Shown here: positions 1 through 48,677 of the stretch, one piece after another
Layout of the letters: each line of letters starts with the position of its first letter
Position numbering within the stretch: the stretch's first letter is position 1
DNA from: a virus
Virus record (IMG/VR): IMGVR_UViG_3300032285_000779
Span: 1-48,677 of that record
Direction: 5' to 3' (one strand)
Length of the DNA stretch: 48,677 nucleotides
The notes under the pieces: generated by a model
Told to the model about the DNA's origin: nothing
Database searches by the model: none
The model's input: the letters and a program-made list of their open reading frames with translations, nothing else
Made by a program: the position numbers and the translations under genes

Positions 1-48
1 GTCGATCTGTGTGTACTCACCACACCGCCAATGCCTTACTCATCAGGA

Positions 49-975
49 CTAACCTGCAGAACCCCACATGCCGAGGGGATCAGACCAGCCGAAGCTATAA
101 CGCTCACGAGCCTTGTAGCGAACGTTACCTGTATCGAAGTCACCGTCCATGCTGTTTTGCAAGGCGATACGTTCGAAATGCTTCATGCCGTTTGGCACGT
201 CGGTAATCAAATACCAGCCGTTGCTGTCGGTCAAGAAGTGGTTCACTGTGTAACCTTCAGGGATTGCGCCCATCTGTTTCAGTGCGTTGATGTCGTTGTC
301 GGTAGTACCAACACGCAATTCGGTGTCAAGCAGACGCTTAGCAACGAACATCAATGCTGGAGGAACAACCATCTTACGGGGCTTGGCGGCGATCAACAGA
401 CCGCGCTCATCAGTCCATGCGGCGATTTGAATCACAGCATTTTCCAAAGAAGTTTCGTTCAAGTCAACACCAGTAGTTGGGCTGTTGTAGTTCACACCAC
501 CGTTAACGAGTGGGTGACCAACGCGAGTGCTAGAACTGTTGTTACCGAACAAAGTGACACCGTCACCGCCCAAGTATGAACCGTTGAAACCGTTGTTGAT
601 AACGGAAGCGGCTTTAACTTGTTTGGTGTAAGCCATAGCACGGGCCAAAGACTTGGTGTAACGAGCAGACAAGCTGTCGTACAAGTTATCTTCTACAGCT
701 TCTTCAGTGATGGAGAAGCCAAGAGCAATAGTCTCGTGGTTGTAACGTGCGGTGAAGGCTTCCTGTGCGTTGTCATACGCAATGGCTTGACCCTCGTTCT
801 TGACGGGAGCAGAAGCAAAGCCAGCCAGCTTTGTCTCTTCTTCAAAGCTACGCTCAGATTTCTCTGTTTCGTAGATTTCTTTGTGCTCTTCGCCGTAGCG
901 AGCGTATTCCATGCCGAACAAAGCGTTCAGACCGGGGAGCAACTCTTTAAGTAGTTGTGCGCGTGAAATTGCCAT
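49..975 (-). CDS. Major capsid protein (HK97-fold, gpT-like)
   Basis: This 308-aa protein is the likely major head subunit. An N-terminal helical arm (about residues 1-50) is followed by a core with the look of Mu gpT-like / HK97-fold capsid proteins, including a stretch around residues 75-125 rich in A, E and R. The C-terminus (residues 286-308) is the RYKARERYSFGWSDP type seen at the end of many phage capsid proteins. It is the last gene of the terminase-portal-scaffold cassette, where a capsid gene is expected. The start is set by an AGGAG site just upstream of the ATG at 975. No protease gene or cleavage domain is visible nearby. The C-terminal peptide recurs in the early gene at 24448. 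The fold family is inferred from sequence character and position. Confidence 0.88.
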   Translation of the reverse strand: MAISRAQLLKELLPGLNALFGMEYARYGEEHKEIYETEKSERSFEEETKLAGFASAPVKNEGQAIAYDNAQEAFTARYNHETIALGFSITEEAVEDNLYDSLSARYTKSLARAMAYTKQVKAASVINNGFNGSYLGGDGVTLFGNNSSSTRVGHPLVNGGVNYNSPTTGVDLNETSLENAVIQIAAWTDERGLLIAAKPRKMVVPPALMFVAKRLLDTELRVGTTDNDINALKQMGAIPEGYTVNHFLTDSNGWYLITDVPNGMKHFERIALQNSMDGDFDTGNVRYKARERYSFGWSDPLGMWGSAG

Positions 976-991
976 GGTGAATTACTCCTAA

Positions 992-1624
992 TTACAGGCC
1001 GACAGCATTGCTGTATGAGTGGTATCCGGGGTTGAACTTCACCAGAATGTCAGTATAGGCGTCACCGGGTTGTGATTGCGCGTTGTTCAAGAAACCAACG
1101 ACGCGGAAAGCGGCAGTGGTAGTGACAGCGGTAGCATTCACAGCAGTGGTGGAGTTGCCAGTAGTTGTAGAACCTGTACTGGTGCTTTGAGCAGCAGACA
1201 AGTACACGTTAGCGCCCAAATCAGCAAAGGTCATAGAACCAGCAGCTTGAACTTGGAACACAGCGCGGTCGTCATCAACAACATACGCAGTAATAGTCGA
1301 GCCGTTCACAGAAGCTGTGTTGGCAGGATAGAACTGAGAATAGATGATCTGACCTTGGGCGTTGGTGTAAGTGCAACCAACGAAAACACCAACAGCACCA
1401 GTCAATGTGGTACCAGTAGGAAGTGCGTTTGTTGTACCGTCAGCGCCAGTAGCTGTACAGATTTGCAAGTAACCTGACGCGGCAACGTACACGAGTGAAC
1501 CATTGAAGATGTTCGTGTTGTAACCAGCGGGGTTAATAGGGAAAGAGCGAGTGCTACCAGCGTATGGTAGGCCACCCAACTCATTTACGGCGCGAAAGCC
1601 GTAGGGAGAAGCGGTAGATGCCAT
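992..1624 (-). CDS. Putative capsid decoration or head protein (210 aa)
   Basis: A 210-aa protein rich in S, T, A, G and N, with little charge and alternating hydrophobic residues, as expected for an all-beta surface protein. It lies between the 152-aa protein and the major capsid gene, 16 bases upstream of the latter, and has its own AGGAG site. The run of S and T around residues 145-170 looks like an exposed loop. Position and composition suggest a decoration or head-stabilising protein on the capsid. I recognise no catalytic motif and cannot exclude another head role. Confidence 0.6.
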   Translation of the reverse strand: MASTASPYGFRAVNELGGLPYAGSTRSFPINPAGYNTNIFNGSLVYVAASGYLQICTATGADGTTNALPTGTTLTGAVGVFVGCTYTNAQGQIIYSQFYPANTASVNGSTITAYVVDDDRAVFQVQAAGSMTFADLGANVYLSAAQSTSTGSTTTGNSTTAVNATAVTTTAAFRVVGFLNNAQSQPGDAYTDILVKFNPGYHSYSNAVGL

Positions 1625-1640
1625 TTAAGGACTCCTAAGT

Positions 1641-2099
1641 TTATTTAGAACCAGAACCAAATCCGGATCCCCTTGTCGATGTCGACTTGCGGTCGGCAAA
1701 CAAAGGCATGCGCGGATCATTTTGTCGCATGAAGCTGTTGTCAACTGAGTCCATCTGGTTTTGAGCCTGCTGGTCGTAATAATCTTTACGGGCATCGAAT
1801 TTTTCTTTTGGCATCTTGCAGAGCATGAGGCCGCCAATTTCAACGTTGCCAGTTTTCTCATTACCAACCATCATCAATTCCGGATGGTCTTCTGCCTTCA
1901 CCGGTTCCCAACCTTCACGCATTTTGCGCGATACATTGGTCACTTCCGACTGTCCCAGAACGTGCGTAGCCACCCAGTGGTACACCCAGCCCGGTTCAGG
2001 CGTTGGATCAGGCAAGTTTGTCGGCGGTACGTATACAGCACGAGCAGATTTTTCGCGTGTCGTTAGATCACGATTTTTGCGGTCAAGAGTTTCAGCCAT
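1641..2099 (-). CDS. Conserved head-cassette protein (152 aa), unknown role
   Basis: A hydrophilic 152-aa protein with a Pro-rich patch (VPPTNLPDPTPEPGW, about residues 24-38), a central mixed domain containing WVATHVLGQSEV, and a low-complexity Gly/Ser tail (RGSGFGSGSK). Its ATG sits one base after the scaffold stop, so the two are translationally linked, with the GGAG site inside the scaffold end. It belongs to the head morphogenesis cassette by position. No known domain was recognised, and the role could be structural or assembly-related. Confidence 0.6.
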   Translation of the reverse strand: MAETLDRKNRDLTTREKSARAVYVPPTNLPDPTPEPGWVYHWVATHVLGQSEVTNVSRKMREGWEPVKAEDHPELMMVGNEKTGNVEIGGLMLCKMPKEKFDARKDYYDQQAQNQMDSVDNSFMRQNDPRMPLFADRKSTSTRGSGFGSGSK

Positions 2100-2100
2100 T

Positions 2101-3051
2101 TCAGTTCTCCAGTTTTGCTACTTGTGCAGCATATTGCTGCGGGGTTAAACCTAATTTCTTTGCCAACGCAACTTGCGTTGTCGTTAGCTTGATCTTTCCT
2201 GCGCTCGTAGAACGAGACACAGAGGCAACCACTGTCGTAGGTTTCCGTTGAACCTCACCAGACCTTGGCTTGTCTTCGCCCCGACCAAACAGATCAGGAA
2301 ACGTTGACTTCATGCGAGCGTCAATTTGCTCGAAATATTCAGCAGAGCGGGGATCCACTCCGTTTGTGACTAGCTTTTGATGCAGCCCTAGTGCGTAGCT
2401 GGTGTATTCTTCAAACCCCTGAGATCCGAACCACTGGTTTTTTGCCTGCCAGCGCAGCGTCTTTTCGTCGGGCTCAACCTTTGCAGGTTGGGTTTGTCGA
2501 GGTTGTACATTAAATTTTTCTTCCTGTAAAGGGGTTGGACGATAATTTTTCGTTTGCTCCACTTTAATCTTGGCATCCATCACAGCCTCTTGAGCAGCAA
2601 TGATGGCGTCAGTGTCAAAAGCTTCTTGTGCTTCTTTCAACTTACGGCGTGCCATTTCTAGCTCGCTCTCAGCCTTTGACTTGGCGCCAGCAATGATTGC
2701 TTCTTGGCCTGTGTAGACGTTTTGTTTGAGGCGTTTGTTCTCCTCAATCAACTGCTGTGCAAGACGCTCCAGCTCCTGTTTCTCACGCAAAGTGGCTTCT
2801 TTAACACGGCGCTCATCGTGACGTGCGTGGGTCAGCTCTTTAATGCGGTTCTGAACTTTTTCTGAGTAAGACTCGATCTCTTCTTCACTGGGATCTGCGA
2901 CTTCACGATCAAGCGGTTTCTTGCCTCTGTCCGAAGCAGGCGTGTCGTCTTCAATCTCAATGTCTACTTCGCCATCGCCTTCAATTTCAAACTCGACGTC
3001 GGCAGTCTTTTTCTCTTCAATTTCGTCAGGGAACTTGAATTCATCTTTCAT
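2101..3051 (-). CDS. Scaffolding / capsid assembly protein
   Basis: A 316-aa protein with a very acidic N-terminus (residues 1-60), a long heptad-rich coiled coil (about 65-180, rich in E, K, R, A and Q), and a conserved C-terminal segment (287-314) of the form LTxxQVALAKKLGLxxxxYA. Such C-termini are typical of podovirus scaffolds and are expected to contact the capsid protein. It lies upstream of the capsid gene and downstream of the co-chaperonin. The start has a strong AAAGGA site. It should act inside the procapsid and leave before maturation. The C-terminal segment reappears at the N-terminus of the early gene at 24110. Confidence 0.8.
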   Translation of the reverse strand: MKDEFKFPDEIEEKKTADVEFEIEGDGEVDIEIEDDTPASDRGKKPLDREVADPSEEEIESYSEKVQNRIKELTHARHDERRVKEATLREKQELERLAQQLIEENKRLKQNVYTGQEAIIAGAKSKAESELEMARRKLKEAQEAFDTDAIIAAQEAVMDAKIKVEQTKNYRPTPLQEEKFNVQPRQTQPAKVEPDEKTLRWQAKNQWFGSQGFEEYTSYALGLHQKLVTNGVDPRSAEYFEQIDARMKSTFPDLFGRGEDKPRSGEVQRKPTTVVASVSRSTSAGKIKLTTTQVALAKKLGLTPQQYAAQVAKLEN

Positions 3052-3061
3052 GACTTTCCTT

Positions 3062-3502
3062 TCAAGCGCGGGTCAGGCCGCGAGGGTCTTGCACAACAGC
3101 ATCAACTTGGTCATCGTTGATGAGACGGAACTCTTTGCCAAAGATCTTGAATCTTGTGCCAGAGTAAGTACGAACGAGTACAAAGTCACCTTCTTTACAC
3201 CACGCTCCGTTGGGAAACTTGGCAGTGTCTTTGTACGCGTCGGGGCCTACACGCAATACAAACAACACCGTGGTGGCGTGTTCTTCTTGCTTCATAAACT
3301 CCGTTGGTTTGTACAGGTTTGAGCCTGCAATCTTTTCATCAGCTTCCGGAACAACGCACAGCAGCTTCCAACCTGTGGGAGTCGGCAGTGCACCTGCTTT
3401 TGTTTCGTTGTCGGCGTCTTCTTCTGGCGCATCCATTGACTGAATGTGCTTTGGTAAAACGATGTTTGGAGGCAGGATTAATCCTGATTCAGTTTCGATC
3501 AT
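3062..3502 (-). CDS. GroES-like co-chaperonin
   Basis: A 146-aa protein whose C-terminal part (about residues 38-140) reads as a Cpn10/GroES beta-barrel: PTPTGWKLLCVV, then VLRVGPDAYKD, the EGDFVLVRTYSGTRF strand pair and a final LINDDQVDAVV. A loop of about 15 residues after the first strand could be the GroEL-binding mobile loop. No GroEL is encoded, so it would work with the host chaperonin, as T4 gp31 does in capsid folding. That is inference from family and position. I chose the ATG at 3502 because a longer in-frame start at 3550 would overlap the upstream gene by about 60 bases and lacks a good ribosome site. The chosen start overlaps by 14 bases. Confidence 0.72.
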   Translation of the reverse strand: MIETESGLILPPNIVLPKHIQSMDAPEEDADNETKAGALPTPTGWKLLCVVPEADEKIAGSNLYKPTEFMKQEEHATTVLFVLRVGPDAYKDTAKFPNGAWCKEGDFVLVRTYSGTRFKIFGKEFRLINDDQVDAVVQDPRGLTRA

Positions 3503-3689
3503 GAGCTTCTTCAACTTTCTGTAGCAGGTCAAGTAGATAACGCTCTGCAAGGGCTAGACCCGAAATAATCCCGCAGAGTTTTTGGTATTCCTCAAATGAT
3601 CGGCATGTTCCACCAGCCATGTCATCGGCGTAGTTGTTCATGTCTGTGCGTATTTTGTCGCGCAATACGTGTGCGAATTCTTGGATCAT
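3489..3689 (-). CDS. Small head-cassette protein (66 aa), unknown
   Basis: A 66-aa, mostly helical protein that begins in a four-base ATGA overlap with the portal stop and ends inside the start of the co-chaperonin gene. This arrangement implies coupled translation. It contains a mid-region YADDMAGGTCRSFEEY and an amphipathic C-terminal helix (LALAERYLLDLLQKVEEA). Similar small proteins between portal and scaffold are common in podovirus-like genomes, but I recognise no function. It might assist connector or scaffold assembly. Confidence 0.62.
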   Translation of the reverse strand: MIQEFAHVLRDKIRTDMNNYADDMAGGTCRSFEEYQKLCGIISGLALAERYLLDLLQKVEEAHDRN

Positions 3690-6187
3690 TTTTGTGGTTT
3701 AGGTTGGTTTTTAATTGCGTTCTGCATCGCTGCATTACGGGCTTGGAAGTCCATTTGTTTTTTGTTCTTTGCAATGTCTGCGCCCATCTGGACACCGGCA
3801 CGCTCTTGTTCAAACTGGTGCTTGGCTTGACTCTCTCTGATCTGAGCGCCAACACGCAAAGACTCCAGCTGTAACTGCCCCTTGACTTTCTCTTCTTCAA
3901 GACGCTGCTTGTCTGCAGCTGCTGCTGCGTCAGTCATGATCTTCTTCTCTTTGAGCTGAATCTCTTGGGCTTTGAGCTGAAGCTCTTGCATCTGCATCTG
4001 AACCACTGGGTCCTGTGCTTGCTGCTGAGCCATTGCCTGCGCGGCTTGTGCTTGGTCTTGTTGCAACACTTGCTGCGCTGCTTGAGCCATCATGCCTGAC
4101 AGAGCGATCTCAACTTCTGGTGGCAACTTGGAGTCTTCGGGAGGCAGCGGCATACCGAGTTGCTGCTCAATCTTCTGACGCATCTGATAGCCAACGTGCT
4201 CTGCAATGTGCGCAGTAATCGCGCCCATGATCTTGGGAGCCTGCGGACTTTGACCAATGAACTGCTGAATGACGGGATCTTGCAACAACAGCATGTGCAC
4301 TTGGATGTGTGCCTGATGATCTTGATGCAGAAACGCCTTAATGGGTTTGCCAGTCAGCGCGTTCTGGTTTTCCTGCACTGGGTCAATCGGCTTCATGTCA
4401 TCCTCAATTGGCACCAGCTTCTCAGCATTCTTAATGCCCAACACGTTGAGCATGCCACGATGCAACTCAGGCAAGTTGTAGATATCAGGAGCCATCTGCG
4501 CCATCTGAATCACAGCTTGGTACTGAACAACGCGCTGAGACATTGTTGCTGCGTTGGGATCTGACACGGGAATGATGTCCACCTTGTCATAGTCTGTCTT
4601 CTTGGCTTTGCGATTGCCGTACTCTGGGTCGTACGTGTAGTCTGGGTCCGTGTAGTCGCGGATGATGTCTTTCAAAAGCTTAAGCTCTTGCTTCAAAGCA
4701 AAGTGCACACGGGCCTGAACAGCCGTCATCACTTTAAGCTGGCGCTCAAGCAATGCAAGCGTTGTACCCACTGGAGCCTGCGCAGACATGTCCGACACAT
4801 TCATGTCAGACGTTGCAGCAAAGCGGCGGCCTTCATCAACAATGTTGTTCAGCAAATTGAACAGTGTCTGGCTTGGCTCTTTGTACGGCAGGGGCAGGAT
4901 GCTGTCGCGAATGTTGCCAGATGCAACGTCTACGTCGCGCCACTCTCCGGGGGCAATCGGTGTGTCATCACCTTTAATGCGAAGTCCGCGCGACTTGAGT
5001 CCACCGGGAAGATTAGATAGCGTTCCTGCGTCGACCAGTTGACGCATAAGACTTGTGGCCGACTTGGCAAAACCGCCGATAAGGTGGAAGAGTCCAAAAC
5101 CATAAGCTCCGAATCCGGGAATATATTGGTAGTGTACAAAGTGCTGGCGCTTGAGTCGGAGGTCATCGTCTTCATTCCAGTTGCGGCGTATGGACAGAAT
5201 GTCATTGGAGCCTTTAATGATGGTTACAACGTACGGCAACATGATGCCGGTCTCTTCGCCTTCGTCATCTACATCTTCGTAGCCGTCGAGGTTTAAGTCA
5301 ACATGGCACTCGTAGAGGGTGTAGCGGTCGTCGTTCAGGTCGTTAAAGCCAGTCTCTTTGTCCTTGGCTTTCTGAATGTCAGTGCGATCCTTGGGCGCAT
5401 CCGGCAGCTCGATGTCCAGATAGAACCCCGCTTGCTGAAGCTTGACGATCTCATTTTTTGTTTTACGCATGACATGCGTGACGCGGTGGCAAGTGTCGAG
5501 GTCCGTCGCGCCGTACGGCAGCAGCATATCTTCTGCTGGGATGAACATAGACACTTGGCGGCCAAGCGCTGGGTCGAAGTACACCTTCTTAAACGCAGAG
5601 CCCGTAGCTGGCAGTGACCACAGCATGCGCTCATGCTCGGAGCGGTACTCCGTCATTGTCTCCGTCAGCTCGTAGTTCATGTCATCTTCTACGTTGGCTG
5701 CAATCTCGCGCATCTCAGGCGTATCTTTACCCAAAATTTTAGAGCGCACAGGCCCCTGCGCTGGGAACGTCTCAGTGATTGTCTCGGCTTGGAAGCGAAC
5801 AACAGCCTCTGTAATCATGGGGTGGAACACACCACACGCGCCTTGCCACGGCTCTGTTCTCTCCTCAATCTGCAGGCCCAAAAGTTTAAGCCCATCAACG
5901 TAAGTCTTCTCCCACTCTTTGCGTGAGCCCTTGTCGTTGTCAATGTCTGAGACCAAGTCCCCCGCCAGCGACTGCAAGGCGCCATCGTCTATGTACTCGG
6001 CTAAGTTGTCACTGAAGTCTTCCTCACCACTGTCTGCACCGGGCTTGATTGTGATCTCCATCCCGTCTATGCCGAGCGTTACTTCTTCTGGATCAACGAT
6101 CTCAATTTCTAAAGGAGACTCTTCTTGCGCCAGCTCTTCGATGCCAACAGGTTGTTGGTACAGCGCCTTGTCGATGTTGGTTGCCAT
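3686..6187 (-). CDS. Portal (head-tail connector) protein
   Basis: At 833 aa this is in the range of large podovirus portal proteins. After an acidic N-terminus (residues 1-75) comes the portal core, with EPWQGACGVFHPMITEAVVR near residue 118, then SAFKKVYFDPALGRQVSMF and a stem/crown region. From about residue 690 the protein turns into a Q-, A- and E-rich coiled coil (MQMQELQLKAQEIQLKEKK), as in portals with a long C-terminal barrel. It directly follows the large terminase (8-base gap) and overlaps the next gene by ATGA. It would form the dodecameric DNA channel and packaging-motor dock. The ATG has an AGGATT site. Confidence 0.88.
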   Translation of the reverse strand: MATNIDKALYQQPVGIEELAQEESPLEIEIVDPEEVTLGIDGMEITIKPGADSGEEDFSDNLAEYIDDGALQSLAGDLVSDIDNDKGSRKEWEKTYVDGLKLLGLQIEERTEPWQGACGVFHPMITEAVVRFQAETITETFPAQGPVRSKILGKDTPEMREIAANVEDDMNYELTETMTEYRSEHERMLWSLPATGSAFKKVYFDPALGRQVSMFIPAEDMLLPYGATDLDTCHRVTHVMRKTKNEIVKLQQAGFYLDIELPDAPKDRTDIQKAKDKETGFNDLNDDRYTLYECHVDLNLDGYEDVDDEGEETGIMLPYVVTIIKGSNDILSIRRNWNEDDDLRLKRQHFVHYQYIPGFGAYGFGLFHLIGGFAKSATSLMRQLVDAGTLSNLPGGLKSRGLRIKGDDTPIAPGEWRDVDVASGNIRDSILPLPYKEPSQTLFNLLNNIVDEGRRFAATSDMNVSDMSAQAPVGTTLALLERQLKVMTAVQARVHFALKQELKLLKDIIRDYTDPDYTYDPEYGNRKAKKTDYDKVDIIPVSDPNAATMSQRVVQYQAVIQMAQMAPDIYNLPELHRGMLNVLGIKNAEKLVPIEDDMKPIDPVQENQNALTGKPIKAFLHQDHQAHIQVHMLLLQDPVIQQFIGQSPQAPKIMGAITAHIAEHVGYQMRQKIEQQLGMPLPPEDSKLPPEVEIALSGMMAQAAQQVLQQDQAQAAQAMAQQQAQDPVVQMQMQELQLKAQEIQLKEKKIMTDAAAAADKQRLEEEKVKGQLQLESLRVGAQIRESQAKHQFEQERAGVQMGADIAKNKKQMDFQARNAAMQNAIKNQPKPQK

Positions 6188-6195
6188 TTTTAATC

Positions 6196-7737
6196 CTAGT
6201 AGTATTCGTATTTCTTACGGCGAAAAATTTCAATGTCGTCTTTCTCGTCCGAGTCCAAAGAAATAAAACCGCCTTGCCTGAAGCGCAGCAGCGCCTGTGT
6301 TGTCGTATCCACGAAGTCGTCGTGCTCTCCAACTGGGAAAGCTGCCACCTCTTCAATTACTTCTCGTGCCCAGCGTGTATCTGGTGCCCAGACTTTACCA
6401 CTGCTGAATAAATCCGCAACCGCATTCACCCGCACCATCTTGTCGTTGCCGCGAGACGGGCTGAACTCTTGCACAGGTATACCCATGTTGCGCAACTCTT
6501 GTATCAGTGGTGCGCCAGCTGCCTTTTTCTCCACAATGAACGCGTCGGGCTCCCACTCTTTATAGTGTTTGAGCGCAACAACTTTAAGTTCGGGAAAAGC
6601 CATCCGGTCTTTAAAAGCGTCGAGCAAGATAAGCTGGGGCGTGTCATTTTCTTCCTCGTTGTAAAAGATGCCCCACGTTGTGCAGGCGCTGTAGTCGGAA
6701 TTGTTCTTGGTCTCAAACGCCGTGTCCCACGACTGGATGATGTACTCACACGTTGGCGGCTCGTCGCCCTCCCAGATTCTCCAAAGCTTGCGCCCAATGA
6801 TGGCGCTGTTCTCGCTTGTGGGCTGCTGCATGTACTGCGCATTCCAATACCTTGGGTCAAGCGAAGCCTTTGTTGACTTGAGAGAAGAGAGCGGCCACTG
6901 CTCGGGCCAAAGAGACTTCTCGTTGTCTGTGTCTTCGTGCAGGATGGCTGGAAGTTCTACAACTTCCCAAGGTATGGCTTCGGGGTTGCGAGCTTGGTAG
7001 TCAATCAGGCGCCCAGTCAGGTCAAGCAAAGACCACCGGGTCATAATCACAATGATCGCACCACCCGGCATCAAACGTTGTAGCGGTCCTGTCTGGAACC
7101 ATGACCACGCTGTGTCAAATGCCAGTCGAGAATTGGATTTAACATCCTGCTCTGAATGAGGATCATCAATAACGAACAGATCAGCACCGCGACCAGCAAG
7201 AGCGCCGCCGACACCAGCAGCGTAATACTGACCCCCAGCGCTCGTAGACCATTTGCCAGCTGCTTTCTGGTCATCAGCAACCAAAGTTTGAGGGAAAACA
7301 TCACGATATTCCTCCGATTCAATCAAATTACGCACGCGGCGACCAAAATCTTCGGACAAACCAGCGGTGTGGGTACCCATGATGATCTTTTTATTAGGGT
7401 ATTTACCTAGAAAGTAGGCTGGGAACAAGTAAGAGCTAAACTCAGACTTACCCATACGGGGCGCGATGTTGATAATCACCCGTTTCTTCCTGCCCTCGAC
7501 CACATCCGTAAAGATCTTAGCCAGCTTTCTGTGGTGCGGACCAATCTTGAACCCCGGATACACCGCTTGGGCAAATCCCAACATGTTTGTCTTGGCCGCC
7601 GTCAGGCTGGCGCGGCGCTCGCGCACTTCTAAATCATCAAGTAGCTCAATCTTGTCATGCAGTGTCATGTGCGGAAGCGCCTTTTGTATGGCTTCTAGCT
7701 CCACTTTGCTGATGGTTGTAAACTTATTGAGATCCAT
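6196..7737 (-). CDS. terL: Terminase large subunit (packaging ATPase and nuclease)
   Basis: 513 aa from the chosen start. The N-terminal ATPase has a variant Walker A (IAPRMGKS, residues 91-98), Walker B (LFVIDD, 187-192) and a TRW coupling motif (233-235). The C-terminal RNase H-like nuclease shows the acidic triad D337 (SWDTAF), E403 and D473/D474 (HDDFVD). It packages DNA into procapsids through the portal encoded next door. An in-frame ATG at 7791 exists, but the ATG at 7737 has a clear GGAAGAAAG ribosome site and a modest 14-base overlap with the small subunit, so I prefer it. Confidence 0.93.
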   Translation of the reverse strand: MDLNKFTTISKVELEAIQKALPHMTLHDKIELLDDLEVRERRASLTAAKTNMLGFAQAVYPGFKIGPHHRKLAKIFTDVVEGRKKRVIINIAPRMGKSEFSSYLFPAYFLGKYPNKKIIMGTHTAGLSEDFGRRVRNLIESEEYRDVFPQTLVADDQKAAGKWSTSAGGQYYAAGVGGALAGRGADLFVIDDPHSEQDVKSNSRLAFDTAWSWFQTGPLQRLMPGGAIIVIMTRWSLLDLTGRLIDYQARNPEAIPWEVVELPAILHEDTDNEKSLWPEQWPLSSLKSTKASLDPRYWNAQYMQQPTSENSAIIGRKLWRIWEGDEPPTCEYIIQSWDTAFETKNNSDYSACTTWGIFYNEEENDTPQLILLDAFKDRMAFPELKVVALKHYKEWEPDAFIVEKKAAGAPLIQELRNMGIPVQEFSPSRGNDKMVRVNAVADLFSSGKVWAPDTRWAREVIEEVAAFPVGEHDDFVDTTTQALLRFRQGGFISLDSDEKDDIEIFRRKKYEYY

Positions 7738-8350
7738 CTGCGCTTTCTTCCGTGCTTTCTGACCCACCAGTTGACACTTCTGGACTCTCATCTGGGCGCT
7801 CTGAAACGTCCACCACGTCTATCACTCCCATGAACTTGGCCAACTTATCCTTGATGCGCTGCTCAACTTCAGCGTCAGTCATCTCCACTTTCTTGACCTC
7901 GATTTGCTCCGTGAACAAGCCCACTTCTGTGACTTTGCCCAGCAAGCCTAGCGCTTTGAGACGGATATTGGCGTTGGGGGATTTGGTTTCTTCAAGCAGT
8001 TTTGCTACCGTGTAGCCGCGCAGTTGCTGCGCCATATCAATAAACTGCCAATCATATGCAGCCAACATTCCTGTCAAGTGCCTTACAGCTGCTGGCGTCT
8101 TCAACTCTGCAAGAGATGCTTTTTGTTCTGTGGTGTCGGCGTTGGTTGTGAGCGTGCCAAAAGCTTTTCGCGCAGACTCTGTCTGCTGTTGGTCTGCAAC
8201 AACACTGTCGTCATCCACACCCAGCTCAGCCAACCACTGCTCCGTGGCAACTTGCGCGGACAGGACATCCTCGGGCGACGCGTCGTCCAACTTTACAAAA
8301 CCTTCCCGAGAGGTGACCTCAGGTTCAAAATGCACCAAGTGATCTAACAT
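7724..8350 (-). CDS. terS: Terminase small subunit (putative)
   Basis: A 208-aa protein immediately before the large terminase, overlapping it by 14 bases. The central part (about residues 85-165) is helical and contains KTPAAVRHLTGMLAAYDWQF and IRLKALGLLGKVTEVGLF. This is the kind of helical DNA-recognition and oligomerisation region expected in a small terminase. The tail is acidic and Ser/Glu-rich. The assignment rests mainly on position. An in-frame ATG at 8464 would add a 38-residue Arg/Lys/Ser-rich extension. I prefer 8350 because it has an AGGA site and because the upstream segment fits another small frame better. Confidence 0.7.
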   Translation of the reverse strand: MLDHLVHFEPEVTSREGFVKLDDASPEDVLSAQVATEQWLAELGVDDDSVVADQQQTESARKAFGTLTTNADTTEQKASLAELKTPAAVRHLTGMLAAYDWQFIDMAQQLRGYTVAKLLEETKSPNANIRLKALGLLGKVTEVGLFTEQIEVKKVEMTDAEVEQRIKDKLAKFMGVIDVVDVSERPDESPEVSTGGSESTEESADGSQ

Positions 8351-8435
8351 GCGTAGGAATCCTTTTCGGTTGCTTCCTCGTTGGCGTGAGTGTACACTCC
8401 TTTTCGGCTGATGTGCAAGTCTTGCATTTGTGCAT
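8325..8435 (-). CDS. Possible 36-aa Cys-rich leader protein
   Basis: An ATG at 8435 follows AAGGAGAAGCAA, the same ribosome site used by confident genes of this phage (for example before 24110 and 26405). The frame runs 36 codons as a small basic protein beginning MHKCKTC, with three cysteines. It ends 26 bases inside the small terminase start. If real, it is the first gene of the late operon. If not, this sequence is the N-terminal extension of the small terminase in another frame. Only the ribosome site supports it. Confidence 0.35.
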   Translation of the reverse strand: MHKCKTCTSAEKECTLTPTRKQPKRIPTHVRSLGAF

Positions 8436-8469
8436 TTGCTTCTCCTTGATGGTTTAGTTGCCATCTTTA

Positions 8470-8502
8470 CCCCCTGCGTTAATAGCGCCGGGGGTTTTTT
8501 TT
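8470..8502 (+). terminator. Rho-independent terminator, plus-strand direction
   Basis: CCCCC-T-GCG (8470-8478) pairs with CGC-C-GGGGG (8486-8494) around a 7-base loop with one T-C mismatch, followed by eight T. It would stop rightward transcription just before the divergent control region. On the minus strand the same stem includes the AGGGGG that would be the ribosome site for the ATG at 8464. Confidence 0.7.
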
Positions 8503-8542
8503 GTCCCTCGGTTTTTCCAAATTTTTATAAAATTTTTTAGGG

Positions 8543-8562
8543 CACTGTGTTTTTAAACAGTG
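8543..8562. promoter_or_regulatory. LexA-like SOS box
   Basis: CACTGT-N8-ACAGTG is a perfect 6-base inverted repeat whose core is CTGT-N8-ACAG with an AT-rich centre (GTTTTTAA). This equals the Gram-negative LexA consensus. It lies in the divergent region just upstream of an AT-rich minus-strand promoter-like tract. Binding is inferred. Confidence 0.5.
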
Positions 8563-8718
8563 GGGGGTACTTCGGATTTTTTAAAATTTGATTTGCGGGT
8601 ATGGAACAGTGTTCACACCACGTGGAGGGGTGCATGGTCAAAAAGGGGTCGTGGGGGATGGGTGGGGTTCAGCCGTTCAGCTTTCCAGTCATTGTCAAGG
8701 GTATTTAGAAACGGATTG

Positions 8719-8734
8719 TGGTATACTAGATGCA
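8719..8734 (+). promoter_or_regulatory. Extended -10 promoter for the early operon
   Basis: TGGTATACT (8719-8727) matches the extended -10 form TGnTATAAT at all but one position. There is no good -35 at 16-18 bases, as is allowed for extended -10 promoters. The predicted transcript start is near 8734, the first base of a hairpin. Confidence 0.6.
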
Positions 8735-8787
8735 TCGATTGGGAGTTCCAGTCGATAGGTTGCCTCGCCCGTCTGCGAGGCTTTTTT
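8734..8787 (+). ncRNA. Two-hairpin leader RNA with intrinsic terminator
   Basis: Starting at the predicted transcript start, ATCGA-T-TGG (8734-8742) pairs with CCA-G-TCGAT (8748-8756) around a 5-base loop. GCCTCGC (8762-8768) then pairs with GCGAGGC (8775-8781), followed by six T. The second hairpin is a textbook intrinsic terminator placed before the first early gene. The leader may therefore be an attenuator, a short ncRNA, or an RNA-based antitermination site. Which of these applies cannot be told from sequence. Confidence 0.5.
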
Positions 8788-8803
8788 ATTTGGAGTCGTC
8801 ATC

Positions 8804-9178
8804 ATGACTAAATCATTCAATCGTTCTGCTGTATTCGCTGTGTTCAATCTTGCGGACAAAGAGTCCGCCAGTTTTACTGAACAACTACTTGAGCTTGGCA
8901 TCGGGTCACGCGCAGATGCGAGGCCACTTGCAATGGAGTGGGCATCTAAGAAGTACGGCGTGGCTATCAAGGATGGTCAACGCGGGCTTACCTTTGTGAA
9001 GCGTGACACAGACGCTGAGCGTGCAATGAACCGCGTGCTTCAGGTTTGCTTCCCTAGCGCAGACAAGCCCAAGTCTGGTAAAGCTATTGCCAACAAGTCA
9101 GACCCAGTCGAGTTGGCACTCAAGAAGTACAACGCACTGAGCGCAAGTGAGAAGCGTCGCTTCCTCAAGTCAATCTGA
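8804..9178 (+). CDS. Early protein of unknown function (124 aa)
   Basis: First gene of the plus-strand operon, 124 aa, with a TTTGGAG ribosome site directly after the leader terminator. It is basic and mostly helical. A middle section reads SRADARPLAMEWASKKYG, followed by a Lys-rich hinge and a C-terminal helix ending in SASEKRRFLKSI. No family recognised. Its coding sequence contains a copy of the GCGGAC hairpin (8852-8868), and another hairpin abuts its stop. As the first early product it could be a host-takeover or regulatory protein, but that is position only. Confidence 0.7.
   Translation: MTKSFNRSAVFAVFNLADKESASFTEQLLELGIGSRADARPLAMEWASKKYGVAIKDGQRGLTFVKRDTDAERAMNRVLQVCFPSADKPKSGKAIANKSDPVELALKKYNALSASEKRRFLKSI
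8852..8868 (+). repeat. GCGGAC hairpin copy 1 (in coding sequence)
   Basis: GCGGAC-AAAGA-GTCCGC, a perfect 6-bp stem inside the gene at 8804. Confidence 0.55.
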
Positions 9179-9193
9179 CGGACAGTTTGTCCG
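9179..9193 (+). repeat. GGACA hairpin copy 2
   Basis: CGGACA-GTT-TGTCCG immediately after the stop codon at 9176-9178. It has the same core and loop as copies 4 and 5. Confidence 0.7.
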
Positions 9194-9213
9194 CGAGTTT
9201 CTCAATCAATCAC

Positions 9214-9245
9214 GCGGGCGAGGTCTGCCCGCTGTTTCTTTTCTT
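9214..9245 (+). terminator. Hairpin with weak T-rich tail
   Basis: GCGGGC (9214-9219) pairs with GCCCGC (9227-9232), followed by TGTTTCTTTTCTT. This is a weak terminator or processing hairpin between two early genes. Confidence 0.4.
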
Positions 9246-9264
9246 GTCAATCTAGGAGTTCATC

Positions 9265-9435
9265 ATGAGCAACAACAAGTTCTTAGCCTTTGCCGCAATC
9301 CTTTTCACCCTCTGCGTCGTCATTGCCATCTATCTCGGATGGGACTCTGACGGCTTCTACATACGCCAAGTACTTCTCATACTTGCAGGCTACATCATGG
9401 CAGTCGTCATCAACATCGTTAACGAAATGGAGTAA
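9265..9435 (+). CDS. Small two-helix membrane protein (56 aa)
   Basis: A 56-aa reading frame starting MSNNKF with a TAGGAG ribosome site 6 bases upstream. Two hydrophobic stretches, about residues 6-25 (FLAFAAILFTLCVVIAIYLG) and 36-52 (VLLILAGYIMAVVINIV), are separated by a short acidic, aromatic turn. It is therefore a likely inner-membrane hairpin protein. It is followed after five bases by the next gene, whose ribosome site is within its last codons. Function is unknown. Early position argues against a holin, although a two-span topology would fit a class II holin. Confidence 0.7.
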   Translation: MSNNKFLAFAAILFTLCVVIAIYLGWDSDGFYIRQVLLILAGYIMAVVINIVNEME

Positions 9436-9440
9436 TCATC

Positions 9441-9641
9441 ATGAGCAACAAGAACAAACACTATGCCCTGCACCAAATGCGCGAACTGCGTAAAGACTTC
9501 GTTGCCATGCGCGACCAATGGGAGAAAGACCCACGCGCAGTCATGCAACGCAAGGCACAACTACGCGCACAACTTGCCGAGGAATCCATGCAAGAGTGGG
9601 AGACCATCAAGCGCGAATCCAAACAACTTCGCCTCCTCTAA
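9441..9641 (+). CDS. Small basic helical protein (66 aa), unknown
   Basis: A 66-aa, highly charged protein that is almost entirely helix-forming (REL, KDF, MRDQWEKDPRAVMQRKAQL, EESMQEWETIKRESK). It may form a coiled coil or bind nucleic acid. It starts with a GGAG site in the end of the membrane-protein gene and ends a few bases before a GCGGACA hairpin. No family recognised. Confidence 0.6.
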   Translation: MSNKNKHYALHQMRELRKDFVAMRDQWEKDPRAVMQRKAQLRAQLAEESMQEWETIKRESKQLRLL

Positions 9642-9644
9642 CTC

Positions 9645-9661
9645 GCGGACAACTTGTCCGC
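9645..9661 (+). repeat. GCGGACA hairpin copy 3
   Basis: GCGGACA-ACT-TGTCCGC, a 7-bp perfect stem preceded by AACTC as in copies 4 and 5. It lies just after the stop of the gene at 9441. Confidence 0.7.
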
Positions 9662-9717
9662 CACCATCTCTCCACAACTTGTTGTGGAGAAGTACAAAAA
9701 GTGTTGTTTTTTTACAC

Positions 9718-9974
9718 ATACCCACCACTTTACACAAGTGGACACCCACATGGGTATCGCGCAACCCGCGTGGATACTAGCGGTAACAGTCCACTGGTCC
9801 ACAATACCCATATATATAAATACCTTTTTCATTTAGATATATATATCTGTATGTTCGTGGGTATGTATTCTTTTCTTTGTTTTCAAGTTTGCCTTAGTGT
9901 TCTTGAAAAATGGTGGGTATCTTGGTCGAGGATAGTTAAAATGTCAGTGTTCATGCGGCTTTTCACATACCCAC
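9718..9974. repeat. Six ATACCCA/TGGGTAT iterons
   Basis: ATACCCA occurs on the plus strand at 9718, 9804 and 9967, and as TGGGTAT at 9751, 9858 and 9914. Most copies extend to ATACCCAC/GTGGGTAT. Successive distances are 33, 53, 54, 56 and 53 bases, close to whole helical turns, so the sites would face the same side of the DNA. An AT-rich segment lies between copies 3 and 4. This is the pattern of an initiator or regulator binding array. Confidence 0.6.
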
Positions 9975-9999
9975 TACAAGTGGACCACCTTGTAGACTG

Positions 10000-10032
10000 G
10001 TGGGCCAGTTACAAAACCAAGTGGGCCAGTTA
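10000..10032 (+). repeat. 12-base direct repeat before the Zn-ribbon gene
   Basis: GTGGGCCAGTTA occurs at 10000-10011 and 10021-10032, 21 bases apart (two helical turns), directly upstream of the ribosome site for the gene at 10056. Likely a tandem protein-binding site. Confidence 0.55.
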
Positions 10033-10055
10033 GCCCCAAACTATAAGGAGAAAGT

Positions 10056-10733
10056 ATGCAAATTAAAAATTGCACCAAGTGCGGCGAGTCACACGACATC
10101 GCCCAATTCAGGTACCTTGCCACGCTAGCGCAGACAAAGAAGTGGGGCAAGGCAGGCAATGTGCGCATGGAAGTGGAGTCGAAGTACTGCAAGAACTGCA
10201 GACCCAAACGCAAACCACCCTCTCAACTCAGCGCCAAAGAGATACACAACCGCGTGCAATCGGGCGACATGAGTGAGTACACCGCCAAGATGTTGCGTGC
10301 CAAGCTAGCCCGAGACGAGCGCAACAAGCAGGCGATGGCGGCACGCAAGCGATGGGAGAAGGTGTGGAGTGCCGAGCTCAAGGAAGTACTCAAGCCCATC
10401 GCCAAGGAAATCATCAGCGCCCGCAACACATGGCACTACGCCAGAGACAAGGGCTATGTCGACAAGGCGGTGTTCTATCACGAGTACATGGGGCTACTGA
10501 TTCACGAGAAAACCCACGCCGACATGAACTACGCCATCAAACCGCGCCGTCCCTCATCCTCAAGGTGGGCGGACTACATACATCCAAATGTATTCACAAG
10601 GGTCAGAGAGATGTGGGCACTCCTGCCCCCGAGTTTCAAGCACTCACACATACCACTGCTAATTAAATACCGCCCCGATGGGGCTCAACTCGCGGACAGT
10701 TTGTCCGCAACAACTCAAGGAGAAAGCAAATGA
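10056..10733 (+). CDS. Zinc-ribbon protein (225 aa), unknown
   Basis: A 225-aa basic protein. The N-terminus has CTKC (C6, C9) and a second pair in YCKNC (C45, C48), spacing that fits a zinc ribbon. A long basic helical region (about 60-115) and an aromatic C-terminal domain follow. The start has AAGGAGAAAG. Its last codons read through hairpin copy 4, so that repeat adds a short tail to the protein. It overlaps the next gene by ATGA. A nucleic-acid-binding role is likely. Lying just downstream of the iteron array, it is a candidate partner for it, but that is inference. Confidence 0.7.
   Translation: MQIKNCTKCGESHDIAQFRYLATLAQTKKWGKAGNVRMEVESKYCKNCRPKRKPPSQLSAKEIHNRVQSGDMSEYTAKMLRAKLARDERNKQAMAARKRWEKVWSAELKEVLKPIAKEIISARNTWHYARDKGYVDKAVFYHEYMGLLIHEKTHADMNYAIKPRRPSSSRWADYIHPNVFTRVREMWALLPPSFKHSHIPLLIKYRPDGAQLADSLSATTQGESK
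10692..10708 (+). repeat. GCGGACA hairpin copy 4
   Basis: GCGGACA-GTT-TGTCCGC in the last codons of the gene at 10056, just before the AAGGAG of the next gene. Confidence 0.7.
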
Positions 10734-10897
10734 CAGATGAAGAAAAATACCCAACCTACCACGATGTGATTGACGCAGTCATAGCGCAGATCAAGGTTGA
10801 CTTAGCCAAAGAGGACGAGACAGCCATCGTCGAGTTACTGGCACGCCTACCACGCAAGGTGTTGCTGTCCTATTTACCAGAGGAGGAAACAAAATGA
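10730..10897 (+). CDS. Small acidic protein (55 aa), unknown
   Basis: A 55-aa reading frame joined by ATGA overlaps to both neighbours and preceded by AAGGAGAAAGC. It starts MTDEEKYPTYHDVI, continues as a helix-rich acidic sequence (LAKEDETAIVELLARLP) and ends EEETK. The double overlap and strong ribosome site make it very likely translated. No function recognised. Confidence 0.65.
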   Translation: MTDEEKYPTYHDVIDAVIAQIKVDLAKEDETAIVELLARLPRKVLLSYLPEEETK

Positions 10898-11052
10898 ACT
10901 TAGTAGAAGAAGCATTGACAGGACACTGGGGCCCGAAGTGTTCTGAGTACGAGGAAGGGTGCATTGTGTGTGACGCATGGCGTCAGTACGAGAACCTTGT
11001 GACCTATGGCACAAGTAAACCAAAAGAGGAGGAAACCATGCCTAATTCATAG
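10894..11052 (+). CDS. Small Cys-containing protein (52 aa), unknown
   Basis: A 52-aa frame starting in an ATGA overlap with the previous gene and preceded by GAGGAGG. Cysteines at residues 16, 23 and 26 (KCSEYEEGCIVC) could bind a metal. The tail KPKEEETMPNS contains a second GAGGAGG plus ATG, encoding only MPNS, perhaps the remnant of a deleted downstream gene. Function unknown. Confidence 0.6.
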   Translation: MNLVEEALTGHWGPKCSEYEEGCIVCDAWRQYENLVTYGTSKPKEEETMPNS

Positions 11053-11104
11053 ACAACAACCCGAGAGAACGGTCATTTCTTTTTTATCGCTTGTTTTTTA
11101 ACTC

Positions 11105-11130
11105 GCGGACAGTTTGTCCGCATCTTTTTA
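11105..11130 (+). repeat. GCGGACA hairpin copy 5 with T-rich tail
   Basis: GCGGACA-GTT-TGTCCGC (11105-11121) followed by ATCTTTTTATT, so it could act as a terminator. The following bases (CTTTTTATTTGGAGT, then ATCATG) repeat the leader of the first early gene at about 8781-8806. Confidence 0.7.
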
Positions 11131-11145
11131 TTTGGAGTATTTATC

Positions 11146-11568
11146 ATGGAACAAATCAATCAAACAGTTCAAACACCAACAGTCCCACAAATCACACAGC
11201 CTACATCTGCGCTGATGACCACGCTCATGGCGCTCGTTGACAACTACATCCGCGACATCGTCATCGACCAAGTCAGCCGCATCATGGTCAATCACACGAC
11301 CCTGCGAGCTATCGACGAGGGCTTCAAAGAGCAGATCAAGGAGATAGTGGGCGAGGTTGTGGAAGTGGCTATCGCTAACCATGTGGACGACGAGTATCAC
11401 ATCAGCGAGGACGCCATCACAGACATCGCAACGACAGTAGTTGAAGATCACGACTTCGACAGTCAAATCAGCGACGCAGTCAACGATGCAATCAACGACT
11501 TCGACTTCGAAGATATTGTGCGTACCGCAATCAAGGACAACATCACATTCTCAGTAACAGTGGACTAA
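11146..11568 (+). CDS. Very acidic protein (140 aa), unknown
   Basis: A 140-aa protein with a Thr/Gln/Pro-rich start (residues 1-22), then helical segments and a strongly acidic second half rich in D, I and V (VEDHDFDSQISDAVNDAIND). Such acidic early phage proteins often act as DNA mimics or bind basic host proteins, but nothing specific shows that here. It has a TTTGGAG site in a leader copied from the first early gene. No family recognised. Confidence 0.65.
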   Translation: MEQINQTVQTPTVPQITQPTSALMTTLMALVDNYIRDIVIDQVSRIMVNHTTLRAIDEGFKEQIKEIVGEVVEVAIANHVDDEYHISEDAITDIATTVVEDHDFDSQISDAVNDAINDFDFEDIVRTAIKDNITFSVTVD

Positions 11569-11578
11569 TGGAGGCAAC

Positions 11579-12241
11579 ATGGAAACAACAACGCAACCCC
11601 TTGCGTTCGATGAACTCCCATACCAAGCGAAGCACCACGCTATCGCTGAGTACGGCCAACCGCCTGACGACTGGCATGAAGAGATCATCCAACGCGCTAA
11701 AGAGGAGGGCCCCGAGAGGGGCTTCAACATCGACGAGATCTTGTTCACAGGCTTTCACTCACAAGGTGACGGCGCATCGTGGACTGGGTTTGTCGATCTT
11801 GCAACATTTATCGCATACCACAGCAAACCAGAGGACGCTGACTACGCGCAGTACACAGTACTCGCAGAGTTAATTAAAGATGGTTGGTGTGAGGGTCATG
11901 TAGTGATAAGCAGGAGTGGCTTCTACTACAACCACAGTGGCACGATGCGTAGCGCAGGTGTTGACGATCGCATCCACTACGCAGAGGATGACTCAGTAGT
12001 AGATCGTGGTATCTTGGAAGGTGCCAATGTGAAAGAGCTTGCGCGATCTATTGACACCGACTATCTGTTCAACCAACTCGACGAGTGGCTACTGAGCAAA
12101 GCGCAGAAGTATGCGGATGAGATATACAAACAACTACGAGAAGAGTACGAAGGCTATACAAGCGACGAGTACTTCAAAGAACTGTGCGACATCAACGGAT
12201 GGCGCTTCGATAAACGCGGTATCTTAATCAACGAGGAGTAA
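11579..12241 (+). CDS. Conserved phage protein with GFxSQGDGAS motif (220 aa)
   Basis: A 220-aa acidic protein with the motif LFTGFHSQGDGASWTGFVDL at about residues 55-74. I associate this motif with a widespread phage and plasmid family of unknown function. The C-terminal half is helical and charged, with a pattern of aromatic and acidic residues (YEGYTSDEYFKEL). The ribosome site is a GGAGG 10 bases after the previous stop. It is followed four bases later by another gene in the same operon. Role unknown, with host takeover or regulation as possibilities. Confidence 0.62.
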   Translation: METTTQPLAFDELPYQAKHHAIAEYGQPPDDWHEEIIQRAKEEGPERGFNIDEILFTGFHSQGDGASWTGFVDLATFIAYHSKPEDADYAQYTVLAELIKDGWCEGHVVISRSGFYYNHSGTMRSAGVDDRIHYAEDDSVVDRGILEGANVKELARSIDTDYLFNQLDEWLLSKAQKYADEIYKQLREEYEGYTSDEYFKELCDINGWRFDKRGILINEE

Positions 12242-12244
12242 ATC

Positions 12245-12667
12245 ATGGGATACAGATCAGATGTAGCGTATGTCATCAAGTTCAGTGACATTGAGACGCG
12301 AGACAACTTCATCACACTAATGCTTGCGAAGAACAACCCACAAACTACGCAGGCAATACAAGAGTGTGAGTATGGGTACGAGGATGACCCCATCATTACA
12401 TACGAGGCGTTCAATGTGAAGTGGTACGACAGCTTCGAAGATGTAAAGTCACACAACAACTTACTGCGCGACGCAGTAGAGATTTTTAAACACAAAGGAG
12501 GGAGGTATAGATTTGTAGGCGTCGGTGAAGATGGCGCTGAGGATTTCAGAGAGGATGATGACGAGGGCGACTTGTATGAGTACATCAGTACAGTGCATGA
12601 GGTACGCACAGAGTTCCCTAGCATCCGCGCAGGATTTTCAACTTTAACAACCAACGAACAGGAGTAA
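12245..12667 (+). CDS. Conserved phage protein of MGYRSDV type (140 aa)
   Basis: A 140-aa acidic alpha/beta protein beginning MGYRSDVAYVIKFSD, an N-terminus I recognise from a family of small phage and plasmid proteins without known function. Central part KWYDSFEDVKS, then KGGRYRFVGVGEDG and an acidic loop EDDDEGD. The start codon is set by the GAGGAG overlapping the stop of the preceding gene. The two genes probably form a translational unit. Confidence 0.62.
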   Translation: MGYRSDVAYVIKFSDIETRDNFITLMLAKNNPQTTQAIQECEYGYEDDPIITYEAFNVKWYDSFEDVKSHNNLLRDAVEIFKHKGGRYRFVGVGEDGAEDFREDDDEGDLYEYISTVHEVRTEFPSIRAGFSTLTTNEQE

Positions 12668-12672
12668 ATATC

Positions 12673-13650
12673 ATGGCATATGTGTGCAGAAATTATGACG
12701 AGGCATTGGCAACATTCGCAATGCGAGGTGCAGTACGCAGTAGCAAGTGGCAACCCAACGAGAGACCGCTTGACCCCAAGCCTGTGGCGCATCATCGAAT
12801 CATCCAAGGTAGCAATGCTTACGGCAACTACTTCGACATCAAGCTGTACCAAACTATCATGGCGCGGTTCTACGAGCCCAAGGTAGAAGAAGATGGCAGG
12901 CGTGTGCATCGCAGGTTGTATATGGGTCACGGCTCGCAGACAAGCAGACAGTTCATGTCGCATACGCTACGCGTTGAGTGTGGTGCCAACACATTGTGGA
13001 GTGATGGCGTGCATGCAGATGAGCGCATCATCTTGCCTATCTACACCAAGCACTTCATGTATGACGAGGGCGTGCCGTTCAGTTTAGATTCGTACTGGAC
13101 TGACACAGAGCTCAACACTCTGCGCTCAAAGCACACACCGCACTACCGACTAGTCGCGGACAAAGATGTCCGCCAGTTCAAGCAACGCGTTGCCACACAC
13201 TTCGAGCCATACATCATGCTTGCACAGATGCGTATGCCTGAGTTCAAAGCTGAGTGCAAGATTGATCGTCGCTTCGGTGTCAAGTTCGGTGGCGAGGGAT
13301 TCAATCGCGGCTACTACCAAGCTGTTAACGAGATGTGGCAAGACCCCGAGCCAAGGCAAGCCGCCATTGATGTGTTCTTTGAGATGTGTCAGAAAGCCTA
13401 CGACATCATCGCATCCAAGCGCGGTATGGACCAAGCTGACTTCCATGTAGCAGGCACATGGTGGAACCGAAGCAATCAGCCAGAGAGCACAGTCGACGAC
13501 TTGGCCAAGCCAATCGAGATGCCTGAGTTCAGGCGTGCCATCCTCGACAGGATACAGAAATATGTTGGTAGCGACTCGCTCAAGAAACCAGAGGAGGTGA
13601 AACAATTCCCTAAGAATTCTGAATACCCGCGTAGTAATATCCACTACTGA
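12673..13650 (+). CDS. Unknown phage protein (325 aa)
   Basis: A 325-aa soluble protein, rich in aromatic and basic residues, with no signal peptide or membrane segment. It contains HRRLYMGHGSQTSRQFMSHT (about 80-99) and FGVKFGGEGFNRGYYQAVNE (about 201-220), both resembling conserved-core patches, but I do not recognise the family. A GCGGACA hairpin lies in-frame at 13156. It is the last gene before the 13682 operator-promoter, so it ends the first early transcription unit. An AGGAG site sets the start. Confidence 0.62.
   Translation: MAYVCRNYDEALATFAMRGAVRSSKWQPNERPLDPKPVAHHRIIQGSNAYGNYFDIKLYQTIMARFYEPKVEEDGRRVHRRLYMGHGSQTSRQFMSHTLRVECGANTLWSDGVHADERIILPIYTKHFMYDEGVPFSLDSYWTDTELNTLRSKHTPHYRLVADKDVRQFKQRVATHFEPYIMLAQMRMPEFKAECKIDRRFGVKFGGEGFNRGYYQAVNEMWQDPEPRQAAIDVFFEMCQKAYDIIASKRGMDQADFHVAGTWWNRSNQPESTVDDLAKPIEMPEFRRAILDRIQKYVGSDSLKKPEEVKQFPKNSEYPRSNIHY
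13156..13173 (+). repeat. GCGGACA hairpin copy 6 (in coding sequence)
   Basis: GCGGACA-AAGA-TGTCCGC, a 7-bp stem in the gene at 12673. Its loop resembles that of copy 1. Confidence 0.6.
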
Positions 13651-13681
13651 CCTACACCTGAGTAACATCAGGGTTTCCGCT

Positions 13682-13715
13682 AGGTTGTCAAAGACTTGAC
13701 AACCTATGCTATAAT
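13682..13715 (+). promoter_or_regulatory. Promoter with perfect inverted-repeat operator
   Basis: AGGTTGTCAA (13682-13691) and TTGACAACCT (13696-13705) form a perfect 10-base inverted repeat with a 4-base spacer. TGCTATAAT (13707-13715) is an exact extended -10. A TTGTCA lies 19 bases before the -10, so the operator covers the -35 region. It drives the VWA/MoxR operon. The half-site TTGACA recurs at 26375. Confidence 0.75.
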
Positions 13716-13742
13716 TCTTTCAAACAAAACAGGAGAAGCACT

Positions 13743-14945
13743 ATGAGCTATGAGAAGATGACTCTCAATCAAAGAGTCCAAGCCGCCAACATTGACTGTA
13801 TGCGGCACCCCAAGTTCGCCTTGCTGTCAGGCGTCATCATGCTAGGTAAGAGCGAGGTGTCAGACAAGATACCAACAGCCGCGACCAATGGTCGTGACAA
13901 GAAGTATGGCGTTGACTTCATCACCCCGCTCACACGCAAGCAGATGCGCTACCTCGTACTGCACGAGAACTTCCATGTCGCACTCAAGCACTGCATCTTG
14001 TTCAAGCAGTACACACGCAAGATGCCCAAGCTCACCAACATGGCGCAGGACTATGTGGTCAACGCACTCATCGAAGAGATGGACCCCGAGTTCAAGTTCG
14101 TCGAGCGTCCTACTGAGTCGTTGCTCATTGACCGCAAGTACTTCGGTTGGTCGTTCCCACAAGTTCTCAATGACCTCATCAAGCAAGGCAAGCAAGAGCC
14201 TCAGAGTGGCGAGGGTGATGGCGAGGGCGGTGGTGACTTCGACGAGCCGCTCGATGCACATGAGGATGGTGAGTTCGACGACAACCCCATCGAGCAAGAC
14301 AAGCTTGGCAAGCAGATCGACGATGCCAACAGACAGGGCGAGATACTTGCACGCAAGCTCGCGGGTAAGGAAGCAGGCGGTCGTGACATACTCGGTACAG
14401 CCAAGGAACGCACGACTGACTGGAAGCAAGCGCTTCAAGAGTGGATTAGTTCTATCTCTGCGGGCGATGACAACTCACGCTTCTGTCCCCCCAACAAACG
14501 CTTGCTCGCATCGGGCTTCGTTATGCCATCACACTTCACTGAGTCAGTCGGTGAACTCATCCTCGCTGTCGACACATCGGGCTCTATGTATCCTTATTAC
14601 AGGTTACTCTTTGGCGAGATCGCTCGCATCTGCAACATCACCAAGCCTGCGGGTGTGCGTGTGCTTTGGTGGGACACTGCTGTGTGTGGCGACCAACAGT
14701 TCAAGCCTGCTGACTACGAGCAGATCACATCACTCATGAGTCCCAAGGGTGGTGGCGGCACAACTCCCGATGTAGTCGTTGACTATATTCGTGAGCACAA
14801 GATCGACGCCAAGGCGATCGTCTGGTTAACAGATGGTTACCTCGGTTGCGATACCCCCAATACCCCAATGCCATCTTTGTGGGGTGTGGTAGAGAACGAG
14901 TCATTCGTTCCTACTCATGGCAAAGTCCTGCGTATTTCTGTTTAA
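13743..14945 (+). CDS. VWA-like protein with metallopeptidase-like N-domain (DUF2201 type)
   Basis: A 400-aa protein in two domains. The N-terminus (about 1-140) has LHENFHVALKH, a zincin HExxH motif (H74-H78), as in the putative metallopeptidase domain DUF2201_N. A very acidic linker (155-190) follows. The C-terminal VWA domain has an intact MIDAS: DTSGSM (277-282), a Thr in GGGGTTPD (337-343) and LTDG (D364). VWA proteins of this kind partner with MoxR AAA+ ATPases, and one is encoded 26 bases downstream. The pair could be a metal-dependent protein-remodelling machine. An AGGAG site sets the start. Whether it is a peptidase is unproven. Confidence 0.82.
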   Translation: MSYEKMTLNQRVQAANIDCMRHPKFALLSGVIMLGKSEVSDKIPTAATNGRDKKYGVDFITPLTRKQMRYLVLHENFHVALKHCILFKQYTRKMPKLTNMAQDYVVNALIEEMDPEFKFVERPTESLLIDRKYFGWSFPQVLNDLIKQGKQEPQSGEGDGEGGGDFDEPLDAHEDGEFDDNPIEQDKLGKQIDDANRQGEILARKLAGKEAGGRDILGTAKERTTDWKQALQEWISSISAGDDNSRFCPPNKRLLASGFVMPSHFTESVGELILAVDTSGSMYPYYRLLFGEIARICNITKPAGVRVLWWDTAVCGDQQFKPADYEQITSLMSPKGGGGTTPDVVVDYIREHKIDAKAIVWLTDGYLGCDTPNTPMPSLWGVVENESFVPTHGKVLRISV

Positions 14946-14971
14946 TCTTTTAACTTTTGGAGAACCATATC

Positions 14972-16096
14972 ATGAACAACTTTTTATCTGCACAACAAGT
15001 ATTGAACCTCATCGCCGCTATCGGTGACAAGCGCACAGTTATCGTGGAGGGTGAGAACGGCATCGGCAAGACTGCGCTCTTCCATGCCCTGCGTAAGCTA
15101 CCCAAGTTCGCCAATCACATCGCAGTCAAGCCAGTCGATTGCACGCAGTTGTCTGACGGCTCGGTGTGGATGCCCGACCTTGATCGTGAGAACGGCATCT
15201 CTCGCGAGTTACCCAACGAGCGCTTCGGTGTCAGTGCCAACAACCAACTCGGTGTCAACAACTCCAAGCCAATCATTGTCATGCTCGACGAGATTGCCAA
15301 GGCACCGCAGTTCATCAAGAATGTTCTTGCGCCTATCGTGTACGAGCGTCGTGTCGGCAACCTTGACATGCCCGAGGGTAGCGTTGTGTTCTGTGCTACC
15401 AATCTATCAGTCGAGGGTCTCGGTGATTCCATCCAAGCGCACTTGCGTAATCGTCTTGTGTTCGTCAAGATGCGTAAGCCTAGCGCTGACGAGTGGGTCA
15501 AGTGGGCTACTGACAATCAGATCAACCCAATGATTATTGCGTTCGTTAGCAACGAGCCACGCGTTATGCAGTCGTTCATGGACTACGAGAAGGGCGGTAT
15601 GTTCGAGGGCAAGGACTTGTCCAAGGACAACGGCTTCATCTTCAACCCCAAGTCTATGCAACTTGCATACGCTACGCCTCGTTCACTTGTTGCGGCCAGT
15701 GACTTACTCGACGCAGGTCTCGGTGTTCTCGACGACGACACACTCGAAGCATCTCTCGTTGGTACTGTGGGCGCTACTACTGCGCAGGCATTGTCATCGT
15801 TCATTCGCTTCGGTCGTGAGATCTGCGAGTACTCGCGTGTCATCAAGTCACCTGACACTGCGCCGCTGTCCGACAACCCTACGGCGCAACTCATTCAGGT
15901 GTTCCAGTTCGTCACCCGTGTGGCCGACCGCACCGAGGCCGAGGCTATCGTCAAGTATGTGTGGCGTATGCGTGCAGAGATGCAGTCGATCTTCTGCAAC
16001 ACAGTGGCAACAAGTCAGCGCGTTGCTATGTTCGCAACCATCAACGAGTTCGGTCGCATGTTAGCCGAGCACAAGATCTTCTTCTCAACCAAGTGA
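14972..16096 (+). CDS. MoxR-type AAA+ ATPase
   Basis: A 374-aa AAA+ protein with Walker A GENGIGKT (27-34), Walker B VMLDE (103-107), sensor-1 ATN (142-144) and a likely arginine finger in LRNR (158-161). This is the order found in MoxR/CobS-like ATPases. It is downstream of the VWA protein, so it probably forms a ring that acts with it on a substrate. I chose the ATG at 14972 because TTGGAG lies 9 bases upstream. An in-frame TTG at 14957 overlaps that ribosome site. The substrate is unknown. Confidence 0.85.
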   Translation: MNNFLSAQQVLNLIAAIGDKRTVIVEGENGIGKTALFHALRKLPKFANHIAVKPVDCTQLSDGSVWMPDLDRENGISRELPNERFGVSANNQLGVNNSKPIIVMLDEIAKAPQFIKNVLAPIVYERRVGNLDMPEGSVVFCATNLSVEGLGDSIQAHLRNRLVFVKMRKPSADEWVKWATDNQINPMIIAFVSNEPRVMQSFMDYEKGGMFEGKDLSKDNGFIFNPKSMQLAYATPRSLVAASDLLDAGLGVLDDDTLEASLVGTVGATTAQALSSFIRFGREICEYSRVIKSPDTAPLSDNPTAQLIQVFQFVTRVADRTEAEAIVKYVWRMRAEMQSIFCNTVATSQRVAMFATINEFGRMLAEHKIFFSTK

Positions 16097-16104
16097 GGTA
16101 ACGC

Positions 16105-16461
16105 ATGGCCAATCGTATCAGCAACCTGATCGCGCGGCTGTGCAAGCCGCACATGTCTGAGCTAGGCAAAGAGCTACTCCCTCTCGTCTATGAGGGGGAG
16201 TGGAAGCTCGACGAGTACAGAATAACGCACAAGGATGCAGGCGTATCGTTTTGGGTAGCGAACGGCTTCAGTCGTTTTCGTTTGTACGACATTAAGGGTT
16301 TGCCTTACCACGATGAGTCGTACAGAGATGCGCTCAACTTTGCTGACAAGTGGGTGTTGTGGACATGCTATCAAAATCTACTAGACAGAATTAGCTTAAA
16401 ACCCGCAGAAGCCGCACTCAACATGGTGCGCATGCACAACATGAAAGGAGAAGTTAAATGA
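16105..16461 (+). CDS. MoxR-operon protein (118 aa), unknown
   Basis: A 118-aa protein, 8 bases after the ATPase stop with a GAGGT site. It has a mixed alpha/beta pattern: a basic helical start, then DEYRITHKDAGVSFWVANGF and a Trp-rich helix (FADKWVLWTCYQNLLDR). It overlaps the next gene by ATGA. It may be an accessory factor for the ATPase/VWA pair by position. No family recognised. Confidence 0.62.
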   Translation: MANRISNLIARLCKPHMSELGKELLPLVYEGEWKLDEYRITHKDAGVSFWVANGFSRFRLYDIKGLPYHDESYRDALNFADKWVLWTCYQNLLDRISLKPAEAALNMVRMHNMKGEVK

Positions 16462-16700
16462 CAGACCCAGTAACAAACTCACTGGCATTACAAACGCAGT
16501 TTGGTGATGATGAATTAAAGAAGGAGATAGACAACCACATCATCGAGCTTGCAATGGCCGCCGCACACCAAGTCGTGCTCAATGCGTTCAACAACCCCGA
16601 GTACTTCAAGCGACTCATTGTCAACAACAACTACGAGTTTGAAACAGCCGTTGCACGCTCGATGAAAAACTTTCTCAACAACCCTCGTAACATTTATTAA
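16458..16700 (+). CDS. MoxR-operon small protein (80 aa), unknown
   Basis: An 80-aa helical protein beginning in an ATGA overlap, with AAAGGAGAAG upstream. It contains KKEIDNHIIELAMAAAHQVV and ends FLNNPRNIY. Mostly amphipathic helices, with no membrane span of normal length. Function unknown, and co-translation with the previous gene is likely. Confidence 0.6.
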   Translation: MTDPVTNSLALQTQFGDDELKKEIDNHIIELAMAAAHQVVLNAFNNPEYFKRLIVNNNYEFETAVARSMKNFLNNPRNIY

Positions 16701-16711
16701 GGAGTCTTATC

Positions 16712-17596
16712 ATGACAACAACTACACCCCGCCACAATATCGACACTTGCGCAATGCTCGTGGAGTTCAACGCTTCTGTGTGGACAGCACGCAAGCTAGA
16801 CAAGTCAACCACCGACGAGGTGGTGGCAAGCAAGAACGCAGGCGCCAAAGATGCCGCGCGTGTTAACAAGCATCTGCTCGCAGGTCGTACCGAGTTGGAT
16901 GTCATCCAACAAGCAGTCAGCCGCGCTCGTCAATTCGTATACGACAACACCGCGCCTTGGTCTGACTCAGGTCTGCGCCTCTTACCTACTGTCAACTTCA
17001 TGAAGTTCACCGAGCGCATGAATGACTTCGAGGAAGAGATGGAGGCCTTGGTCAAGGCGTTCGTTGCAATCTATCCTACGCTCATCACAGCGCAGGCCTT
17101 GGCTCTTGGCGATATGTTCAAGAGAGATGACTACCCCACAGCCAATGAGATCATGACCAAGTTCTCGTTCCGCGTTAACTACATGCCAGTCCCATCATCG
17201 GGTGACTTCCGTGTGGATGTGGGCAACCAAGCACAGGCAGAACTCAAGGCACGCCTTGAATCTCTGACCCAAGAACGCATCGACTCTGCTATGGCAGATG
17301 TGCGTGAAAGACTTAGCACTCACTTAAAGCGTATGTCAGATCGTCTTACGACTGACTATGTGGGCGGTGAAGCTAAGCAACGGCGTTTCCACGACACCCT
17401 TGTCGATGGTGCGCTTGAGTTGTGTGACCTCACTAAGTCATTGAATGTGACAAACGACATGGCTTTAGAGGAAGCACGCAAGCAGTTGGAACAGCTACTC
17501 GTTGGCGTAACACCTGCTGATCTGCGTAAGAACGAGGCCATCCGTCAAGATGTCAAGAAGAATGTCGACGCCATCCTCGACAAGTTCAACTTTTAA
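16712..17596 (+). CDS. DUF3150-like protein of the MoxR/VWA module
   Basis: A 294-aa, largely helical protein. Its N-terminus (LVEFNASVWTARKLD, residues 16-30) resembles the start of DUF3150 proteins, which I recall occurring beside CobS-like ATPases and CobT-like VWA proteins on plasmids and integrative elements. Later parts form long helices (ERMNDFEEEMEALVKAF, RLESLTQERIDSAMADVRE). AAGGAG lies upstream. Its position completes a three-part VWA, AAA+ and DUF3150-like module. The family call rests on N-terminal resemblance and context, so it is moderate. Confidence 0.6.
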   Translation: MTTTTPRHNIDTCAMLVEFNASVWTARKLDKSTTDEVVASKNAGAKDAARVNKHLLAGRTELDVIQQAVSRARQFVYDNTAPWSDSGLRLLPTVNFMKFTERMNDFEEEMEALVKAFVAIYPTLITAQALALGDMFKRDDYPTANEIMTKFSFRVNYMPVPSSGDFRVDVGNQAQAELKARLESLTQERIDSAMADVRERLSTHLKRMSDRLTTDYVGGEAKQRRFHDTLVDGALELCDLTKSLNVTNDMALEEARKQLEQLLVGVTPADLRKNEAIRQDVKKNVDAILDKFNF

Positions 17597-17609
17597 TTAA
17601 GGAGAAGAT

Positions 17610-17768
17610 ATGAACACTCACTACCTAACTCATGTGCGTCAGTTGTTCGCAACATACGACGCGCCCCCATCTACCATCCGCTCTTACCAACGCCAATGGG
17701 TGCAGTCTATCCGCAGGCTTGGTGATCGGTGGCTGTTAGCCCACCATGTTCAACGCTTGGAATCGTAA
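17610..17768 (+). CDS. Small basic protein (52 aa), unknown
   Basis: A 52-aa frame, MNTHYLTHVRQLF to RLES, with AAGGAGAAG 2 bases from the ATG, 13 bases after the DUF3150-like stop. It is rich in Arg, His, Gln and Trp and looks helical, which would fit a small nucleic-acid-binding or regulatory protein. No family recognised. Confidence 0.55.
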   Translation: MNTHYLTHVRQLFATYDAPPSTIRSYQRQWVQSIRRLGDRWLLAHHVQRLES

Positions 17769-17783
17769 TAGAAAGGAACGGTC

Positions 17784-18347
17784 ATGCCTGATCTTCAATC
17801 AGCTTTAAAAACTGCAATCGAATCGTGGGAACCCACTCCCACAAACCAACAATTCAAGGAGAAAACTATGTCTAAAACCCCATTCGAAATTAAAAACAAT
17901 GTCACCCGCGTCACCTTTGATTATGTGAAGTTGCACCCCGGTACGACATCCGCCGCCGCTTGTAGAGATCTTGCCAAGCATGGCTTCAAGGGGTCATCCA
18001 TCACAGCGCTCATGGCGCAGTTCGTTCGCGCAGGTCTTGCGGTGCGTGACAACAACCATGGGTATCGTGTGGTGGTGGACGAGTACATACCGATGAAGGC
18101 TTCAGCCAAGTACACCAAGAAGCCTGCACCCAAGCTCGCGCCTAAACCCGCACCCCAACCCACAACCAAGGCAAAAGCACCCGCCGAGCCACAAAGCGAA
18201 GGCATTGCCGCCCTCCAACCCGAAGCTACAAGCAAGCGGACAAACATCATTGTGCTTGGCAGGTCTCCAGAAGAAGTTATCAAACATATGAATGTGCTTC
18301 AGGCTAAGGAGTTGTACGAATACCTGAAGAAGTTGTTTGGAGGCTAA
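17784..18347 (+). CDS. Winged-helix-like protein with Pro/Lys linker (187 aa)
   Basis: The core (about residues 38-97) reads as a winged helix: FDYVKLHPGTTSAAACRDLA, then GFKGSSITALMAQFVRAGLA and a wing NNHGYRVV. An Ala/Pro/Lys-rich linker (about 108-145) and a C-terminal helix (VIKHMNVLQAKELYEYLKKL) follow. It probably binds DNA and may regulate the early genes. Two in-frame starts each have a good ribosome site: ATG 17784 (GAAAGGAACGG) and ATG 17868 (AAGGAGAAAACT). Both may be used, giving 187- and 159-aa forms. Confidence 0.6.
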   Translation: MPDLQSALKTAIESWEPTPTNQQFKEKTMSKTPFEIKNNVTRVTFDYVKLHPGTTSAAACRDLAKHGFKGSSITALMAQFVRAGLAVRDNNHGYRVVVDEYIPMKASAKYTKKPAPKLAPKPAPQPTTKAKAPAEPQSEGIAALQPEATSKRTNIIVLGRSPEEVIKHMNVLQAKELYEYLKKLFGG

Positions 18348-18348
18348 G

Positions 18349-18540
18349 ATGGACAACAGCATAACAAGCCAAGCGTTCCCTGACAAGGACAACTACGGCA
18401 TCAGCAAGCGCGACTACTTTGCGGCGCGAGCTATGCAGGCAATTGTGAGTCGTGGGGTTGTTGAACAAGTCCCATTAGAAGTCTATGCAAGTAATGCGTA
18501 CAAAATGGCAGACGCAATGCTGAAAGCGAGGGAAGAGTGA
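18349..18540 (+). CDS. Conserved small phage protein (63 aa)
   Basis: A 63-aa protein with the motif YGISKRDYFAARAMQAIVS, typical of a small family common in phages and prophages of Gram-negative bacteria but of unknown role. GGAGG directly upstream defines the ATG at 18349. It ends in a GTGA overlap with the next tiny gene. Confidence 0.62.
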   Translation: MDNSITSQAFPDKDNYGISKRDYFAARAMQAIVSRGVVEQVPLEVYASNAYKMADAMLKAREE

Positions 18541-18632
18541 CTTGGCCTTTCCCGCCATTTCCAAACCCAAAAGACAAGGGCACCAAGGTGCCCAAGTTCA
18601 ACCCCGATAACTTTGAGGATGCACCTATATGA
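18537..18632 (+). CDS. Tiny Pro-rich protein (31 aa), GTG start
   Basis: A 31-codon frame starting with GTG in a GTGA overlap with the previous stop and ending in an ATGA overlap with the next start. GAGGGAAG lies upstream. The product is very proline-rich (TWPFPPFPNPKDKG). Both overlaps fit coupled translation, and the frame fills an otherwise empty gap exactly. Its function, if any, is unknown. Confidence 0.45.
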   Translation: MTWPFPPFPNPKDKGTKVPKFNPDNFEDAPI

Positions 18633-18826
18633 CACAAGATGAAATCTTTGAAATGACTAGGCAAGCGGGCGGCTTTGATGCAACGCCCAAGTTCTTAGAA
18701 ACCTTTGCCAAGCTAGTAGCACAACATGAGCGTGAGGCGTGTGCCGACATTGCTGAAAATTGGAACAGTAATGGGTTTCCGCGCACTGGAGTGGCGAATG
18801 AAATCCGAGCAAGGGGACAAGCATGA
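18629..18826 (+). CDS. Conserved small phage protein (65 aa)
   Basis: A 65-aa protein starting MTQDEIFEMTRQAGGFD, with FAKLVAQHEREACADIAE. This sequence type is frequent in small phage genes of unknown function. It is joined by ATGA overlaps to genes on both sides. Confidence 0.62.
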   Translation: MTQDEIFEMTRQAGGFDATPKFLETFAKLVAQHEREACADIAENWNSNGFPRTGVANEIRARGQA

Positions 18827-18966
18827 CTGCGTTTAAAGAAATTCTGATTGGTGATTATGTTCTGCGCTTTTGGCCGTCCGACAACGGATGGATGTGCGGC
18901 GTTACGGAATCAATGATGGATGCTTTGGAACAACACGCCGCTAAACTCAAGGAGGAAAACAAATGA
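18823..18966 (+). CDS. Small acidic protein (47 aa), unknown
   Basis: A 47-aa frame in ATGA overlap with both neighbours, containing IGDYVLRFWPSDNGWMCG and ending in a helix with a Lys/Glu-rich tail whose codons form the next AAGGAGG ribosome site. No function recognised. Confidence 0.58.
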   Translation: MTAFKEILIGDYVLRFWPSDNGWMCGVTESMMDALEQHAAKLKEENK

Positions 18967-19178
18967 TTGAACGAGCCGAAGATGAAGAGTTTGAGCGCAT
19001 CGAGCATGAGAACGCTATGCGTAATGGACAGCCGTATCACTTTGATGTGTTTGTATCAATCTCTCAGCGCAACCAAGTGTTAGAAGAAGTGGCGCGAGAG
19101 TTTGACAAGATGCCGTTTGGTGACACCGCCGCAAGCTTTGCGGTATTTGTAAGGAATATGAAACGTGCCAAGACCTAA
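18963..19178 (+). CDS. Small charged protein (71 aa), unknown
   Basis: A 71-aa protein, very acidic at the N-terminus (ERAEDEEFERIEHE), with FDVFVSISQRNQVLEEVARE and a basic end. AAGGAGG precedes its ATG. It overlaps the GTG start of the next gene by 14 bases. No known family. Confidence 0.58.
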   Translation: MIERAEDEEFERIEHENAMRNGQPYHFDVFVSISQRNQVLEEVAREFDKMPFGDTAASFAVFVRNMKRAKT

Positions 19179-19323
19179 ACCACCTGAACCACTGAAGGTT
19201 AGATACATGCGAATGTCGGACAGACAGTGGACGATATTCAAACAGCTTGGCGGCTCCGAGTGGTTAAGAGAACTCCTCGACAAGAAGGCGCCCATGCCAA
19301 AGAAATATTACACAAAGGACTGA
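19165..19323 (+). CDS. Small conserved phage protein (52 aa), GTG start
   Basis: A 52-aa basic protein started by GTG with AAGGA 9 bases upstream. The core RMSDRQWTIFKQLGGSEWLR is a pattern I recognise from small conserved phage proteins, usually of the form MTxxQWxxFxxLGGxxWLR. It resembles a ribbon-helix-helix-like or small helical DNA-binding protein, though its role is unknown. Confidence 0.6.
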   Translation: MPRPKPPEPLKVRYMRMSDRQWTIFKQLGGSEWLRELLDKKAPMPKKYYTKD

Positions 19324-19493
19324 CGTGTTTGTGATACGGCAATCTGTGCGAGCCTAGTAGATGCGACCACATTTTGTCGGCGACAGGGGGGACGGAAGTC
19401 CTTTGTAAAACACCCCGCTGTCGTCGCTCCTCACCGCGATACGAGGGGGCGCGGAATCTACTTAACCCCCTCACCTTTTAACTGGAGAAACAA
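19324..19493 (+). ncRNA. Structured non-coding segment, two strong hairpins
   Basis: No gene fits this 170-base gap. Hairpin A: bases 19378-19386 (CGG-CGACAG) pair with 19418-19426 (CTGTCG-TCG), then after a G-G mismatch GGGG pairs with CCCC, around a 21-base loop. Hairpin B: GAGGGGG (19443-19449) pairs with CCCCCTC (19466-19472) around a 16-base loop, followed by ACCTTTTA. It may be a structured RNA, a translation regulator for the next gene, or an RNA-processing site. Confidence 0.4.
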
Positions 19494-19775
19494 ATGGATG
19501 CACATACACACGAATACAAATACGTCAAAGACACAAGTGAGTCGCAGTTCAAAGACGCGATGCGCTACCGCAGGCTGAAGTTTTTCTTAGATACCTTGGT
19601 CATCATGGACAAACACAAAGGCTCCCTACATTTCACGGACGGCACAGACTTCGACAGCTACATCGACACGCTGTCGATTGGGCCAGTACCACTCACCACT
19701 AAAGACATCACAGCACACGCGTTGAAGCTATTGGAAGACCAACTCACAATGACATACAAGGAGTCAAGGAAATGA
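19494..19775 (+). CDS. Unknown protein before nuclease (93 aa)
   Basis: A 93-aa protein starting MDAHTHEYKYVKD, with helical segments and GSLHFTDGTDFDSYIDTLSI. TGGAGAAAC precedes the ATG. It ends in ATGA overlap with the VRR-NUC gene, so it belongs to the replication unit by position. No family recognised. Confidence 0.6.
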   Translation: MDAHTHEYKYVKDTSESQFKDAMRYRRLKFFLDTLVIMDKHKGSLHFTDGTDFDSYIDTLSIGPVPLTTKDITAHALKLLEDQLTMTYKESRK

Positions 19776-20050
19776 CGCCCGAGGTAAAAGTCAAAAAACA
19801 AATCAGGAAAATTCTTGATGAGATGGGTGCATACTATGCAATGCCCATCGGAACAGGATATGGGAACTCAGGCGTGCCTGACTTCCTTGTATGTGCCAAC
19901 GGCAAGTTCGTTGGCATCGAAGCGAAAGCGGGGAAGGGTAAAACCACCGCGCTACAAGAAGCCCATCTAAGCCGCATACGCGGCGCAGGGGGGACGGCAG
20001 TTGTCATCAACGAGGACAACATACACACATTGAAGGAGGTCTTATCATGA
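19772..20050 (+). CDS. VRR-NUC family nuclease
   Basis: A 92-aa stand-alone VRR-NUC domain. It shows GVPDFLV (D37), IEAKAG (E50, K52) and LQEAHL (Q62), the metal-binding PD-(D/E)XK core of this family, plus an N-terminal helix and a C-terminal VVINEDNIHTL. Such small nucleases in phages probably process DNA junctions or recombination intermediates. It overlaps its neighbours by ATGA on both sides and is in the replication cluster upstream of the DNA polymerase. Confidence 0.82.
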   Translation: MTPEVKVKKQIRKILDEMGAYYAMPIGTGYGNSGVPDFLVCANGKFVGIEAKAGKGKTTALQEAHLSRIRGAGGTAVVINEDNIHTLKEVLS

Positions 20051-20328
20051 GCGAAGGAATGTCACAGAAAGAGTTAGAGCAACGCGTTGCACAGATGTCA
20101 GACGAAGAGCAGGCGCACTTCAAACTTCTCATACACAAGTTGGTGATGTGTTATGGAGAAGGCCAAGCACAAGGCGTAGTCATCATTGGCCGCGCTGAAG
20201 ATTCAATGGCGGGAGTTGTCACCCTGAACTGTGATGAGATGGAGGCGTCGCAACTCATGTTGGCGGCAAACGATTTTTTCGGCTTTTTAAATCTCCTCGA
20301 CGCACCACCAAAGGAGCAATTTAATTGA
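20047..20328 (+). CDS. Unknown protein before DNA polymerase (93 aa)
   Basis: A 93-aa acidic protein with MSQKELEQRVAQMSDEEQAH at its start and a beta-like section GVVIIGRAEDSMAGVVTLNC followed by a helix. The stop TGA is overlapped by the TTG start of the DNA polymerase, and an AAAGGAG site for the polymerase lies in its last codons. Probably co-expressed with the polymerase. Function unknown. Confidence 0.6.
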   Translation: MSEGMSQKELEQRVAQMSDEEQAHFKLLIHKLVMCYGEGQAQGVVIIGRAEDSMAGVVTLNCDEMEASQLMLAANDFFGFLNLLDAPPKEQFN

Positions 20329-22292
20329 GCAAACCATTTGACAGAATACTTATCGTCGATTTTGAAACACGATGGGATAGCAAAGAATACACGCTGTCCA
20401 AGATGACAACAGAGGAGTACGTACGTGACCCAAGATTCAAAGCATTTGGTCTGTGTGCCAAGCTGTTGGGCAGTGACAATGCGCCTGTGTGGGTCAGAGG
20501 GGAATCCATCCAGAGCTGGTGTGACGCTATTGACTGGAGCCGGACTGCGGTGCTTGCGCATAATGCCCAGTTCGACGTATCAATCTTAAGTTGGCGGTAT
20601 GGGGTTGAGCCTGCGTTCATTTTTGATTCTCTCTCCATGGCTCGCGCTCTTCGCGGTGTCGAGGTGGGAAACTCACTGATGAAACTGGCAGATGATTTCG
20701 GTCTGCCACCCAAGGGTCAAGCGGTTCACAACACCAACGGCGTAGAGGAACTCACGCCCGCTATGGAGAAAGAACTAGCAGAGTACTGCAAGCACGATGT
20801 GTTCTTGTGTGAAGAGATCTTTAAGCGCCTGCGTGCAGGCTACCCCGCTAAAGAGCTACGGCTCATCGACATGACGCTCAAGATGTACACGCGTCCGCTG
20901 TTGCAGTTAGACCAACAAATGTTAATCAAGGCACTGGCCGAGGAGGGCACCGCTCGTGAACAACTATTACAAAGGCTCGGCGTGGAAGATGCTGAGTTGG
21001 CATCGAACCCAAAGTTTGCTGAACTACTTACGAAACTGGGCGTTGTTCCGCCTACCAAGACGAGTAAAACCACAGGCAAGACAACGCTTGCCCTCGCGAA
21101 GAACGATGCCCTCTTCCAGACGTTGCTCAACAGTGAACGTGAAGACGTTGCCCTACTTTGTCAAGCGCGTCTTAAGGTTAAATCAACCACTGAACGGACA
21201 CGAGCGCAAAGGTTTCTCGACATTAGCAAACGTGGTGCGCTTCCGGTGCCGCTCTCTTACTATGGAGCACAGACGGGGCGGTGGACGGCGGCCAAAGGCA
21301 GTGCCATTAACATGCAGAACCTCAAGCGAGGTTCATTCTTACGCAAAGCAATTATGGCTCCCGATGGGCACCAACTCGTTGTCGGCGATCTATCGCAGAT
21401 TGAGCCGCGAGTCCTTGCGTGGCTTTCCGACTACGAAGATATGCTTACGATTTTCAGGGCTGGAGGTGACCCTTACGCGGCGTTCGGCAGTCAGATGTTT
21501 AACATCCCCGGTCTCACCAAAGACTCTCATCCGGACTTGCGGCAGTCGGCAAAGAGTGCGCTTCTGGGATGCGGGTATGGACTCGGTTGGGCTTCCTTTG
21601 CGTCCCAACTACTTGTCGGGTTCCTCGGTGCGCCGCCTGTGCGGTATTCGAAAGATTTTGCAAAGAAGCTAGGCGTTGACTCTGAGTATGCGCAAGCGTT
21701 CGTGAAGCTGACTGACATCGACGACAAGCTGATGGAGATACCACACACTTGTTCCACAGAAGATTTGCTGAACCACGCGCTTGCGGCCAAGGCAATCATA
21801 GATACGTATAGGAGAACGGCGTACCCTGTTGTAGCGTTCTGGAGTATGTGTGAAGAAGCGTTACACAGGTCGCTTGTCAATGGTTCAGAACTGGTGTATA
21901 AATGCATCACGTTCCGCAAAGGCGAGATTGAATTGCCCAACGGAATGAAGTTGTTGTACCCTGATCTTCGCTATGAGAAGGACGACAAAGGTAGGAGCCA
22001 AGCAGTGTATGGGCCACACGCTACCAAGTTGTATGCAGGGAAGATAACGAACAACATCACGCAGGCCTTGGCTCGCATTGTGATGACGGATGGTATGTTG
22101 AGGGTCTCAAAGAAGTACCCGATCGCAGGCACAGTACATGACGAGTTGATCGCTGTTGTACCTGACGATGAAGTGGAGGACGCTAAGACTTGGGTCTTGG
22201 CGCAAATGACTATGGAGCCAAGCTATATGCAAGGTATTCCATTGGACGCTGACGGTGGCGCACATCGTAGATATGGGTTAGCTAAAAACTAG
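20325..22292 (+). CDS. Family A DNA polymerase with 3'-5' exonuclease
   Basis: A 655-aa family A polymerase. The 3'-5' exonuclease has VDFETR (D12, E14), AHNAQFD (D84) and YCKHD (Y154, D158). The polymerase has motif A DLSQIE (355-360), motif B R406...K410...Y418-G419 and motif C HDE (605-607). There is no 5'-3' exonuclease domain, as in T7-like polymerases. It begins with TTG, chosen because AAAGGAG lies 8 bases upstream, TTGA overlaps the previous stop, and the exonuclease motif follows closely. It should be the replicative polymerase. Confidence 0.92.
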   Translation: MSKPFDRILIVDFETRWDSKEYTLSKMTTEEYVRDPRFKAFGLCAKLLGSDNAPVWVRGESIQSWCDAIDWSRTAVLAHNAQFDVSILSWRYGVEPAFIFDSLSMARALRGVEVGNSLMKLADDFGLPPKGQAVHNTNGVEELTPAMEKELAEYCKHDVFLCEEIFKRLRAGYPAKELRLIDMTLKMYTRPLLQLDQQMLIKALAEEGTAREQLLQRLGVEDAELASNPKFAELLTKLGVVPPTKTSKTTGKTTLALAKNDALFQTLLNSEREDVALLCQARLKVKSTTERTRAQRFLDISKRGALPVPLSYYGAQTGRWTAAKGSAINMQNLKRGSFLRKAIMAPDGHQLVVGDLSQIEPRVLAWLSDYEDMLTIFRAGGDPYAAFGSQMFNIPGLTKDSHPDLRQSAKSALLGCGYGLGWASFASQLLVGFLGAPPVRYSKDFAKKLGVDSEYAQAFVKLTDIDDKLMEIPHTCSTEDLLNHALAAKAIIDTYRRTAYPVVAFWSMCEEALHRSLVNGSELVYKCITFRKGEIELPNGMKLLYPDLRYEKDDKGRSQAVYGPHATKLYAGKITNNITQALARIVMTDGMLRVSKKYPIAGTVHDELIAVVPDDEVEDAKTWVLAQMTMEPSYMQGIPLDADGGAHRRYGLAKN

Positions 22293-22300
22293 GAGAAGCA

Positions 22301-22597
22301 ATGCAGATACCAAAACAAATATCGGTTGGCAGAAAGACATACGTCGTCACCCGACCGCACACCATTCAAGACCCTGCCGCCATGGGGCGCACGTACTTCG
22401 ACGAAAACCGCATCGAGCTTGCGCTGTACGACAACAAGGGCAACACGTTTGAGCAAGCCGAGGTGGACGATACTTTCTGGCACGAGCTAACGCATGCCAT
22501 TCTGTACGACATGGGGCACGACTTGTGTGACAACGAGCGCTTTGTTATCGCTTTCGCCAATAGGTTGAGCAATGCCGTTAACTCTGCGAAACTCTGA
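22301..22597 (+). CDS. Putative zincin-like metallopeptidase (98 aa)
   Basis: A 98-aa protein with HELTHAILYDMG (about residues 61-72), a HExxH zinc site followed by a glycine, and conserved RTYFDENRIEL upstream. This resembles small SprT-like or phage zincin proteins with no substrate known. It sits 8 bases after the polymerase, with AGGAGAAG upstream. It could act on a host or replication protein. Confidence 0.72.
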   Translation: MQIPKQISVGRKTYVVTRPHTIQDPAAMGRTYFDENRIELALYDNKGNTFEQAEVDDTFWHELTHAILYDMGHDLCDNERFVIAFANRLSNAVNSAKL

Positions 22598-22772
22598 AGA
22601 GCAGGCCATGTTCGACGCAATAATGATTGCAGGTTGGGAGATAGTGGAAGAGAAACTCCGTGTTTTCCTAGTGTCCCCATCGGGCATCCCGTTCGCAGTC
22701 TATCTGCGTGAATATCGACCTCTTATTTACGACATCTTTGACACCTTTACACATTACAACTACTTCAGATAA
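22572..22772 (+). CDS. Small protein overlapping the metallopeptidase end (66 aa)
   Basis: A 66-aa frame that starts in the last 26 bases of the previous gene. An internal ATG at 22608 would give 54 aa. It contains MIAGWEIVEEKLRVFLVSPSGIPFAVY, an alpha-beta-beta pattern, and ends in aromatic-rich HYNYFR. The gap it fills would otherwise be empty, and codon choice looks like the neighbours. The ribosome site is weak, so the exact start is uncertain. Confidence 0.5.
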   Translation: MPLTLRNSEEQAMFDAIMIAGWEIVEEKLRVFLVSPSGIPFAVYLREYRPLIYDIFDTFTHYNYFR

Positions 22773-22774
22773 CT

Positions 22775-23440
22775 ATGAAACAACCCGCATGGTCACACTC
22801 CTCCCTCAAAGACTACGAGGGATGCGCACGCAGATACCAAGAGGTCAAGGTCTTGAAGAACTATCCGTTCGTTGAGACTGAAGCCACACGCTACGGCAAT
22901 CAAGTGCATCAGGCTATTGAAGATTTTATTCGGGACAGCAAACCAATTCCTCCCGAGTACGAACAGTTCAAGCCTGTGGTGGACGCCATGCTCAAGAAGA
23001 ATGGGCGCAAGCTTGCCGAGTATGAGATGGCGCTGACTGTTGACCTCAAGCCAACAGGTTGGAAAGACAAGGATGTATGGGTGCGCGGCATTGCTGACAT
23101 TCTGATTATTGATGACGACAACCTGACAGCATGGGTGGGCGACTGGAAGACTGGCAACAACAAATATCCAGACAGAGATCAGCTTGTACTCATGTCGCTC
23201 ATGGTGTTTGCCCACTTCCCGCACATCCGCAAGGTCAACTCTGCGTTGCTGTTCATCGTCAAAAATGATATGGTCAAGATGTCAATGATGCGTGAAGACG
23301 CTGACAAACACTGGTGGGACTATCGTGAGCGTACAGCGCGGCTTGAAGCGAGCTTCGCCAACGATGTGTGGAACCCAAACCAAACGCCACTATGCGGTTG
23401 GTGCCCAGTAAAGACTTGCGAGTTCAACAAAAAACACTGA
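22775..23440 (+). CDS. PD-(D/E)XK exonuclease with Fe-S-type cysteines (Cas4/AddB-like)
   Basis: A 221-aa nuclease with SHSSLKDYEGCARRY (C17) and GNQVHQAIEDF at the N-terminus, GIADIL (D108), VGDWKTG (D123, K125) and Q136 in the nuclease core. Three C-terminal cysteines, C207-x2-C210-x4-C215, together with C17 match the four-cysteine iron-sulphur arrangement of Cas4 and AddB nucleases. In a phage replication cluster it likely resects DNA ends for recombination. No CRISPR genes or arrays are present. The ribosome site is weak. Confidence 0.85.
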   Translation: MKQPAWSHSSLKDYEGCARRYQEVKVLKNYPFVETEATRYGNQVHQAIEDFIRDSKPIPPEYEQFKPVVDAMLKKNGRKLAEYEMALTVDLKPTGWKDKDVWVRGIADILIIDDDNLTAWVGDWKTGNNKYPDRDQLVLMSLMVFAHFPHIRKVNSALLFIVKNDMVKMSMMREDADKHWWDYRERTARLEASFANDVWNPNQTPLCGWCPVKTCEFNKKH

Positions 23441-23450
23441 AAGGAATATC

Positions 23451-23717
23451 ATGCCTTACGTAAACAAACCCCGCCCCTATGCCAAAGAGTACGAGCAGTA
23501 CGATGGCACACCCGCTGTCAAAAAGAAACGCGCCGCACGCAACAAAGCACGCGCCATGATGGAGAAGGAAGGCCTCGTGCACAAGGGTGACGGCAAAGAT
23601 GTAGACCACAAGAAGGCGCTCTCAAAAGGCGGCAAGACTGTGCGCTCAAACCTGCGCGTCAAAGATGCAAGTGCGAACCGTTCATACGCTCGCAAATCAG
23701 ATCACTCAATGAAATGA
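23451..23717 (+). CDS. HNH-like small basic protein (88 aa)
   Basis: An 88-aa, very Lys/Arg-rich protein. DVDHKKALSKGGKT (about 53-66) and SNLRVKDASANRSYARK (about 69-85) resemble the HNH core (DH...GG...N...C/S..N) with the last histidine replaced. It is conserved in phages near replication genes in my experience. It may be a nicking enzyme or a non-catalytic DNA-binding HNH relative. An AAAGGAATATC site sets the start. It overlaps the next gene by ATGA. Confidence 0.62.
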   Translation: MPYVNKPRPYAKEYEQYDGTPAVKKKRAARNKARAMMEKEGLVHKGDGKDVDHKKALSKGGKTVRSNLRVKDASANRSYARKSDHSMK

Positions 23718-24094
23718 TGAACTCGTTACTAAACGCAATAGGACTTCAAGGCGCGGTAGGCTCCGCCCAAAATGTAGCGGGTCAGCAGTACGCGGCGAAT
23801 CAGTACACCATGGCGATTTCAAATGCGGCGGCGCAACAACACACAGGCAAGATCGTCGGCAACGTGGCGATTGCCGCTACCAGTAAGGAGTTAGACCACG
23901 AAGCCTACAACACGTCGATCGAGAACCTAATCAATCTCTGGATAACACGTTTTGGAAACGAATGGATTGACCTAGCGACTATTGAGGACGAAGAGTTCTT
24001 TAACCTAGCGTACCGAAGACTGAAACAAATGGGTGAGCTAGAAGTTCACTACCTTACAGATCGAGCGCGGTACGTGTGCCGCAGACCAGAATAA
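23714..24094 (+). CDS. NLW-domain paralog 1, with A/Q/G-rich N-terminus (126 aa)
   Basis: First of three tandem paralogs. The C-terminal part (about 62-126) carries NLWITRFGNEWID (residues 74-86), matching NLWxxRYGxxWVD and NLWxxRFGxxYVD in the next two genes, preceded in all three by a histidine 12-14 residues earlier. Residues 1-60 are rich in A, Q, N and G (AQNVAGQQYAANQYTMAISN), unlike the other two, and resemble low-complexity virion-protein segments, but I cannot match them to a particular one here. ATGA overlap with the HNH-like gene. Function unknown. See the finding on virion-terminus mimicry. Confidence 0.65.
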   Translation: MMNSLLNAIGLQGAVGSAQNVAGQQYAANQYTMAISNAAAQQHTGKIVGNVAIAATSKELDHEAYNTSIENLINLWITRFGNEWIDLATIEDEEFFNLAYRRLKQMGELEVHYLTDRARYVCRRPE

Positions 24095-24109
24095 ATCAAG
24101 GAGAAGCAA

Positions 24110-24451
24110 ATGGGAAAAGTAAAACAATCAATCATGCTAAACCCTGCACAGGTGGCAATCGCTAAAAGCTCAGGGATGGATATAGAAGAATACGCTAAAA
24201 AATTACAGACTTTGTTCCCCACAACAGTGACTGTGTTCAACCCTAACAAGCACCCTGCGTACTCAATACCTTTATCAGAGCTAGCCAATCTGTGGCGTGC
24301 GCGTTACGGAGACATGTGGGTAGACGTGTCGGAGTTGGACGGTGAGTTTTGGGAAGAAGCTTCACAGCGACTACACCAAAACAAAATGATGGAAGAGGTT
24401 AACCATCACAGCGACACGACACCTTGGTCTAGGCTGAAGGAGGGCGTGTGA
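24110..24451 (+). CDS. NLW-domain paralog 2, with scaffold-like N-terminus (113 aa)
   Basis: A 113-aa protein with AAGGAGAAGC upstream. Residues 8-35 (IMLNPAQVAIAK then GMDIEEYAKKL) align without gaps to residues 287-314 of this phage's scaffold protein, with 11 identities in 28 and several conservative changes. The C-terminal half has NLWRARYGDMWVD (60-72), the domain shared with both neighbours. An early protein with a late-protein terminus is unusual. It may bind the scaffold's partner, the capsid protein, or imitate scaffold to a host sensor. It overlaps the next gene by GTGA. Confidence 0.7.
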   Translation: MGKVKQSIMLNPAQVAIAKSSGMDIEEYAKKLQTLFPTTVTVFNPNKHPAYSIPLSELANLWRARYGDMWVDVSELDGEFWEEASQRLHQNKMMEEVNHHSDTTPWSRLKEGV

Positions 24452-24780
24452 GCACATTGAAATACAAAGCTACTGAGCGATACGATTTCGGTTGGACTGA
24501 CCCGCGAGCAACGTTCGGCGTTATAAAAGTAAACCAAAGAAGGCACACAGGACTTGAAGAAGTCTCGACCGAAGTGTTGCGCAACTTGTGGTTGGTGCGG
24601 TTTGGTGAGCTCTATGTGGATGCTAAGTTGATGCACGACACACGCGCCGAAGACATTGCAGATGTTGTACAAGAGTTGGCAAACCGAGGATACGTGCGCC
24701 AAGAAATGACAAGAAGCATGTATGCCGAAAAACCCATATCTCGGTTCAGATTACTGGAAAAACAAAATGCAAATCGTTGA
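24448..24780 (+). CDS. NLW-domain paralog 3, with capsid-like N-terminus (110 aa)
   Basis: A 110-aa protein started by GTG in a GTGA overlap, with GAAGGAGG upstream. Residues 6-24 (YKATERYDFGWTDPRATFG) match residues 287-305 of the major capsid protein at 12 of 19 positions. The codons differ widely, so this is not a recent DNA duplication. NLWLVRFGELYVD (46-58) links it to the two preceding genes. It ends 14 bases inside the helicase start. A capsid-tail mimic, decoy or capsid-assembly regulator are possibilities, and none is shown. Confidence 0.72.
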   Translation: MSTLKYKATERYDFGWTDPRATFGVIKVNQRRHTGLEEVSTEVLRNLWLVRFGELYVDAKLMHDTRAEDIADVVQELANRGYVRQEMTRSMYAEKPISRFRLLEKQNANR

Positions 24781-26329
24781 AGACAAAGCGCTCGTACTGC
24801 GCACACGCAACCCACACAAGTACGCAATTATTCCGAAGCACAAAGTTCTTTCCGAGGACAACGGCATCTATGAAGTAGCTGTGTACTGGGGTCTTGATGA
24901 AGCACGAGTGCTACGCAACCTCGGTGTAAAAGATGTGCCGTCGCCTATCACTAGGCGCTATGACTGGCCCGGAAAGTTTATACCAATGGCTCACCAAAAA
25001 GAGACGTCGGCTTTCCTCACACTTAACCGCAGAGCGTTCTGTTTTAATGACCCCGGAACTGGCAAAACATTATCAGCACTATGGGCGGCTGACTTCTTGA
25101 TGAAGCGCGGTGAAGTTCGTCGTGTGTTGATTCTCTGCCCACTGTCTATTATGCACAGCGCATGGATGGGCGACATCAACCGAAGCGTGATACACAGAAG
25201 CGCCATTGTCGCCCACCATACGCAAGCCTCGCGGCGTATTGAAATGATTCAGCAGGACTACGAGATTGTGATTGCCAACTACGATGGCCTCAACTTGATT
25301 GCTTCTGAGATCAACGCAGATGGTAGGTTTGACTTAGTGATTGTTGATGAAGCCAACGCGTATAAGAACCCGTCTACTCGTAGATGGAAAACACTTGCGT
25401 CAATCATCAAGCCTGAAACATATTTGTGGATGATGACTGGTACGCCTGCATCACAGTCGCCTGTGGATGCGTACGGCTTAGCAAAGTTTGTAAACCCAAG
25501 CGGTGTGCCTAAGTTCCAGACATCATGGCGCGACAAGGTGATGAACAAGATCAGCCTGTTCAAGTGGTCACCAAAGGCCAACGCTAAAGACCTCGTGTTT
25601 GAAGCACTGCAACCCGCAATACGTTTTACAAAAGACCAGTGCCTCGACTTGCCACCAGTCATCACAGTCACACGCGAAGTGCCGATGACACCACAGCAGG
25701 CCAAGTACTACAAGCTACTCAAAGAGCAAATGCTTTTCCAAGCGGCGGGTGAAACAATCAGCGCAGTCAATGCGGGCGTTGCTGTAAACAAGTTGCTACA
25801 AATAAGTTGTGGTGCCGCATACACAGACGAGAAAGAAGTTGTGGAGTTCGATGCCGCGCCTCGTCTTGGTGTACTAGAAGAAGTGTTGGAAGAGACAAAC
25901 CGCAAGGTAATTATCTTTGCGCTGTTCCGCTCAAGCATTGACACCATCGTCACATATCTCACTAAACACGGCTATGCCGTTGACCAGATTCATGGCGACG
26001 TGTCTGCAACAAAGCGCGGGCAGATCATCAATGACTTTCAAACAACTGACAACATCCGTGTGTTGGTGTTGCAACCACAAGCGACAGCCCACGGGATTAC
26101 CCTAACTGCCGCTGACACAGTTGTCTTCTTTGGTCCACTAATGTCTGTTGAGATGTATACGCAGTGCATAGCACGAGCAGACCGCAAAGGTCAAGACTCA
26201 GACAAGGTCACTGTGGTGCATATTGAATCAAGTCCCATCGAGAAGAAATTATTTAAGGCAATGAATACAAAAGTTTCTGACCACGCTTTGCTTGTCGGCA
26301 TGTTCGACAGTGAAGTAAAAAATATTTAA
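24767..26329 (+). CDS. SNF2-like DNA helicase / translocase
   Basis: A 520-aa superfamily 2 ATPase. It shows AHQ (Q-motif-like, about 75-77), Walker A NDPGTGKT (94-101), DEAN (194-197), TGTP (224-227), a second RecA domain, and motif VI ARADRKGQ (about 469-476), the SNF2-like arginine-finger pattern. It probably unwinds or remodels DNA during phage replication or recombination. The ATG at 24767 is preferred over the in-frame ATG at 24722, because GGAAAAA lies upstream and the overlap with the previous gene is only 14 bases. Confidence 0.88.
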   Translation: MQIVEDKALVLRTRNPHKYAIIPKHKVLSEDNGIYEVAVYWGLDEARVLRNLGVKDVPSPITRRYDWPGKFIPMAHQKETSAFLTLNRRAFCFNDPGTGKTLSALWAADFLMKRGEVRRVLILCPLSIMHSAWMGDINRSVIHRSAIVAHHTQASRRIEMIQQDYEIVIANYDGLNLIASEINADGRFDLVIVDEANAYKNPSTRRWKTLASIIKPETYLWMMTGTPASQSPVDAYGLAKFVNPSGVPKFQTSWRDKVMNKISLFKWSPKANAKDLVFEALQPAIRFTKDQCLDLPPVITVTREVPMTPQQAKYYKLLKEQMLFQAAGETISAVNAGVAVNKLLQISCGAAYTDEKEVVEFDAAPRLGVLEEVLEETNRKVIIFALFRSSIDTIVTYLTKHGYAVDQIHGDVSATKRGQIINDFQTTDNIRVLVLQPQATAHGITLTAADTVVFFGPLMSVEMYTQCIARADRKGQDSDKVTVVHIESSPIEKKLFKAMNTKVSDHALLVGMFDSEVKNI

Positions 26330-26337
26330 GAAAGGAG

Positions 26338-26380
26338 TTGCAAATCAATTCAGTCGTGCTATGCTGTCAAACCATTGACA
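26338..26380 (+). promoter_or_regulatory. Promoter with TGTCAA-N4-TTGACA operator
   Basis: An extended -10 TGCTATGCT (26357-26365) lies 16 bases after TTGCAA (26338-26343). Overlapping the predicted transcript start is TGTCAA-ACCA-TTGACA (26365-26380), a 6-base inverted repeat with the same half-sites and spacing as the operator at 13682. It would control the gene pair 26405 and 26865. Confidence 0.6.
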
Positions 26381-26404
26381 ATAAAATTATTTCAGGAGAA
26401 GCAA

Positions 26405-26851
26405 ATGTTAAACATAGATGATGAGGAGCCTGCTCCTCAGGAAGCACCGACAGAGGTCACAGTCCCCATGGACAAGTTGGCAAAGGTGTATCGCAGGATG
26501 CAGTCACGCATACAAGAACTGACTACGCAATACGAGTCAGAGATTGAAGACATCAAGCGTCAGCAAGATGTTGTGAAGATTGCACTCAAAGACCAGATGC
26601 TCAAGCTAGGCGTATCAAGCGTGCGCACAGACCAAGGCACAGTAGTGTTGTCTACCAAGACACGCTACAACACACAGGACTGGGACTCGTTCAAAGAGTT
26701 CATCAAGGAACACGATGCGTTGGACTTGTTGGAGAAGCGTATTGCGCAGACCAACATGTCGACGTTCTTGGCCGACAACCCCAGTCTAGTTCCCGCAGGG
26801 CTTAACTCGACAACCGAGTACGCCATTTCAGTTCGTAAACCAACCAAGTAA
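26405..26851 (+). CDS. Coiled-coil protein of replication cluster (148 aa), unknown
   Basis: A 148-aa protein with CAGGAGAAGC before the ATG. After an acidic start it has a coiled coil (about 20-60, KLAKVYRRMQSRIQELTTQYESEIEDI) and a compact C-terminal domain with VSSVRTDQGTVVLSTKTRYNTQDW and TTEYAISVRKP. The long helix plus globular end recalls Gam-like or recombination accessory proteins, but I do not recognise the family. It is transcribed with the candidate ssDNA-binding protein next door. Confidence 0.65.
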   Translation: MLNIDDEEPAPQEAPTEVTVPMDKLAKVYRRMQSRIQELTTQYESEIEDIKRQQDVVKIALKDQMLKLGVSSVRTDQGTVVLSTKTRYNTQDWDSFKEFIKEHDALDLLEKRIAQTNMSTFLADNPSLVPAGLNSTTEYAISVRKPTK

Positions 26852-26864
26852 TCAGGAGAATACT

Positions 26865-27824
26865 ATGAGCAATGTAGCTCTATTCAACCCATCCCAAGCC
26901 CCCGCGTTCGCAAAGAACCGCAAAGAGTTGTCCCCCATCGCCAAGGCTTTGGCCGGTGGTGCAGTCAGTGGTGGCGGCAAGCGCATCTCCATCAAGGGCG
27001 GCGTGTTCCGTTTGAATGATGGCGGTAAAGAGATCGCCGCAATCGAAGACCGCTTTCTTGATGTGGTGGTTGTCAATGCCGCGCCTGATGTTTCACGCGT
27101 GTTTTATGCCAAGTCCTACGATGGTGAGGCCAGCTCTCCCGACTGCTGGTCGCAAGACGGCAAGACGCCTAGCCCCGATGCAGGCAACCCCCAGAGCACC
27201 AAGTGTGATGGATGCCCCAAGAACATCGCAGGTTCTGGCCAAGGTAACAGCCGCGCTTGCCGCTATCAGCAACGTGTTGCTGTGGTGTTGGCCAACGACA
27301 TGGAGGGCGCAGTCATGCAGATCACTCTGCCTGCCACTTCAATCTTTGGTAAAGAAGATGGTGACAACCGCCCCTTGCAAGCTTACGCTCGCTACTTGGC
27401 CGCGCAGAACATTGACCCATCTGAGGTCATCACTCGCATGAAGTTCGACACCAAGTCTGAGTCGCCCAAGTTGTTCTTCAAAGCAATGCGTTGGTTGACT
27501 GACGACGAGTTTCCAATCATTCAGCAACAAGGCAAGACGGACGCCGCCATCAAGGCGATCACAATGACTGTCGCTAAGATGGACAATATTGCCGCACCTG
27601 CACCTTTGAAGTTAGAAGGCAAGCGCCCCACCGCCCCTGCACCCGAGCCCGAGGAAGAAGCCCCCGCCCCTGCACCCAAGGCAACTAAAGCCAAGGCCAA
27701 GCCTGCCCCCGCAGAGGACGAAGAGGAGCCAGTGGTACGCAAGGAAGAGAAGAAGCCTAACGCTGTACCGAAAGCCAAGTCAGCGCTTGCTGATATGGTG
27801 GACGACTGGGACGAGACTGAGTAA
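26865..27824 (+). CDS. Candidate ssDNA-binding protein with acidic tail (319 aa)
   Basis: A 319-aa protein. The core (about 40-240) has beta-rich RISIKGGVFRLNDGGKE and VVVNAAPDVSRVFYAKSYDG, then four cysteines around CW...KCDGCP...ACRYQ (about 95-132) that could bind zinc. A Pro/Ala/Glu-rich linker (about 245-300) ends in an acidic tail DDWDETE, like the acidic aromatic tails of phage and bacterial ssDNA-binding proteins. The replication context supports an SSB role. I recall similar unannotated phage proteins but cannot confirm the function. AGGAG sets the start. Confidence 0.6.
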   Translation: MSNVALFNPSQAPAFAKNRKELSPIAKALAGGAVSGGGKRISIKGGVFRLNDGGKEIAAIEDRFLDVVVVNAAPDVSRVFYAKSYDGEASSPDCWSQDGKTPSPDAGNPQSTKCDGCPKNIAGSGQGNSRACRYQQRVAVVLANDMEGAVMQITLPATSIFGKEDGDNRPLQAYARYLAAQNIDPSEVITRMKFDTKSESPKLFFKAMRWLTDDEFPIIQQQGKTDAAIKAITMTVAKMDNIAAPAPLKLEGKRPTAPAPEPEEEAPAPAPKATKAKAKPAPAEDEEEPVVRKEEKKPNAVPKAKSALADMVDDWDETE

Positions 27825-27866
27825 AGGAATCGGGGGGAAAGCGGATGCCGAATGCGCTAGTTGGTA

Positions 27867-28202
27867 ATGACCGAAGAGAAATCGTTCGGGGCTAAGGACG
27901 TAGCGAGTACCCCCACCCATACCATGCCATATTCACCACAAGTTATTAGCGCAGTCAAGAAAGCGCCTAAGACGTTGGGCAACCAACTCGGGCGATGGGC
28001 TGTGCATCACAACTTCCCAGTCACAAAACTAGCAAAAGTAACAGGCGCTTCTCGGCAATCTGTTTACAACTGGTTCAATGGCGGCGAAGTATTCGTGGCT
28101 TATCGACCAACAGTCGAAGCCGTTCTTAAAATTTTACAGTCGTCCAGTACAGGCGACGAAGCTTGGAGGAAGACATGCAAGGCGTTCAACCTAACAAACT
28201 GA
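27867..28202 (+). CDS. Helix-turn-helix protein, candidate phage regulator (111 aa)
   Basis: A 111-aa protein with a probable HTH (about residues 45-72): VHHNFPVTKLAKVTGASRQS then VYNWFNGG, followed by helix YRPTVEAVLKIL. This resembles small XRE-type DNA-binding proteins. It is the only clear sequence-specific regulator in the window beside the winged-helix-like gene at 17784. It is therefore a candidate to bind the two TGTCAA-N4-TTGACA operators. The ribosome site is poor. The ATG at 27867 is preferred over an upstream TTG, but a start at 27924 is possible. Confidence 0.62.
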   Translation: MTEEKSFGAKDVASTPTHTMPYSPQVISAVKKAPKTLGNQLGRWAVHHNFPVTKLAKVTGASRQSVYNWFNGGEVFVAYRPTVEAVLKILQSSSTGDEAWRKTCKAFNLTN

Positions 28203-28333
28203 CAGACGAAGAATTACTGCGCCATGTGTATCTGATGGGCAACGAAAACCTCCCAAAAGAATGGGTTGAAGAGCTTTGCGTGCGCTTGGCCAGAGCCATT
28301 GACGGACTCGCAGAATACGACGAAGACCTATAA
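28175..28333 (+). CDS. Small acidic protein (52 aa), unknown
   Basis: A 52-aa frame with a strong TTGGAGGAAG site, overlapping the end of the HTH gene by 28 bases. It is helix-rich: NKLTDEELLRHVYLMGNENL, then VEELCVRLARAIDGLAEYDEDL. The look is of a small protein-protein partner such as an anti-repressor, but that is speculation from position. It lies 14 bases before the primase-helicase. Confidence 0.6.
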   Translation: MQGVQPNKLTDEELLRHVYLMGNENLPKEWVEELCVRLARAIDGLAEYDEDL

Positions 28334-28347
28334 ACCAAAGGACAAAC

Positions 28348-31269
28348 ATGACATCCGCTGAATTTTTAGCGGTGGTTTTGCCGTCCGAAGGCTTCGGCCT
28401 GTACTGCGCGGTAGAACTCACAAAGAAAAAAGAACATGTATATGCAGACAAGATTGAAGACCTCATCCCGACGATCGAGCAGTGGCATGCCAACCAGTAC
28501 GACGTCTTCTATGGCGTAGCCACATTCGACACGAAGCGCGGCGCTGAAGAAGCTCAGTACCTCAAGGCGTTCTTTGTTGACTTGGATGGGTACGCCACCA
28601 AGAAGGCGGCGGCTGATGCGTTGATTCAGTTCCTCCAGAAGTCTGGGCTTGACGCTCTTGGTACGCCATGGGTGGTTGACTCAGGCGGTGGCTTGCACTG
28701 CTACTGGCCGCTCAAGGATGAGATTCCTGCGGCTGTTTGGAAACCTGTTGCTGAGAACTTAAAGCGTCTGTGCAAACAGGAAGGCTTCACCATTGACATG
28801 GGCGTGACTGCTGACACCGCTCGTATCTTGCGCGTGCCCGGAACTGCCAACAACAAAAAGAAGTACGCAACGCCGCGCCCTGTGCGCATAGTCCAAGAGG
28901 GCGACATTTTTGACTTCTCGACTTTCTCGCCACTTGTTTATGAGAAGTTGGAGGAGATACCTGCACCTCCTGCGCCCAAGATAAACCTGCCCGGCCAACG
29001 CCCATCCGCGCCCACACGCGGTCAGGTCAAGTTGATTCAGGACAGCTTCACGCTGTTTGGGAACTTTGAGAACCAGTGCGGTCAGATTCAAGACTACATC
29101 GCCACAGCAACGGACGACGGCAAGGAGCCCATCTGGCGCGGCATACTGTCTTGGGCCAAGGTCTGTGAGGACGGCGCAGAGAAGGCTGTCTGGCTCTCGG
29201 ATATGCACCCATACCCACACGAGCGCATGCACCAGAAGATGGCTGACATCAAGGGTCCCTATGCCTGCGTAAAGATGGACAGCGAGAATCCCGGCATCTG
29301 TACGAAGTGCAAGCACTGGGGCAAGATAACCAACCCCTTGATTCTTGGGCGCGAGATCAAGACGGACAACACCGCCAAAGAGATCATGCTCTCAACGCCG
29401 CCCGACGAAGACTTTGACGAAACGCTTCTGGACACAGAAGAATCGTATGAGCCAGAAGATACGGGTTTACCCTTAGCCCCTAGCATTGTGCGTCCTGTGC
29501 CACCACGCGGATACAGCTACGGCGAACATGGCGGCGTCTATTGCGTGCGCATGGAGGAGGACGAGGAAGGTAAGAAGTCCAAGAAGAGTATTCAGCTTGT
29601 TCCCTACGATTTGTTTGTGGTTGACATCCTGAAAATGGAGGACGACCACCTGATTCACATGGCCGCTGTGCGTCCCGAAGGCGTGCAGACTTTGAACTTC
29701 CCACAGAAATCTATTGTCAGCAAGGACGAGACGCTCAAGTGTTTGGCCAGTCAGAACATCGTCAGCACCTTTGCAGGTCACGACAAGACGCTGTTTGAGT
29801 ATGTGCGTGCATGCGTGGGCGAGGCTTCTCAGAACCGCAGGCCGATCGAGGTGCCGTTTCAATGTGGATGGCAGGCAGACCAGTCGTTTGTTTACAACAA
29901 CCGCGTGTTCAGTAAAGATGGGCGCGAGACTCGCATCCCCATGCCCGGTCTGGAGAACATTAACCGCAACACCAACGGCAAAGGCGACCTTGATACATGG
30001 CGGCATATGTGGAAGACGATCTTCGTTGAGAAGCCGGGTATGGAGACAGCCTTGGCTGTGGCTCTGGATTCCTTTGGATCACCGCTTATGCGCTTCACAG
30101 AGTTTGAAGGCTTTGTCTGGCACATCGGTTCGCAGTGGTCAGGTACGGGTAAATCCCTAGTACTTAGCGCCAAGGCAGGCGTGTGGGGTCACCCACTACG
30201 CTACCGCACAGGCAAGAGTACATCACCTGTTGCTATGCAACAACGCGCAGGTTTGCTCAACAGCATGCCGCTTCTGATTGACGAGATCACCAGCACACAG
30301 CGCAACAACATGGAATGGGCGCCTGCCTTTATCTTTGATTACTCAGAGGCACAAGGCAAAGAGCGTATGGAGTCAGGCTCCAACAAAGAGCGTATCAACA
30401 ACAGTACATGGACAGCCACCTGCACGATGACGTCCAACACAAAGCTAACTGACTACATGGCGGGGGCACGAGCCCACAGCTCCAACGGCGAGCTTCTGCG
30501 GATGCTTGAGTGGACGCCCCACATCAAGCTGAAGTTCACACCTGAAGAACGCGTGACGCTTCTTGAGATCAAGCGCAACTACGGCGTGGCCGGTGAGGCA
30601 TGGGTGCGATGGCTGACAGTTAATCAAAAGGTTGCAGAAGACATTGTGCACAAGACCCACGCGCACTTAAAGAAGGTCCTGAACTTCAACGACGACGAGC
30701 GCTACTGGCACGCAGGCTGTACTGTGGTTGTGGCGTCAGCTATCCTCTTGCGCAAAGAGTACGCAGGCATCATAGAAGTTGAGATCAACAAGGTCATCAG
30801 CGCTCTGAAAGGACTTGTGGAGAAAGCTCGTGGCGTCATGAAGAACAGCGTGCGCTCTGCTGAAGATGTGCTCAACGCCTACATCGGCGACAACTACGGA
30901 AGCTTTATTGTTCTGAAGAAAGTCGAGGGCAAAATCTTGGCAGCATGGGGAGACAACGGCGACATCGTTGACCGCTCGACCACCAAGAGCAAGGTGCTCG
31001 GCAGGGTGGAGCATGGCATCCTAGCGCCGGGGTACAGGGAGTTTTACATCGAGGAGCAGTTGTTGAAGAAGCATTGCGTGAGCATGAGCTTTGGATACGA
31101 TGAGTTCAAGGCGCAGATGGAGGAGTTGTTCACTTGCAAGTACGTCAAGAAAGACATGCTGTCACGAACCAACGGCCCGACCATGCGCGTCAATGCCATG
31201 CACATAACTTTTAGGGACGAAGTCTTCGATGGAAATACTGTATCCGTGGGCGAAGCTAAAGCCGGGTGA
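28348..31269 (+). CDS. Primase-helicase (AEP-like primase fused to DUF927-type ATPase)
   Basis: A 973-aa two-domain replication protein. The N-terminus resembles archaeo-eukaryotic primase/RepB-like domains: FFVDLDG (D78, D80), VVDSGGGLHCYW (H117) and TARILRVPGT (about 157-166). A cysteine-rich hinge follows (C307, C318, C321). The C-terminal half (about 400-850) resembles DUF927 helicases, with Walker A SGTGKS (about 596-602) and Walker B LLIDE (642-646). It should prime and unwind DNA for the family A polymerase. No separate DnaB- or T7-like primase is present. The ATG has AAAGGAC upstream. Confidence 0.85.
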   Translation: MTSAEFLAVVLPSEGFGLYCAVELTKKKEHVYADKIEDLIPTIEQWHANQYDVFYGVATFDTKRGAEEAQYLKAFFVDLDGYATKKAAADALIQFLQKSGLDALGTPWVVDSGGGLHCYWPLKDEIPAAVWKPVAENLKRLCKQEGFTIDMGVTADTARILRVPGTANNKKKYATPRPVRIVQEGDIFDFSTFSPLVYEKLEEIPAPPAPKINLPGQRPSAPTRGQVKLIQDSFTLFGNFENQCGQIQDYIATATDDGKEPIWRGILSWAKVCEDGAEKAVWLSDMHPYPHERMHQKMADIKGPYACVKMDSENPGICTKCKHWGKITNPLILGREIKTDNTAKEIMLSTPPDEDFDETLLDTEESYEPEDTGLPLAPSIVRPVPPRGYSYGEHGGVYCVRMEEDEEGKKSKKSIQLVPYDLFVVDILKMEDDHLIHMAAVRPEGVQTLNFPQKSIVSKDETLKCLASQNIVSTFAGHDKTLFEYVRACVGEASQNRRPIEVPFQCGWQADQSFVYNNRVFSKDGRETRIPMPGLENINRNTNGKGDLDTWRHMWKTIFVEKPGMETALAVALDSFGSPLMRFTEFEGFVWHIGSQWSGTGKSLVLSAKAGVWGHPLRYRTGKSTSPVAMQQRAGLLNSMPLLIDEITSTQRNNMEWAPAFIFDYSEAQGKERMESGSNKERINNSTWTATCTMTSNTKLTDYMAGARAHSSNGELLRMLEWTPHIKLKFTPEERVTLLEIKRNYGVAGEAWVRWLTVNQKVAEDIVHKTHAHLKKVLNFNDDERYWHAGCTVVVASAILLRKEYAGIIEVEINKVISALKGLVEKARGVMKNSVRSAEDVLNAYIGDNYGSFIVLKKVEGKILAAWGDNGDIVDRSTTKSKVLGRVEHGILAPGYREFYIEEQLLKKHCVSMSFGYDEFKAQMEELFTCKYVKKDMLSRTNGPTMRVNAMHITFRDEVFDGNTVSVGEAKAG

Positions 31270-31447
31270 GGGCTTCTTTGTTCCGGGGCTAGACGTTGAG
31301 ATGGTGAGGGAGTTGGGCTTACGTGCCGCTCTCCCCCACCGAATCAATGCGCAGGCTGTCGTGGGTATCAGGAAGAACCAATTAGGCGTATGGTTTTATC
31401 GGAAATTTCCCGCGTCGTATTTGCAAGCGCAATCTTCATCTTCCTGA
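31229..31447 (+). CDS. Small conserved phage protein (72 aa), convergent overlap
   Basis: A 72-aa protein beginning MEILYPWAKLKPGEGFFVPG, with ELGLRAALPHR and GVWFYRK. I recognise this pattern from a small family in other phages (FFVP...RELGLRAA), which supports it despite the odd location. It overlaps the primase end by 41 bases and runs 80 bases head-on into the 3' end of the giant minus-strand gene. It is the last plus-strand gene. Function unknown. Confidence 0.65.
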   Translation: MEILYPWAKLKPGEGFFVPGLDVEMVRELGLRAALPHRINAQAVVGIRKNQLGVWFYRKFPASYLQAQSSSS

Positions 31448-34400
31448 TGTCGTCAAGTTGTTTACGCTTGGCTTCAGGAGACAGACTAGATGCGGCAATA
31501 GCTCGCTCGGCTTGCGTCAGCTTGTTCATATTGGCTTTGAACTTGTCGCCCAGTTCGGCCTCCATGTACTCGTTGCCGCGCTTGGTCAGCAAGGCTTGAG
31601 CTTCCTGAGTTTTGCCCTCATGCATCAGTGTGCGCACAGTGATACGCACACGCTCGTCTTCATTCATGCGCATGTAGACTGAGTTGATGATGCCGCCTGC
31701 GTCGTTGGGTTGGAACGCACCGCCCACGATTGGGTACTCAGACAAGCGCTTGACTGCCTGCTCTGGTGTCTCTTTTGCAGGTACGCCAAGGCTGATCGCG
31801 TGTAGGAACGCCAGACCCATTGTGCCTGTGTAGCCGTTGACGATTGCCTCCATCTTGATGGGGGACAAGCCAAATGTTTTACCAACCAGCTTAGCCATCT
31901 CAGATGTATTAGCGCGGTACTGTTCTTCAGGCAACAGCTTCTTCTCACGCTCAGACAGAATGTCGCGGCCTGTGTAGAACGACTTCTCAAGCGCCGCCTC
32001 AACGGTTGGCTTGATGGCTTGAGGCAAAGGAATCAGCGTAGGAATCTTGAGGCCGTTGCCAATGTCGATAGTGGGCATGCTCGTGCCGCCCGGCAAGGTC
32101 TGAATCAAGATCTGGTTAAACGCTTGAACTGCTTCCTCACTGCCATGCTTCTGAGTCATGCTGTTGTACAGCGCCTCGGGAATAGCCTTGAAGATGTAGC
32201 CAATCTCAAACGGCACAGGAATCTTCAGCGGCTCGTCCAGACCGGGCACGCGTATAAACCAGTTGCCATACTTCTGATCGGGCGTAGCGTTCTTGTAGGC
32301 TTCGTCGTCCTGCATCGCCATGGCGTAGAGAATAGAAGCCGCCGCCATCATGCCGCCGCGCATCAACAATTTCTCACGAATACGCAGTTGGTCGTTGAAC
32401 GGCATCTTTCCTGCCAACGCCTTGTACAAAACATTCAAGCCCTGAATCTGTGCGTTGAAGAAAGGAATCAATGCGTTGGCTACGTGGATGCTTGGAGATG
32501 CGCCGCGCTTGTTAAAGTTCATGGACTCCAAAGACATCAGCGTAGCTTCCATCTCAGACAGCCCTTGCTCAATATAACTGTTGTACTGAGCACGTCGTGT
32601 GAGCGCGTCAGCCTCCATACCCAAAGCTTCAAATTTACCCAACGCTTTCATCCATCCGGACTGGCCATCAGTAATGTCACGCAGAATCTTGGACAAGTCC
32701 TCGCTTGTACCTTTGAACTGCTGACCACCAACAATGCCGCGTTTCTCCAAAGTTTCTTTGGCAGTGCCGTTTATTTCTTTCAAGGCGCCAATGATAGGCA
32801 TGAAGTCAGCGCCAGACATAATCGGTGCGGCCAACGAATCACGGAACAATTGCTTGGCCATGTACAAGGGGCTCAGCGTCACAGCCTTACGCAAACCTTG
32901 CGCGGGAAGCGCCATGGCACGCAACAGGAACGGCATCTGTGTTGGGATACCCTCCATACCCTTGACCAAGATGTCAGCAGGCACGCCTGTCTCAAACTCC
33001 TTGTTGCCGATCTTCACTTTTTCTGTGTGAATAATCGCGTAACGGTCATCGCCGTCTACTTTAAATTTGACAACGTCTGCGCCTTCGGCCTTTTTAACCA
33101 ACGTGGCGGACTTCAGATCAAGTAGTTCCATGACTGCGTTTTTGGTTGCAAGGTTACGCATGCCCATGTCCACCAACATGTTGGTGTTCTGCACCGAGCT
33201 GGTCATGAAGTCAAGGATGGCTGTGTCACCGCCAACCAACTCTTTCAAGTAAGGCTGATCTGCAATACTGCCAATACGAACAGGGCTCTCGTTGCCGATC
33301 ACCAACTCGACGACGCCTTTGCGCTCACGATAGAACGGAATGTAATCGTCCTGCGCCACCAAGCGTTTCACAAGTTCTTTAGACAAAGCGCCTGTGCTGG
33401 CCACAAAGTCCAACATGTCGCGGTTGTACTGGTTGTACTCTTTGCGTGCGGCTTCAAAGATGTACTTTAACTCGGGGTTGCTCTTGACCAGTGCAGTTAC
33501 GCGGTCAAGCATTTCTTGTGTCAACACAGGTTTGCCGTTGGCGTCTGTGCCAAAGTTAAGCGTCTCAATACCTTTGTTAGCGGCACGAATAGCGGCCATG
33601 TATGTTGTAAAGGCTTGGTTGACAGCTTCGCCGTTACCAATATATTGCTTGGCATCTTTCAGTGTGTTCACAATACTGCCGAGGTTGGCTCCGCCTGAAG
33701 TCTCAACCACACGCTCAATGCGTCCATCGCTGCGGGTAATTTCCTTGATGGCAGGAGCACCGTCAGCCACAGCCTTAGACACAATGTTCATGCGTTGGTC
33801 ATATGTGCGCAGGTAGTACAACATCTGCGTACCGGCAAGCCTGTCCATGTATTTGGCTAAACGCTCAAAGCCTGCAAAGCGGTCAACAAGCTGTGTCTCA
33901 AACGCAAGGCCGGTTGTGTTGGCTTTGATTGAATCAAATATCGTACGCTTTTGCGCCACCACACGGCTGATAACGTCACCTATCTTTGCGAAGTCCTCGT
34001 TGTAGACAGGCTCTTGATACGCCAAGGACTCACTTTTCAAATCTTGGATTGGCTTGTTGTTCTCGTACAACTCAGCTTTGGTGTAAGCCAAAATTTCTTC
34101 TGTCAGCGCCACAGACTCTGCAAACAAAGACTGGGCAGCCTTAGCAGGCATGTCAAAAAACTGCGACATGATCTCCACAAAACGCGTGAAGATGCTCTTG
34201 CGTGGTTTATCCGAAGGGATTTCGGTCAGCAGTTTTTGGAAGTCGCGGTTGGCAAACAACTCAGCAATAAACTCGTGCTCGTTCTTTAGCGCGTAGATTG
34301 ACTGGCGTGTCCGAGCCAAACCCATACCGTGCTGACGGAAGTACGCTTTGCCTTCTTTGGTTTCAAGCCAATCAATTGTTTTTGTGCGCAGTTCATTGAC

Positions 34401-37400
34401 CCGAGCCTTAAGCTCGGGGCTGTCGTTCATAGCGCGAGACGTAGCGGCGTGTGTCAACTCATGCAACAGAACTTTGTTGGCGTTGCTGTTGAATCTAGAG
34501 GGGGCACGGGTGTACACAACGTTAAGGCGTGTGTTATACAAACCTGCGGTGTTGTTACGGATGACGCCGTCGATAGCATACACACGCCCCTCGCCATTTT
34601 CTGCGGGAGAAGATTCAAACACATCCGCCAAGCGCATAAACAACTCGCTCACTTGCGGAGAAGATGTTCTCTTAGCGCCGTACTTAGCCGCATCTGCAAA
34701 CGTCATGCCGTGGAAAGGCGCGTCTGTAACAAACTCCGTACCAAGTTCTTTCGCAACAGCGTCAGACGTAAAGTCGGCTTCTGTGTACAAATTTTTAAAA
34801 ACCGTTTTCGGCGTAGGCATAGCCGTACGGGTCTTAGGAGGCGCGCTTGGTTTAGGGGGCACAAAAACTGCCGCTGTTTTACTTGTAGCCGCCCTCTTTA
34901 CGGCTGGCAGTTTACGTGTGTCAGTAAAGTCTGACACGCTCATTTGGCGTACAACTTCTAAATGCTTTTTGGCTTCCTCGTACATGTCGCGGTACTCAGG
35001 GTCACCCGCAAAAATCTCTACGTCGGCTTTGTAAGTCAACTCAGCCTTTTTCAGCGCCATCTCAATACGTTTCTCAAACGTACTTGCTCTTGATCGCTCC
35101 GCGTACATTTCTACACGATACGCAACGCTACCCTCTGCGCCGTCAACCATGAAAGTGCGCTGGTTCTTGTAAAAGACCGGAGCCTTTCTAGATTCCATTC
35201 CCAGATTGTCAAAGTCATCACGCAGTGTTGCAGTCAAAGATGCTGTAATGGAATCATAGTCATCGGCCATGAAAGGCTCATTGGAGAATTCTCCATAGAT
35301 GCCTGACTCTCGCTCAGCTTTCATACCTTCGGATGCGGCTTCAAGTGCTTGGCGGTAGCCAGTACGCAAAGGTTTCTTTGCCCCCATAGCGGCAGTGCTC
35401 GGCGCCGTAGCGGCACGTTGTTTCTTAGCAGGTTTGCCTTCCAACAAAACTTCGCGTTGAGCTTCCAAAGACTCAATGTTTTGCATCACGCCAGCTTTAG
35501 CAAGCGCGGCATCGCGTTCGGCTTGTGGCAAAGACTCGTCCTCGGCCATCTTCTTAAGCGCAGACAGCTCGTTGGGGAACTCTTCGTAAGCGCCAAGCTC
35601 TGTGATAAGGTCTGCAACTTCCTTGTCGATTGTTTCGACCTGCGCGGCTTTCTTAAGTGTGTTTTGTTCAGCTTCGTATGCGCGGTCAGCTTTGTCTTGA
35701 TCTTCCCTGCGCAGTTTGTCTGCTTCTTTTTCAGCGGTGCTCTTAATTTCTTCAGTCGTGCCTGCCTGACGTTTAACGCCTTTACCGCCCAGCTTGTCTT
35801 TCCAGAACTCTTCCATCTGTTGTTGTTCAGATTTGGCGGCTTCTTTAAATTTAGTTGCGCGTGTCTCAGCCGCCTTGACGGTTTGTTTCTGAACTTCTAA
35901 GTTCTTCATTGCTTGGCGATAAGCAAACGGATACGCGTTGGGGTTGTCAGTGACGAGTTCCCCGCGCATGGCGGCAAGGTTAGCTTCCTGCATTTCCAAA
36001 TACTGGCGTTCTGTCTTGACGTTGCCATCAAGCATCGCTTGGGCTACTGCGTAGCTGCCATCAAATTCAGTTGAGCGCTCTTCCAACAAGTCGCTAAGTT
36101 CTGTCTCTTGTTCCTTAATTTTGTCTTCAAGGTCGTCGATAATGCCCTTCTTCTCTTCGTAGCGGAACAACTCGTATGTGGCCAGCTCGGTGCGGTTTGC
36201 ACCTTCTTTCTGCGCCAACACGCTGTCAAAGCGCTTCTTGATCTTGTCCAGTTCAGCCTGCTCTTTGATGAGCGTTGACTTGGCTTTTTCAAGATCAGTG
36301 CTAGCTTTACCAATAACGGGGTCGAGCATGAACGCCAGAGCGCCATCCATCTCACGACGAGCGTTGGCAATCGCTTTCTCCACAGTGGCTTGATACACGT
36401 CTCTTTGTTTACGTACATCTTCTTCAGCAGTAAGAAGCTGTTTCTGCGCGTCAGTCAAAATAGCTGAACCTCGCATCACGTCTTTGAGGTACTTCAAGGT
36501 GTCGCGCAGTCCTGCCATACGCTCACTAACTTCTTTAGCGGCGGCTCTTACATTGGCGTTGGTGTCCTGCATGAACGATAACAACTGGTTGTCCGCATCG
36601 GCAAGGCGGCGTCCTTGCGCCAACAAGTTCATAGCTTCTTGAACACGCGCCTTATATTTGGGCAACTCTTGTGTACGGAACTCGTTTAGCAAACGCTCAG
36701 CGGTTGCCTGCTCTTGTGGCGTCAGCTTTTGCTGTTTGGAGTATTTGTAGAGAATGTTTTTCTCTTCTTGCGTCTTGCCTGCTTCTGGCATACCTGCAAA
36801 GACTTTGGCCATTTCTTCGTCAGTCCAACGGCTTGTGTCTTTCCAAAAGAACTGCGTGTCCTTCTTGATGCTGTCCATGCGCTCTTTGATTTGTTCAATC
36901 AAACGCAAGCGGTTCTTACGCGTAGCTTCTCTGGCCAAACGTACCGGCTCAGTCTTCTTGAACAGCTCTTTGGCTTTGGCCAGCGCTTCCCACACAGGTT
37001 TCATGCGCGGTGACTTGGCAAAGTTTGCCGGTGTTGCACGGATGTAGCCAAGGTCTTCTTGCGCCTCAGGGAACAGTGCCTTCTGACCTTCGGGTACAGT
37101 TTCCGTAGCACGAATAGCATCATTGATGGCTTGGATGTCTACCTGTTTGACGTCGCGTCCTGCAACAATAGCGTCTACAACAGGCTCAACCTTGTCCAGA
37201 ATATCACGGGTAGCTTTGCCTGCGTCCATGATGTCAGCGGCGGCATTGAGTGCATCACGAGCACCGGGGCGCATACCGCCCATCTTGGCCATCTTGTTGC
37301 GCACAAATTCTGTACGGCGAGCCAACTCGCCACGAAGTGTAGTGGCGGTTTCGCCACGGGCTTCGGCAGTCTTCTTAGCTTCCTCTGCGGCAAACTGACG

Positions 37401-39950
37401 CTTGAGTGGGCCAGCCTCTACGCGCTGAACTTTGCTTGGTGCTTCTTCTGACAACTTGTTTCTGACAGCTTCAACGATTGCTCGGAAGTGTTTAACTTCA
37501 GCTTCGCTCAGCTTCTTGACGCCACCACTAACTAGGCGTCTTTCGGTAACTGCAGGGCGCACGATCTTGTCGGCACGCATCTGCGCAGGCTGAACAATCA
37601 CGTCTTCGTATTCAGGGGCGGCACCTTTTTCTTTTGAACGCTCAACCCAGTTGTTAAAGGCATCGTTCATTTTGGACGCAGCAACAAGAGCCTCATCTGT
37701 TGTGAGCGCGGGTTTGCCTGCGGCACGGCGATGAATAGCGGATTCTTGCAAAGCGTTTGTGATGAACTGCGCACGAGCTTCGTCAGCGCGTTTGGCCAGA
37801 CCTTCTTCGGTATTGGCGGCTGTGACATCTCTGCCCAACGTCTGCTCGGAACGAATACTAGATGTAGCATCCTCCACCTTGGCCATGGCTTCTTGCTGTG
37901 CACGACGGGCGGCAATCAACTCACGAGCGTAAGAGGCGCGGGTGTCTTCTTCAGCAGGACCACGCTTCAAGCCTTTGGTATCTACGCCAGCAGGTTTCGC
38001 TGCGGACATGGCGTTGAGCTGGTCCATGGCGGCGTTACGGCGTTGCAAAGCTTCGATGGCTGCGGCACGATTGCCTTGGCGACGGAACATCCGATATTCT
38101 TTATCTGCCTGTTCAGAACTATCAAGCAATCCCTCAACAGTCTTACGAACGGTAGGCGCTTCACGCAATGGCTTGAGGTCTTCGTTGACTTTTACTGCGC
38201 CGGGCTGTCCGGCCAAGGCCTTCTCAAACATTGGGTCAAGGTACGCAAAGTTTGGCTCAGCATTTTTGGCATGCTCTTCAACATCTGCTTGAGACTCTTT
38301 GTACATAGCCATCGCGTCATCGGCTGGCTTGTTGGTCTGCTCTTTAAGAACTTCTTGGCGCTGTGCCAACTCTTGTTTGCTTGCGGCTTTCTCGCCCTTC
38401 TCAACAGCAGCAAGGCGCATCTTGATGCCGGTCAGCAATGTGTTGTTGTCTTTGTCGCTCAACCCTTGCACAGTTGTGCGGGTCTTGACCATCTCTGCAG
38501 CCTTTGTTGGGTCCTGCATCATGTAGTCAGCGGTGTCGGCCAAGTCAAATACGCCAGCGCCACGAGCAGCATCAAACTGCCCTTGTGCATAGTCTTGCAA
38601 ACCTGTGTCTACAACTGGGGCAGTCTCTTCCACACCAAACAACTGGCCCTTGCCACGGCGAACAACAGGCTCTGCTTCTTTTGGCTGCTTGACAGGTTTA
38701 ACTTCCATGCCCATTTGTTGAAGCATGAAGTCCTCAACAGGCATCTTGGCCAGTGCTGCTTGGCGCTCAATCTCTTTGAGCTTGCCTTTGGATGTGTGGT
38801 AGTCCTGCGCCAATGGCTTGATCTGCTTTTCAAGCTCTTTAATTTGTGAGTTAATATTTTTATTAAACGCCCGGTCTGCGTCGGCGGTGGGAGACTCTTT
38901 GTCAATCTTTTTGATCTGCGCAACTAAGGCTTGCTTTTGCTTAGCCAAATCGTCGTACTTCTGCACAACTTCTTGTGCGTAGTCAGGAGTCTCTTTGTAT
39001 TCGCGCTCTTTAGCAAGGCGTTGTTCTTCTTCCTCGCGAAGCTTTTGCAACTCTTCTTGTTGCGGAATTTGCTGTTTAGCAGCTTCTCCACGGCGCTCCA
39101 TGTAACGACCCGCAGGGGCCAACACACCGCCAAGAACGGCACCGCCAACCAAACTATCCCAGTACTCATCTCGCGCTTTTTCATCAGAGATATTTAAACC
39201 GGCTTGCAGGCGTTCAAAGAATTGCTGACCGGCTTCGGTCAAACCCTCCGTGCCCATGGCCTTGCCTGTGGCAAGCGCATAGTCTTTAGCCACATTCATC
39301 GTACCCTGCTTGGCAATCTCAGCGGCAACTTTCTCAGGAACTTCTTTACCAGCAGCAGCAAATATCCCACGAATACCGGGAAGCATTTTTAAACTAAGCG
39401 CATCTAATGCGGCTTGCGGAACAGCGGCGGCAGCGGCGTATCCCAAGTTTGTTTCGCCAAGCTTTTTGCCCTCGTCCATCTGACGAGACAAGTTAGAACC
39501 TGTAAACTGCGCAGCAGAAGCCAAACCTGCAGCACCAAGTGCAGCCAAACCTTCGGGAGCCACTGCACCTGCAACAAGTGGTGCAGCCATATAAGGAAGA
39601 GACCCGCCTAACAACTCGGCAATCTTTGTTCCGGGAGCTTCCATCCAACCTTTTTGCGTGGGCGCAAAGGTTTTCTTTTTGTAAGCTTCTTGCTCGGCTA
39701 TATATTTTTCAGCGGCAGCTTCATCCATGAGGCCACTACGACCAGCAAGCGCGGCAACGTCTCCTTTGAGAGAAGCCAAGCCTGCTTTAGATGCTGCAAG
39801 AAAACCGCCTTCGGGTCCGGCTTCTTTTTTCTGACGTATGCCAAACGACTCAGGGTACATCTCCTGCGCTCGTTCCCATGCTTGTTGGGGCGTCTCGCCC
39901 TCCCGAATAGTTACGGAGTTTCCGTCTGGCAGGGGCAAGTACTGTGGCAT
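31368..39950 (-). CDS. Giant polyvalent internal virion protein with zincin motif (2860 aa)
   Basis: A 2860-aa protein, by far the largest gene. The N-terminus (about 90-270) is Ala/Gly-rich and weakly membrane-like (YMAAPLVAGAVAPEGLAALGA). Long Lys/Glu/Gln coiled-coil stretches span about 330-1500. LLHELTHAAT (around 1829) is a HExxH zinc site with a downstream EHEFIAELFA near 1892 as possible third ligand. The last third is a mixed region. The pattern fits large polyvalent proteins injected with DNA through a podovirus tail. ATG 39950 has AGGA 5 bases upstream and is preferred to a GTG at 39983. Confidence 0.8.
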   Translation of the reverse strand: MPQYLPLPDGNSVTIREGETPQQAWERAQEMYPESFGIRQKKEAGPEGGFLAASKAGLASLKGDVAALAGRSGLMDEAAAEKYIAEQEAYKKKTFAPTQKGWMEAPGTKIAELLGGSLPYMAAPLVAGAVAPEGLAALGAAGLASAAQFTGSNLSRQMDEGKKLGETNLGYAAAAAVPQAALDALSLKMLPGIRGIFAAAGKEVPEKVAAEIAKQGTMNVAKDYALATGKAMGTEGLTEAGQQFFERLQAGLNISDEKARDEYWDSLVGGAVLGGVLAPAGRYMERRGEAAKQQIPQQEELQKLREEEEQRLAKEREYKETPDYAQEVVQKYDDLAKQKQALVAQIKKIDKESPTADADRAFNKNINSQIKELEKQIKPLAQDYHTSKGKLKEIERQAALAKMPVEDFMLQQMGMEVKPVKQPKEAEPVVRRGKGQLFGVEETAPVVDTGLQDYAQGQFDAARGAGVFDLADTADYMMQDPTKAAEMVKTRTTVQGLSDKDNNTLLTGIKMRLAAVEKGEKAASKQELAQRQEVLKEQTNKPADDAMAMYKESQADVEEHAKNAEPNFAYLDPMFEKALAGQPGAVKVNEDLKPLREAPTVRKTVEGLLDSSEQADKEYRMFRRQGNRAAAIEALQRRNAAMDQLNAMSAAKPAGVDTKGLKRGPAEEDTRASYARELIAARRAQQEAMAKVEDATSSIRSEQTLGRDVTAANTEEGLAKRADEARAQFITNALQESAIHRRAAGKPALTTDEALVAASKMNDAFNNWVERSKEKGAAPEYEDVIVQPAQMRADKIVRPAVTERRLVSGGVKKLSEAEVKHFRAIVEAVRNKLSEEAPSKVQRVEAGPLKRQFAAEEAKKTAEARGETATTLRGELARRTEFVRNKMAKMGGMRPGARDALNAAADIMDAGKATRDILDKVEPVVDAIVAGRDVKQVDIQAINDAIRATETVPEGQKALFPEAQEDLGYIRATPANFAKSPRMKPVWEALAKAKELFKKTEPVRLAREATRKNRLRLIEQIKERMDSIKKDTQFFWKDTSRWTDEEMAKVFAGMPEAGKTQEEKNILYKYSKQQKLTPQEQATAERLLNEFRTQELPKYKARVQEAMNLLAQGRRLADADNQLLSFMQDTNANVRAAAKEVSERMAGLRDTLKYLKDVMRGSAILTDAQKQLLTAEEDVRKQRDVYQATVEKAIANARREMDGALAFMLDPVIGKASTDLEKAKSTLIKEQAELDKIKKRFDSVLAQKEGANRTELATYELFRYEEKKGIIDDLEDKIKEQETELSDLLEERSTEFDGSYAVAQAMLDGNVKTERQYLEMQEANLAAMRGELVTDNPNAYPFAYRQAMKNLEVQKQTVKAAETRATKFKEAAKSEQQQMEEFWKDKLGGKGVKRQAGTTEEIKSTAEKEADKLRREDQDKADRAYEAEQNTLKKAAQVETIDKEVADLITELGAYEEFPNELSALKKMAEDESLPQAERDAALAKAGVMQNIESLEAQREVLLEGKPAKKQRAATAPSTAAMGAKKPLRTGYRQALEAASEGMKAERESGIYGEFSNEPFMADDYDSITASLTATLRDDFDNLGMESRKAPVFYKNQRTFMVDGAEGSVAYRVEMYAERSRASTFEKRIEMALKKAELTYKADVEIFAGDPEYRDMYEEAKKHLEVVRQMSVSDFTDTRKLPAVKRAATSKTAAVFVPPKPSAPPKTRTAMPTPKTVFKNLYTEADFTSDAVAKELGTEFVTDAPFHGMTFADAAKYGAKRTSSPQVSELFMRLADVFESSPAENGEGRVYAIDGVIRNNTAGLYNTRLNVVYTRAPSRFNSNANKVLLHELTHAATSRAMNDSPELKARVNELRTKTIDWLETKEGKAYFRQHGMGLARTRQSIYALKNEHEFIAELFANRDFQKLLTEIPSDKPRKSIFTRFVEIMSQFFDMPAKAAQSLFAESVALTEEILAYTKAELYENNKPIQDLKSESLAYQEPVYNEDFAKIGDVISRVVAQKRTIFDSIKANTTGLAFETQLVDRFAGFERLAKYMDRLAGTQMLYYLRTYDQRMNIVSKAVADGAPAIKEITRSDGRIERVVETSGGANLGSIVNTLKDAKQYIGNGEAVNQAFTTYMAAIRAANKGIETLNFGTDANGKPVLTQEMLDRVTALVKSNPELKYIFEAARKEYNQYNRDMLDFVASTGALSKELVKRLVAQDDYIPFYRERKGVVELVIGNESPVRIGSIADQPYLKELVGGDTAILDFMTSSVQNTNMLVDMGMRNLATKNAVMELLDLKSATLVKKAEGADVVKFKVDGDDRYAIIHTEKVKIGNKEFETGVPADILVKGMEGIPTQMPFLLRAMALPAQGLRKAVTLSPLYMAKQLFRDSLAAPIMSGADFMPIIGALKEINGTAKETLEKRGIVGGQQFKGTSEDLSKILRDITDGQSGWMKALGKFEALGMEADALTRRAQYNSYIEQGLSEMEATLMSLESMNFNKRGASPSIHVANALIPFFNAQIQGLNVLYKALAGKMPFNDQLRIREKLLMRGGMMAAASILYAMAMQDDEAYKNATPDQKYGNWFIRVPGLDEPLKIPVPFEIGYIFKAIPEALYNSMTQKHGSEEAVQAFNQILIQTLPGGTSMPTIDIGNGLKIPTLIPLPQAIKPTVEAALEKSFYTGRDILSEREKKLLPEEQYRANTSEMAKLVGKTFGLSPIKMEAIVNGYTGTMGLAFLHAISLGVPAKETPEQAVKRLSEYPIVGGAFQPNDAGGIINSVYMRMNEDERVRITVRTLMHEGKTQEAQALLTKRGNEYMEAELGDKFKANMNKLTQAERAIAASSLSPEAKRKQLDDIRKMKIALANTTREISDKTIRLIGSS

Positions 39951-39980
39951 AGTATTCCTAATTGTGCGGCTGGAGATAAT

Positions 39981-40008
39981 CACCCATGCAGGCCGAGCTA
40001 CATGGGTG
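39981..40008 (-). other. Hairpin between virion genes
   Basis: CACCCATG (39981-39988) and CATGGGTG (40001-40008) form a perfect 8-bp inverted repeat around a 12-base loop, in the 66-base gap between the transglycosylase and the giant gene. There is no T run in either direction, so it is not a normal terminator. It may be an RNA-processing or protein-binding site. Confidence 0.5.
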
Positions 40009-40016
40009 TGGTAAGT

Positions 40017-41762
40017 TTAACCCAAAACTTTTCCTTGTGGTGCGCCCAACACAGTGGGGGCTTGCCCAACCATTTGCTGAATATGCGACTTAATAAGCGC
40101 TGCCAACTTCTGGTCTTGTGGGTTGTCGCTGGCCTCAAGCATCTTGAGTGCCATCGGGTCTTTGGCGTACGCTTGAATGAGTCCTGACAAGCCGCGAGTG
40201 TTTTCTTCCAAAGCTTTGGCTTCTGCCCTAGCTTTTGCACCAGCGCCGCCGTAGTATTCTTTGTGCGCTTGGACAAGCTCTCTGTCCAGCTTGGCTTTCT
40301 CGTCGGCTTGCTTGGCAGCAATAGTTTTGAGGCCAGCTTCACCAGCATTAACAAGCGCGTATGGGCTTTGACCTGCCATGAGCTGGAGGCCCAGCATCAT
40401 CACAGTATTCTTGTCCATGCCAAACAAAGTATCTTTTGGCATTTCTTCCTGCGCAGTCTCGATTGCTTTCTTTTGCAATGCTGGAGGAGGCGGGGCCATA
40501 TCATTCTGACGTTTCAAACGAGCAGTCTCTGCCGCGCTTTGGTTTTCAGTAATGTCTTTGGGTATATATGCCTGAGGCTTGCGGTTTTCAGGATTCATGA
40601 TGGCTGCGGCAAAACTTGTGCCTGAAGGGTCAGCTCCGTAACCTTCCATTTGACTTAGCTGTTCAGGAGTAGCGTTAGACAAAGCATTAGCAGCACCGGC
40701 AGACAGAGCGCCACCAACTGCACCAATGCCAGCACCCATACCAACAGCGGGAGCAGCAATACCTGCGCGGGTGGCAGGAGTCAACACATTATTTAACTTA
40801 CCAAGGTTGCCGCTCAAGGAACCCAGCTTGGCGCCAAGCAACGCACCAAGGCCTGTAGCTCCACCAAAAACAGAAGAACCTTCGGGGCCGCGCTCCACTT
40901 CGGTAGCAGTCTGGCCTTGTGGAGCCGCCGCTTGTGCGGTACTAATAGGCAACAAATCAGTCATACGCTGAGCAATGCTCTTGCCGTAGCCGATTGTGGT
41001 GGGGGCGTCAGGATTCTTTGGATCACTGACAGGAATGCCTTTTGCAGCTTTTTGCATGCCGCCGGGGCCACCATAGTAGTACGCACCAGCCAATACAGGG
41101 TCACCTTTAGCAGCGCTAAAGCCTTGACGGCCATAGCGAATGCCCGCACGCATATTGTCGAGCGGTTTGTTGATGTCCATGTCGGGGTCAGCAACGCTCT
41201 TGAATGTGTCAGGCATAACCTGCATCGCGCCTTTGGCTCCACGATTGGAGTCCTTGCTGTTTGCTTTGCCGCTGGACTCTTGACCGTGAATGGACTTGAG
41301 GAACGCACGCTCCACAGGGTTGTCAACACCTTCCATGTCCAGCGCAGCATCAAATAACTCAGAGCCAGACAGCTTCTTCATGCCGCCCTCAGCCATGCGA
41401 ATAACAGGCTCGTTGTTAAATTCAAGCTGGCTAGCTGGGCCGCCACCCTCAGCCATACCGCCATCGTCATAGCCAGCAATACCGCCGTCAGCCAAATGCT
41501 TAATGTTAGGTGCGGGCAACGCGCCAATCCCCATTTCTTCTGGCAAACTGGCGTGCATAGACGCCAAGTTTTGGTCCACCACTTTGGGAGGCTGCGCGGC
41601 TGACATTGCTTTGGCAGCTTCTAAATGCTGGCGGTTCTGGCTTTCTTGGAACGCCAAAGGAAAGATGTACGGGTTGTTCTTGTTTGTCTCAGCGTACTGA
41701 GCCAGCTCTTTGTCTGGCATGAAGCGCAGCTTCTGGGTGATGCTTTGTTCTGCAATTGACAT
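40017..41762 (-). CDS. Internal virion protein with lytic transglycosylase domain (581 aa)
   Basis: A 581-aa protein. The SLT-type lysozyme domain lies about residues 140-250: SIHGQESSGKAN holds the catalytic E162, followed by GAKGAMQVMPDTF and AGAYYYGG, the canonical transglycosylase motifs. Next comes a Gly/Ala-rich membrane-like segment (about 300-365, GAGIGAVGGALSAGAANAL) and a C-terminal Lys/Glu/Ala-rich helical region. It probably digests peptidoglycan locally to let the DNA tube cross during infection, as T7 gp16 or P22 gp4 do. It sits next to other internal virion genes. Confidence 0.82.
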   Translation of the reverse strand: MSIAEQSITQKLRFMPDKELAQYAETNKNNPYIFPLAFQESQNRQHLEAAKAMSAAQPPKVVDQNLASMHASLPEEMGIGALPAPNIKHLADGGIAGYDDGGMAEGGGPASQLEFNNEPVIRMAEGGMKKLSGSELFDAALDMEGVDNPVERAFLKSIHGQESSGKANSKDSNRGAKGAMQVMPDTFKSVADPDMDINKPLDNMRAGIRYGRQGFSAAKGDPVLAGAYYYGGPGGMQKAAKGIPVSDPKNPDAPTTIGYGKSIAQRMTDLLPISTAQAAAPQGQTATEVERGPEGSSVFGGATGLGALLGAKLGSLSGNLGKLNNVLTPATRAGIAAPAVGMGAGIGAVGGALSAGAANALSNATPEQLSQMEGYGADPSGTSFAAAIMNPENRKPQAYIPKDITENQSAAETARLKRQNDMAPPPPALQKKAIETAQEEMPKDTLFGMDKNTVMMLGLQLMAGQSPYALVNAGEAGLKTIAAKQADEKAKLDRELVQAHKEYYGGAGAKARAEAKALEENTRGLSGLIQAYAKDPMALKMLEASDNPQDQKLAALIKSHIQQMVGQAPTVLGAPQGKVLG

Positions 41763-41771
41763 AGTTAATCC

Positions 41772-42797
41772 TTAACGCATCTTGGACAAAGCCAACTCAA
41801 CAAGCCCAGCTGGGCGCTCTTTAATCGAGCCGCCTTTTGCTCTCATGGTAGCACCGTACGCCGTTGCACCAAGACCTGCCAGTTGAGAAACAGCAGAAGG
41901 CGCGGCGGAGTAGAGCGTACTGCCCATTTGAGACAGTGGCGCACCACGAATAATGTCGGACATGAAGCCCATTTGTTTGTAAGGCTGGTTAATTTTATTT
42001 AAATAGTCTTGGTACTGATTGCCCAAGATGGTGTTCATCTGGCCTTGCTGTTGCGTGCCGTACTGGTTCTGCAACTTGTTGATGTCCATGCCTTGGTTAA
42101 ACGCAGTCTGACCAACAGTGTTCAAAGTGTTAGCACCAGTCAACGCAGTCTGAAGACCTTGAAGTCCCAGCCCGGCGCCGTATTGACGAGACTGTTCATT
42201 TAATTGCGCAGCTTGTTGGCGTTGCTGTTGCTCTTGGTTGAACTGATTCAGTGCTTGGCCGTACGCGTTTTGCATACCTGTGGCCATGATGTCGCCCTTT
42301 TGACGAGCCAAATTACCGGCGGCTTGACCGCGCATAAGATAGTCGCCACTTCCACCAAACGCACCTGCACGAGCAGCCTGCGCACCTTGAGCTTGGGCTG
42401 CAATATCTGCTTGACGCTGAGCATCTTGTTGCTGGCGCTGCACCACGTTTTGAACGTAAGGCGACATGTATTGGTTTAACATGTTCTGGTCAGTCACACT
42501 ACCACTCTGGTAGTTGCTGGGGCCGTACTGTGTGTTCAGTGCTTGTTGTCCAGCCAGTCCTGCCAAACCGGTAGCGCCTTGAAGCTGATATGACGGCTGC
42601 ATTTGCTGTGCGCCTTCGAAAGACTGCTTCTGCAAAGGCGTAAACTGTGCAACGCGGTCGCCCGTATATTCTTGGTAAGGGATGTTAGGGTCTGCAAAAG
42701 CTTGCGCTTGGCCCAGCAGAGTCTGCGCATAAGGAGCAACTTCAGGGGCAAAACCTACCTGATTCTGTTGTACTTGTGTTGGAGTTGAGGTTGCCAT
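41772..42797 (-). CDS. Gln/Ala-rich internal virion (ejection) protein (341 aa)
   Basis: A 341-aa protein with strong Q, A, G and N bias and helical repeats such as NVVQRQQQDAQRQADIAAQA and LNQFNQEQQQRQQAAQL, ending in AKGGSIKERPAGLVELALSKM. Its composition is typical of phage DNA-ejection proteins, and it is located between two other internal proteins. The ATG follows AAGGAAAAGAC. No enzyme motif is visible. Confidence 0.68.
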   Translation of the reverse strand: MATSTPTQVQQNQVGFAPEVAPYAQTLLGQAQAFADPNIPYQEYTGDRVAQFTPLQKQSFEGAQQMQPSYQLQGATGLAGLAGQQALNTQYGPSNYQSGSVTDQNMLNQYMSPYVQNVVQRQQQDAQRQADIAAQAQGAQAARAGAFGGSGDYLMRGQAAGNLARQKGDIMATGMQNAYGQALNQFNQEQQQRQQAAQLNEQSRQYGAGLGLQGLQTALTGANTLNTVGQTAFNQGMDINKLQNQYGTQQQGQMNTILGNQYQDYLNKINQPYKQMGFMSDIIRGAPLSQMGSTLYSAAPSAVSQLAGLGATAYGATMRAKGGSIKERPAGLVELALSKMR

Positions 42798-42806
42798 GTC
42801 TTTTCC

Positions 42807-45668
42807 TTAAGCGGGAAGATGTTTGTCAGCGCGGGAGTTGGTGGCTACTTTGCCTTTGCCAACAGTTTTGCCACGAGCTTTTTGAATTCGGTCCATCATT
42901 GCATACAGTTTGCGTGCGCCTGCTTCTGTTGAGCCGTTACCAAGTTCAGACACAATACGTGCGGGCACTACAAATTCACCGTCAGCAAGGCGTGCAGGCT
43001 GTCGGTTACTACCAATAGAAGCAGGGATGCTGTCAGACACGCCATCACCGGGGCCTTTAAGCAGACGGCCACCATCAGAGTAGCCACCCAAAGTACCGAG
43101 ACCGCCTTGCGCATACACACGTGGGGGTTGAAAACTAAATTTGCCAGTTTCTCTTGAGTAGAATGGGCGTGCAGAACCGCCTCTAGCATAGCCCATCAAA
43201 CCGCCGTTAGCAGCTTCTGTCTCAGCTTCCATATAGCGATCAAAGCCACCACCAAAGCCACCGATGCCTGTGTTAGCGGACATGCTACCACCTTCATAGT
43301 CACCAAAATTGCTTCGATCAAGCACGTCGTTGCCTGTGTCAACGTTGAAACCCAGAGATCCCGCAGGTTCTAAATTACCGGCAGGGGTCAAGTAAGGCTG
43401 TCCTTCTTGGGACTTAAACCACTCGTCAAGCTTGGCTTGTTCTTCTGGAGTAGTAGGCAGGTAATGAACTTCGTTAATTGGCTCAAAACCTGTGGGGAAA
43501 CTTTGCATTGTTGCGCTTGGAATGCCGGGGCCTTCTTTGACAGGACCTTCTTCGCCGCCCATGTTTCCAGCTTGCGTTGCAGATTTTTGCCAATCTTGAG
43601 GAACTTCACCCGAAGCGCCAAGAGGGTTTCCTGAAGCGTCGTAAGTGTTGTAAGTGCCGTCAGAATTCTGTGTAGAGAACGTGCCATCGCCGTGGTCAAT
43701 TACTTCAGGAACTTCGTCAACAGGCGCTTGTGCGCTTGGGTTTCCTTCTACGTATGGCGACTCAACTGGTGTTGTCTCCGTTGGCGGTGTTTCAACTGGA
43801 GGCTGTTCAATCAATGAAGGAATACCGCCAACGGGCTGAGGCATTGGTTGCTCAACGGGTGGTTGCTCAACGGGTGGTTGCTCAACGGGTGGTTGCTCAA
43901 CGGGTGGTTGCTCAACGGGCTGAGGCATTGGTTGCTCAACGGGCTGAGGGATTGGTTGCTCAACGGGCTGAGGCATTGGCTGCTCAATCAACGAAGGAAG
44001 ACCCGCAACAGGTTGCTCAATTGGCTGCTCAACGGGCTGAGGCATTGGCCGATCAATTGGATCCCCGATGCTGGGTTGCTCAATTGGTTGCTCAATTGGT
44101 TGCTCAACTGGTTGTGGTGACGGTTGCTCAACGGGATATTGCACGGGTTGTGGCGCAGGTTGTTCAATAGGAATAGTGATACCGGAACTACCTGTCAAAT
44201 CTTTAATACCGCCCGCAGTACTTGCAGTAGTTGTAGTGCCTGCGCCGGGCAACAAAGTTTCAACGCCTGATGGGGTAGGTGTAGTAGATGTGCCGCCGGA
44301 ACCTGTAACCGTGCCTGTACCGCCGGGGCCTTCCGTCTGTGAAGGACTGGGCGTGGTTGTGATTACACCTGTACCACCAGTACCTTCTATTCCCGATGGG
44401 TTGGGCGTGGTTGTAGTTGTGCTTGTACCACCAGTACCTTCTGTGCCGCCAGTCGTAGGCGTTTGTTCGCCGGGAAACTGCGTAATCGGCGTTGGAATAA
44501 AAATAGGATTCTGTTCTATAGGCAACTGCACCACTGGAGGTTGCTCAACAGGGGGCTGTTCAACTGGAGGTTGCTCAACAGGGGGCTGTTCAACTGGAGG
44601 TTGCTCGACTGGAGGCTGTTCAACAGGTGGTTGCTCAATTGGTGGTTGCTCAATTGGTATTTGTGGGGGAGTAATGACAGGTGGCTGCTCAACAGGCGGC
44701 TGCCCAACTGGAGGCTGAGGAATTGTTGGGGCAGTGTTAGTTGGAGGGACAACTACAGTTCGTGGCACATAAGCAGGCCCAACGGGATGCGAAGCATTCC
44801 CCATCAAATAGTCATAGGCCGCCTTGGACTGGCCAGACAGCGTGTTGTATTTAGCGTAAGGGTCTGTGTCGCAACCATCAGCAAACGCCACAATACCGCC
44901 CGTAGCTAAGCCAGTGGGAGATTTAGGAATGTATTGTGGAAAAGAGCGTGTTCCCCACTCGCTGGCCAACACGGGGGTCTGCGCAGTAACTTGCCGAGTG
45001 TTCTCGTTGTATTGGTACGGGCGAATATAACCGGGGGTCATCGGCGGTGCTTTAACTGTAGTGGGCACCATTTGGTCCGCAATTACAGGGGCCGCAGCCA
45101 TGCCAAAAGTTTTAGCAGCATTCATGCCGCCGCCCATCTGATTGACCAACGCGCTCGGGTTGTTTAGGGCTGTCTGCATGCCTGCTGTGGCTGCTTCAAA
45201 GCCAGTTGGCGCGGCTGTTTGAGCGGCAGAATTAGCCAACGCACCAATCGGGTCTACCGAGCGGCTAGCATTAGCCAACACATCGGGGGCAAACTTACTT
45301 GCACCAAGCCCCGCTAAACTTTCACCAATGCCGTACCCGCCATACGCACCCAGTCCGGCCATGAGGCCCTTAGACAAACTGCCAGAAGCCAAACCAGTAA
45401 CGCCACCAACAATAGCACCAGCGCCCAACGCAGACTCAACAAGACCAAAACCCGCAGGGCCAAGCGCAAAGCCCGCAATCATGGGCAAAATAGAAGACAA
45501 GAAACCGGCTTCGGGCAGGCCAGTCTCAGGATTAATAGTCAACGAACCGCCATGTTTAACAGCCAAAGCCTGCAGACCCGCCACCTCATGTGGTGTCATG
45601 TGGACAAGCATCGAGTCTGAGCCGCGACCTCTGGCGGCCATGTGGTTGGCTAGTACGTGAAGGCTCAT
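42807..45668 (-). CDS. Glycine-rich internal virion protein with PVEQ repeats (953 aa)
   Basis: A 953-aa protein. The N-terminus (MSLHVLANHMAARGRGSDSM) and C-terminus (GPGDGVSDSIPASIG, then RQPARLADGEFVVPARIVSE) are types I recognise from phage internal virion proteins. A hydrophobic Gly/Ala segment (about 58-115) may insert in membrane. Between lie two blocks of PPVEQ/MPQPVEQ repeats (about 316-385 and 498-626) separated by a Gly/Thr-rich linker. The repeats are extended and probably form a flexible rod. It could be an injected protein or part of the tail. Repeat DNA is slippage-prone. Confidence 0.68.
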   Translation of the reverse strand: MSLHVLANHMAARGRGSDSMLVHMTPHEVAGLQALAVKHGGSLTINPETGLPEAGFLSSILPMIAGFALGPAGFGLVESALGAGAIVGGVTGLASGSLSKGLMAGLGAYGGYGIGESLAGLGASKFAPDVLANASRSVDPIGALANSAAQTAAPTGFEAATAGMQTALNNPSALVNQMGGGMNAAKTFGMAAAPVIADQMVPTTVKAPPMTPGYIRPYQYNENTRQVTAQTPVLASEWGTRSFPQYIPKSPTGLATGGIVAFADGCDTDPYAKYNTLSGQSKAAYDYLMGNASHPVGPAYVPRTVVVPPTNTAPTIPQPPVGQPPVEQPPVITPPQIPIEQPPIEQPPVEQPPVEQPPVEQPPVEQPPVEQPPVEQPPVVQLPIEQNPIFIPTPITQFPGEQTPTTGGTEGTGGTSTTTTTPNPSGIEGTGGTGVITTTPSPSQTEGPGGTGTVTGSGGTSTTPTPSGVETLLPGAGTTTTASTAGGIKDLTGSSGITIPIEQPAPQPVQYPVEQPSPQPVEQPIEQPIEQPSIGDPIDRPMPQPVEQPIEQPVAGLPSLIEQPMPQPVEQPIPQPVEQPMPQPVEQPPVEQPPVEQPPVEQPPVEQPMPQPVGGIPSLIEQPPVETPPTETTPVESPYVEGNPSAQAPVDEVPEVIDHGDGTFSTQNSDGTYNTYDASGNPLGASGEVPQDWQKSATQAGNMGGEEGPVKEGPGIPSATMQSFPTGFEPINEVHYLPTTPEEQAKLDEWFKSQEGQPYLTPAGNLEPAGSLGFNVDTGNDVLDRSNFGDYEGGSMSANTGIGGFGGGFDRYMEAETEAANGGLMGYARGGSARPFYSRETGKFSFQPPRVYAQGGLGTLGGYSDGGRLLKGPGDGVSDSIPASIGSNRQPARLADGEFVVPARIVSELGNGSTEAGARKLYAMMDRIQKARGKTVGKGKVATNSRADKHLPA
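43848..44175 (-). repeat. 15-bp tandem repeats encoding PPVEQ
   Basis: A 15-base unit, GGTTGCTCAACGGGT on the plus strand, is repeated about five times at 43858-43922 and then in variants up to 44175. The repeats are coding, giving five residues per unit. Confidence 0.75.
44520..44720 (-). repeat. Second block of PVEQ-coding repeats
   Basis: Alternating 15-base variants (GGAGGTTGCTCAACA and GGGGGCTGTTCAACT on the plus strand) encode further EQPPV units, separated from the first block by a Gly/Thr-rich coding stretch. Confidence 0.72.
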
Positions 45669-45717
45669 GGTTGCCTCTCAAAATGGGGGTTAATTAAGTT
45701 TAACATTTTCACAGGCT

Positions 45718-46065
45718 TTAGCCAACTTTCCAATGTGTTCCGTCTGAGTACACAGGCACTGCTACAGCGCCCCCAGTAATTACAGTTGCACCAAACGTAG
45801 GAGCCAAAGCATCCGTTACAAAAGCCCTAGCTCCAACCCCTGCCGCTGATGCACTTGGAAGGGTATTCACTGTATAGTTTGTAAGCGCGGGGATATCTGT
45901 AGAAGCGTTTAACCGCGCAATAAAGTCGTCGATTCTATTAAAGTACAGACGCAGCACATTACTAAACTGGTCTTGAAACCGCTTATCCCAGTCTTGCGGA
46001 GCCAAGGGTAAATTAGGCGCAGCAATCTTGTCGATTGTGTAGTTTGTTGTAACGATGTTGCTCAT
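45718..46065 (-). CDS. Small virion protein (115 aa)
   Basis: A 115-aa protein with helical RFQDQFSNVLRLYFNRIDDF, then a beta-like C-terminus ARAFVTDALAPTFGATVI followed by VPVYSDGTHWKVG. That C-terminal type is common at the ends of small phage virion or tail-associated proteins. It overlaps the upstream stabilisation gene by four bases. Probably structural, exact position unknown. Confidence 0.68.
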   Translation of the reverse strand: MSNIVTTNYTIDKIAAPNLPLAPQDWDKRFQDQFSNVLRLYFNRIDDFIARLNASTDIPALTNYTVNTLPSASAAGVGARAFVTDALAPTFGATVITGGAVAVPVYSDGTHWKVG

Positions 46066-48140
46066 CGTCTGCCGTCCGGTCTGATGTCAATACGCGGAGC
46101 GCCCAACTGCCAAGTGGTATTGAGCTGGTTTGAACTGATTCTAAAAATCATCTGGCGCCCACGGAAGCGTGTGTAGATCTGACCTGTAAACTCTTCAGTG
46201 ATGTTATACACGGAGCCACTTTTAACAGGCTGCGCGGCATCGCTTGTTACGCCCGAGCCCGAGTTGGTCAACCCGTACAGCTCCATTGTTACTGTAGCTG
46301 CGTCACCAGAAGGCGCGGTTGTGGAATTATTAAAGGTCAAGTCAGGCAGTATGCGCCACACAAAACCAAAGTTGTGACCATCACCAATATCAAACTCAGA
46401 CGATGCAATGTATGCGTTGATTGGCAACACTGTAGAAGACTCAGCGTTGTTCAACCCGTATTCTTGATTGACAATGTTTTGACTGTACGTAGCGGCAATT
46501 GGGTAGTTGAGCAAACCTGAGTCAAGCCAAGCAGTACGCGCCATGGTTCCGTAGTACCAGATCTTTTCAAAGTAGTTGTAAACCACATACTTGTCTACTT
46601 TGGTGTTGTCGCCAGAACAGTAGAACCACCAAACTTCATTAAAGCCTTCGTTGGTACTGCAAAAAACTTGCAGCGCTTGGGCCTGATTGATATCTTGAAA
46701 TACGTAACGGCGCAGGTCACAGTTAAGCGTTTGCACACGGCCATCGTACATATAGAACTTGTCTACGCCCATCCAGTAAATAACGCCCGAAGCAATCACA
46801 GCCGCGTTGGGGCTGATAATAGAAATGTTGTCGCCAAGCAACTGAGACGCCCAAACATACGGAGGTCCAAGATACTGAAGCGAGTACACGCTTGAGTCGG
46901 TCAATACCACAATCTCTTGACGGGTCTGAACTGTCGTAACAATTTGCGAACCATGAGACAGTCGGGTAAACCCTGCCTGATTGGTGGGGTCTGGCGTCCA
47001 GTTGTAAATATCGTTTTGGCCTGACCACCGAATAAGCAAGGGGTCAATTGTTGTTTTTCCGTAATCGTTTGTTCCAAACACCAGCACAAAACGAGAAGCG
47101 TCTGAGACTGTTAAATTGTTTTGAATGATTGGTACATCGACAATGATGGAAATGTAAACGCCCGAACCAGTAGATGTCGTGCTAACTTCATTGCCAGCGG
47201 CGTTAAGCAAACCAAAAGTCAAACCGTTAACATTGAAAGCGTAGTAAGTTGTGGCGGCTGAAATACCTCCGGGCAACGAACCTGTGGCAGCAAATTGAAG
47301 TGCGGCGCCTTCAGTATAAAGAATGGTTGAAGTGACTACAGTCGGCAAACCTGTGACTGTGCTGTTTGTAAATGTAACTGCGCCGCCAAGAGTATTGAGC
47401 GCGACGCCACGGGTTGTGACACCTGAAGTAGCAGTCCAGTAATAAATATTACCGCCACGGGGACCAAAGATTAAGTTTTCGCCGTAATTGATTTGGTTCC
47501 AAAGTTGCAAAGGGCTGGTGCTTGTGCCGCCAAAACCCCAAGAACCTTCACCCCATGAGCCAGCGCCCCAGCCTGTCAGCGGAATAGCGTAAGCGGGGCC
47601 CGCATTAACTTGGTATGTAGCAACAACGGCAGCACCGCCGTAAGAGCCAGCAGGAATAGCAGAAGGGACCGTGATTGTAAAAGAGTTAAGGTTTACAACA
47701 GTGAGTTGGTATTCTGCGTTCCACGTAGAAGCGTATGTGCCAGTAGCCCCGCTGAATGTTAAAAAAGAACCGGTTGTTGCACCATGCGCTGTGGCAGTGA
47801 CGGTGACTGTGGTTGTGCCGTTGGCGGTGAAAGGGTTTGTACCTAGCGTTACTGTGGTTCGAATGGGGGTGATGTCGTTGTACTGGCCACCCTTTTCAAT
47901 ATAAAACTTAGTGTTTGTACCTACGCCAACTAAATTTAAAAAGGTTAGCGTTACCCAGTTCCACAAAGAGCGGCACACGCCGTTAAAAGTGTATGCAGAA
48001 ATTTGTTGCCAACCACCAATGACTTCGGGATTACCCTGACGGAAACGAATCTTGTCGCACTCGTACCAACCACCCTCAGTGGTGTATCGCGTATTCTCGC
48101 GGTTGACGCCCGGCTTTAGCAGAATCTTTTGTAATGGCAT
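46062..48140 (-). CDS. Tail/DNA-stabilisation protein (P22 gp10-like candidate, 692 aa)
   Basis: A 692-aa, beta-rich protein. The N-terminus KPGVNRENTRYTTEGGWYEC, then KIRFRQGNPEVIGGW, is a start I recognise from phage packaged-DNA stabilisation or tail-hub proteins such as the P22 gp10 group. Ser/Thr/Gly-rich strands (about 95-350) and WSGQNDIYNWTPD, then SVYSLQYLGPPYVW in the middle, suggest propeller-like repeats. Its place next to the lysozyme in the late operon fits a tail component. The specific subunit identity is inference. Confidence 0.7.
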   Translation of the reverse strand: MPLQKILLKPGVNRENTRYTTEGGWYECDKIRFRQGNPEVIGGWQQISAYTFNGVCRSLWNWVTLTFLNLVGVGTNTKFYIEKGGQYNDITPIRTTVTLGTNPFTANGTTTVTVTATAHGATTGSFLTFSGATGTYASTWNAEYQLTVVNLNSFTITVPSAIPAGSYGGAAVVATYQVNAGPAYAIPLTGWGAGSWGEGSWGFGGTSTSPLQLWNQINYGENLIFGPRGGNIYYWTATSGVTTRGVALNTLGGAVTFTNSTVTGLPTVVTSTILYTEGAALQFAATGSLPGGISAATTYYAFNVNGLTFGLLNAAGNEVSTTSTGSGVYISIIVDVPIIQNNLTVSDASRFVLVFGTNDYGKTTIDPLLIRWSGQNDIYNWTPDPTNQAGFTRLSHGSQIVTTVQTRQEIVVLTDSSVYSLQYLGPPYVWASQLLGDNISIISPNAAVIASGVIYWMGVDKFYMYDGRVQTLNCDLRRYVFQDINQAQALQVFCSTNEGFNEVWWFYCSGDNTKVDKYVVYNYFEKIWYYGTMARTAWLDSGLLNYPIAATYSQNIVNQEYGLNNAESSTVLPINAYIASSEFDIGDGHNFGFVWRILPDLTFNNSTTAPSGDAATVTMELYGLTNSGSGVTSDAAQPVKSGSVYNITEEFTGQIYTRFRGRQMIFRISSNQLNTTWQLGAPRIDIRPDGRR

Positions 48141-48148
48141 CGGCTGTC

Positions 48149-48625
48149 CTAGGATAGAAACATGGCCCGCTCGTCAATACGACGATTCTGTAGCCCTTTG
48201 AGTATTTTGCCACCAGCCATGCAATACTTCAAGAGTTCTTCAGCAGCACCTTCTTTATCACCCCGAAGCAACTTCTGGCGAAGCGTTGAACGCTGGAGTG
48301 TTCCCAAACCGACGTTAAAGCTAAAAGACACAAGACCATCAAACTGCCCTTGTGTAAGAGCAACAGGACAGAACTTCTCCACTCCACGTTCAAACCGATC
48401 AAGGTCGCGTCTAAGAATCCCATCTACCTCTTCCATTGTGTAAGTTCGTATATCTTCAGGATGCGGCTGAAAAGCATCCCGCTGTTCAATTTTAAGCTTG
48501 CCCTGCTCTGGGTACATCACATGACCAACACCAATCGTCCACAGCTTTGCGGGACACTGATACGGCTTTTGCCGAACACCTTCATGGTGCTTAATCACGC
48601 TGATGGCCTTGGGAGAAACGTTCAT
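48149..48625 (-). CDS. Endolysin, GH24 lysozyme
   Basis: A 158-aa muramidase with the E-x8-(D/C)-x5-T pattern of phage GH24 lysozymes: E15 in KHHEGVRQKPY, C24 in YQCP and T30 in WTIGVGH. The second half has DGLVSFSFNVGLGTLQRSTL, typical of the family. It lacks a signal peptide, so release would need a holin that I do not identify. The start shown is the ATG. If the window ends are joined, the frame stays open upstream to a GTG across the junction, giving about 26 extra residues. Confidence 0.88.
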   Translation of the reverse strand: MNVSPKAISVIKHHEGVRQKPYQCPAKLWTIGVGHVMYPEQGKLKIEQRDAFQPHPEDIRTYTMEEVDGILRRDLDRFERGVEKFCPVALTQGQFDGLVSFSFNVGLGTLQRSTLRQKLLRGDKEGAAEELLKYCMAGGKILKGLQNRRIDERAMFLS

Positions 48626-48677
48626 GACTTGCCAAACGCCCTGCCGCCAAAGTGAAAAGTAATGATGGCCGCGAACA

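Follow-up and report, generated by a model that had tools for sequence, protein, structure and literature searches.

What role does a gene-free stretch of 414 bp play in an uncultured virus, when it carries six copies of the heptamer ATACCCA and lies at the head of the replication genes? The stretch (9642-10055) is part of a window, the whole DNA analyzed here, which is a single virus record, 48,677 bases long and lacking end repeats. A preliminary description, made from the letters alone, had presented the array as a candidate replication origin or master operator; this class remains the best one, now on the basis of comparison between genomes, but the exact ATACCCA array has turned out not to be the conserved core.

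Genomic setting

The genes for terminase and portal point leftward, starting at 8464, and the replication genes extend rightward up to 31269, among them those for PolA (20325-22292), a SNF2-type helicase (24722-26329), and a primase/helicase with DUF927 (28348-31269). The named terminases most similar to that of the window, at about 50% identity, are those of the Pelagibacter phages HTVC027P and HTVC023P and of phage DSL-LC04. The relative G002 has 65,655 bases, and its two ends abut inside the window sequence, which indicates that G002 is circular by assembly and that the window is incomplete. Elsewhere in the window, genes for DUF2201 (VWA-like), a MoxR-like ATPase, and DUF3150 are clustered at 13743-17596, likewise in MinM2; an ORF of 2871 residues at 31368-39983 carries an LPD38 domain, and the heptamer TGCTCAA occurs at 43700-43950, with up to 14 copies per ~400 bp, within a 953-residue ORF that has an extensin-like proline-rich stretch.

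The ATACCCA array

The six copies of ATACCCA lie in both orientations, at 9718(+), 9751(-), 9804(+), 9858(-), 9914(-), and 9967(+), and the gaps first reported for them, of 33, 53, 54, 56, and 53 bp, are correct. The six-copy array is beyond chance: when 9642-10055 was dinucleotide-shuffled 1000 times, the highest copy number of any heptamer was five, seen once. A count over the whole window, which had been proposed as a check, gives 13 occurrences versus 2.7 expected from dinucleotide shuffles, clustered at the array. For the regular spacing of 53-56 bp, the probability of four such gaps is P ~1e-4, in a test chosen post hoc. The suggestion that the sites share one helical face fails, since the vector strength at 10.5 bp per turn is 0.18, a value that random placements reach in 84% of cases; only a fitted period of 10.85 gives a vector strength of 0.93 (P 0.015). 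Equal helical phasing was thus dropped as evidence.

The surroundings of the array are as initially described. Its AT-rich center (9811-9846) lies inside the 100 bp with the highest AT content in the window, a Zn-ribbon gene at 10056 follows directly, and the 414-base stretch is non-coding, the mechanical ORF at 9518-10033 being devoid of codon periodicity (P 0.69). An open frame crosses the leader in 13 of 28 distinct leaders, and all 27 distinct leaders of relatives bear an indel not divisible by three; the absence of codon periodicity and the frameshifting indels led to the rejection of a coding stretch. The features are as follows, with A sites given in the TGGGTAT reading and counts taken from the distinct leaders:

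9645..9661, + strand: hairpin GCGGACA/TGTCCGC, following the stop codon of gene 9441-9641
9669..9690, + strand: hairpin TCTCCACAAC/GTTGTGGAGA, almost unchanged among close relatives
9696..9713, + strand: AAAAGTGTTGT and a T tract, kept in close relatives and also in the distant G020
9718..9725, - strand: A site 1 (GTGGGTAT), 28/28
9751..9757, + strand: A site 2 (TGGGTAT), GGGYRT in 27/28
9763..9782, + strand: B element copy 1, one mismatch relative to AACCCGCATRRAYAYTRGCG
9804..9810, - strand: A site 3, TRGGTATT in 26/28
9811..9846, no strand: AT-rich imperfect dyad TATATATAAA-N14-AGATATATATAT, ~36 bp, the most deeply conserved core
9858..9864, + strand: A site 4, TGGGTGTG in 23/28
9914..9920, + strand: A site 5, TGGGTAT in 18/28 and TAGGTAT in 10/28
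9942..9961, - strand: B element copy 2, inverted, three mismatches relative to AACCCGCATRRAYAYTRGCG
9967..9974, - strand: A site 6, exact in only 2/28
10000..10032, + strand: two GTGGGCCAGTTA repeats, 21 bp apart, immediately 5' of the ribosome site of 10056
10056..10733, + strand: gene next to the module; Zn-ribbon subtype of a family that neighbors the module in 67/77 loci

In the alignment, relatives bear alternative perfect hairpins at 9645..9661, including GTGGAGAATTCTCCAC and GTGGTCAAATGACCAC, which indicates that the hairpin is kept there and not its sequence; in some relatives the GTGGGCCAGTTA repeats are swapped for GTGGGTATGCTC. The hairpin GCGGACA..TGTCCGC also recurs intergenically in the window, at about 9180, 9645, 10690, and 11105.

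Conservation in close relatives

A profile of the 10056 protein identified 36 loci which, together with the window, provide 37 leaders, 28 of them distinct. The non-coding leader is 79-82% identical to those of four relatives, compared with 52-67% identity at third codon positions in the genes on either side. Exact ATACCCA is present at site 1 in 28/28 distinct leaders and at site 5 in 18/28, and at sites 2, 3, 4, and 6 in two of the 28 each, the remainder being mostly transition variants; the complete six-site array occurs in the window, in L009 (identical), and in L010, and is thus a local form. The spacing of the sites, whose retention in related phages had been put forward as a check, survives there owing to the scarcity of indels, whereas the exact heptamer has often disappeared. 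ATACCCA occurs 1.58 times per 410 bp in the Zn-type modules of relatives versus 0.045 in the rest.

A conserved module with an AT dyad and a B element

Sequence comparison indicates that the conserved unit is a non-coding module of ~400 bp, shared by a large group of uncultured phages whose terminases are related. Its parts are the AT dyad, one or two copies of the 20-bp B element, TGTCC(A) repeats, and GTGGGT[AG] sites, which correspond to the array repeat. A deep search seeded by the primase-helicase yielded 115 relatives, of which 80 were kept. TATATATAAA-N-AGATATATATAT lies near the small terminase gene both in G020, whose 10056 homologue is ~29% identical, and in G014, whose primase-helicase is 46% identical; a whole-leader search of 18 primase-helicase records matched only these two and, weakly and over 37 bases, G015. 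The core pattern, used as a query, matched 68 stretches; the majority come from TerL relatives and have the core at the corresponding position, and many of those beyond the close relatives have a TerL identity of 74-84% and a core located between the small terminase (TerS) gene and a 10056-like gene. TerL reaches only 36-37% in L224, L228, and L232, and the matches in L211, L215, L218, L226, and L229 resemble unrelated AT-rich DNA. The AT core ranks first for AT content among 100-bp stretches in the window, G001, G002, and G005, and third in G003.

The B element (AACCCGCATRRAYAYTRGCG) occurs in the window at 9763(+) and, as an inverted and weaker copy, at 9942(-); in L195-type phages it is found at -46(+) and +121(-) relative to the core. 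A scan for B alone recovered at least 120 stretches, and the matches listed (80) include 62 new loci, namely 49 relatives, three of which (L246, L268, and L277) were placed mainly by module likeness, and 13 loci without window homologues. Among the matches listed, the 40-mer with the highest AT content in the fetched DNA is no more than 250 bp away from B in all 49 relatives (3.3 expected) and in four of the 13 others (1.1 expected). B17, a shortened B, is present 0.94-1.00 times per module versus 0.000-0.002 per 410 bp elsewhere; TGTCC is also enriched in modules, and TGTCCA occurs 1.8-2.1 times versus ~0.3 elsewhere. These comparisons indicate that the deep core is the AT dyad plus the 20-bp B element, and not the exact ATACCCA array.

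Exact B copies were also seen in contigs without window homologues (L273, L294, L240, L247, and L259 type), some of them beside integrase genes or just 5' of promoter-like DNA; copies of this kind may represent chance or a host-related site. Single-strand folding of the AT core is unremarkable (z -1.5), and no known RNA family matched the stretch. Searches of genome contigs, by 10056 protein profile or by B plus core, revealed no host or prophage copies, and among named phages no relatives of the 10056 protein, the leader, or the B element were found; the partial records of DSL-LC04, HTVC027P, HTVC023P, and MinM2 gave no core-like match and, for B, a single match with four mismatches. A literature term search returned no paper combining all the module features sought, papers with B-like letters were, judged by title, not on phages, and a term search of the literature on HTVC023P and HTVC027P did not detect the wording origin, non-coding, or intergenic.

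The protein encoded beside the module

In nearly all of 26 mapped representatives, the module occupies a gene-free stretch with a small gene on one side and, on the other, a rightward-reading gene of ~175-360 residues that starts 0.2-0.3 kb from the core; for L235, L254, and L276, where the automatic gene caller took other frames, the right gene was read from the sequence. The neighbors form one family with two subtypes, with or without an N-terminal Zn ribbon (assigned via the cysteine-spacing pattern), which share an LTPNELHNRL-like segment followed by a W-containing segment. The family profile, an HMM made from 23 of the loci that were later searched with it, matches in 67 of 77 loci; the ten misses comprise five loci with the module at the contig or locus end and five distant contigs (L197, L224, L228, L230, and L232).

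Structure prediction gives confident models (pLDDT 86 and 91) of the neighbor proteins, made largely of helices. At an E value of 0.001, fold searches found no match for the Zn form in the PDB or a viral library, nor for the non-Zn form in the PDB, and no DNA-binding fold was recognized in the searches of both forms. A second comparison gave only middling helical matches (best Z 7.1), and the fold is thus neither identified nor shown to be new; Pfam, PHROGs, and NCBIfam provided weak matches only. As for the gene itself, the 10056 frame (225 residues) crosses an intergenic hairpin at 10674-10733, and in several relatives the match ends at residue 208-209 or a stop lies within 10674-10733.

Repeat sites and the Zn ribbon

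Of the distinct modules, 24 of 31 with a Zn-type neighbor (mean 2.2) contain GTGGGT[AG], versus 3 of 22 others (mean 0.14), with a background of 0.12-0.13 per 410 bp outside modules (Fisher P 5e-6, kinship ignored); the B element is present in 29/31 Zn and 20/22 non-Zn modules. The Zn genomes without such sites are L194, L204, L242, L246, L265, L270, and L287. Kinship was considered through a careful TerL tree of 40 rows, built without the long-branched L257 and after dropping rows of fewer than 250 residues (8 of 49), on which the Zn label requires eight changes and a Zn clade is rejected (AU P 9e-8). Seven independent, supported pairs have one member of each Zn type; the presence of sites goes with the ribbon in five of them, against it in none, and is the same in two, with a median sign-test P of 0.06, which is above 0.05; a two-site threshold gives 3.8 pairs that follow, 0 that oppose, and 3.2 without difference (P 0.125), and a quick TerL tree that includes L257 gives five pairs, 3.5 of them concordant. 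The comparisons show the module itself, its conservation, its motifs, its fixed gene neighbor, and the manner in which GTGGGTAT sites parallel the Zn ribbon. It is likely that the 10056 product reads at least the GTGGGTAT sites.

A candidate replication origin

We favor the reading, at about an even chance of being correct, that a tailed phage with a circularly permuted genome starts replication in the 414-bp stretch and encodes the cognate binding protein of this origin in the neighboring gene. One or more proteins would bind the 20-bp B elements on either side, the TGTCC(A) repeats and, in Zn-ribbon genomes, the GTGGGTAT sites; once bound, they would fold and strain the DNA so that the AT-rich dyad melts, after which the primase-helicase (28348-31269), PolA (20325-22292), and partners would load. 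Binding, melting, and initiation at the module are steps that we infer. The stretch holds several short specific repeats within a non-coding control region and, as far as sequence can indicate, an adjacent AT-rich unwinding element; it does not have the helix-phased iterons of the plasmid type, and with a vector strength of 0.18 at 10.5 bp it is not filed as a plasmid-type iteron origin. Its repeats in both orientations, AT dyad, position at the head of the operon, and dedicated protein match the general plan of iteron origins (PMC5043065 and PMC7466680).

Two further tests bear on such a function. Boxes for DnaA and IHF are not enriched in the module. Raw GC-skew profiles, suggested initially as a check for an origin, reveal no switch at the array, and in circular G002 the detrended skew has its minimum at 4158, 1.8 kb apart from the core of the module at 5927, on a curve that is flat from ~60 to 17 kb, a stretch that includes the gene-strand switch.

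Specificity cassettes of lambda-type origins are exchanged between phages; the iteron plasmids P1, F, and RK2 have an initiator gene near the origin, and the P4 origin is served by the alpha primase-helicase and combines repeats with an AT-rich segment. The module resembles lambda-type origins in its short repeats beside an AT-rich element, in the candidate binding-protein gene at the origin, and in the exchange of cassettes. In lambda-type origins, however, the O iterons and AT-rich region lie inside gene O, whereas the module lies outside the gene; unlike in lambda, 20-bp B elements flank the AT dyad on both sides, and the motifs and protein have no match to those tested. With P4 it has in common repeats together with an AT-rich segment, and a primase-helicase that the phage itself encodes in the same operon, although a search of solved structures with the primase-helicase found no relative that would link it to P4 alpha. 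The lambda origin carries four iterons and those of Stx phages six (PMC7466680, in part). Repeats plus an AT-rich DUE, the logic described for iteron origins, are common to the module and to P1, F, and RK2; plasmid iterons are mostly direct and helically phased, unlike the module sites, which lie in both orientations and have no common phase at 10.5 bp (PMC5043065, in part).

A broader claim, which we advance tentatively, is that the module represents a new origin system, in which the B/AT dyad and iterons are read by a previously undescribed, adjacently encoded protein family and are swapped as cassettes, gain or loss of the Zn ribbon setting the iteron (GTGGGTAT or not).

Alternative functions

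The module could also be an early-gene control region, in which operators for the 10056 product or a host factor govern transcription running into the replication operon, with the AT dyad as an unusual type of promoter. This would fit its place directly 5' of one gene family, in constant orientation among mapped representatives, the tracking of the Zn ribbon of the adjacent gene's product by the A sites, and the 21-bp repeats immediately before the 10056 ribosome site. In 53 distinct modules, however, sigma-70-like scores equal those of shuffles in both directions, and an extended -10 appears in 5/53 modules versus a rightward one in 17/46 TerS-g8804 intergenic regions; with -35/-10 elements not above chance, a sigma-70 promoter in the module was rejected. 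Operators, moreover, do not need AT richness at a fixed place, which is the module's most extreme property, and we regard such a control region as rather unlikely. The divergent intergenic region at 8465-8803 has a conserved rightward extended -10 (TGTGGTATACTAG), with a terminator-like hairpin (GCCTCG..CGAGGC-TTTTTT) between it and gene 8804, and is probably an early promoter with an attenuator.

A pac site, where repeats bound by the small terminase would mark the genome for terminase, is improbable. The SPP1 pac site has repeat sets beside the small terminase gene (PMC4737164, in part), and the module likewise lies near such a gene, at a distance of 1.2-1.3 kb. The Zn label requires only three changes on a TerS tree, versus eight on TerL, so that small-terminase type and Zn type are co-inherited; the cassette has been swapped repeatedly between phages, in a block that spans TerS to the 10056-like gene, and A sites could thus be coupled to TerS, but exchange of the whole block also means that co-inheritance is not specific to pac. 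Unlike at SPP1 pac, small genes separate TerS from the module in the window and contig ends are not enriched: five of 63 whole metagenome contigs end within 300 bp of the module, versus 4.6 expected, and genome ends at the module were rejected. Nor does a pac site require an AT dyad this extreme.

A protein-DNA structure of some other type, for instance one for partition or anti-silencing, or a hot spot of recombination at which cassettes are swapped, would suit the repeated cassette exchange between phages and the exact B copies in 13 loci without window homologues (among the matches listed), two of them beside integrase genes, but it is most doubtful, as no ParA/ParB-like or recombinase genes were recognized among the scanned proteins near the window module and the 13 B loci may be partly chance (4/13 near the AT maximum).

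Significance

The origins of most uncultured phages are unknown. If the module is an origin, it would provide a sequence signature for origins across a large phage group, and would name an unstudied protein family as candidate initiator. If the reading is true, the presence or absence of the Zn ribbon, together with that of its sites, would represent a natural specificity switch that is testable in vitro without host culture.

Follow-up and report, generated by a model that had tools for sequence, protein, structure and literature searches.

MoxR/VWA genes are widespread in phages and unexplained there, and some records label them as HNH endonuclease or cobalamin genes. In the freshwater phage considered here, such genes belong to a three-gene unit that encodes an ATPase of the ring type, a metal-binding protein carrying a protease motif, and a helical third protein. 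The unit lies in the window (the whole 48,677-nucleotide stretch of IMG/VR record IMGVR_UViG_3300032285_000779 that was analyzed) as an operon in the nonstructural, + strand arm, apart from the structural genes; genes for a PD-(D/E)XK exonuclease, an SNF2-type helicase, and a polymerase follow downstream.

The first gene (13743 to 14945, + strand) encodes a 400-residue protein matching DUF2201_N (2e-12) and the VWA-like DUF2201 (5.5e-11), both above the Pfam cut-offs (47.7 bits versus a gathering score of 23.2 and 43.1 versus 26.4, respectively). A reading of this DNA made from the sequence only had described a protein with HExxH and a full MIDAS, and both motifs were borne out: H74, E75, H78, and H83 form an HExxHxxxxH motif, and D277-T-S-G-S281, T340, and D364 complete the MIDAS. 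The structural model has a VWA fold (Z 12.8 over 132 residues, 2.5 Å), and its best match is the MDN1 MIDAS domain (E = 2.9e-4). HExxHxxxxH together with DTSGS was present in all 80 extracted viral VWA proteins, the window protein included; L154:5431-6732 is a Band 7 protein rather than a VWA protein and is excluded from these statements. By chance, HExxH occurs in 0.6 to 2.2% of shuffled proteins. We considered that the peptidase motif might be a dispensable phage oddity and dropped this idea, as HExxH was found at residues 57 to 62 in 6/6 VWA proteins of plasmids carrying canonical DUF3150. It was missing from 2 of the 10 Burkholderiales/Rhodovastum VWA proteins opened, and peptidase activity is therefore not always required.

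Adjoining this gene is that of a MoxR-like AAA+ ATPase (14972 to 16096, + strand; 374 residues counted from the ATG, the open reading frame listing starting at a TTG at 14957). Walker A, Walker B, the sensors, and the arginine finger are intact; we take D106 and E107 to be Walker B, N144 sensor-1, R161 the arginine, and R237 sensor-2. Walker A is kept in 79/79 ATPases of the viral family. The window ATPase matches PHROG 1297, annotated "ATPase" (8e-41), while its Pfam AAA matches all fall under the cut-off; among 14 related ATPases, at E values up to 0.01, AAA_5 was matched by 12 and AAA_3 by 5. Profile comparison of the phage ATPase with CbbQ-type plasmid ATPases gave a match at Walker A and none beyond. 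No CobS or CobT domain was matched by the window proteins in Pfam or NCBIfam, nor, at the thresholds used, was a RavA LARA domain or a ViaA-type VWA protein.

Two small genes, g3 (16105 to 16461) and g4 (16458 to 16700), both on the + strand and unconserved in the family, separate the ATPase gene from that of the third component (16712 to 17596, + strand; 294 residues). Against Pfam DUF3150 (PF11348) the window protein reaches 19.0 bits (E = 9e-4) with a cut-off of 24.9 and so scores below threshold, for which reason we call it DUF3150-like; DUF3150 was nonetheless its sole Pfam match, with no VMAP, iSTAND, FtsH, or beta-propeller component. At E values up to 0.1, 18 of 22 members of its alignment match DUF3150, the best at 7e-7. 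Further evidence came from tblastn to a phage protein labeled DUF3150 (1e-25) and from a Foldseek match of its model to a viral DUF3150 model in BFVD (8.2e-15). In profile-profile comparisons, the phage DUF3150-like profile matched a Burkholderiales plasmid profile at 9.4e-53, which in turn matched canonical DUF3150 at 1.8e-6 (probability 89.8); the direct phage-to-canonical comparison gave 0.0046 (probability 7.6), and the single pCAR1 sequence gave 0.15. Together, tblastn, Foldseek, and the profile path through plasmid relatives support relatedness to DUF3150, as the sequence-only reading had proposed. The model (pLDDT 77.8, pTM 0.45) is mixed alpha/beta with two long helices and resembled no solved structure at E values up to 0.001; VIA-align matches (Z up to 9.7, residues 166 to 294) were discounted as generic helical bundles. 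When the profiles of the three trio proteins were searched against the sequences of solved structures, nothing useful was returned.

The constancy of this company was evaluated in related viruses. Of 97 viral loci, 33 were excluded because the DUF3150 gene had no more than 4 kb of sequence upstream of it, and L089, a 39% fragment, was omitted from locus counts. The trio was complete in all 64 remaining loci, and its genes occurred there in two orders. The sequence-only reading would have been reduced to an ordinary MoxR/VWA pair by a lack of DUF3150 similarity in a profile search and of the trio in related phages; both were found, although the window protein itself scores below the Pfam cut-off for DUF3150. 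Conservation of the trio is about that of the helicase, terminase, polymerase, and head genes and much higher than that of neighboring genes, which speaks against a fast-evolving counter-defense gene. MoxR-VWA pairs with no detected DUF3150 occur in Schitoviridae and on pSYSA.

A related trio is also found on plasmids. In one group it was present on 41/41 plasmid records, contiguous as ATPase-DUF3150-VWA in 37. Canonical DUF3150 occurs on 1118 of 72,556 plasmid records; in each of six such plasmids opened, it adjoins a VWA protein with HExxH and MIDAS, and a MoxR relative lies on the same record. The association of DUF3150 with MoxR/VWA pairs on mobile elements, to which the sequence-only reading had pointed, thus held in the viral loci and in both plasmid sets. 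A lambda-type exonuclease gene lies within 3.5 kb upstream in 5/6 of the canonical-DUF3150 plasmids opened. On gammaproteobacterial plasmids the trio sits beside recombination genes; on two of the six opened (Vibrio, IncC), bet/exo genes are flanked by the MoxR relative on one side and by DUF3150-VWA on the other. Burkholderiales plasmid trios adjoin type IV secretion or other genes, not exonucleases, and on pCAR1, ssb, RecT, and exo lie 12 to 18 kb from the trio. According to the text consulted from PMC2791158, deleting bet, exo, s067, s068, and s070 in SXT lowered transfer no more than 10-fold; by synteny, some of this set are probably trio genes. Since the trio is carried by many plasmids as well as phages, it looks like a general mobile-DNA tool rather than a one-off anti-host weapon.

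In RavA-ViaA, CbbQO, and midasin, an AAA+ ring acts through a MIDAS domain. Relative to these systems, the window trio adds a zincin domain and a third subunit. Our preferred reading, which we hold tentatively and short of even confidence, is that the trio is one ATP-driven, three-part remodeling machine, perhaps with peptidase activity, that works in the replication or recombination of the DNA of the element carrying it. The MoxR-like ATPase would assemble into a ring and pull or twist the VWA protein, which would hold a substrate peptide through its MIDAS metal site, and the N-terminal zincin-like domain may nick the protein so presented; MoxR-vWA mechanisms are reviewed in PMC7159879. The DUF3150-like protein would be a dedicated third subunit, an adaptor or scaffold joining the pair to its substrate complex. 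That substrate would most likely be a protein complex sitting on this DNA while it is replicated or recombined, such as a filament or an end-bound complex needing disassembly. The evidence supports the earlier proposal of a remodeling ATPase/VWA unit with a peptidase motif. It does not support the host- or defense-directed target suggested with it: because the trio evolves slowly while its neighbors diverge, and because it keeps company with recombination genes on gammaproteobacterial plasmids, a housekeeping function in the DNA metabolism of the element itself fits better. Counting against the preferred reading are the Burkholderiales trios with no adjoining exonuclease, the distance of ssb, RecT, and exo from the trio on pCAR1, the loss of HExxH from some VWA proteins, the limited effect of the SXT deletions, the restriction of the match between phage and CbbQ-type plasmid ATPases to Walker A, and the MoxR-VWA pairs with no detected DUF3150. 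Of a wider version we are distinctly doubtful, namely that MoxR/metallopeptidase-VWA/DUF3150 is a machine of mobile elements in general, stripping or cleaving DNA-bound proteins (filaments, end-bound nucleases, crosslinks) in Red-type recombination or replication, an ATP-driven DNA-clearing protease working like eukaryotic Wss1/Cdc48 and common to aquatic phages and large resistance-spreading conjugative elements.

The substrate could instead lie in the virion or in the host. Iyer and colleagues proposed a structural-protein role for the pair of some jumbo phages (PMC7824862), whose make-up, a MoxR beside a vWA protein that has a metallopeptidase at its N terminus, is the same, and a part in tail development was concluded for the MoxR-type p618, with p892, of Acidianus two-tailed virus (PMC4124505). 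By analogy, the window unit might be a virion-assembly chaperone that matures or proteolytically processes structural proteins, and a trio as conserved as head genes would suit that role. We consider it unlikely, however: the same three components occur on plasmids, both the 41 records of one group and those opened for canonical DUF3150, and because plasmids build no virions, virion assembly cannot be the role common to phage and plasmid trios; the phage operon, moreover, lies apart from the structural genes. Host nucleases and defenses confront phages and conjugative plasmids alike, both of which have the trio, and an operator of its own would suit regulated expression of a machine that takes apart or cleaves a host complex, such as a defense complex or a nuclease meeting incoming DNA. 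Very slow evolution next to fast-evolving neighbors, and a constancy within the viral family (64/64) unlike that of a patchy accessory gene, leave such an anti-host machine only a small chance of being correct.

Two further readings turn on likeness to named systems. Three-part conflict systems in which MoxR and vWA are joined by a distinct third component and by peptidase effectors have been described (PMC7159879, PMC12839542), so the trio might be the element's own defense against competing phages or plasmids. In those systems the third part is VMAP, iSTAND, FtsH, or a beta-propeller and the effectors change fast, whereas the third part here is DUF3150-like and no variable effector was seen, making this reading improbable. 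Metal or cofactor insertion, by an auxiliary metabolic gene pair like CobS-CobT cobaltochelatase or CbbQO/NorQD activation, is suggested by pCAR1, whose ATPase scores to CbbQ_C and whose VWA protein, annotated NorD, scores weakly to CobT_C. The window proteins match no CobS, CobT, or CbbQ model, and neither a chelatase large subunit nor a metallo-enzyme client was found among the window genes searched; we regard insertion as very improbable.

MoxR-VWA(-peptidase) pairs are already known from phages, and a close one is that of the group 2.2 jumbo phages, a MoxR ATPase beside a vWA with an N-terminal metallopeptidase in a tailed phage (PMC7824862). The text consulted there describes no third partner, whereas the window family always has a DUF3150-like gene; the window phage is also about 65 kb, and plasmids have the same trio. 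Phage N4 likewise has an AAA+ ATPase, gp24, followed by a DUF2201-type protein, gp25, both listed in the N4-like panproteome (PMC7650795), and PHROG 1297 and 1314 match the window genes, but no DUF3150 gene was seen in the stretches of N4 type that were opened, those of Presley and C121. On pCAR1, the ORF100-103 cluster, which is conserved in R478, Rts1, SXT, and R391 (PMC2642839), proved here to contain a DUF3150 gene; the order is ATPase-DUF3150-VWA, and the VWA protein has an N-terminal HExxH and a C-terminal MIDAS. It differs in its NorD/CobT-type VWA, its CbbQ_C ATPase, and its canonical DUF3150, which is no more than a remote relative of the phage protein. Ternary conflict systems (Kaur et al. 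2020, PMC7159879) share the plan of MoxR, vWA, and a dedicated third protein, while the window trio has a different third part, lacks variable effectors, and sits on phages and plasmids. No literature naming DUF3150 was found in the openly accessible main texts searched, where PMC7159879, PMC7824862, and PMC12839542 lack the term; within that literature, a DUF3150 partner of the MoxR-VWA(-peptidase) pair appears to be undescribed. Its constant presence on tailed phages and IncC-like conjugative plasmids would replace a vague annotation with a defined complex of three parts, open to purification and deletion, and, if the complex serves recombination or replication, bears on how large resistance plasmids are maintained and diversified.

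Upstream of the operon, the sequence-only reading had noted a strong promoter with a 10-base perfect inverted repeat. The repeat is perfect but longer, with 11-bp arms and a 4-nucleotide spacer (TAGGTTGTCAA-AGAC-TTGACAACCTA, 13681 to 13706), and we propose it as an operator. The promoter has an extended -10 element (TGCTATAAT, 13707 to 13715, + strand) that is the sole exact match in the window and is kept in close relatives; as read from the sequence, it has no consensus -35 at 17 bp. The repeat spans the -35 region, and its position is kept in relatives with matched base changes. It exceeds chance, since arms of at least 8 occur in 17/26 thinned upstream regions (window and relatives) versus 23/1040 random windows. 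A dimeric DNA-binding protein would bind the palindrome and control the operon promoter; one candidate is the small protein encoded at 17784 to 18347 (+ strand), whose N-terminal part looks winged-helix-like by eye and which had no significant family match. The operator core, TGTCAA-N4-TTGACA, recurs without change at 26365 to 26380, upstream of the gene at 26405. A conserved regulon was rejected because only 4/16 related records have two copies of the core (3/16 have none) and because the core precedes the 26405 homologue in only 3/25. An RNA-hairpin reading of the window repeat was also rejected, as the repeat sits 5' of the -10. In some relatives with the ATPase gene first, the palindrome lies nearer the gene and may form an RNA hairpin there.

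All features that the sequence-only reading had claimed for this locus are present where it placed them, after corrections: genes for a DUF2201 metallopeptidase/VWA protein (13743-14945), a MoxR-like AAA+ ATPase (14972-16096), two small proteins, g3 (16105-16461) and g4 (16458-16700), and a DUF3150-like protein (16712-17596), preceded by a proposed operator. Searches for viral loci encoding the DUF3150-like protein gave 80, 15, and 2 loci, which were pooled (n = 97). More than 4 kb lies upstream in 64 of the 97, and both the ATPase and VWA genes are present in all 64. With the window counted in, the gene order is VWA-ATPase-DUF3150 in 53 loci and ATPase-VWA-DUF3150 in 30; one or two trio genes are absent from 15 loci, all with at most 4 kb upstream. 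That the trio stays together despite changed gene order argues for joint function, and there is strong support for the three genes being a single functional unit.

All 80 viral VWA proteins retain HExxHxxxxH and DTSGS, and all 79 viral ATPases retain Walker A. The C-terminal half of the VWA protein model aligns with VWA domains (Z 12.8 over 132 residues, 2.5 Å), with the MIDAS domain of MDN1 as its best Foldseek match (2.9e-4). For the DUF3150-like model (pLDDT 77.8, pTM 0.45), viral DUF3150 models were matched (8.2e-15), whereas solved structures gave no match at E up to 0.001. Many phage records, like PHROG 1314, label the 13743-14945 protein "HNH endonuclease," an identity unsupported by Pfam and motifs; the label looks wrong.

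Compared with four long relatives (same order throughout), the DUF3150-like protein is 97/83/76/84% identical, the ATPase 97/77/72/78%, and the VWA protein 93/76/57/76%; as benchmarks, identities of the helicase, terminase, and polymerase are 94/85/85/86%, 92/79/83/81%, and 89/79/73/77%. The genes immediately 5′ (60/39/30/36%) and 3′ (73/37/26/30%) of the trio are much less conserved, and g3 and g4 mostly have no detectable counterpart in these relatives.

Because the window protein scores under the Pfam DUF3150 cutoff, we call it DUF3150-like. In profile-profile comparisons, the phage profile matches a Burkholderiales profile (9.4e-53), which matches canonical DUF3150 (1.8e-6); the direct phage-canonical match is weak (0.0046), and the profile link runs only via the Burkholderiales profile. 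Among 72,556 plasmid records, a Paraburkholderia protein query matched 41, each of which has all three genes; in 37 these are contiguous on a single strand in the order ATPase-DUF3150-VWA. In the other four, respectively, the VWA match is partial, the match falls at record ends, a partly matched DUF3150 gene has a wide gap, and the spacing is wide. Type IV secretion genes lie downstream of the trio in five of the Burkholderiales stretches opened, and among ten VWA proteins of this set (Burkholderiales/Rhodovastum), two lack HExxH and none lacks MIDAS.

Canonical DUF3150, which the pCAR1 protein matches at 8.3e-92, is present on 1118 of the 72,556 plasmid records. In all six opened, a VWA protein encoded 3′ of DUF3150 has both a MIDAS-type motif and HExxH (residue 57-62), and the record also carries a MoxR relative. 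A lambda-exonuclease gene lies within 3.5 kb upstream in five; in pCAR1 it is instead ∼18 kb downstream. On both the Vibrio and the IncC plasmid, bet-exo comes after the MoxR relative and before DUF3150-VWA; the aligned MoxR stretch contains one stop codon in each.

ATPase/DUF2201 pairs also occur in the N4-type phages Presley and C121 and on Synechocystis plasmid pSYSA, with no DUF3150 gene annotated or recognized in the stretches opened, so the third part marks one branch of a wider MoxR-VWA theme. A 75-kb Acinetobacter "plasmid" (NZ_CP110465.1) whose genes include RNA polymerase, MoxR, and VWA resembles an N4-type phage genome. Three cyanophage records (OQ594354, OL906435, PP438419) differ in names and hosts, share length (65,014 b) and match values, and are possibly a single phage deposited thrice.

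Published work covers the MoxR-vWA mechanism and ternary systems (PMC7159879), MoxR with metallopeptidase-vWA in jumbo phages, with virion assembly proposed (PMC7824862), ATV p618/p892 (PMC4124505), pCAR1 ORF100-103 (PMC2642839), N4 gp24/gp25 (PMC7650795), and a Bacillus phage with a two-subunit MoxR chaperonin (PMC2147016); the term DUF3150 was not found in the literature searched. Deleting bet, exo, s067, s068, and s070 reportedly lowers SXT transfer at most 10-fold (PMC2791158), and synteny suggests that these include trio genes. From its families, the trio would be a remodeling machine. Slow evolution, presence in plasmids and phages, and recombination neighbors make a putative substrate in the element's own DNA metabolism our best single guess.

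The perfect inverted repeat (13681-13706; 11-bp arms, corrected from 10 bp, and 4-nt spacer) lies immediately 5′ of an extended −10 (13707-13715). Its position is constant in relatives, and changes in one arm are mirrored on the other (e.g., TAGGTTGTCAA-N4, GCCTGTCAAACCTTTGACAGGC, CTGTCAAAGCTTTGACAG). After thinning of 74 upstream regions to 26, arms of at least 8 occur in 17/26, versus 23/1040 random windows from the same loci, and are absent from 9/26. The core, TGTCAA-N4-TTGACA, occurs in 13/16 related records, in one or two copies each; its reversed control has zero occurrences there. A second exact copy (26365-26380), present in only some relatives, lies 5′ of the gene at 26405-26851, which comes after the helicase gene.

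At 48,677 bases, the virus record that forms the window is shorter than several related IMG/VR records (62-66 kb) and is therefore probably a fragment of a ∼65-kb tailed phage. Its minus strand carries terminase, portal, head protein, and ejection-type genes, a GroES co-chaperonin-like gene amid the head genes (3062-3550; PHROG 3188, 1.8e-8), and a 2871-aa open frame (31368-39983) for whose N-terminal part a family search found no match. DNA polymerase, SNF2-type helicase, PD-(D/E)XK exonuclease, and DUF927/primase-like genes are on the plus strand. Also on the plus strand, directly 3′ of the polymerase gene, is encoded a 98-aa protein (22301-22597) that contains HELTH, weakly matches SprT-like proteins (E 0.011), and is 44-85% identical in four relatives; it is a possible second zinc peptidase within the replication arm.

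Follow-up and report, generated by a model that had tools for sequence, protein, structure and literature searches.

Three adjacent genes in the IMG/VR virus record IMGVR_UViG_3300032285_000779, whose 48,677 bases constitute the window analyzed here, raise the question of why two of three related small proteins encoded among replication genes should begin with what look like pieces of scaffolding and coat protein. As listed in Table 1, the genes of the coat protein (MCP) and the scaffold lie on the minus strand, followed there by open reading frames (ORFs) read as GroES-like, portal, and TerL, while the replication-type genes of the window, including the three-gene array of P1, P2, and P3, lie on the plus strand. 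Because P1 to P3 lie in the replication cluster and run on the opposite strand from the virion genes, we infer that they are early genes. The start of P1 overlaps the small HNH-like gene ahead of it; homologs 67 to 95% identical to this gene occur in ten array-bearing loci, and it precedes the array wherever a relative's contig spans that spot. In several relatives, the P1 frame extends, out of frame, through the 3' part of this gene. Downstream, the ORF of the SNF2-like gene is listed from 24722, with a probable start at 24767; its L010 homolog begins MQIIEDKALL.

Table 1. Positions and strands of the features of the window
Feature	Extent	Coordinates	Strand	Basis or remark
MCP	308 aa	49..975	-	phrog_371 major head protein, E 5.4e-17; source family of N-, H-, and C-tags
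MCP last long strand	residues 285-306	58..123	-	model strand 285-297; C-tag counterpart
MCP spine helix	residues 90-130	586..708	-	model helix 99-127; H-tag counterpart
MCP N-terminal helix	residues 2-36	868..972	-	model helix 5-27; N-tag counterpart
Scaffolding protein	316 aa	2101..3051	-	phrog_28737, E 3.1e-36; adjoins GroES-like gene; S-tag source family
Scaffold C-terminal segment	residues 287-314	2110..2193	-	11/28 identical to P2 residues 8-35
Small HNH-like gene	88 aa	23451..23717	+	phrog_4590, E 1.3e-21; directly upstream of array
P1	126 aa	23714..24094	+	A/Q/N-rich N-terminus; NLW domain from about 23909
P2	113 aa	24110..24451	+	scaffold C-terminus-like tag, FNPNK linker, NLW domain
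P2 S-tag	residues 8-35	24131..24214	+	segment HMM, E 1.9e-5; scaffold C-terminal helix-turn-helix
P2 NLW domain		24266..24445	+	AF2 model, predicted winged helix
P3	110 aa	24448..24780	+	GTG start overlapping P2 stop; MCP C-terminus-like tag and NLW domain
P3 C-tag	residues 3-24	24454..24519	+	segment HMM, E 1.4e-12; last strand of MCP
P3 NLW domain		24562..24702	+	HMM, E 1e-13; alignment
SNF2-like helicase gene		24767..26329	+	sequence motifs, without family search; immediately downstream of array

The original prediction had described the three genes as sharing a domain around the motif NLW, and this description holds: the NLW HMM matched P1, P2, and P3 at 5e-25, 1e-22, and 1e-13, respectively. 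A histidine ahead of the motif, proposed as a further common feature, is present 12 to 13 residues upstream in all three window proteins but is not conserved in their homologs. The AF2 model of P2 reached a mean pLDDT of 83.6 overall and about 90 or more in the NLW domain, and residues 53 to 113 aligned with Zalpha/MarR domains (VIA Z, 5 to 6.1; Foldseek best E, 0.04), scores that are weak yet consistent across many winged-helix chains. The model predicts a winged-helix fold, beta wing included, for the NLW domain; the label "effector" that it had been given is conjectural.

We searched for relatives of the NLW domain and of fam2, a second early family unrelated to NLW that lies upstream of the polymerase gene (RYRRLRxLEVVIM..GAKYLKxxDLDxYID). 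P1 to P3 had no Pfam match at the cutoff, and a 60-member NLW alignment gave as its best PHROG matches phrog_6944 (3e-4; two members of unknown function) and the scaffold family phrog_28737. A sequence search of the PDB returned no solved relative of NLW, and neither tblastn against 50,697 phage records nor a profile scan of bacterial genomes returned a clear NLW or fam2 relative. Both families were absent from the stretches examined, mostly partial genomes, of the phages HTVC023P, HTVC027P, 023Pt, DSL-LC04, Pag-Yong1, RW, QDWS535, and ctpbd312, in which no tags were seen except within MCP and scaffold themselves. By these searches, NLW and fam2 are named by no family library or solved structure. 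Scans of viral contigs yielded 80 loci (numbered with the prefix L) that carry P1-type genes plus P2 or P3 relatives, and the NLW HMM collected 145 distinct proteins from 90 loci. The homologous arrays sit in phage contigs of 56 to 66 kb that have MCPs. Three NLW classes recur, namely P1 (ending LTDRARYVCRKPE), P2 (FNPNK linker, NLW, and the ending WxRLKEDA), and P3 (TEVLRNLW).

The N-termini of P2 and P3 had been matched to virion proteins from sequence alone, and the counts proved exact: 11/28 residues are identical between P2 residues 8 to 35 and scaffold residues 287 to 314, and 12/19 between P3 residues 6 to 24 and MCP residues 287 to 305. When each N-terminus was compared with all virion proteins of the window, the real score was reached by 2 of 1,000 shuffles for P2 and by 0 of 1,000 for P3, so both matches exceed chance. 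In the AF2 model, the P2 tag forms helices at residues 12 to 20 and 25 to 35. Among the 50,697 phage records, tblastn with P2 matched, weakly (E, 0.1 to 0.6), the scaffold C-termini of 023Pt_psg01, DSL-LC04, and HTVC027P, where the scaffold is the gene after GroES. P3 matched the 3' end of Caulobacter phage MCP genes (E, 3e-4) and Alcaligenes phage QDWS535 (E, 1e-3); within its own record, it retrieved its own MCP (E, 2.2e-5). The resemblance is thus to scaffold and MCP families and not solely to the copies of this phage, and, judged by these comparisons, it is real. The MCP profile covers P3 only at positions 275 to 297 of 299, and the remainder of P3 is the NLW domain; by sequence, P3 lacks the full-length HK97 MCP fold with its A, P, and E domains. 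P1 was also considered as a virion mimic, on the basis of its low-complexity N-terminus, and was rejected. Its score against all window virion proteins was equaled by 204 of 1,000 shuffles, 23% in a repeat, and no tag was found by segment profiles, by blastp of NLW N-termini, or by an H-profile enriched with known tags.

The AF2 model of the MCP (pLDDT, 86.5; Foldseek, 1e-11; VIA Z, 16.2) points to an HK97-like fold closest to encapsulins; a PDB sequence search with the MCP gave a weak match only. This protein aligns better with encapsulins than with most phage capsid proteins, N-terminal helix included. The gene order GroES-scaffold-MCP also occurs in DSL-LC04 and 023Pt. On the model, the elements copied in the tags described below each correspond to one secondary-structure element of the MCP, namely the N-terminal helix (N-tag), the spine helix (H-tag), and the last long strand (C-tag), while the S-tag copies the scaffold C-terminus.

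The search for further tags covered 25,894 ORFs from 182 loci. Partial matches to whole-protein MCP and scaffold profiles were almost confined to NLW and fam2 proteins. When the N-termini of 144 NLW proteins were run with blastp against all other ORFs, a database that contained the flanking virion genes, they returned MCP, scaffold, their fragments, a tagged protein of L180, and one marginal match at E = 0.01; no tag from portal, TerL, or tail proteins appeared in that search. Four segment profiles (N, H, C, and S) were built from genuine MCP and scaffold segments alone. Among non-virion ORFs, the N profile matched five fam2 proteins (1e-10 to 2e-7) and the NLW protein of L100 (2e-5); the H profile matched eight NLW proteins (best, 1e-7) and the L180 protein (2e-7); the C profile matched 23 P3 proteins, with that of the window the best; and the S profile matched seven P2 proteins (best, 1e-9). 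With MCP, scaffold, and their fragments set aside, all credible matches were to NLW, fam2, or one protein of another phage lineage. Two hundred shuffled N-terminus sets gave 0 matches at 15 bits, compared to 1 (N), 7 (H), 23 (C), and 7 (S) for the real set. Moreover, when the same profiles were applied at E < 0.01 to 3,840 previously unseen ORFs from later-fetched loci, all 20 matches fell in NLW (14 S-tags and 2 C-tags) or fam2 (4 N-tags), no other protein passed this threshold, and S-tag homologs scored down to 4.6e-13.

The predicted combination of a shared domain with interchangeable virion peptides is thus supported, and the MCP N-terminal helix and spine helix join the scaffold C-terminus and the MCP strand as tag sources. 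The P2 slot carries an S-tag in the window, L010, L026, L027, L028, L091, and L099, an H-tag in L007, L008, L010, L030, L033, L034, L063, and L080, and neither in other P2 proteins; the P3 slot carries a C-tag, an N-tag (L100), or none (L056 and L065). In L100, the P3-slot gene at 8480-8857 (+) has an MCP N-terminus (MAISRAQLLQELLPGLEEMFG) replacing the usual MCP C-terminus. The C-terminus of fam2 corresponds to the MCP N-terminus in L010, L074, L076, L080, and L085, and the fam2 proteins of L074 and L080 show a weak scaffold-like C-terminus (about 5e-5 to 1e-4 by shuffling). L010 has all four elements, and L080 has three plus the weak S-like one. Tags stand at the N-terminus in NLW proteins and at the C-terminus in fam2, indicating that the original position in the virion protein is not kept. 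Many P2 and some P3 proteins lack a tag or have a degraded one, and the invariant Phe of the C-tag is relaxed to F/M/T/I.

Several other candidates were considered. The fam2-like gene of the window (19494-19775) was rejected as a carrier of an MCP N-terminal tag, having no significant match. Likewise, tags from other virion proteins in P2 of L084 and fam2 of L010 were discarded, as their marginal single p values fail correction for 25 tests x 15 targets. L180:3505-3825 (+) encodes a third kind of carrier, unrelated to the other two and tagged with the MCP spine helix, after a gene like that of the window's VWA/DUF2201 protein; the polymerase of the L180 phage lineage is 37% identical to that of the window. 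At L180:9971-10078 (+), inside the ORF 9744-10253, an MCP C-terminus (PYKTSERYAFGWSDPRAIYGN) is encoded in another frame of an early gene; it looks like the end of a coat gene that was captured, either lying out of frame or read through a frameshift.

Such a captured end suggests that virion DNA of this kind can be acquired, and fragments of virion genes might have been fused to early genes by illegitimate recombination and then drifted without function. The decay of tags in some clades fits this account, which we nevertheless consider quite improbable: neutral capture would hardly be limited to MCP and scaffold, to four structural elements, and to at least three carrier families, and dN/dS is about 0.3 over the P3 tag in most P3 lineages. 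Taken as rough averages, since divergence is high, the dN/dS values were 0.32 (tag), 0.52 (linker), and 0.25 (NLW domain) for P3, compared to 0.36, 0.34, and 0.11 for S-tagged P2, where tag and linker are alike. In one P3 subclade with degraded tags, the ratio was about 1.1 in both tag and linker. Judged by these ratios, the MCP-strand tag of P3 is under purifying selection overall.

We then asked whose virion proteins the tags resemble. The tagged genomes with a findable MCP mostly have one 86 to 99% identical to that of the window. In the first set of tags, the best score was to some foreign protein over the own clade for 14 of 14 C-tags, 6 of 7 H-tags, and 7 of 7 S-tags, with a foreign protein set partly selected by C-tag similarity; for N-tags of that set, own-clade and foreign scores tied or nearly so. 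The expectation of a tight match to the resident phage's virion proteins was therefore not supported, in that many tags, C-tags above all, score higher against other phages. That the tags are aimed at foreign phages was rejected in turn, given the bias of the foreign set to C-tag likeness and the own-like tags among later finds (the S-tag of L238 and the N-tag of L223). We conclude from these comparisons that the tags follow coat and scaffold families broadly, without a consistent match to the resident copy.

To what end these elements are displayed is suggested by their choice. The tags are confined to MCP and scaffold, each is one structural element, and they are swapped among slots and families. 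In the SPP1 procapsid, the scaffold touches the N-terminal helix of the MCP and the beginning of its spine helix (PMC6813328); in 80alpha, the C-terminal helix of the scaffold rests against the N-arm helix, with its hook inserted into the A/P cleft (PMC5644958). Encapsulin cargo peptides bind a site formed by the N-terminal helix and the P-domain (PMC6668986). Set against the published scaffold-coat contacts, the N-, H-, and S-tags represent both sides of that contact; in our reading, the C-tag is a neighboring strand, placed in the P-domain, outside the published scaffold contacts. Such a selection from the scaffold-coat interface favors docking on capsid assembly, and we give a probability of roughly 40% to the view that the tagged proteins are competitors, probably of the replication phase, that dock on coat or scaffold assembly. 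Small carriers, the NLW winged helix and in relatives also fam2, would each borrow one coat or scaffold element. P2, displaying the coat-binding C-terminus of the scaffold, would bind coat protein in place of the scaffold, and P3, displaying the last strand of the coat protein, would bind that strand's partner in folding or assembling coat protein. The likely outcome would be competition with the normal scaffold-coat interaction, by which assembly might be delayed early in infection or that of a co-infecting phage disturbed. The binding, the competition, its timing, and the identity of the target capsid are our inference. More tentatively still, a phage may keep a set of early "assembly-interface" proteins on unrelated carriers that jointly interrupt or gate its own or a rival's capsid assembly; by tag content, the full set would be present in L010, and in L080 too if the weak S-like match counts.

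Several observations count against docking. The MCP spine helix and last strand form the core of a folded domain, and a free copy of either may be bound only by unfolded or nascent coat protein. The relaxed Phe of the C-tags argues against simple strand replacement. Moreover, P1 is untagged, and the tags are not consistently resident-like. The loss or degradation of tags noted above, together with the P3 subclade at about 1.1, indicates that the function is dispensable.

The same elements could instead bring NLW and fam2 proteins into the procapsid as cargo for the next host. Scaffold-fused P22 cargo is loaded by a short terminal peptide that binds the interior of an HK97-fold shell. Encapsulin targeting peptides, likewise short and terminal, occur on unrelated carriers and attach to the inside of such a shell at the site described above (PMC6668986). 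The S-tag is the scaffold's natural coat-binding peptide, and the tags are terminal and connect to their carriers through variable linkers. We regard such loading as unlikely all the same, since one targeting peptide would do where four elements are used, the genes lie in the replication cluster and not among virion genes, and three of the four elements are copies of the shell protein, not ligands of the shell. The difference from both cargo systems is that most tags, as putative loading signals, are pieces of the shell protein itself.

Alternatively, the tags might fill bacterial sensors of coat or scaffold before the real coat protein appears, without triggering them. Capsid peptides could act on Lit and CapRel, both of which recognize coat protein; the difference is that these two are host sensors whereas the tags are phage-encoded peptides. 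The highly variable, swapped N-termini would suit an arms race, as would the early-gene position. We doubt such a role even more than loading: known defense sensors also read portal, terminase, and tail proteins, for which no tag was found; we know of no role of scaffold as a defense trigger; and a peptide with the whole epitope could itself trigger the sensor. CapRel-type defenses that bind newly made MCP do exist (PMC9712102). The carriers might, finally, bind each other through their borrowed elements, N with S and H with C, and not capsid proteins. Adjacent complementary tags occur, with an H-tagged P2 beside a C-tagged P3 in nine loci and an N-tagged beside an S-like fam2 in L074 and L080. 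However, the neighbors in the window, L027, and L028 are S and C, no known pair, many C-tagged P3 proteins stand beside an untagged P2, and H and C are partners within one MCP fold, not between proteins; we hold this to be very improbable. The sequence cannot separate decoys, assembly regulators, and capsid targeting, the roles originally proposed; the choice of segments favors engagement of assembly. Altogether, docking on assembly ranks first in likelihood, followed by cargo loading, sensor decoys, neutral capture, and docking pairs.

For docking on assembly, the nearest comparison comes from satellites. CpmB of SaPI1 in Staphylococcus aureus carries a scaffold C-terminal segment that competes with the scaffold for coat protein (PMC5644958). 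By its profile match to the scaffold C-terminus, P2 has the analogous segment. CpmB is satellite-borne, whereas the phage of P2 has its own MCP and scaffold and ORFs read as TerL, portal, and GroES; CpmB is helical and dimeric with its segment at the C-terminus, whereas P2, by prediction a winged helix, has it at the N-terminus; and CpmB acts in capsid redirection, while P2 is described here from sequence and a model. Ccm of SaPIbov5 is a coat protein homolog that enters or alters assembly (PMC8569155). Like Ccm, P3 is a non-native protein with coat-protein sequence; Ccm, however, is a full coat homolog building pentamers, whereas in P3 just one strand, about 22 residues long, is joined to an unrelated domain. 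As for the carrier, T7 Gp5.7 is a small winged-helix phage protein, the winged helix of NLW being predicted only; to our knowledge, no virion tag has been reported for Gp5.7. A search of open papers found no description of such tags or sets. CpmB is a precedent for the scaffold tag, and Ccm is a coat homolog that serves in a conflict of this kind; for single coat elements on unrelated early carriers, in sets, we found no precedent in the open literature. We know of assembly-sabotage tricks from satellites, and not from phages acting through their own early genes.

If the tags bind coat or scaffold, this group of uncultivated phages would use dedicated early proteins to control or sabotage the assembly of capsids, and natural selection would have supplied, in the tags, a peptide probe for every element of the interface between scaffold and coat. 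As decoys, the tags would instead be a sign that bacteria have sensors of coat and scaffold yet to be described.

Two further parts of the window recall Planktothrix phage Pag-Yong1. In the early region, a VWA/metallopeptidase-like gene (DUF2201), an AAA ATPase gene, and a DUF3150-like gene follow one another at 13743-17596, and the Pag-Yong1 annotation has a similar set. On the virion strand, a single ORF of 2,871 aa spans 31368-39983 (-), a size like that of the "large polyvalent protein" of Pag-Yong1.
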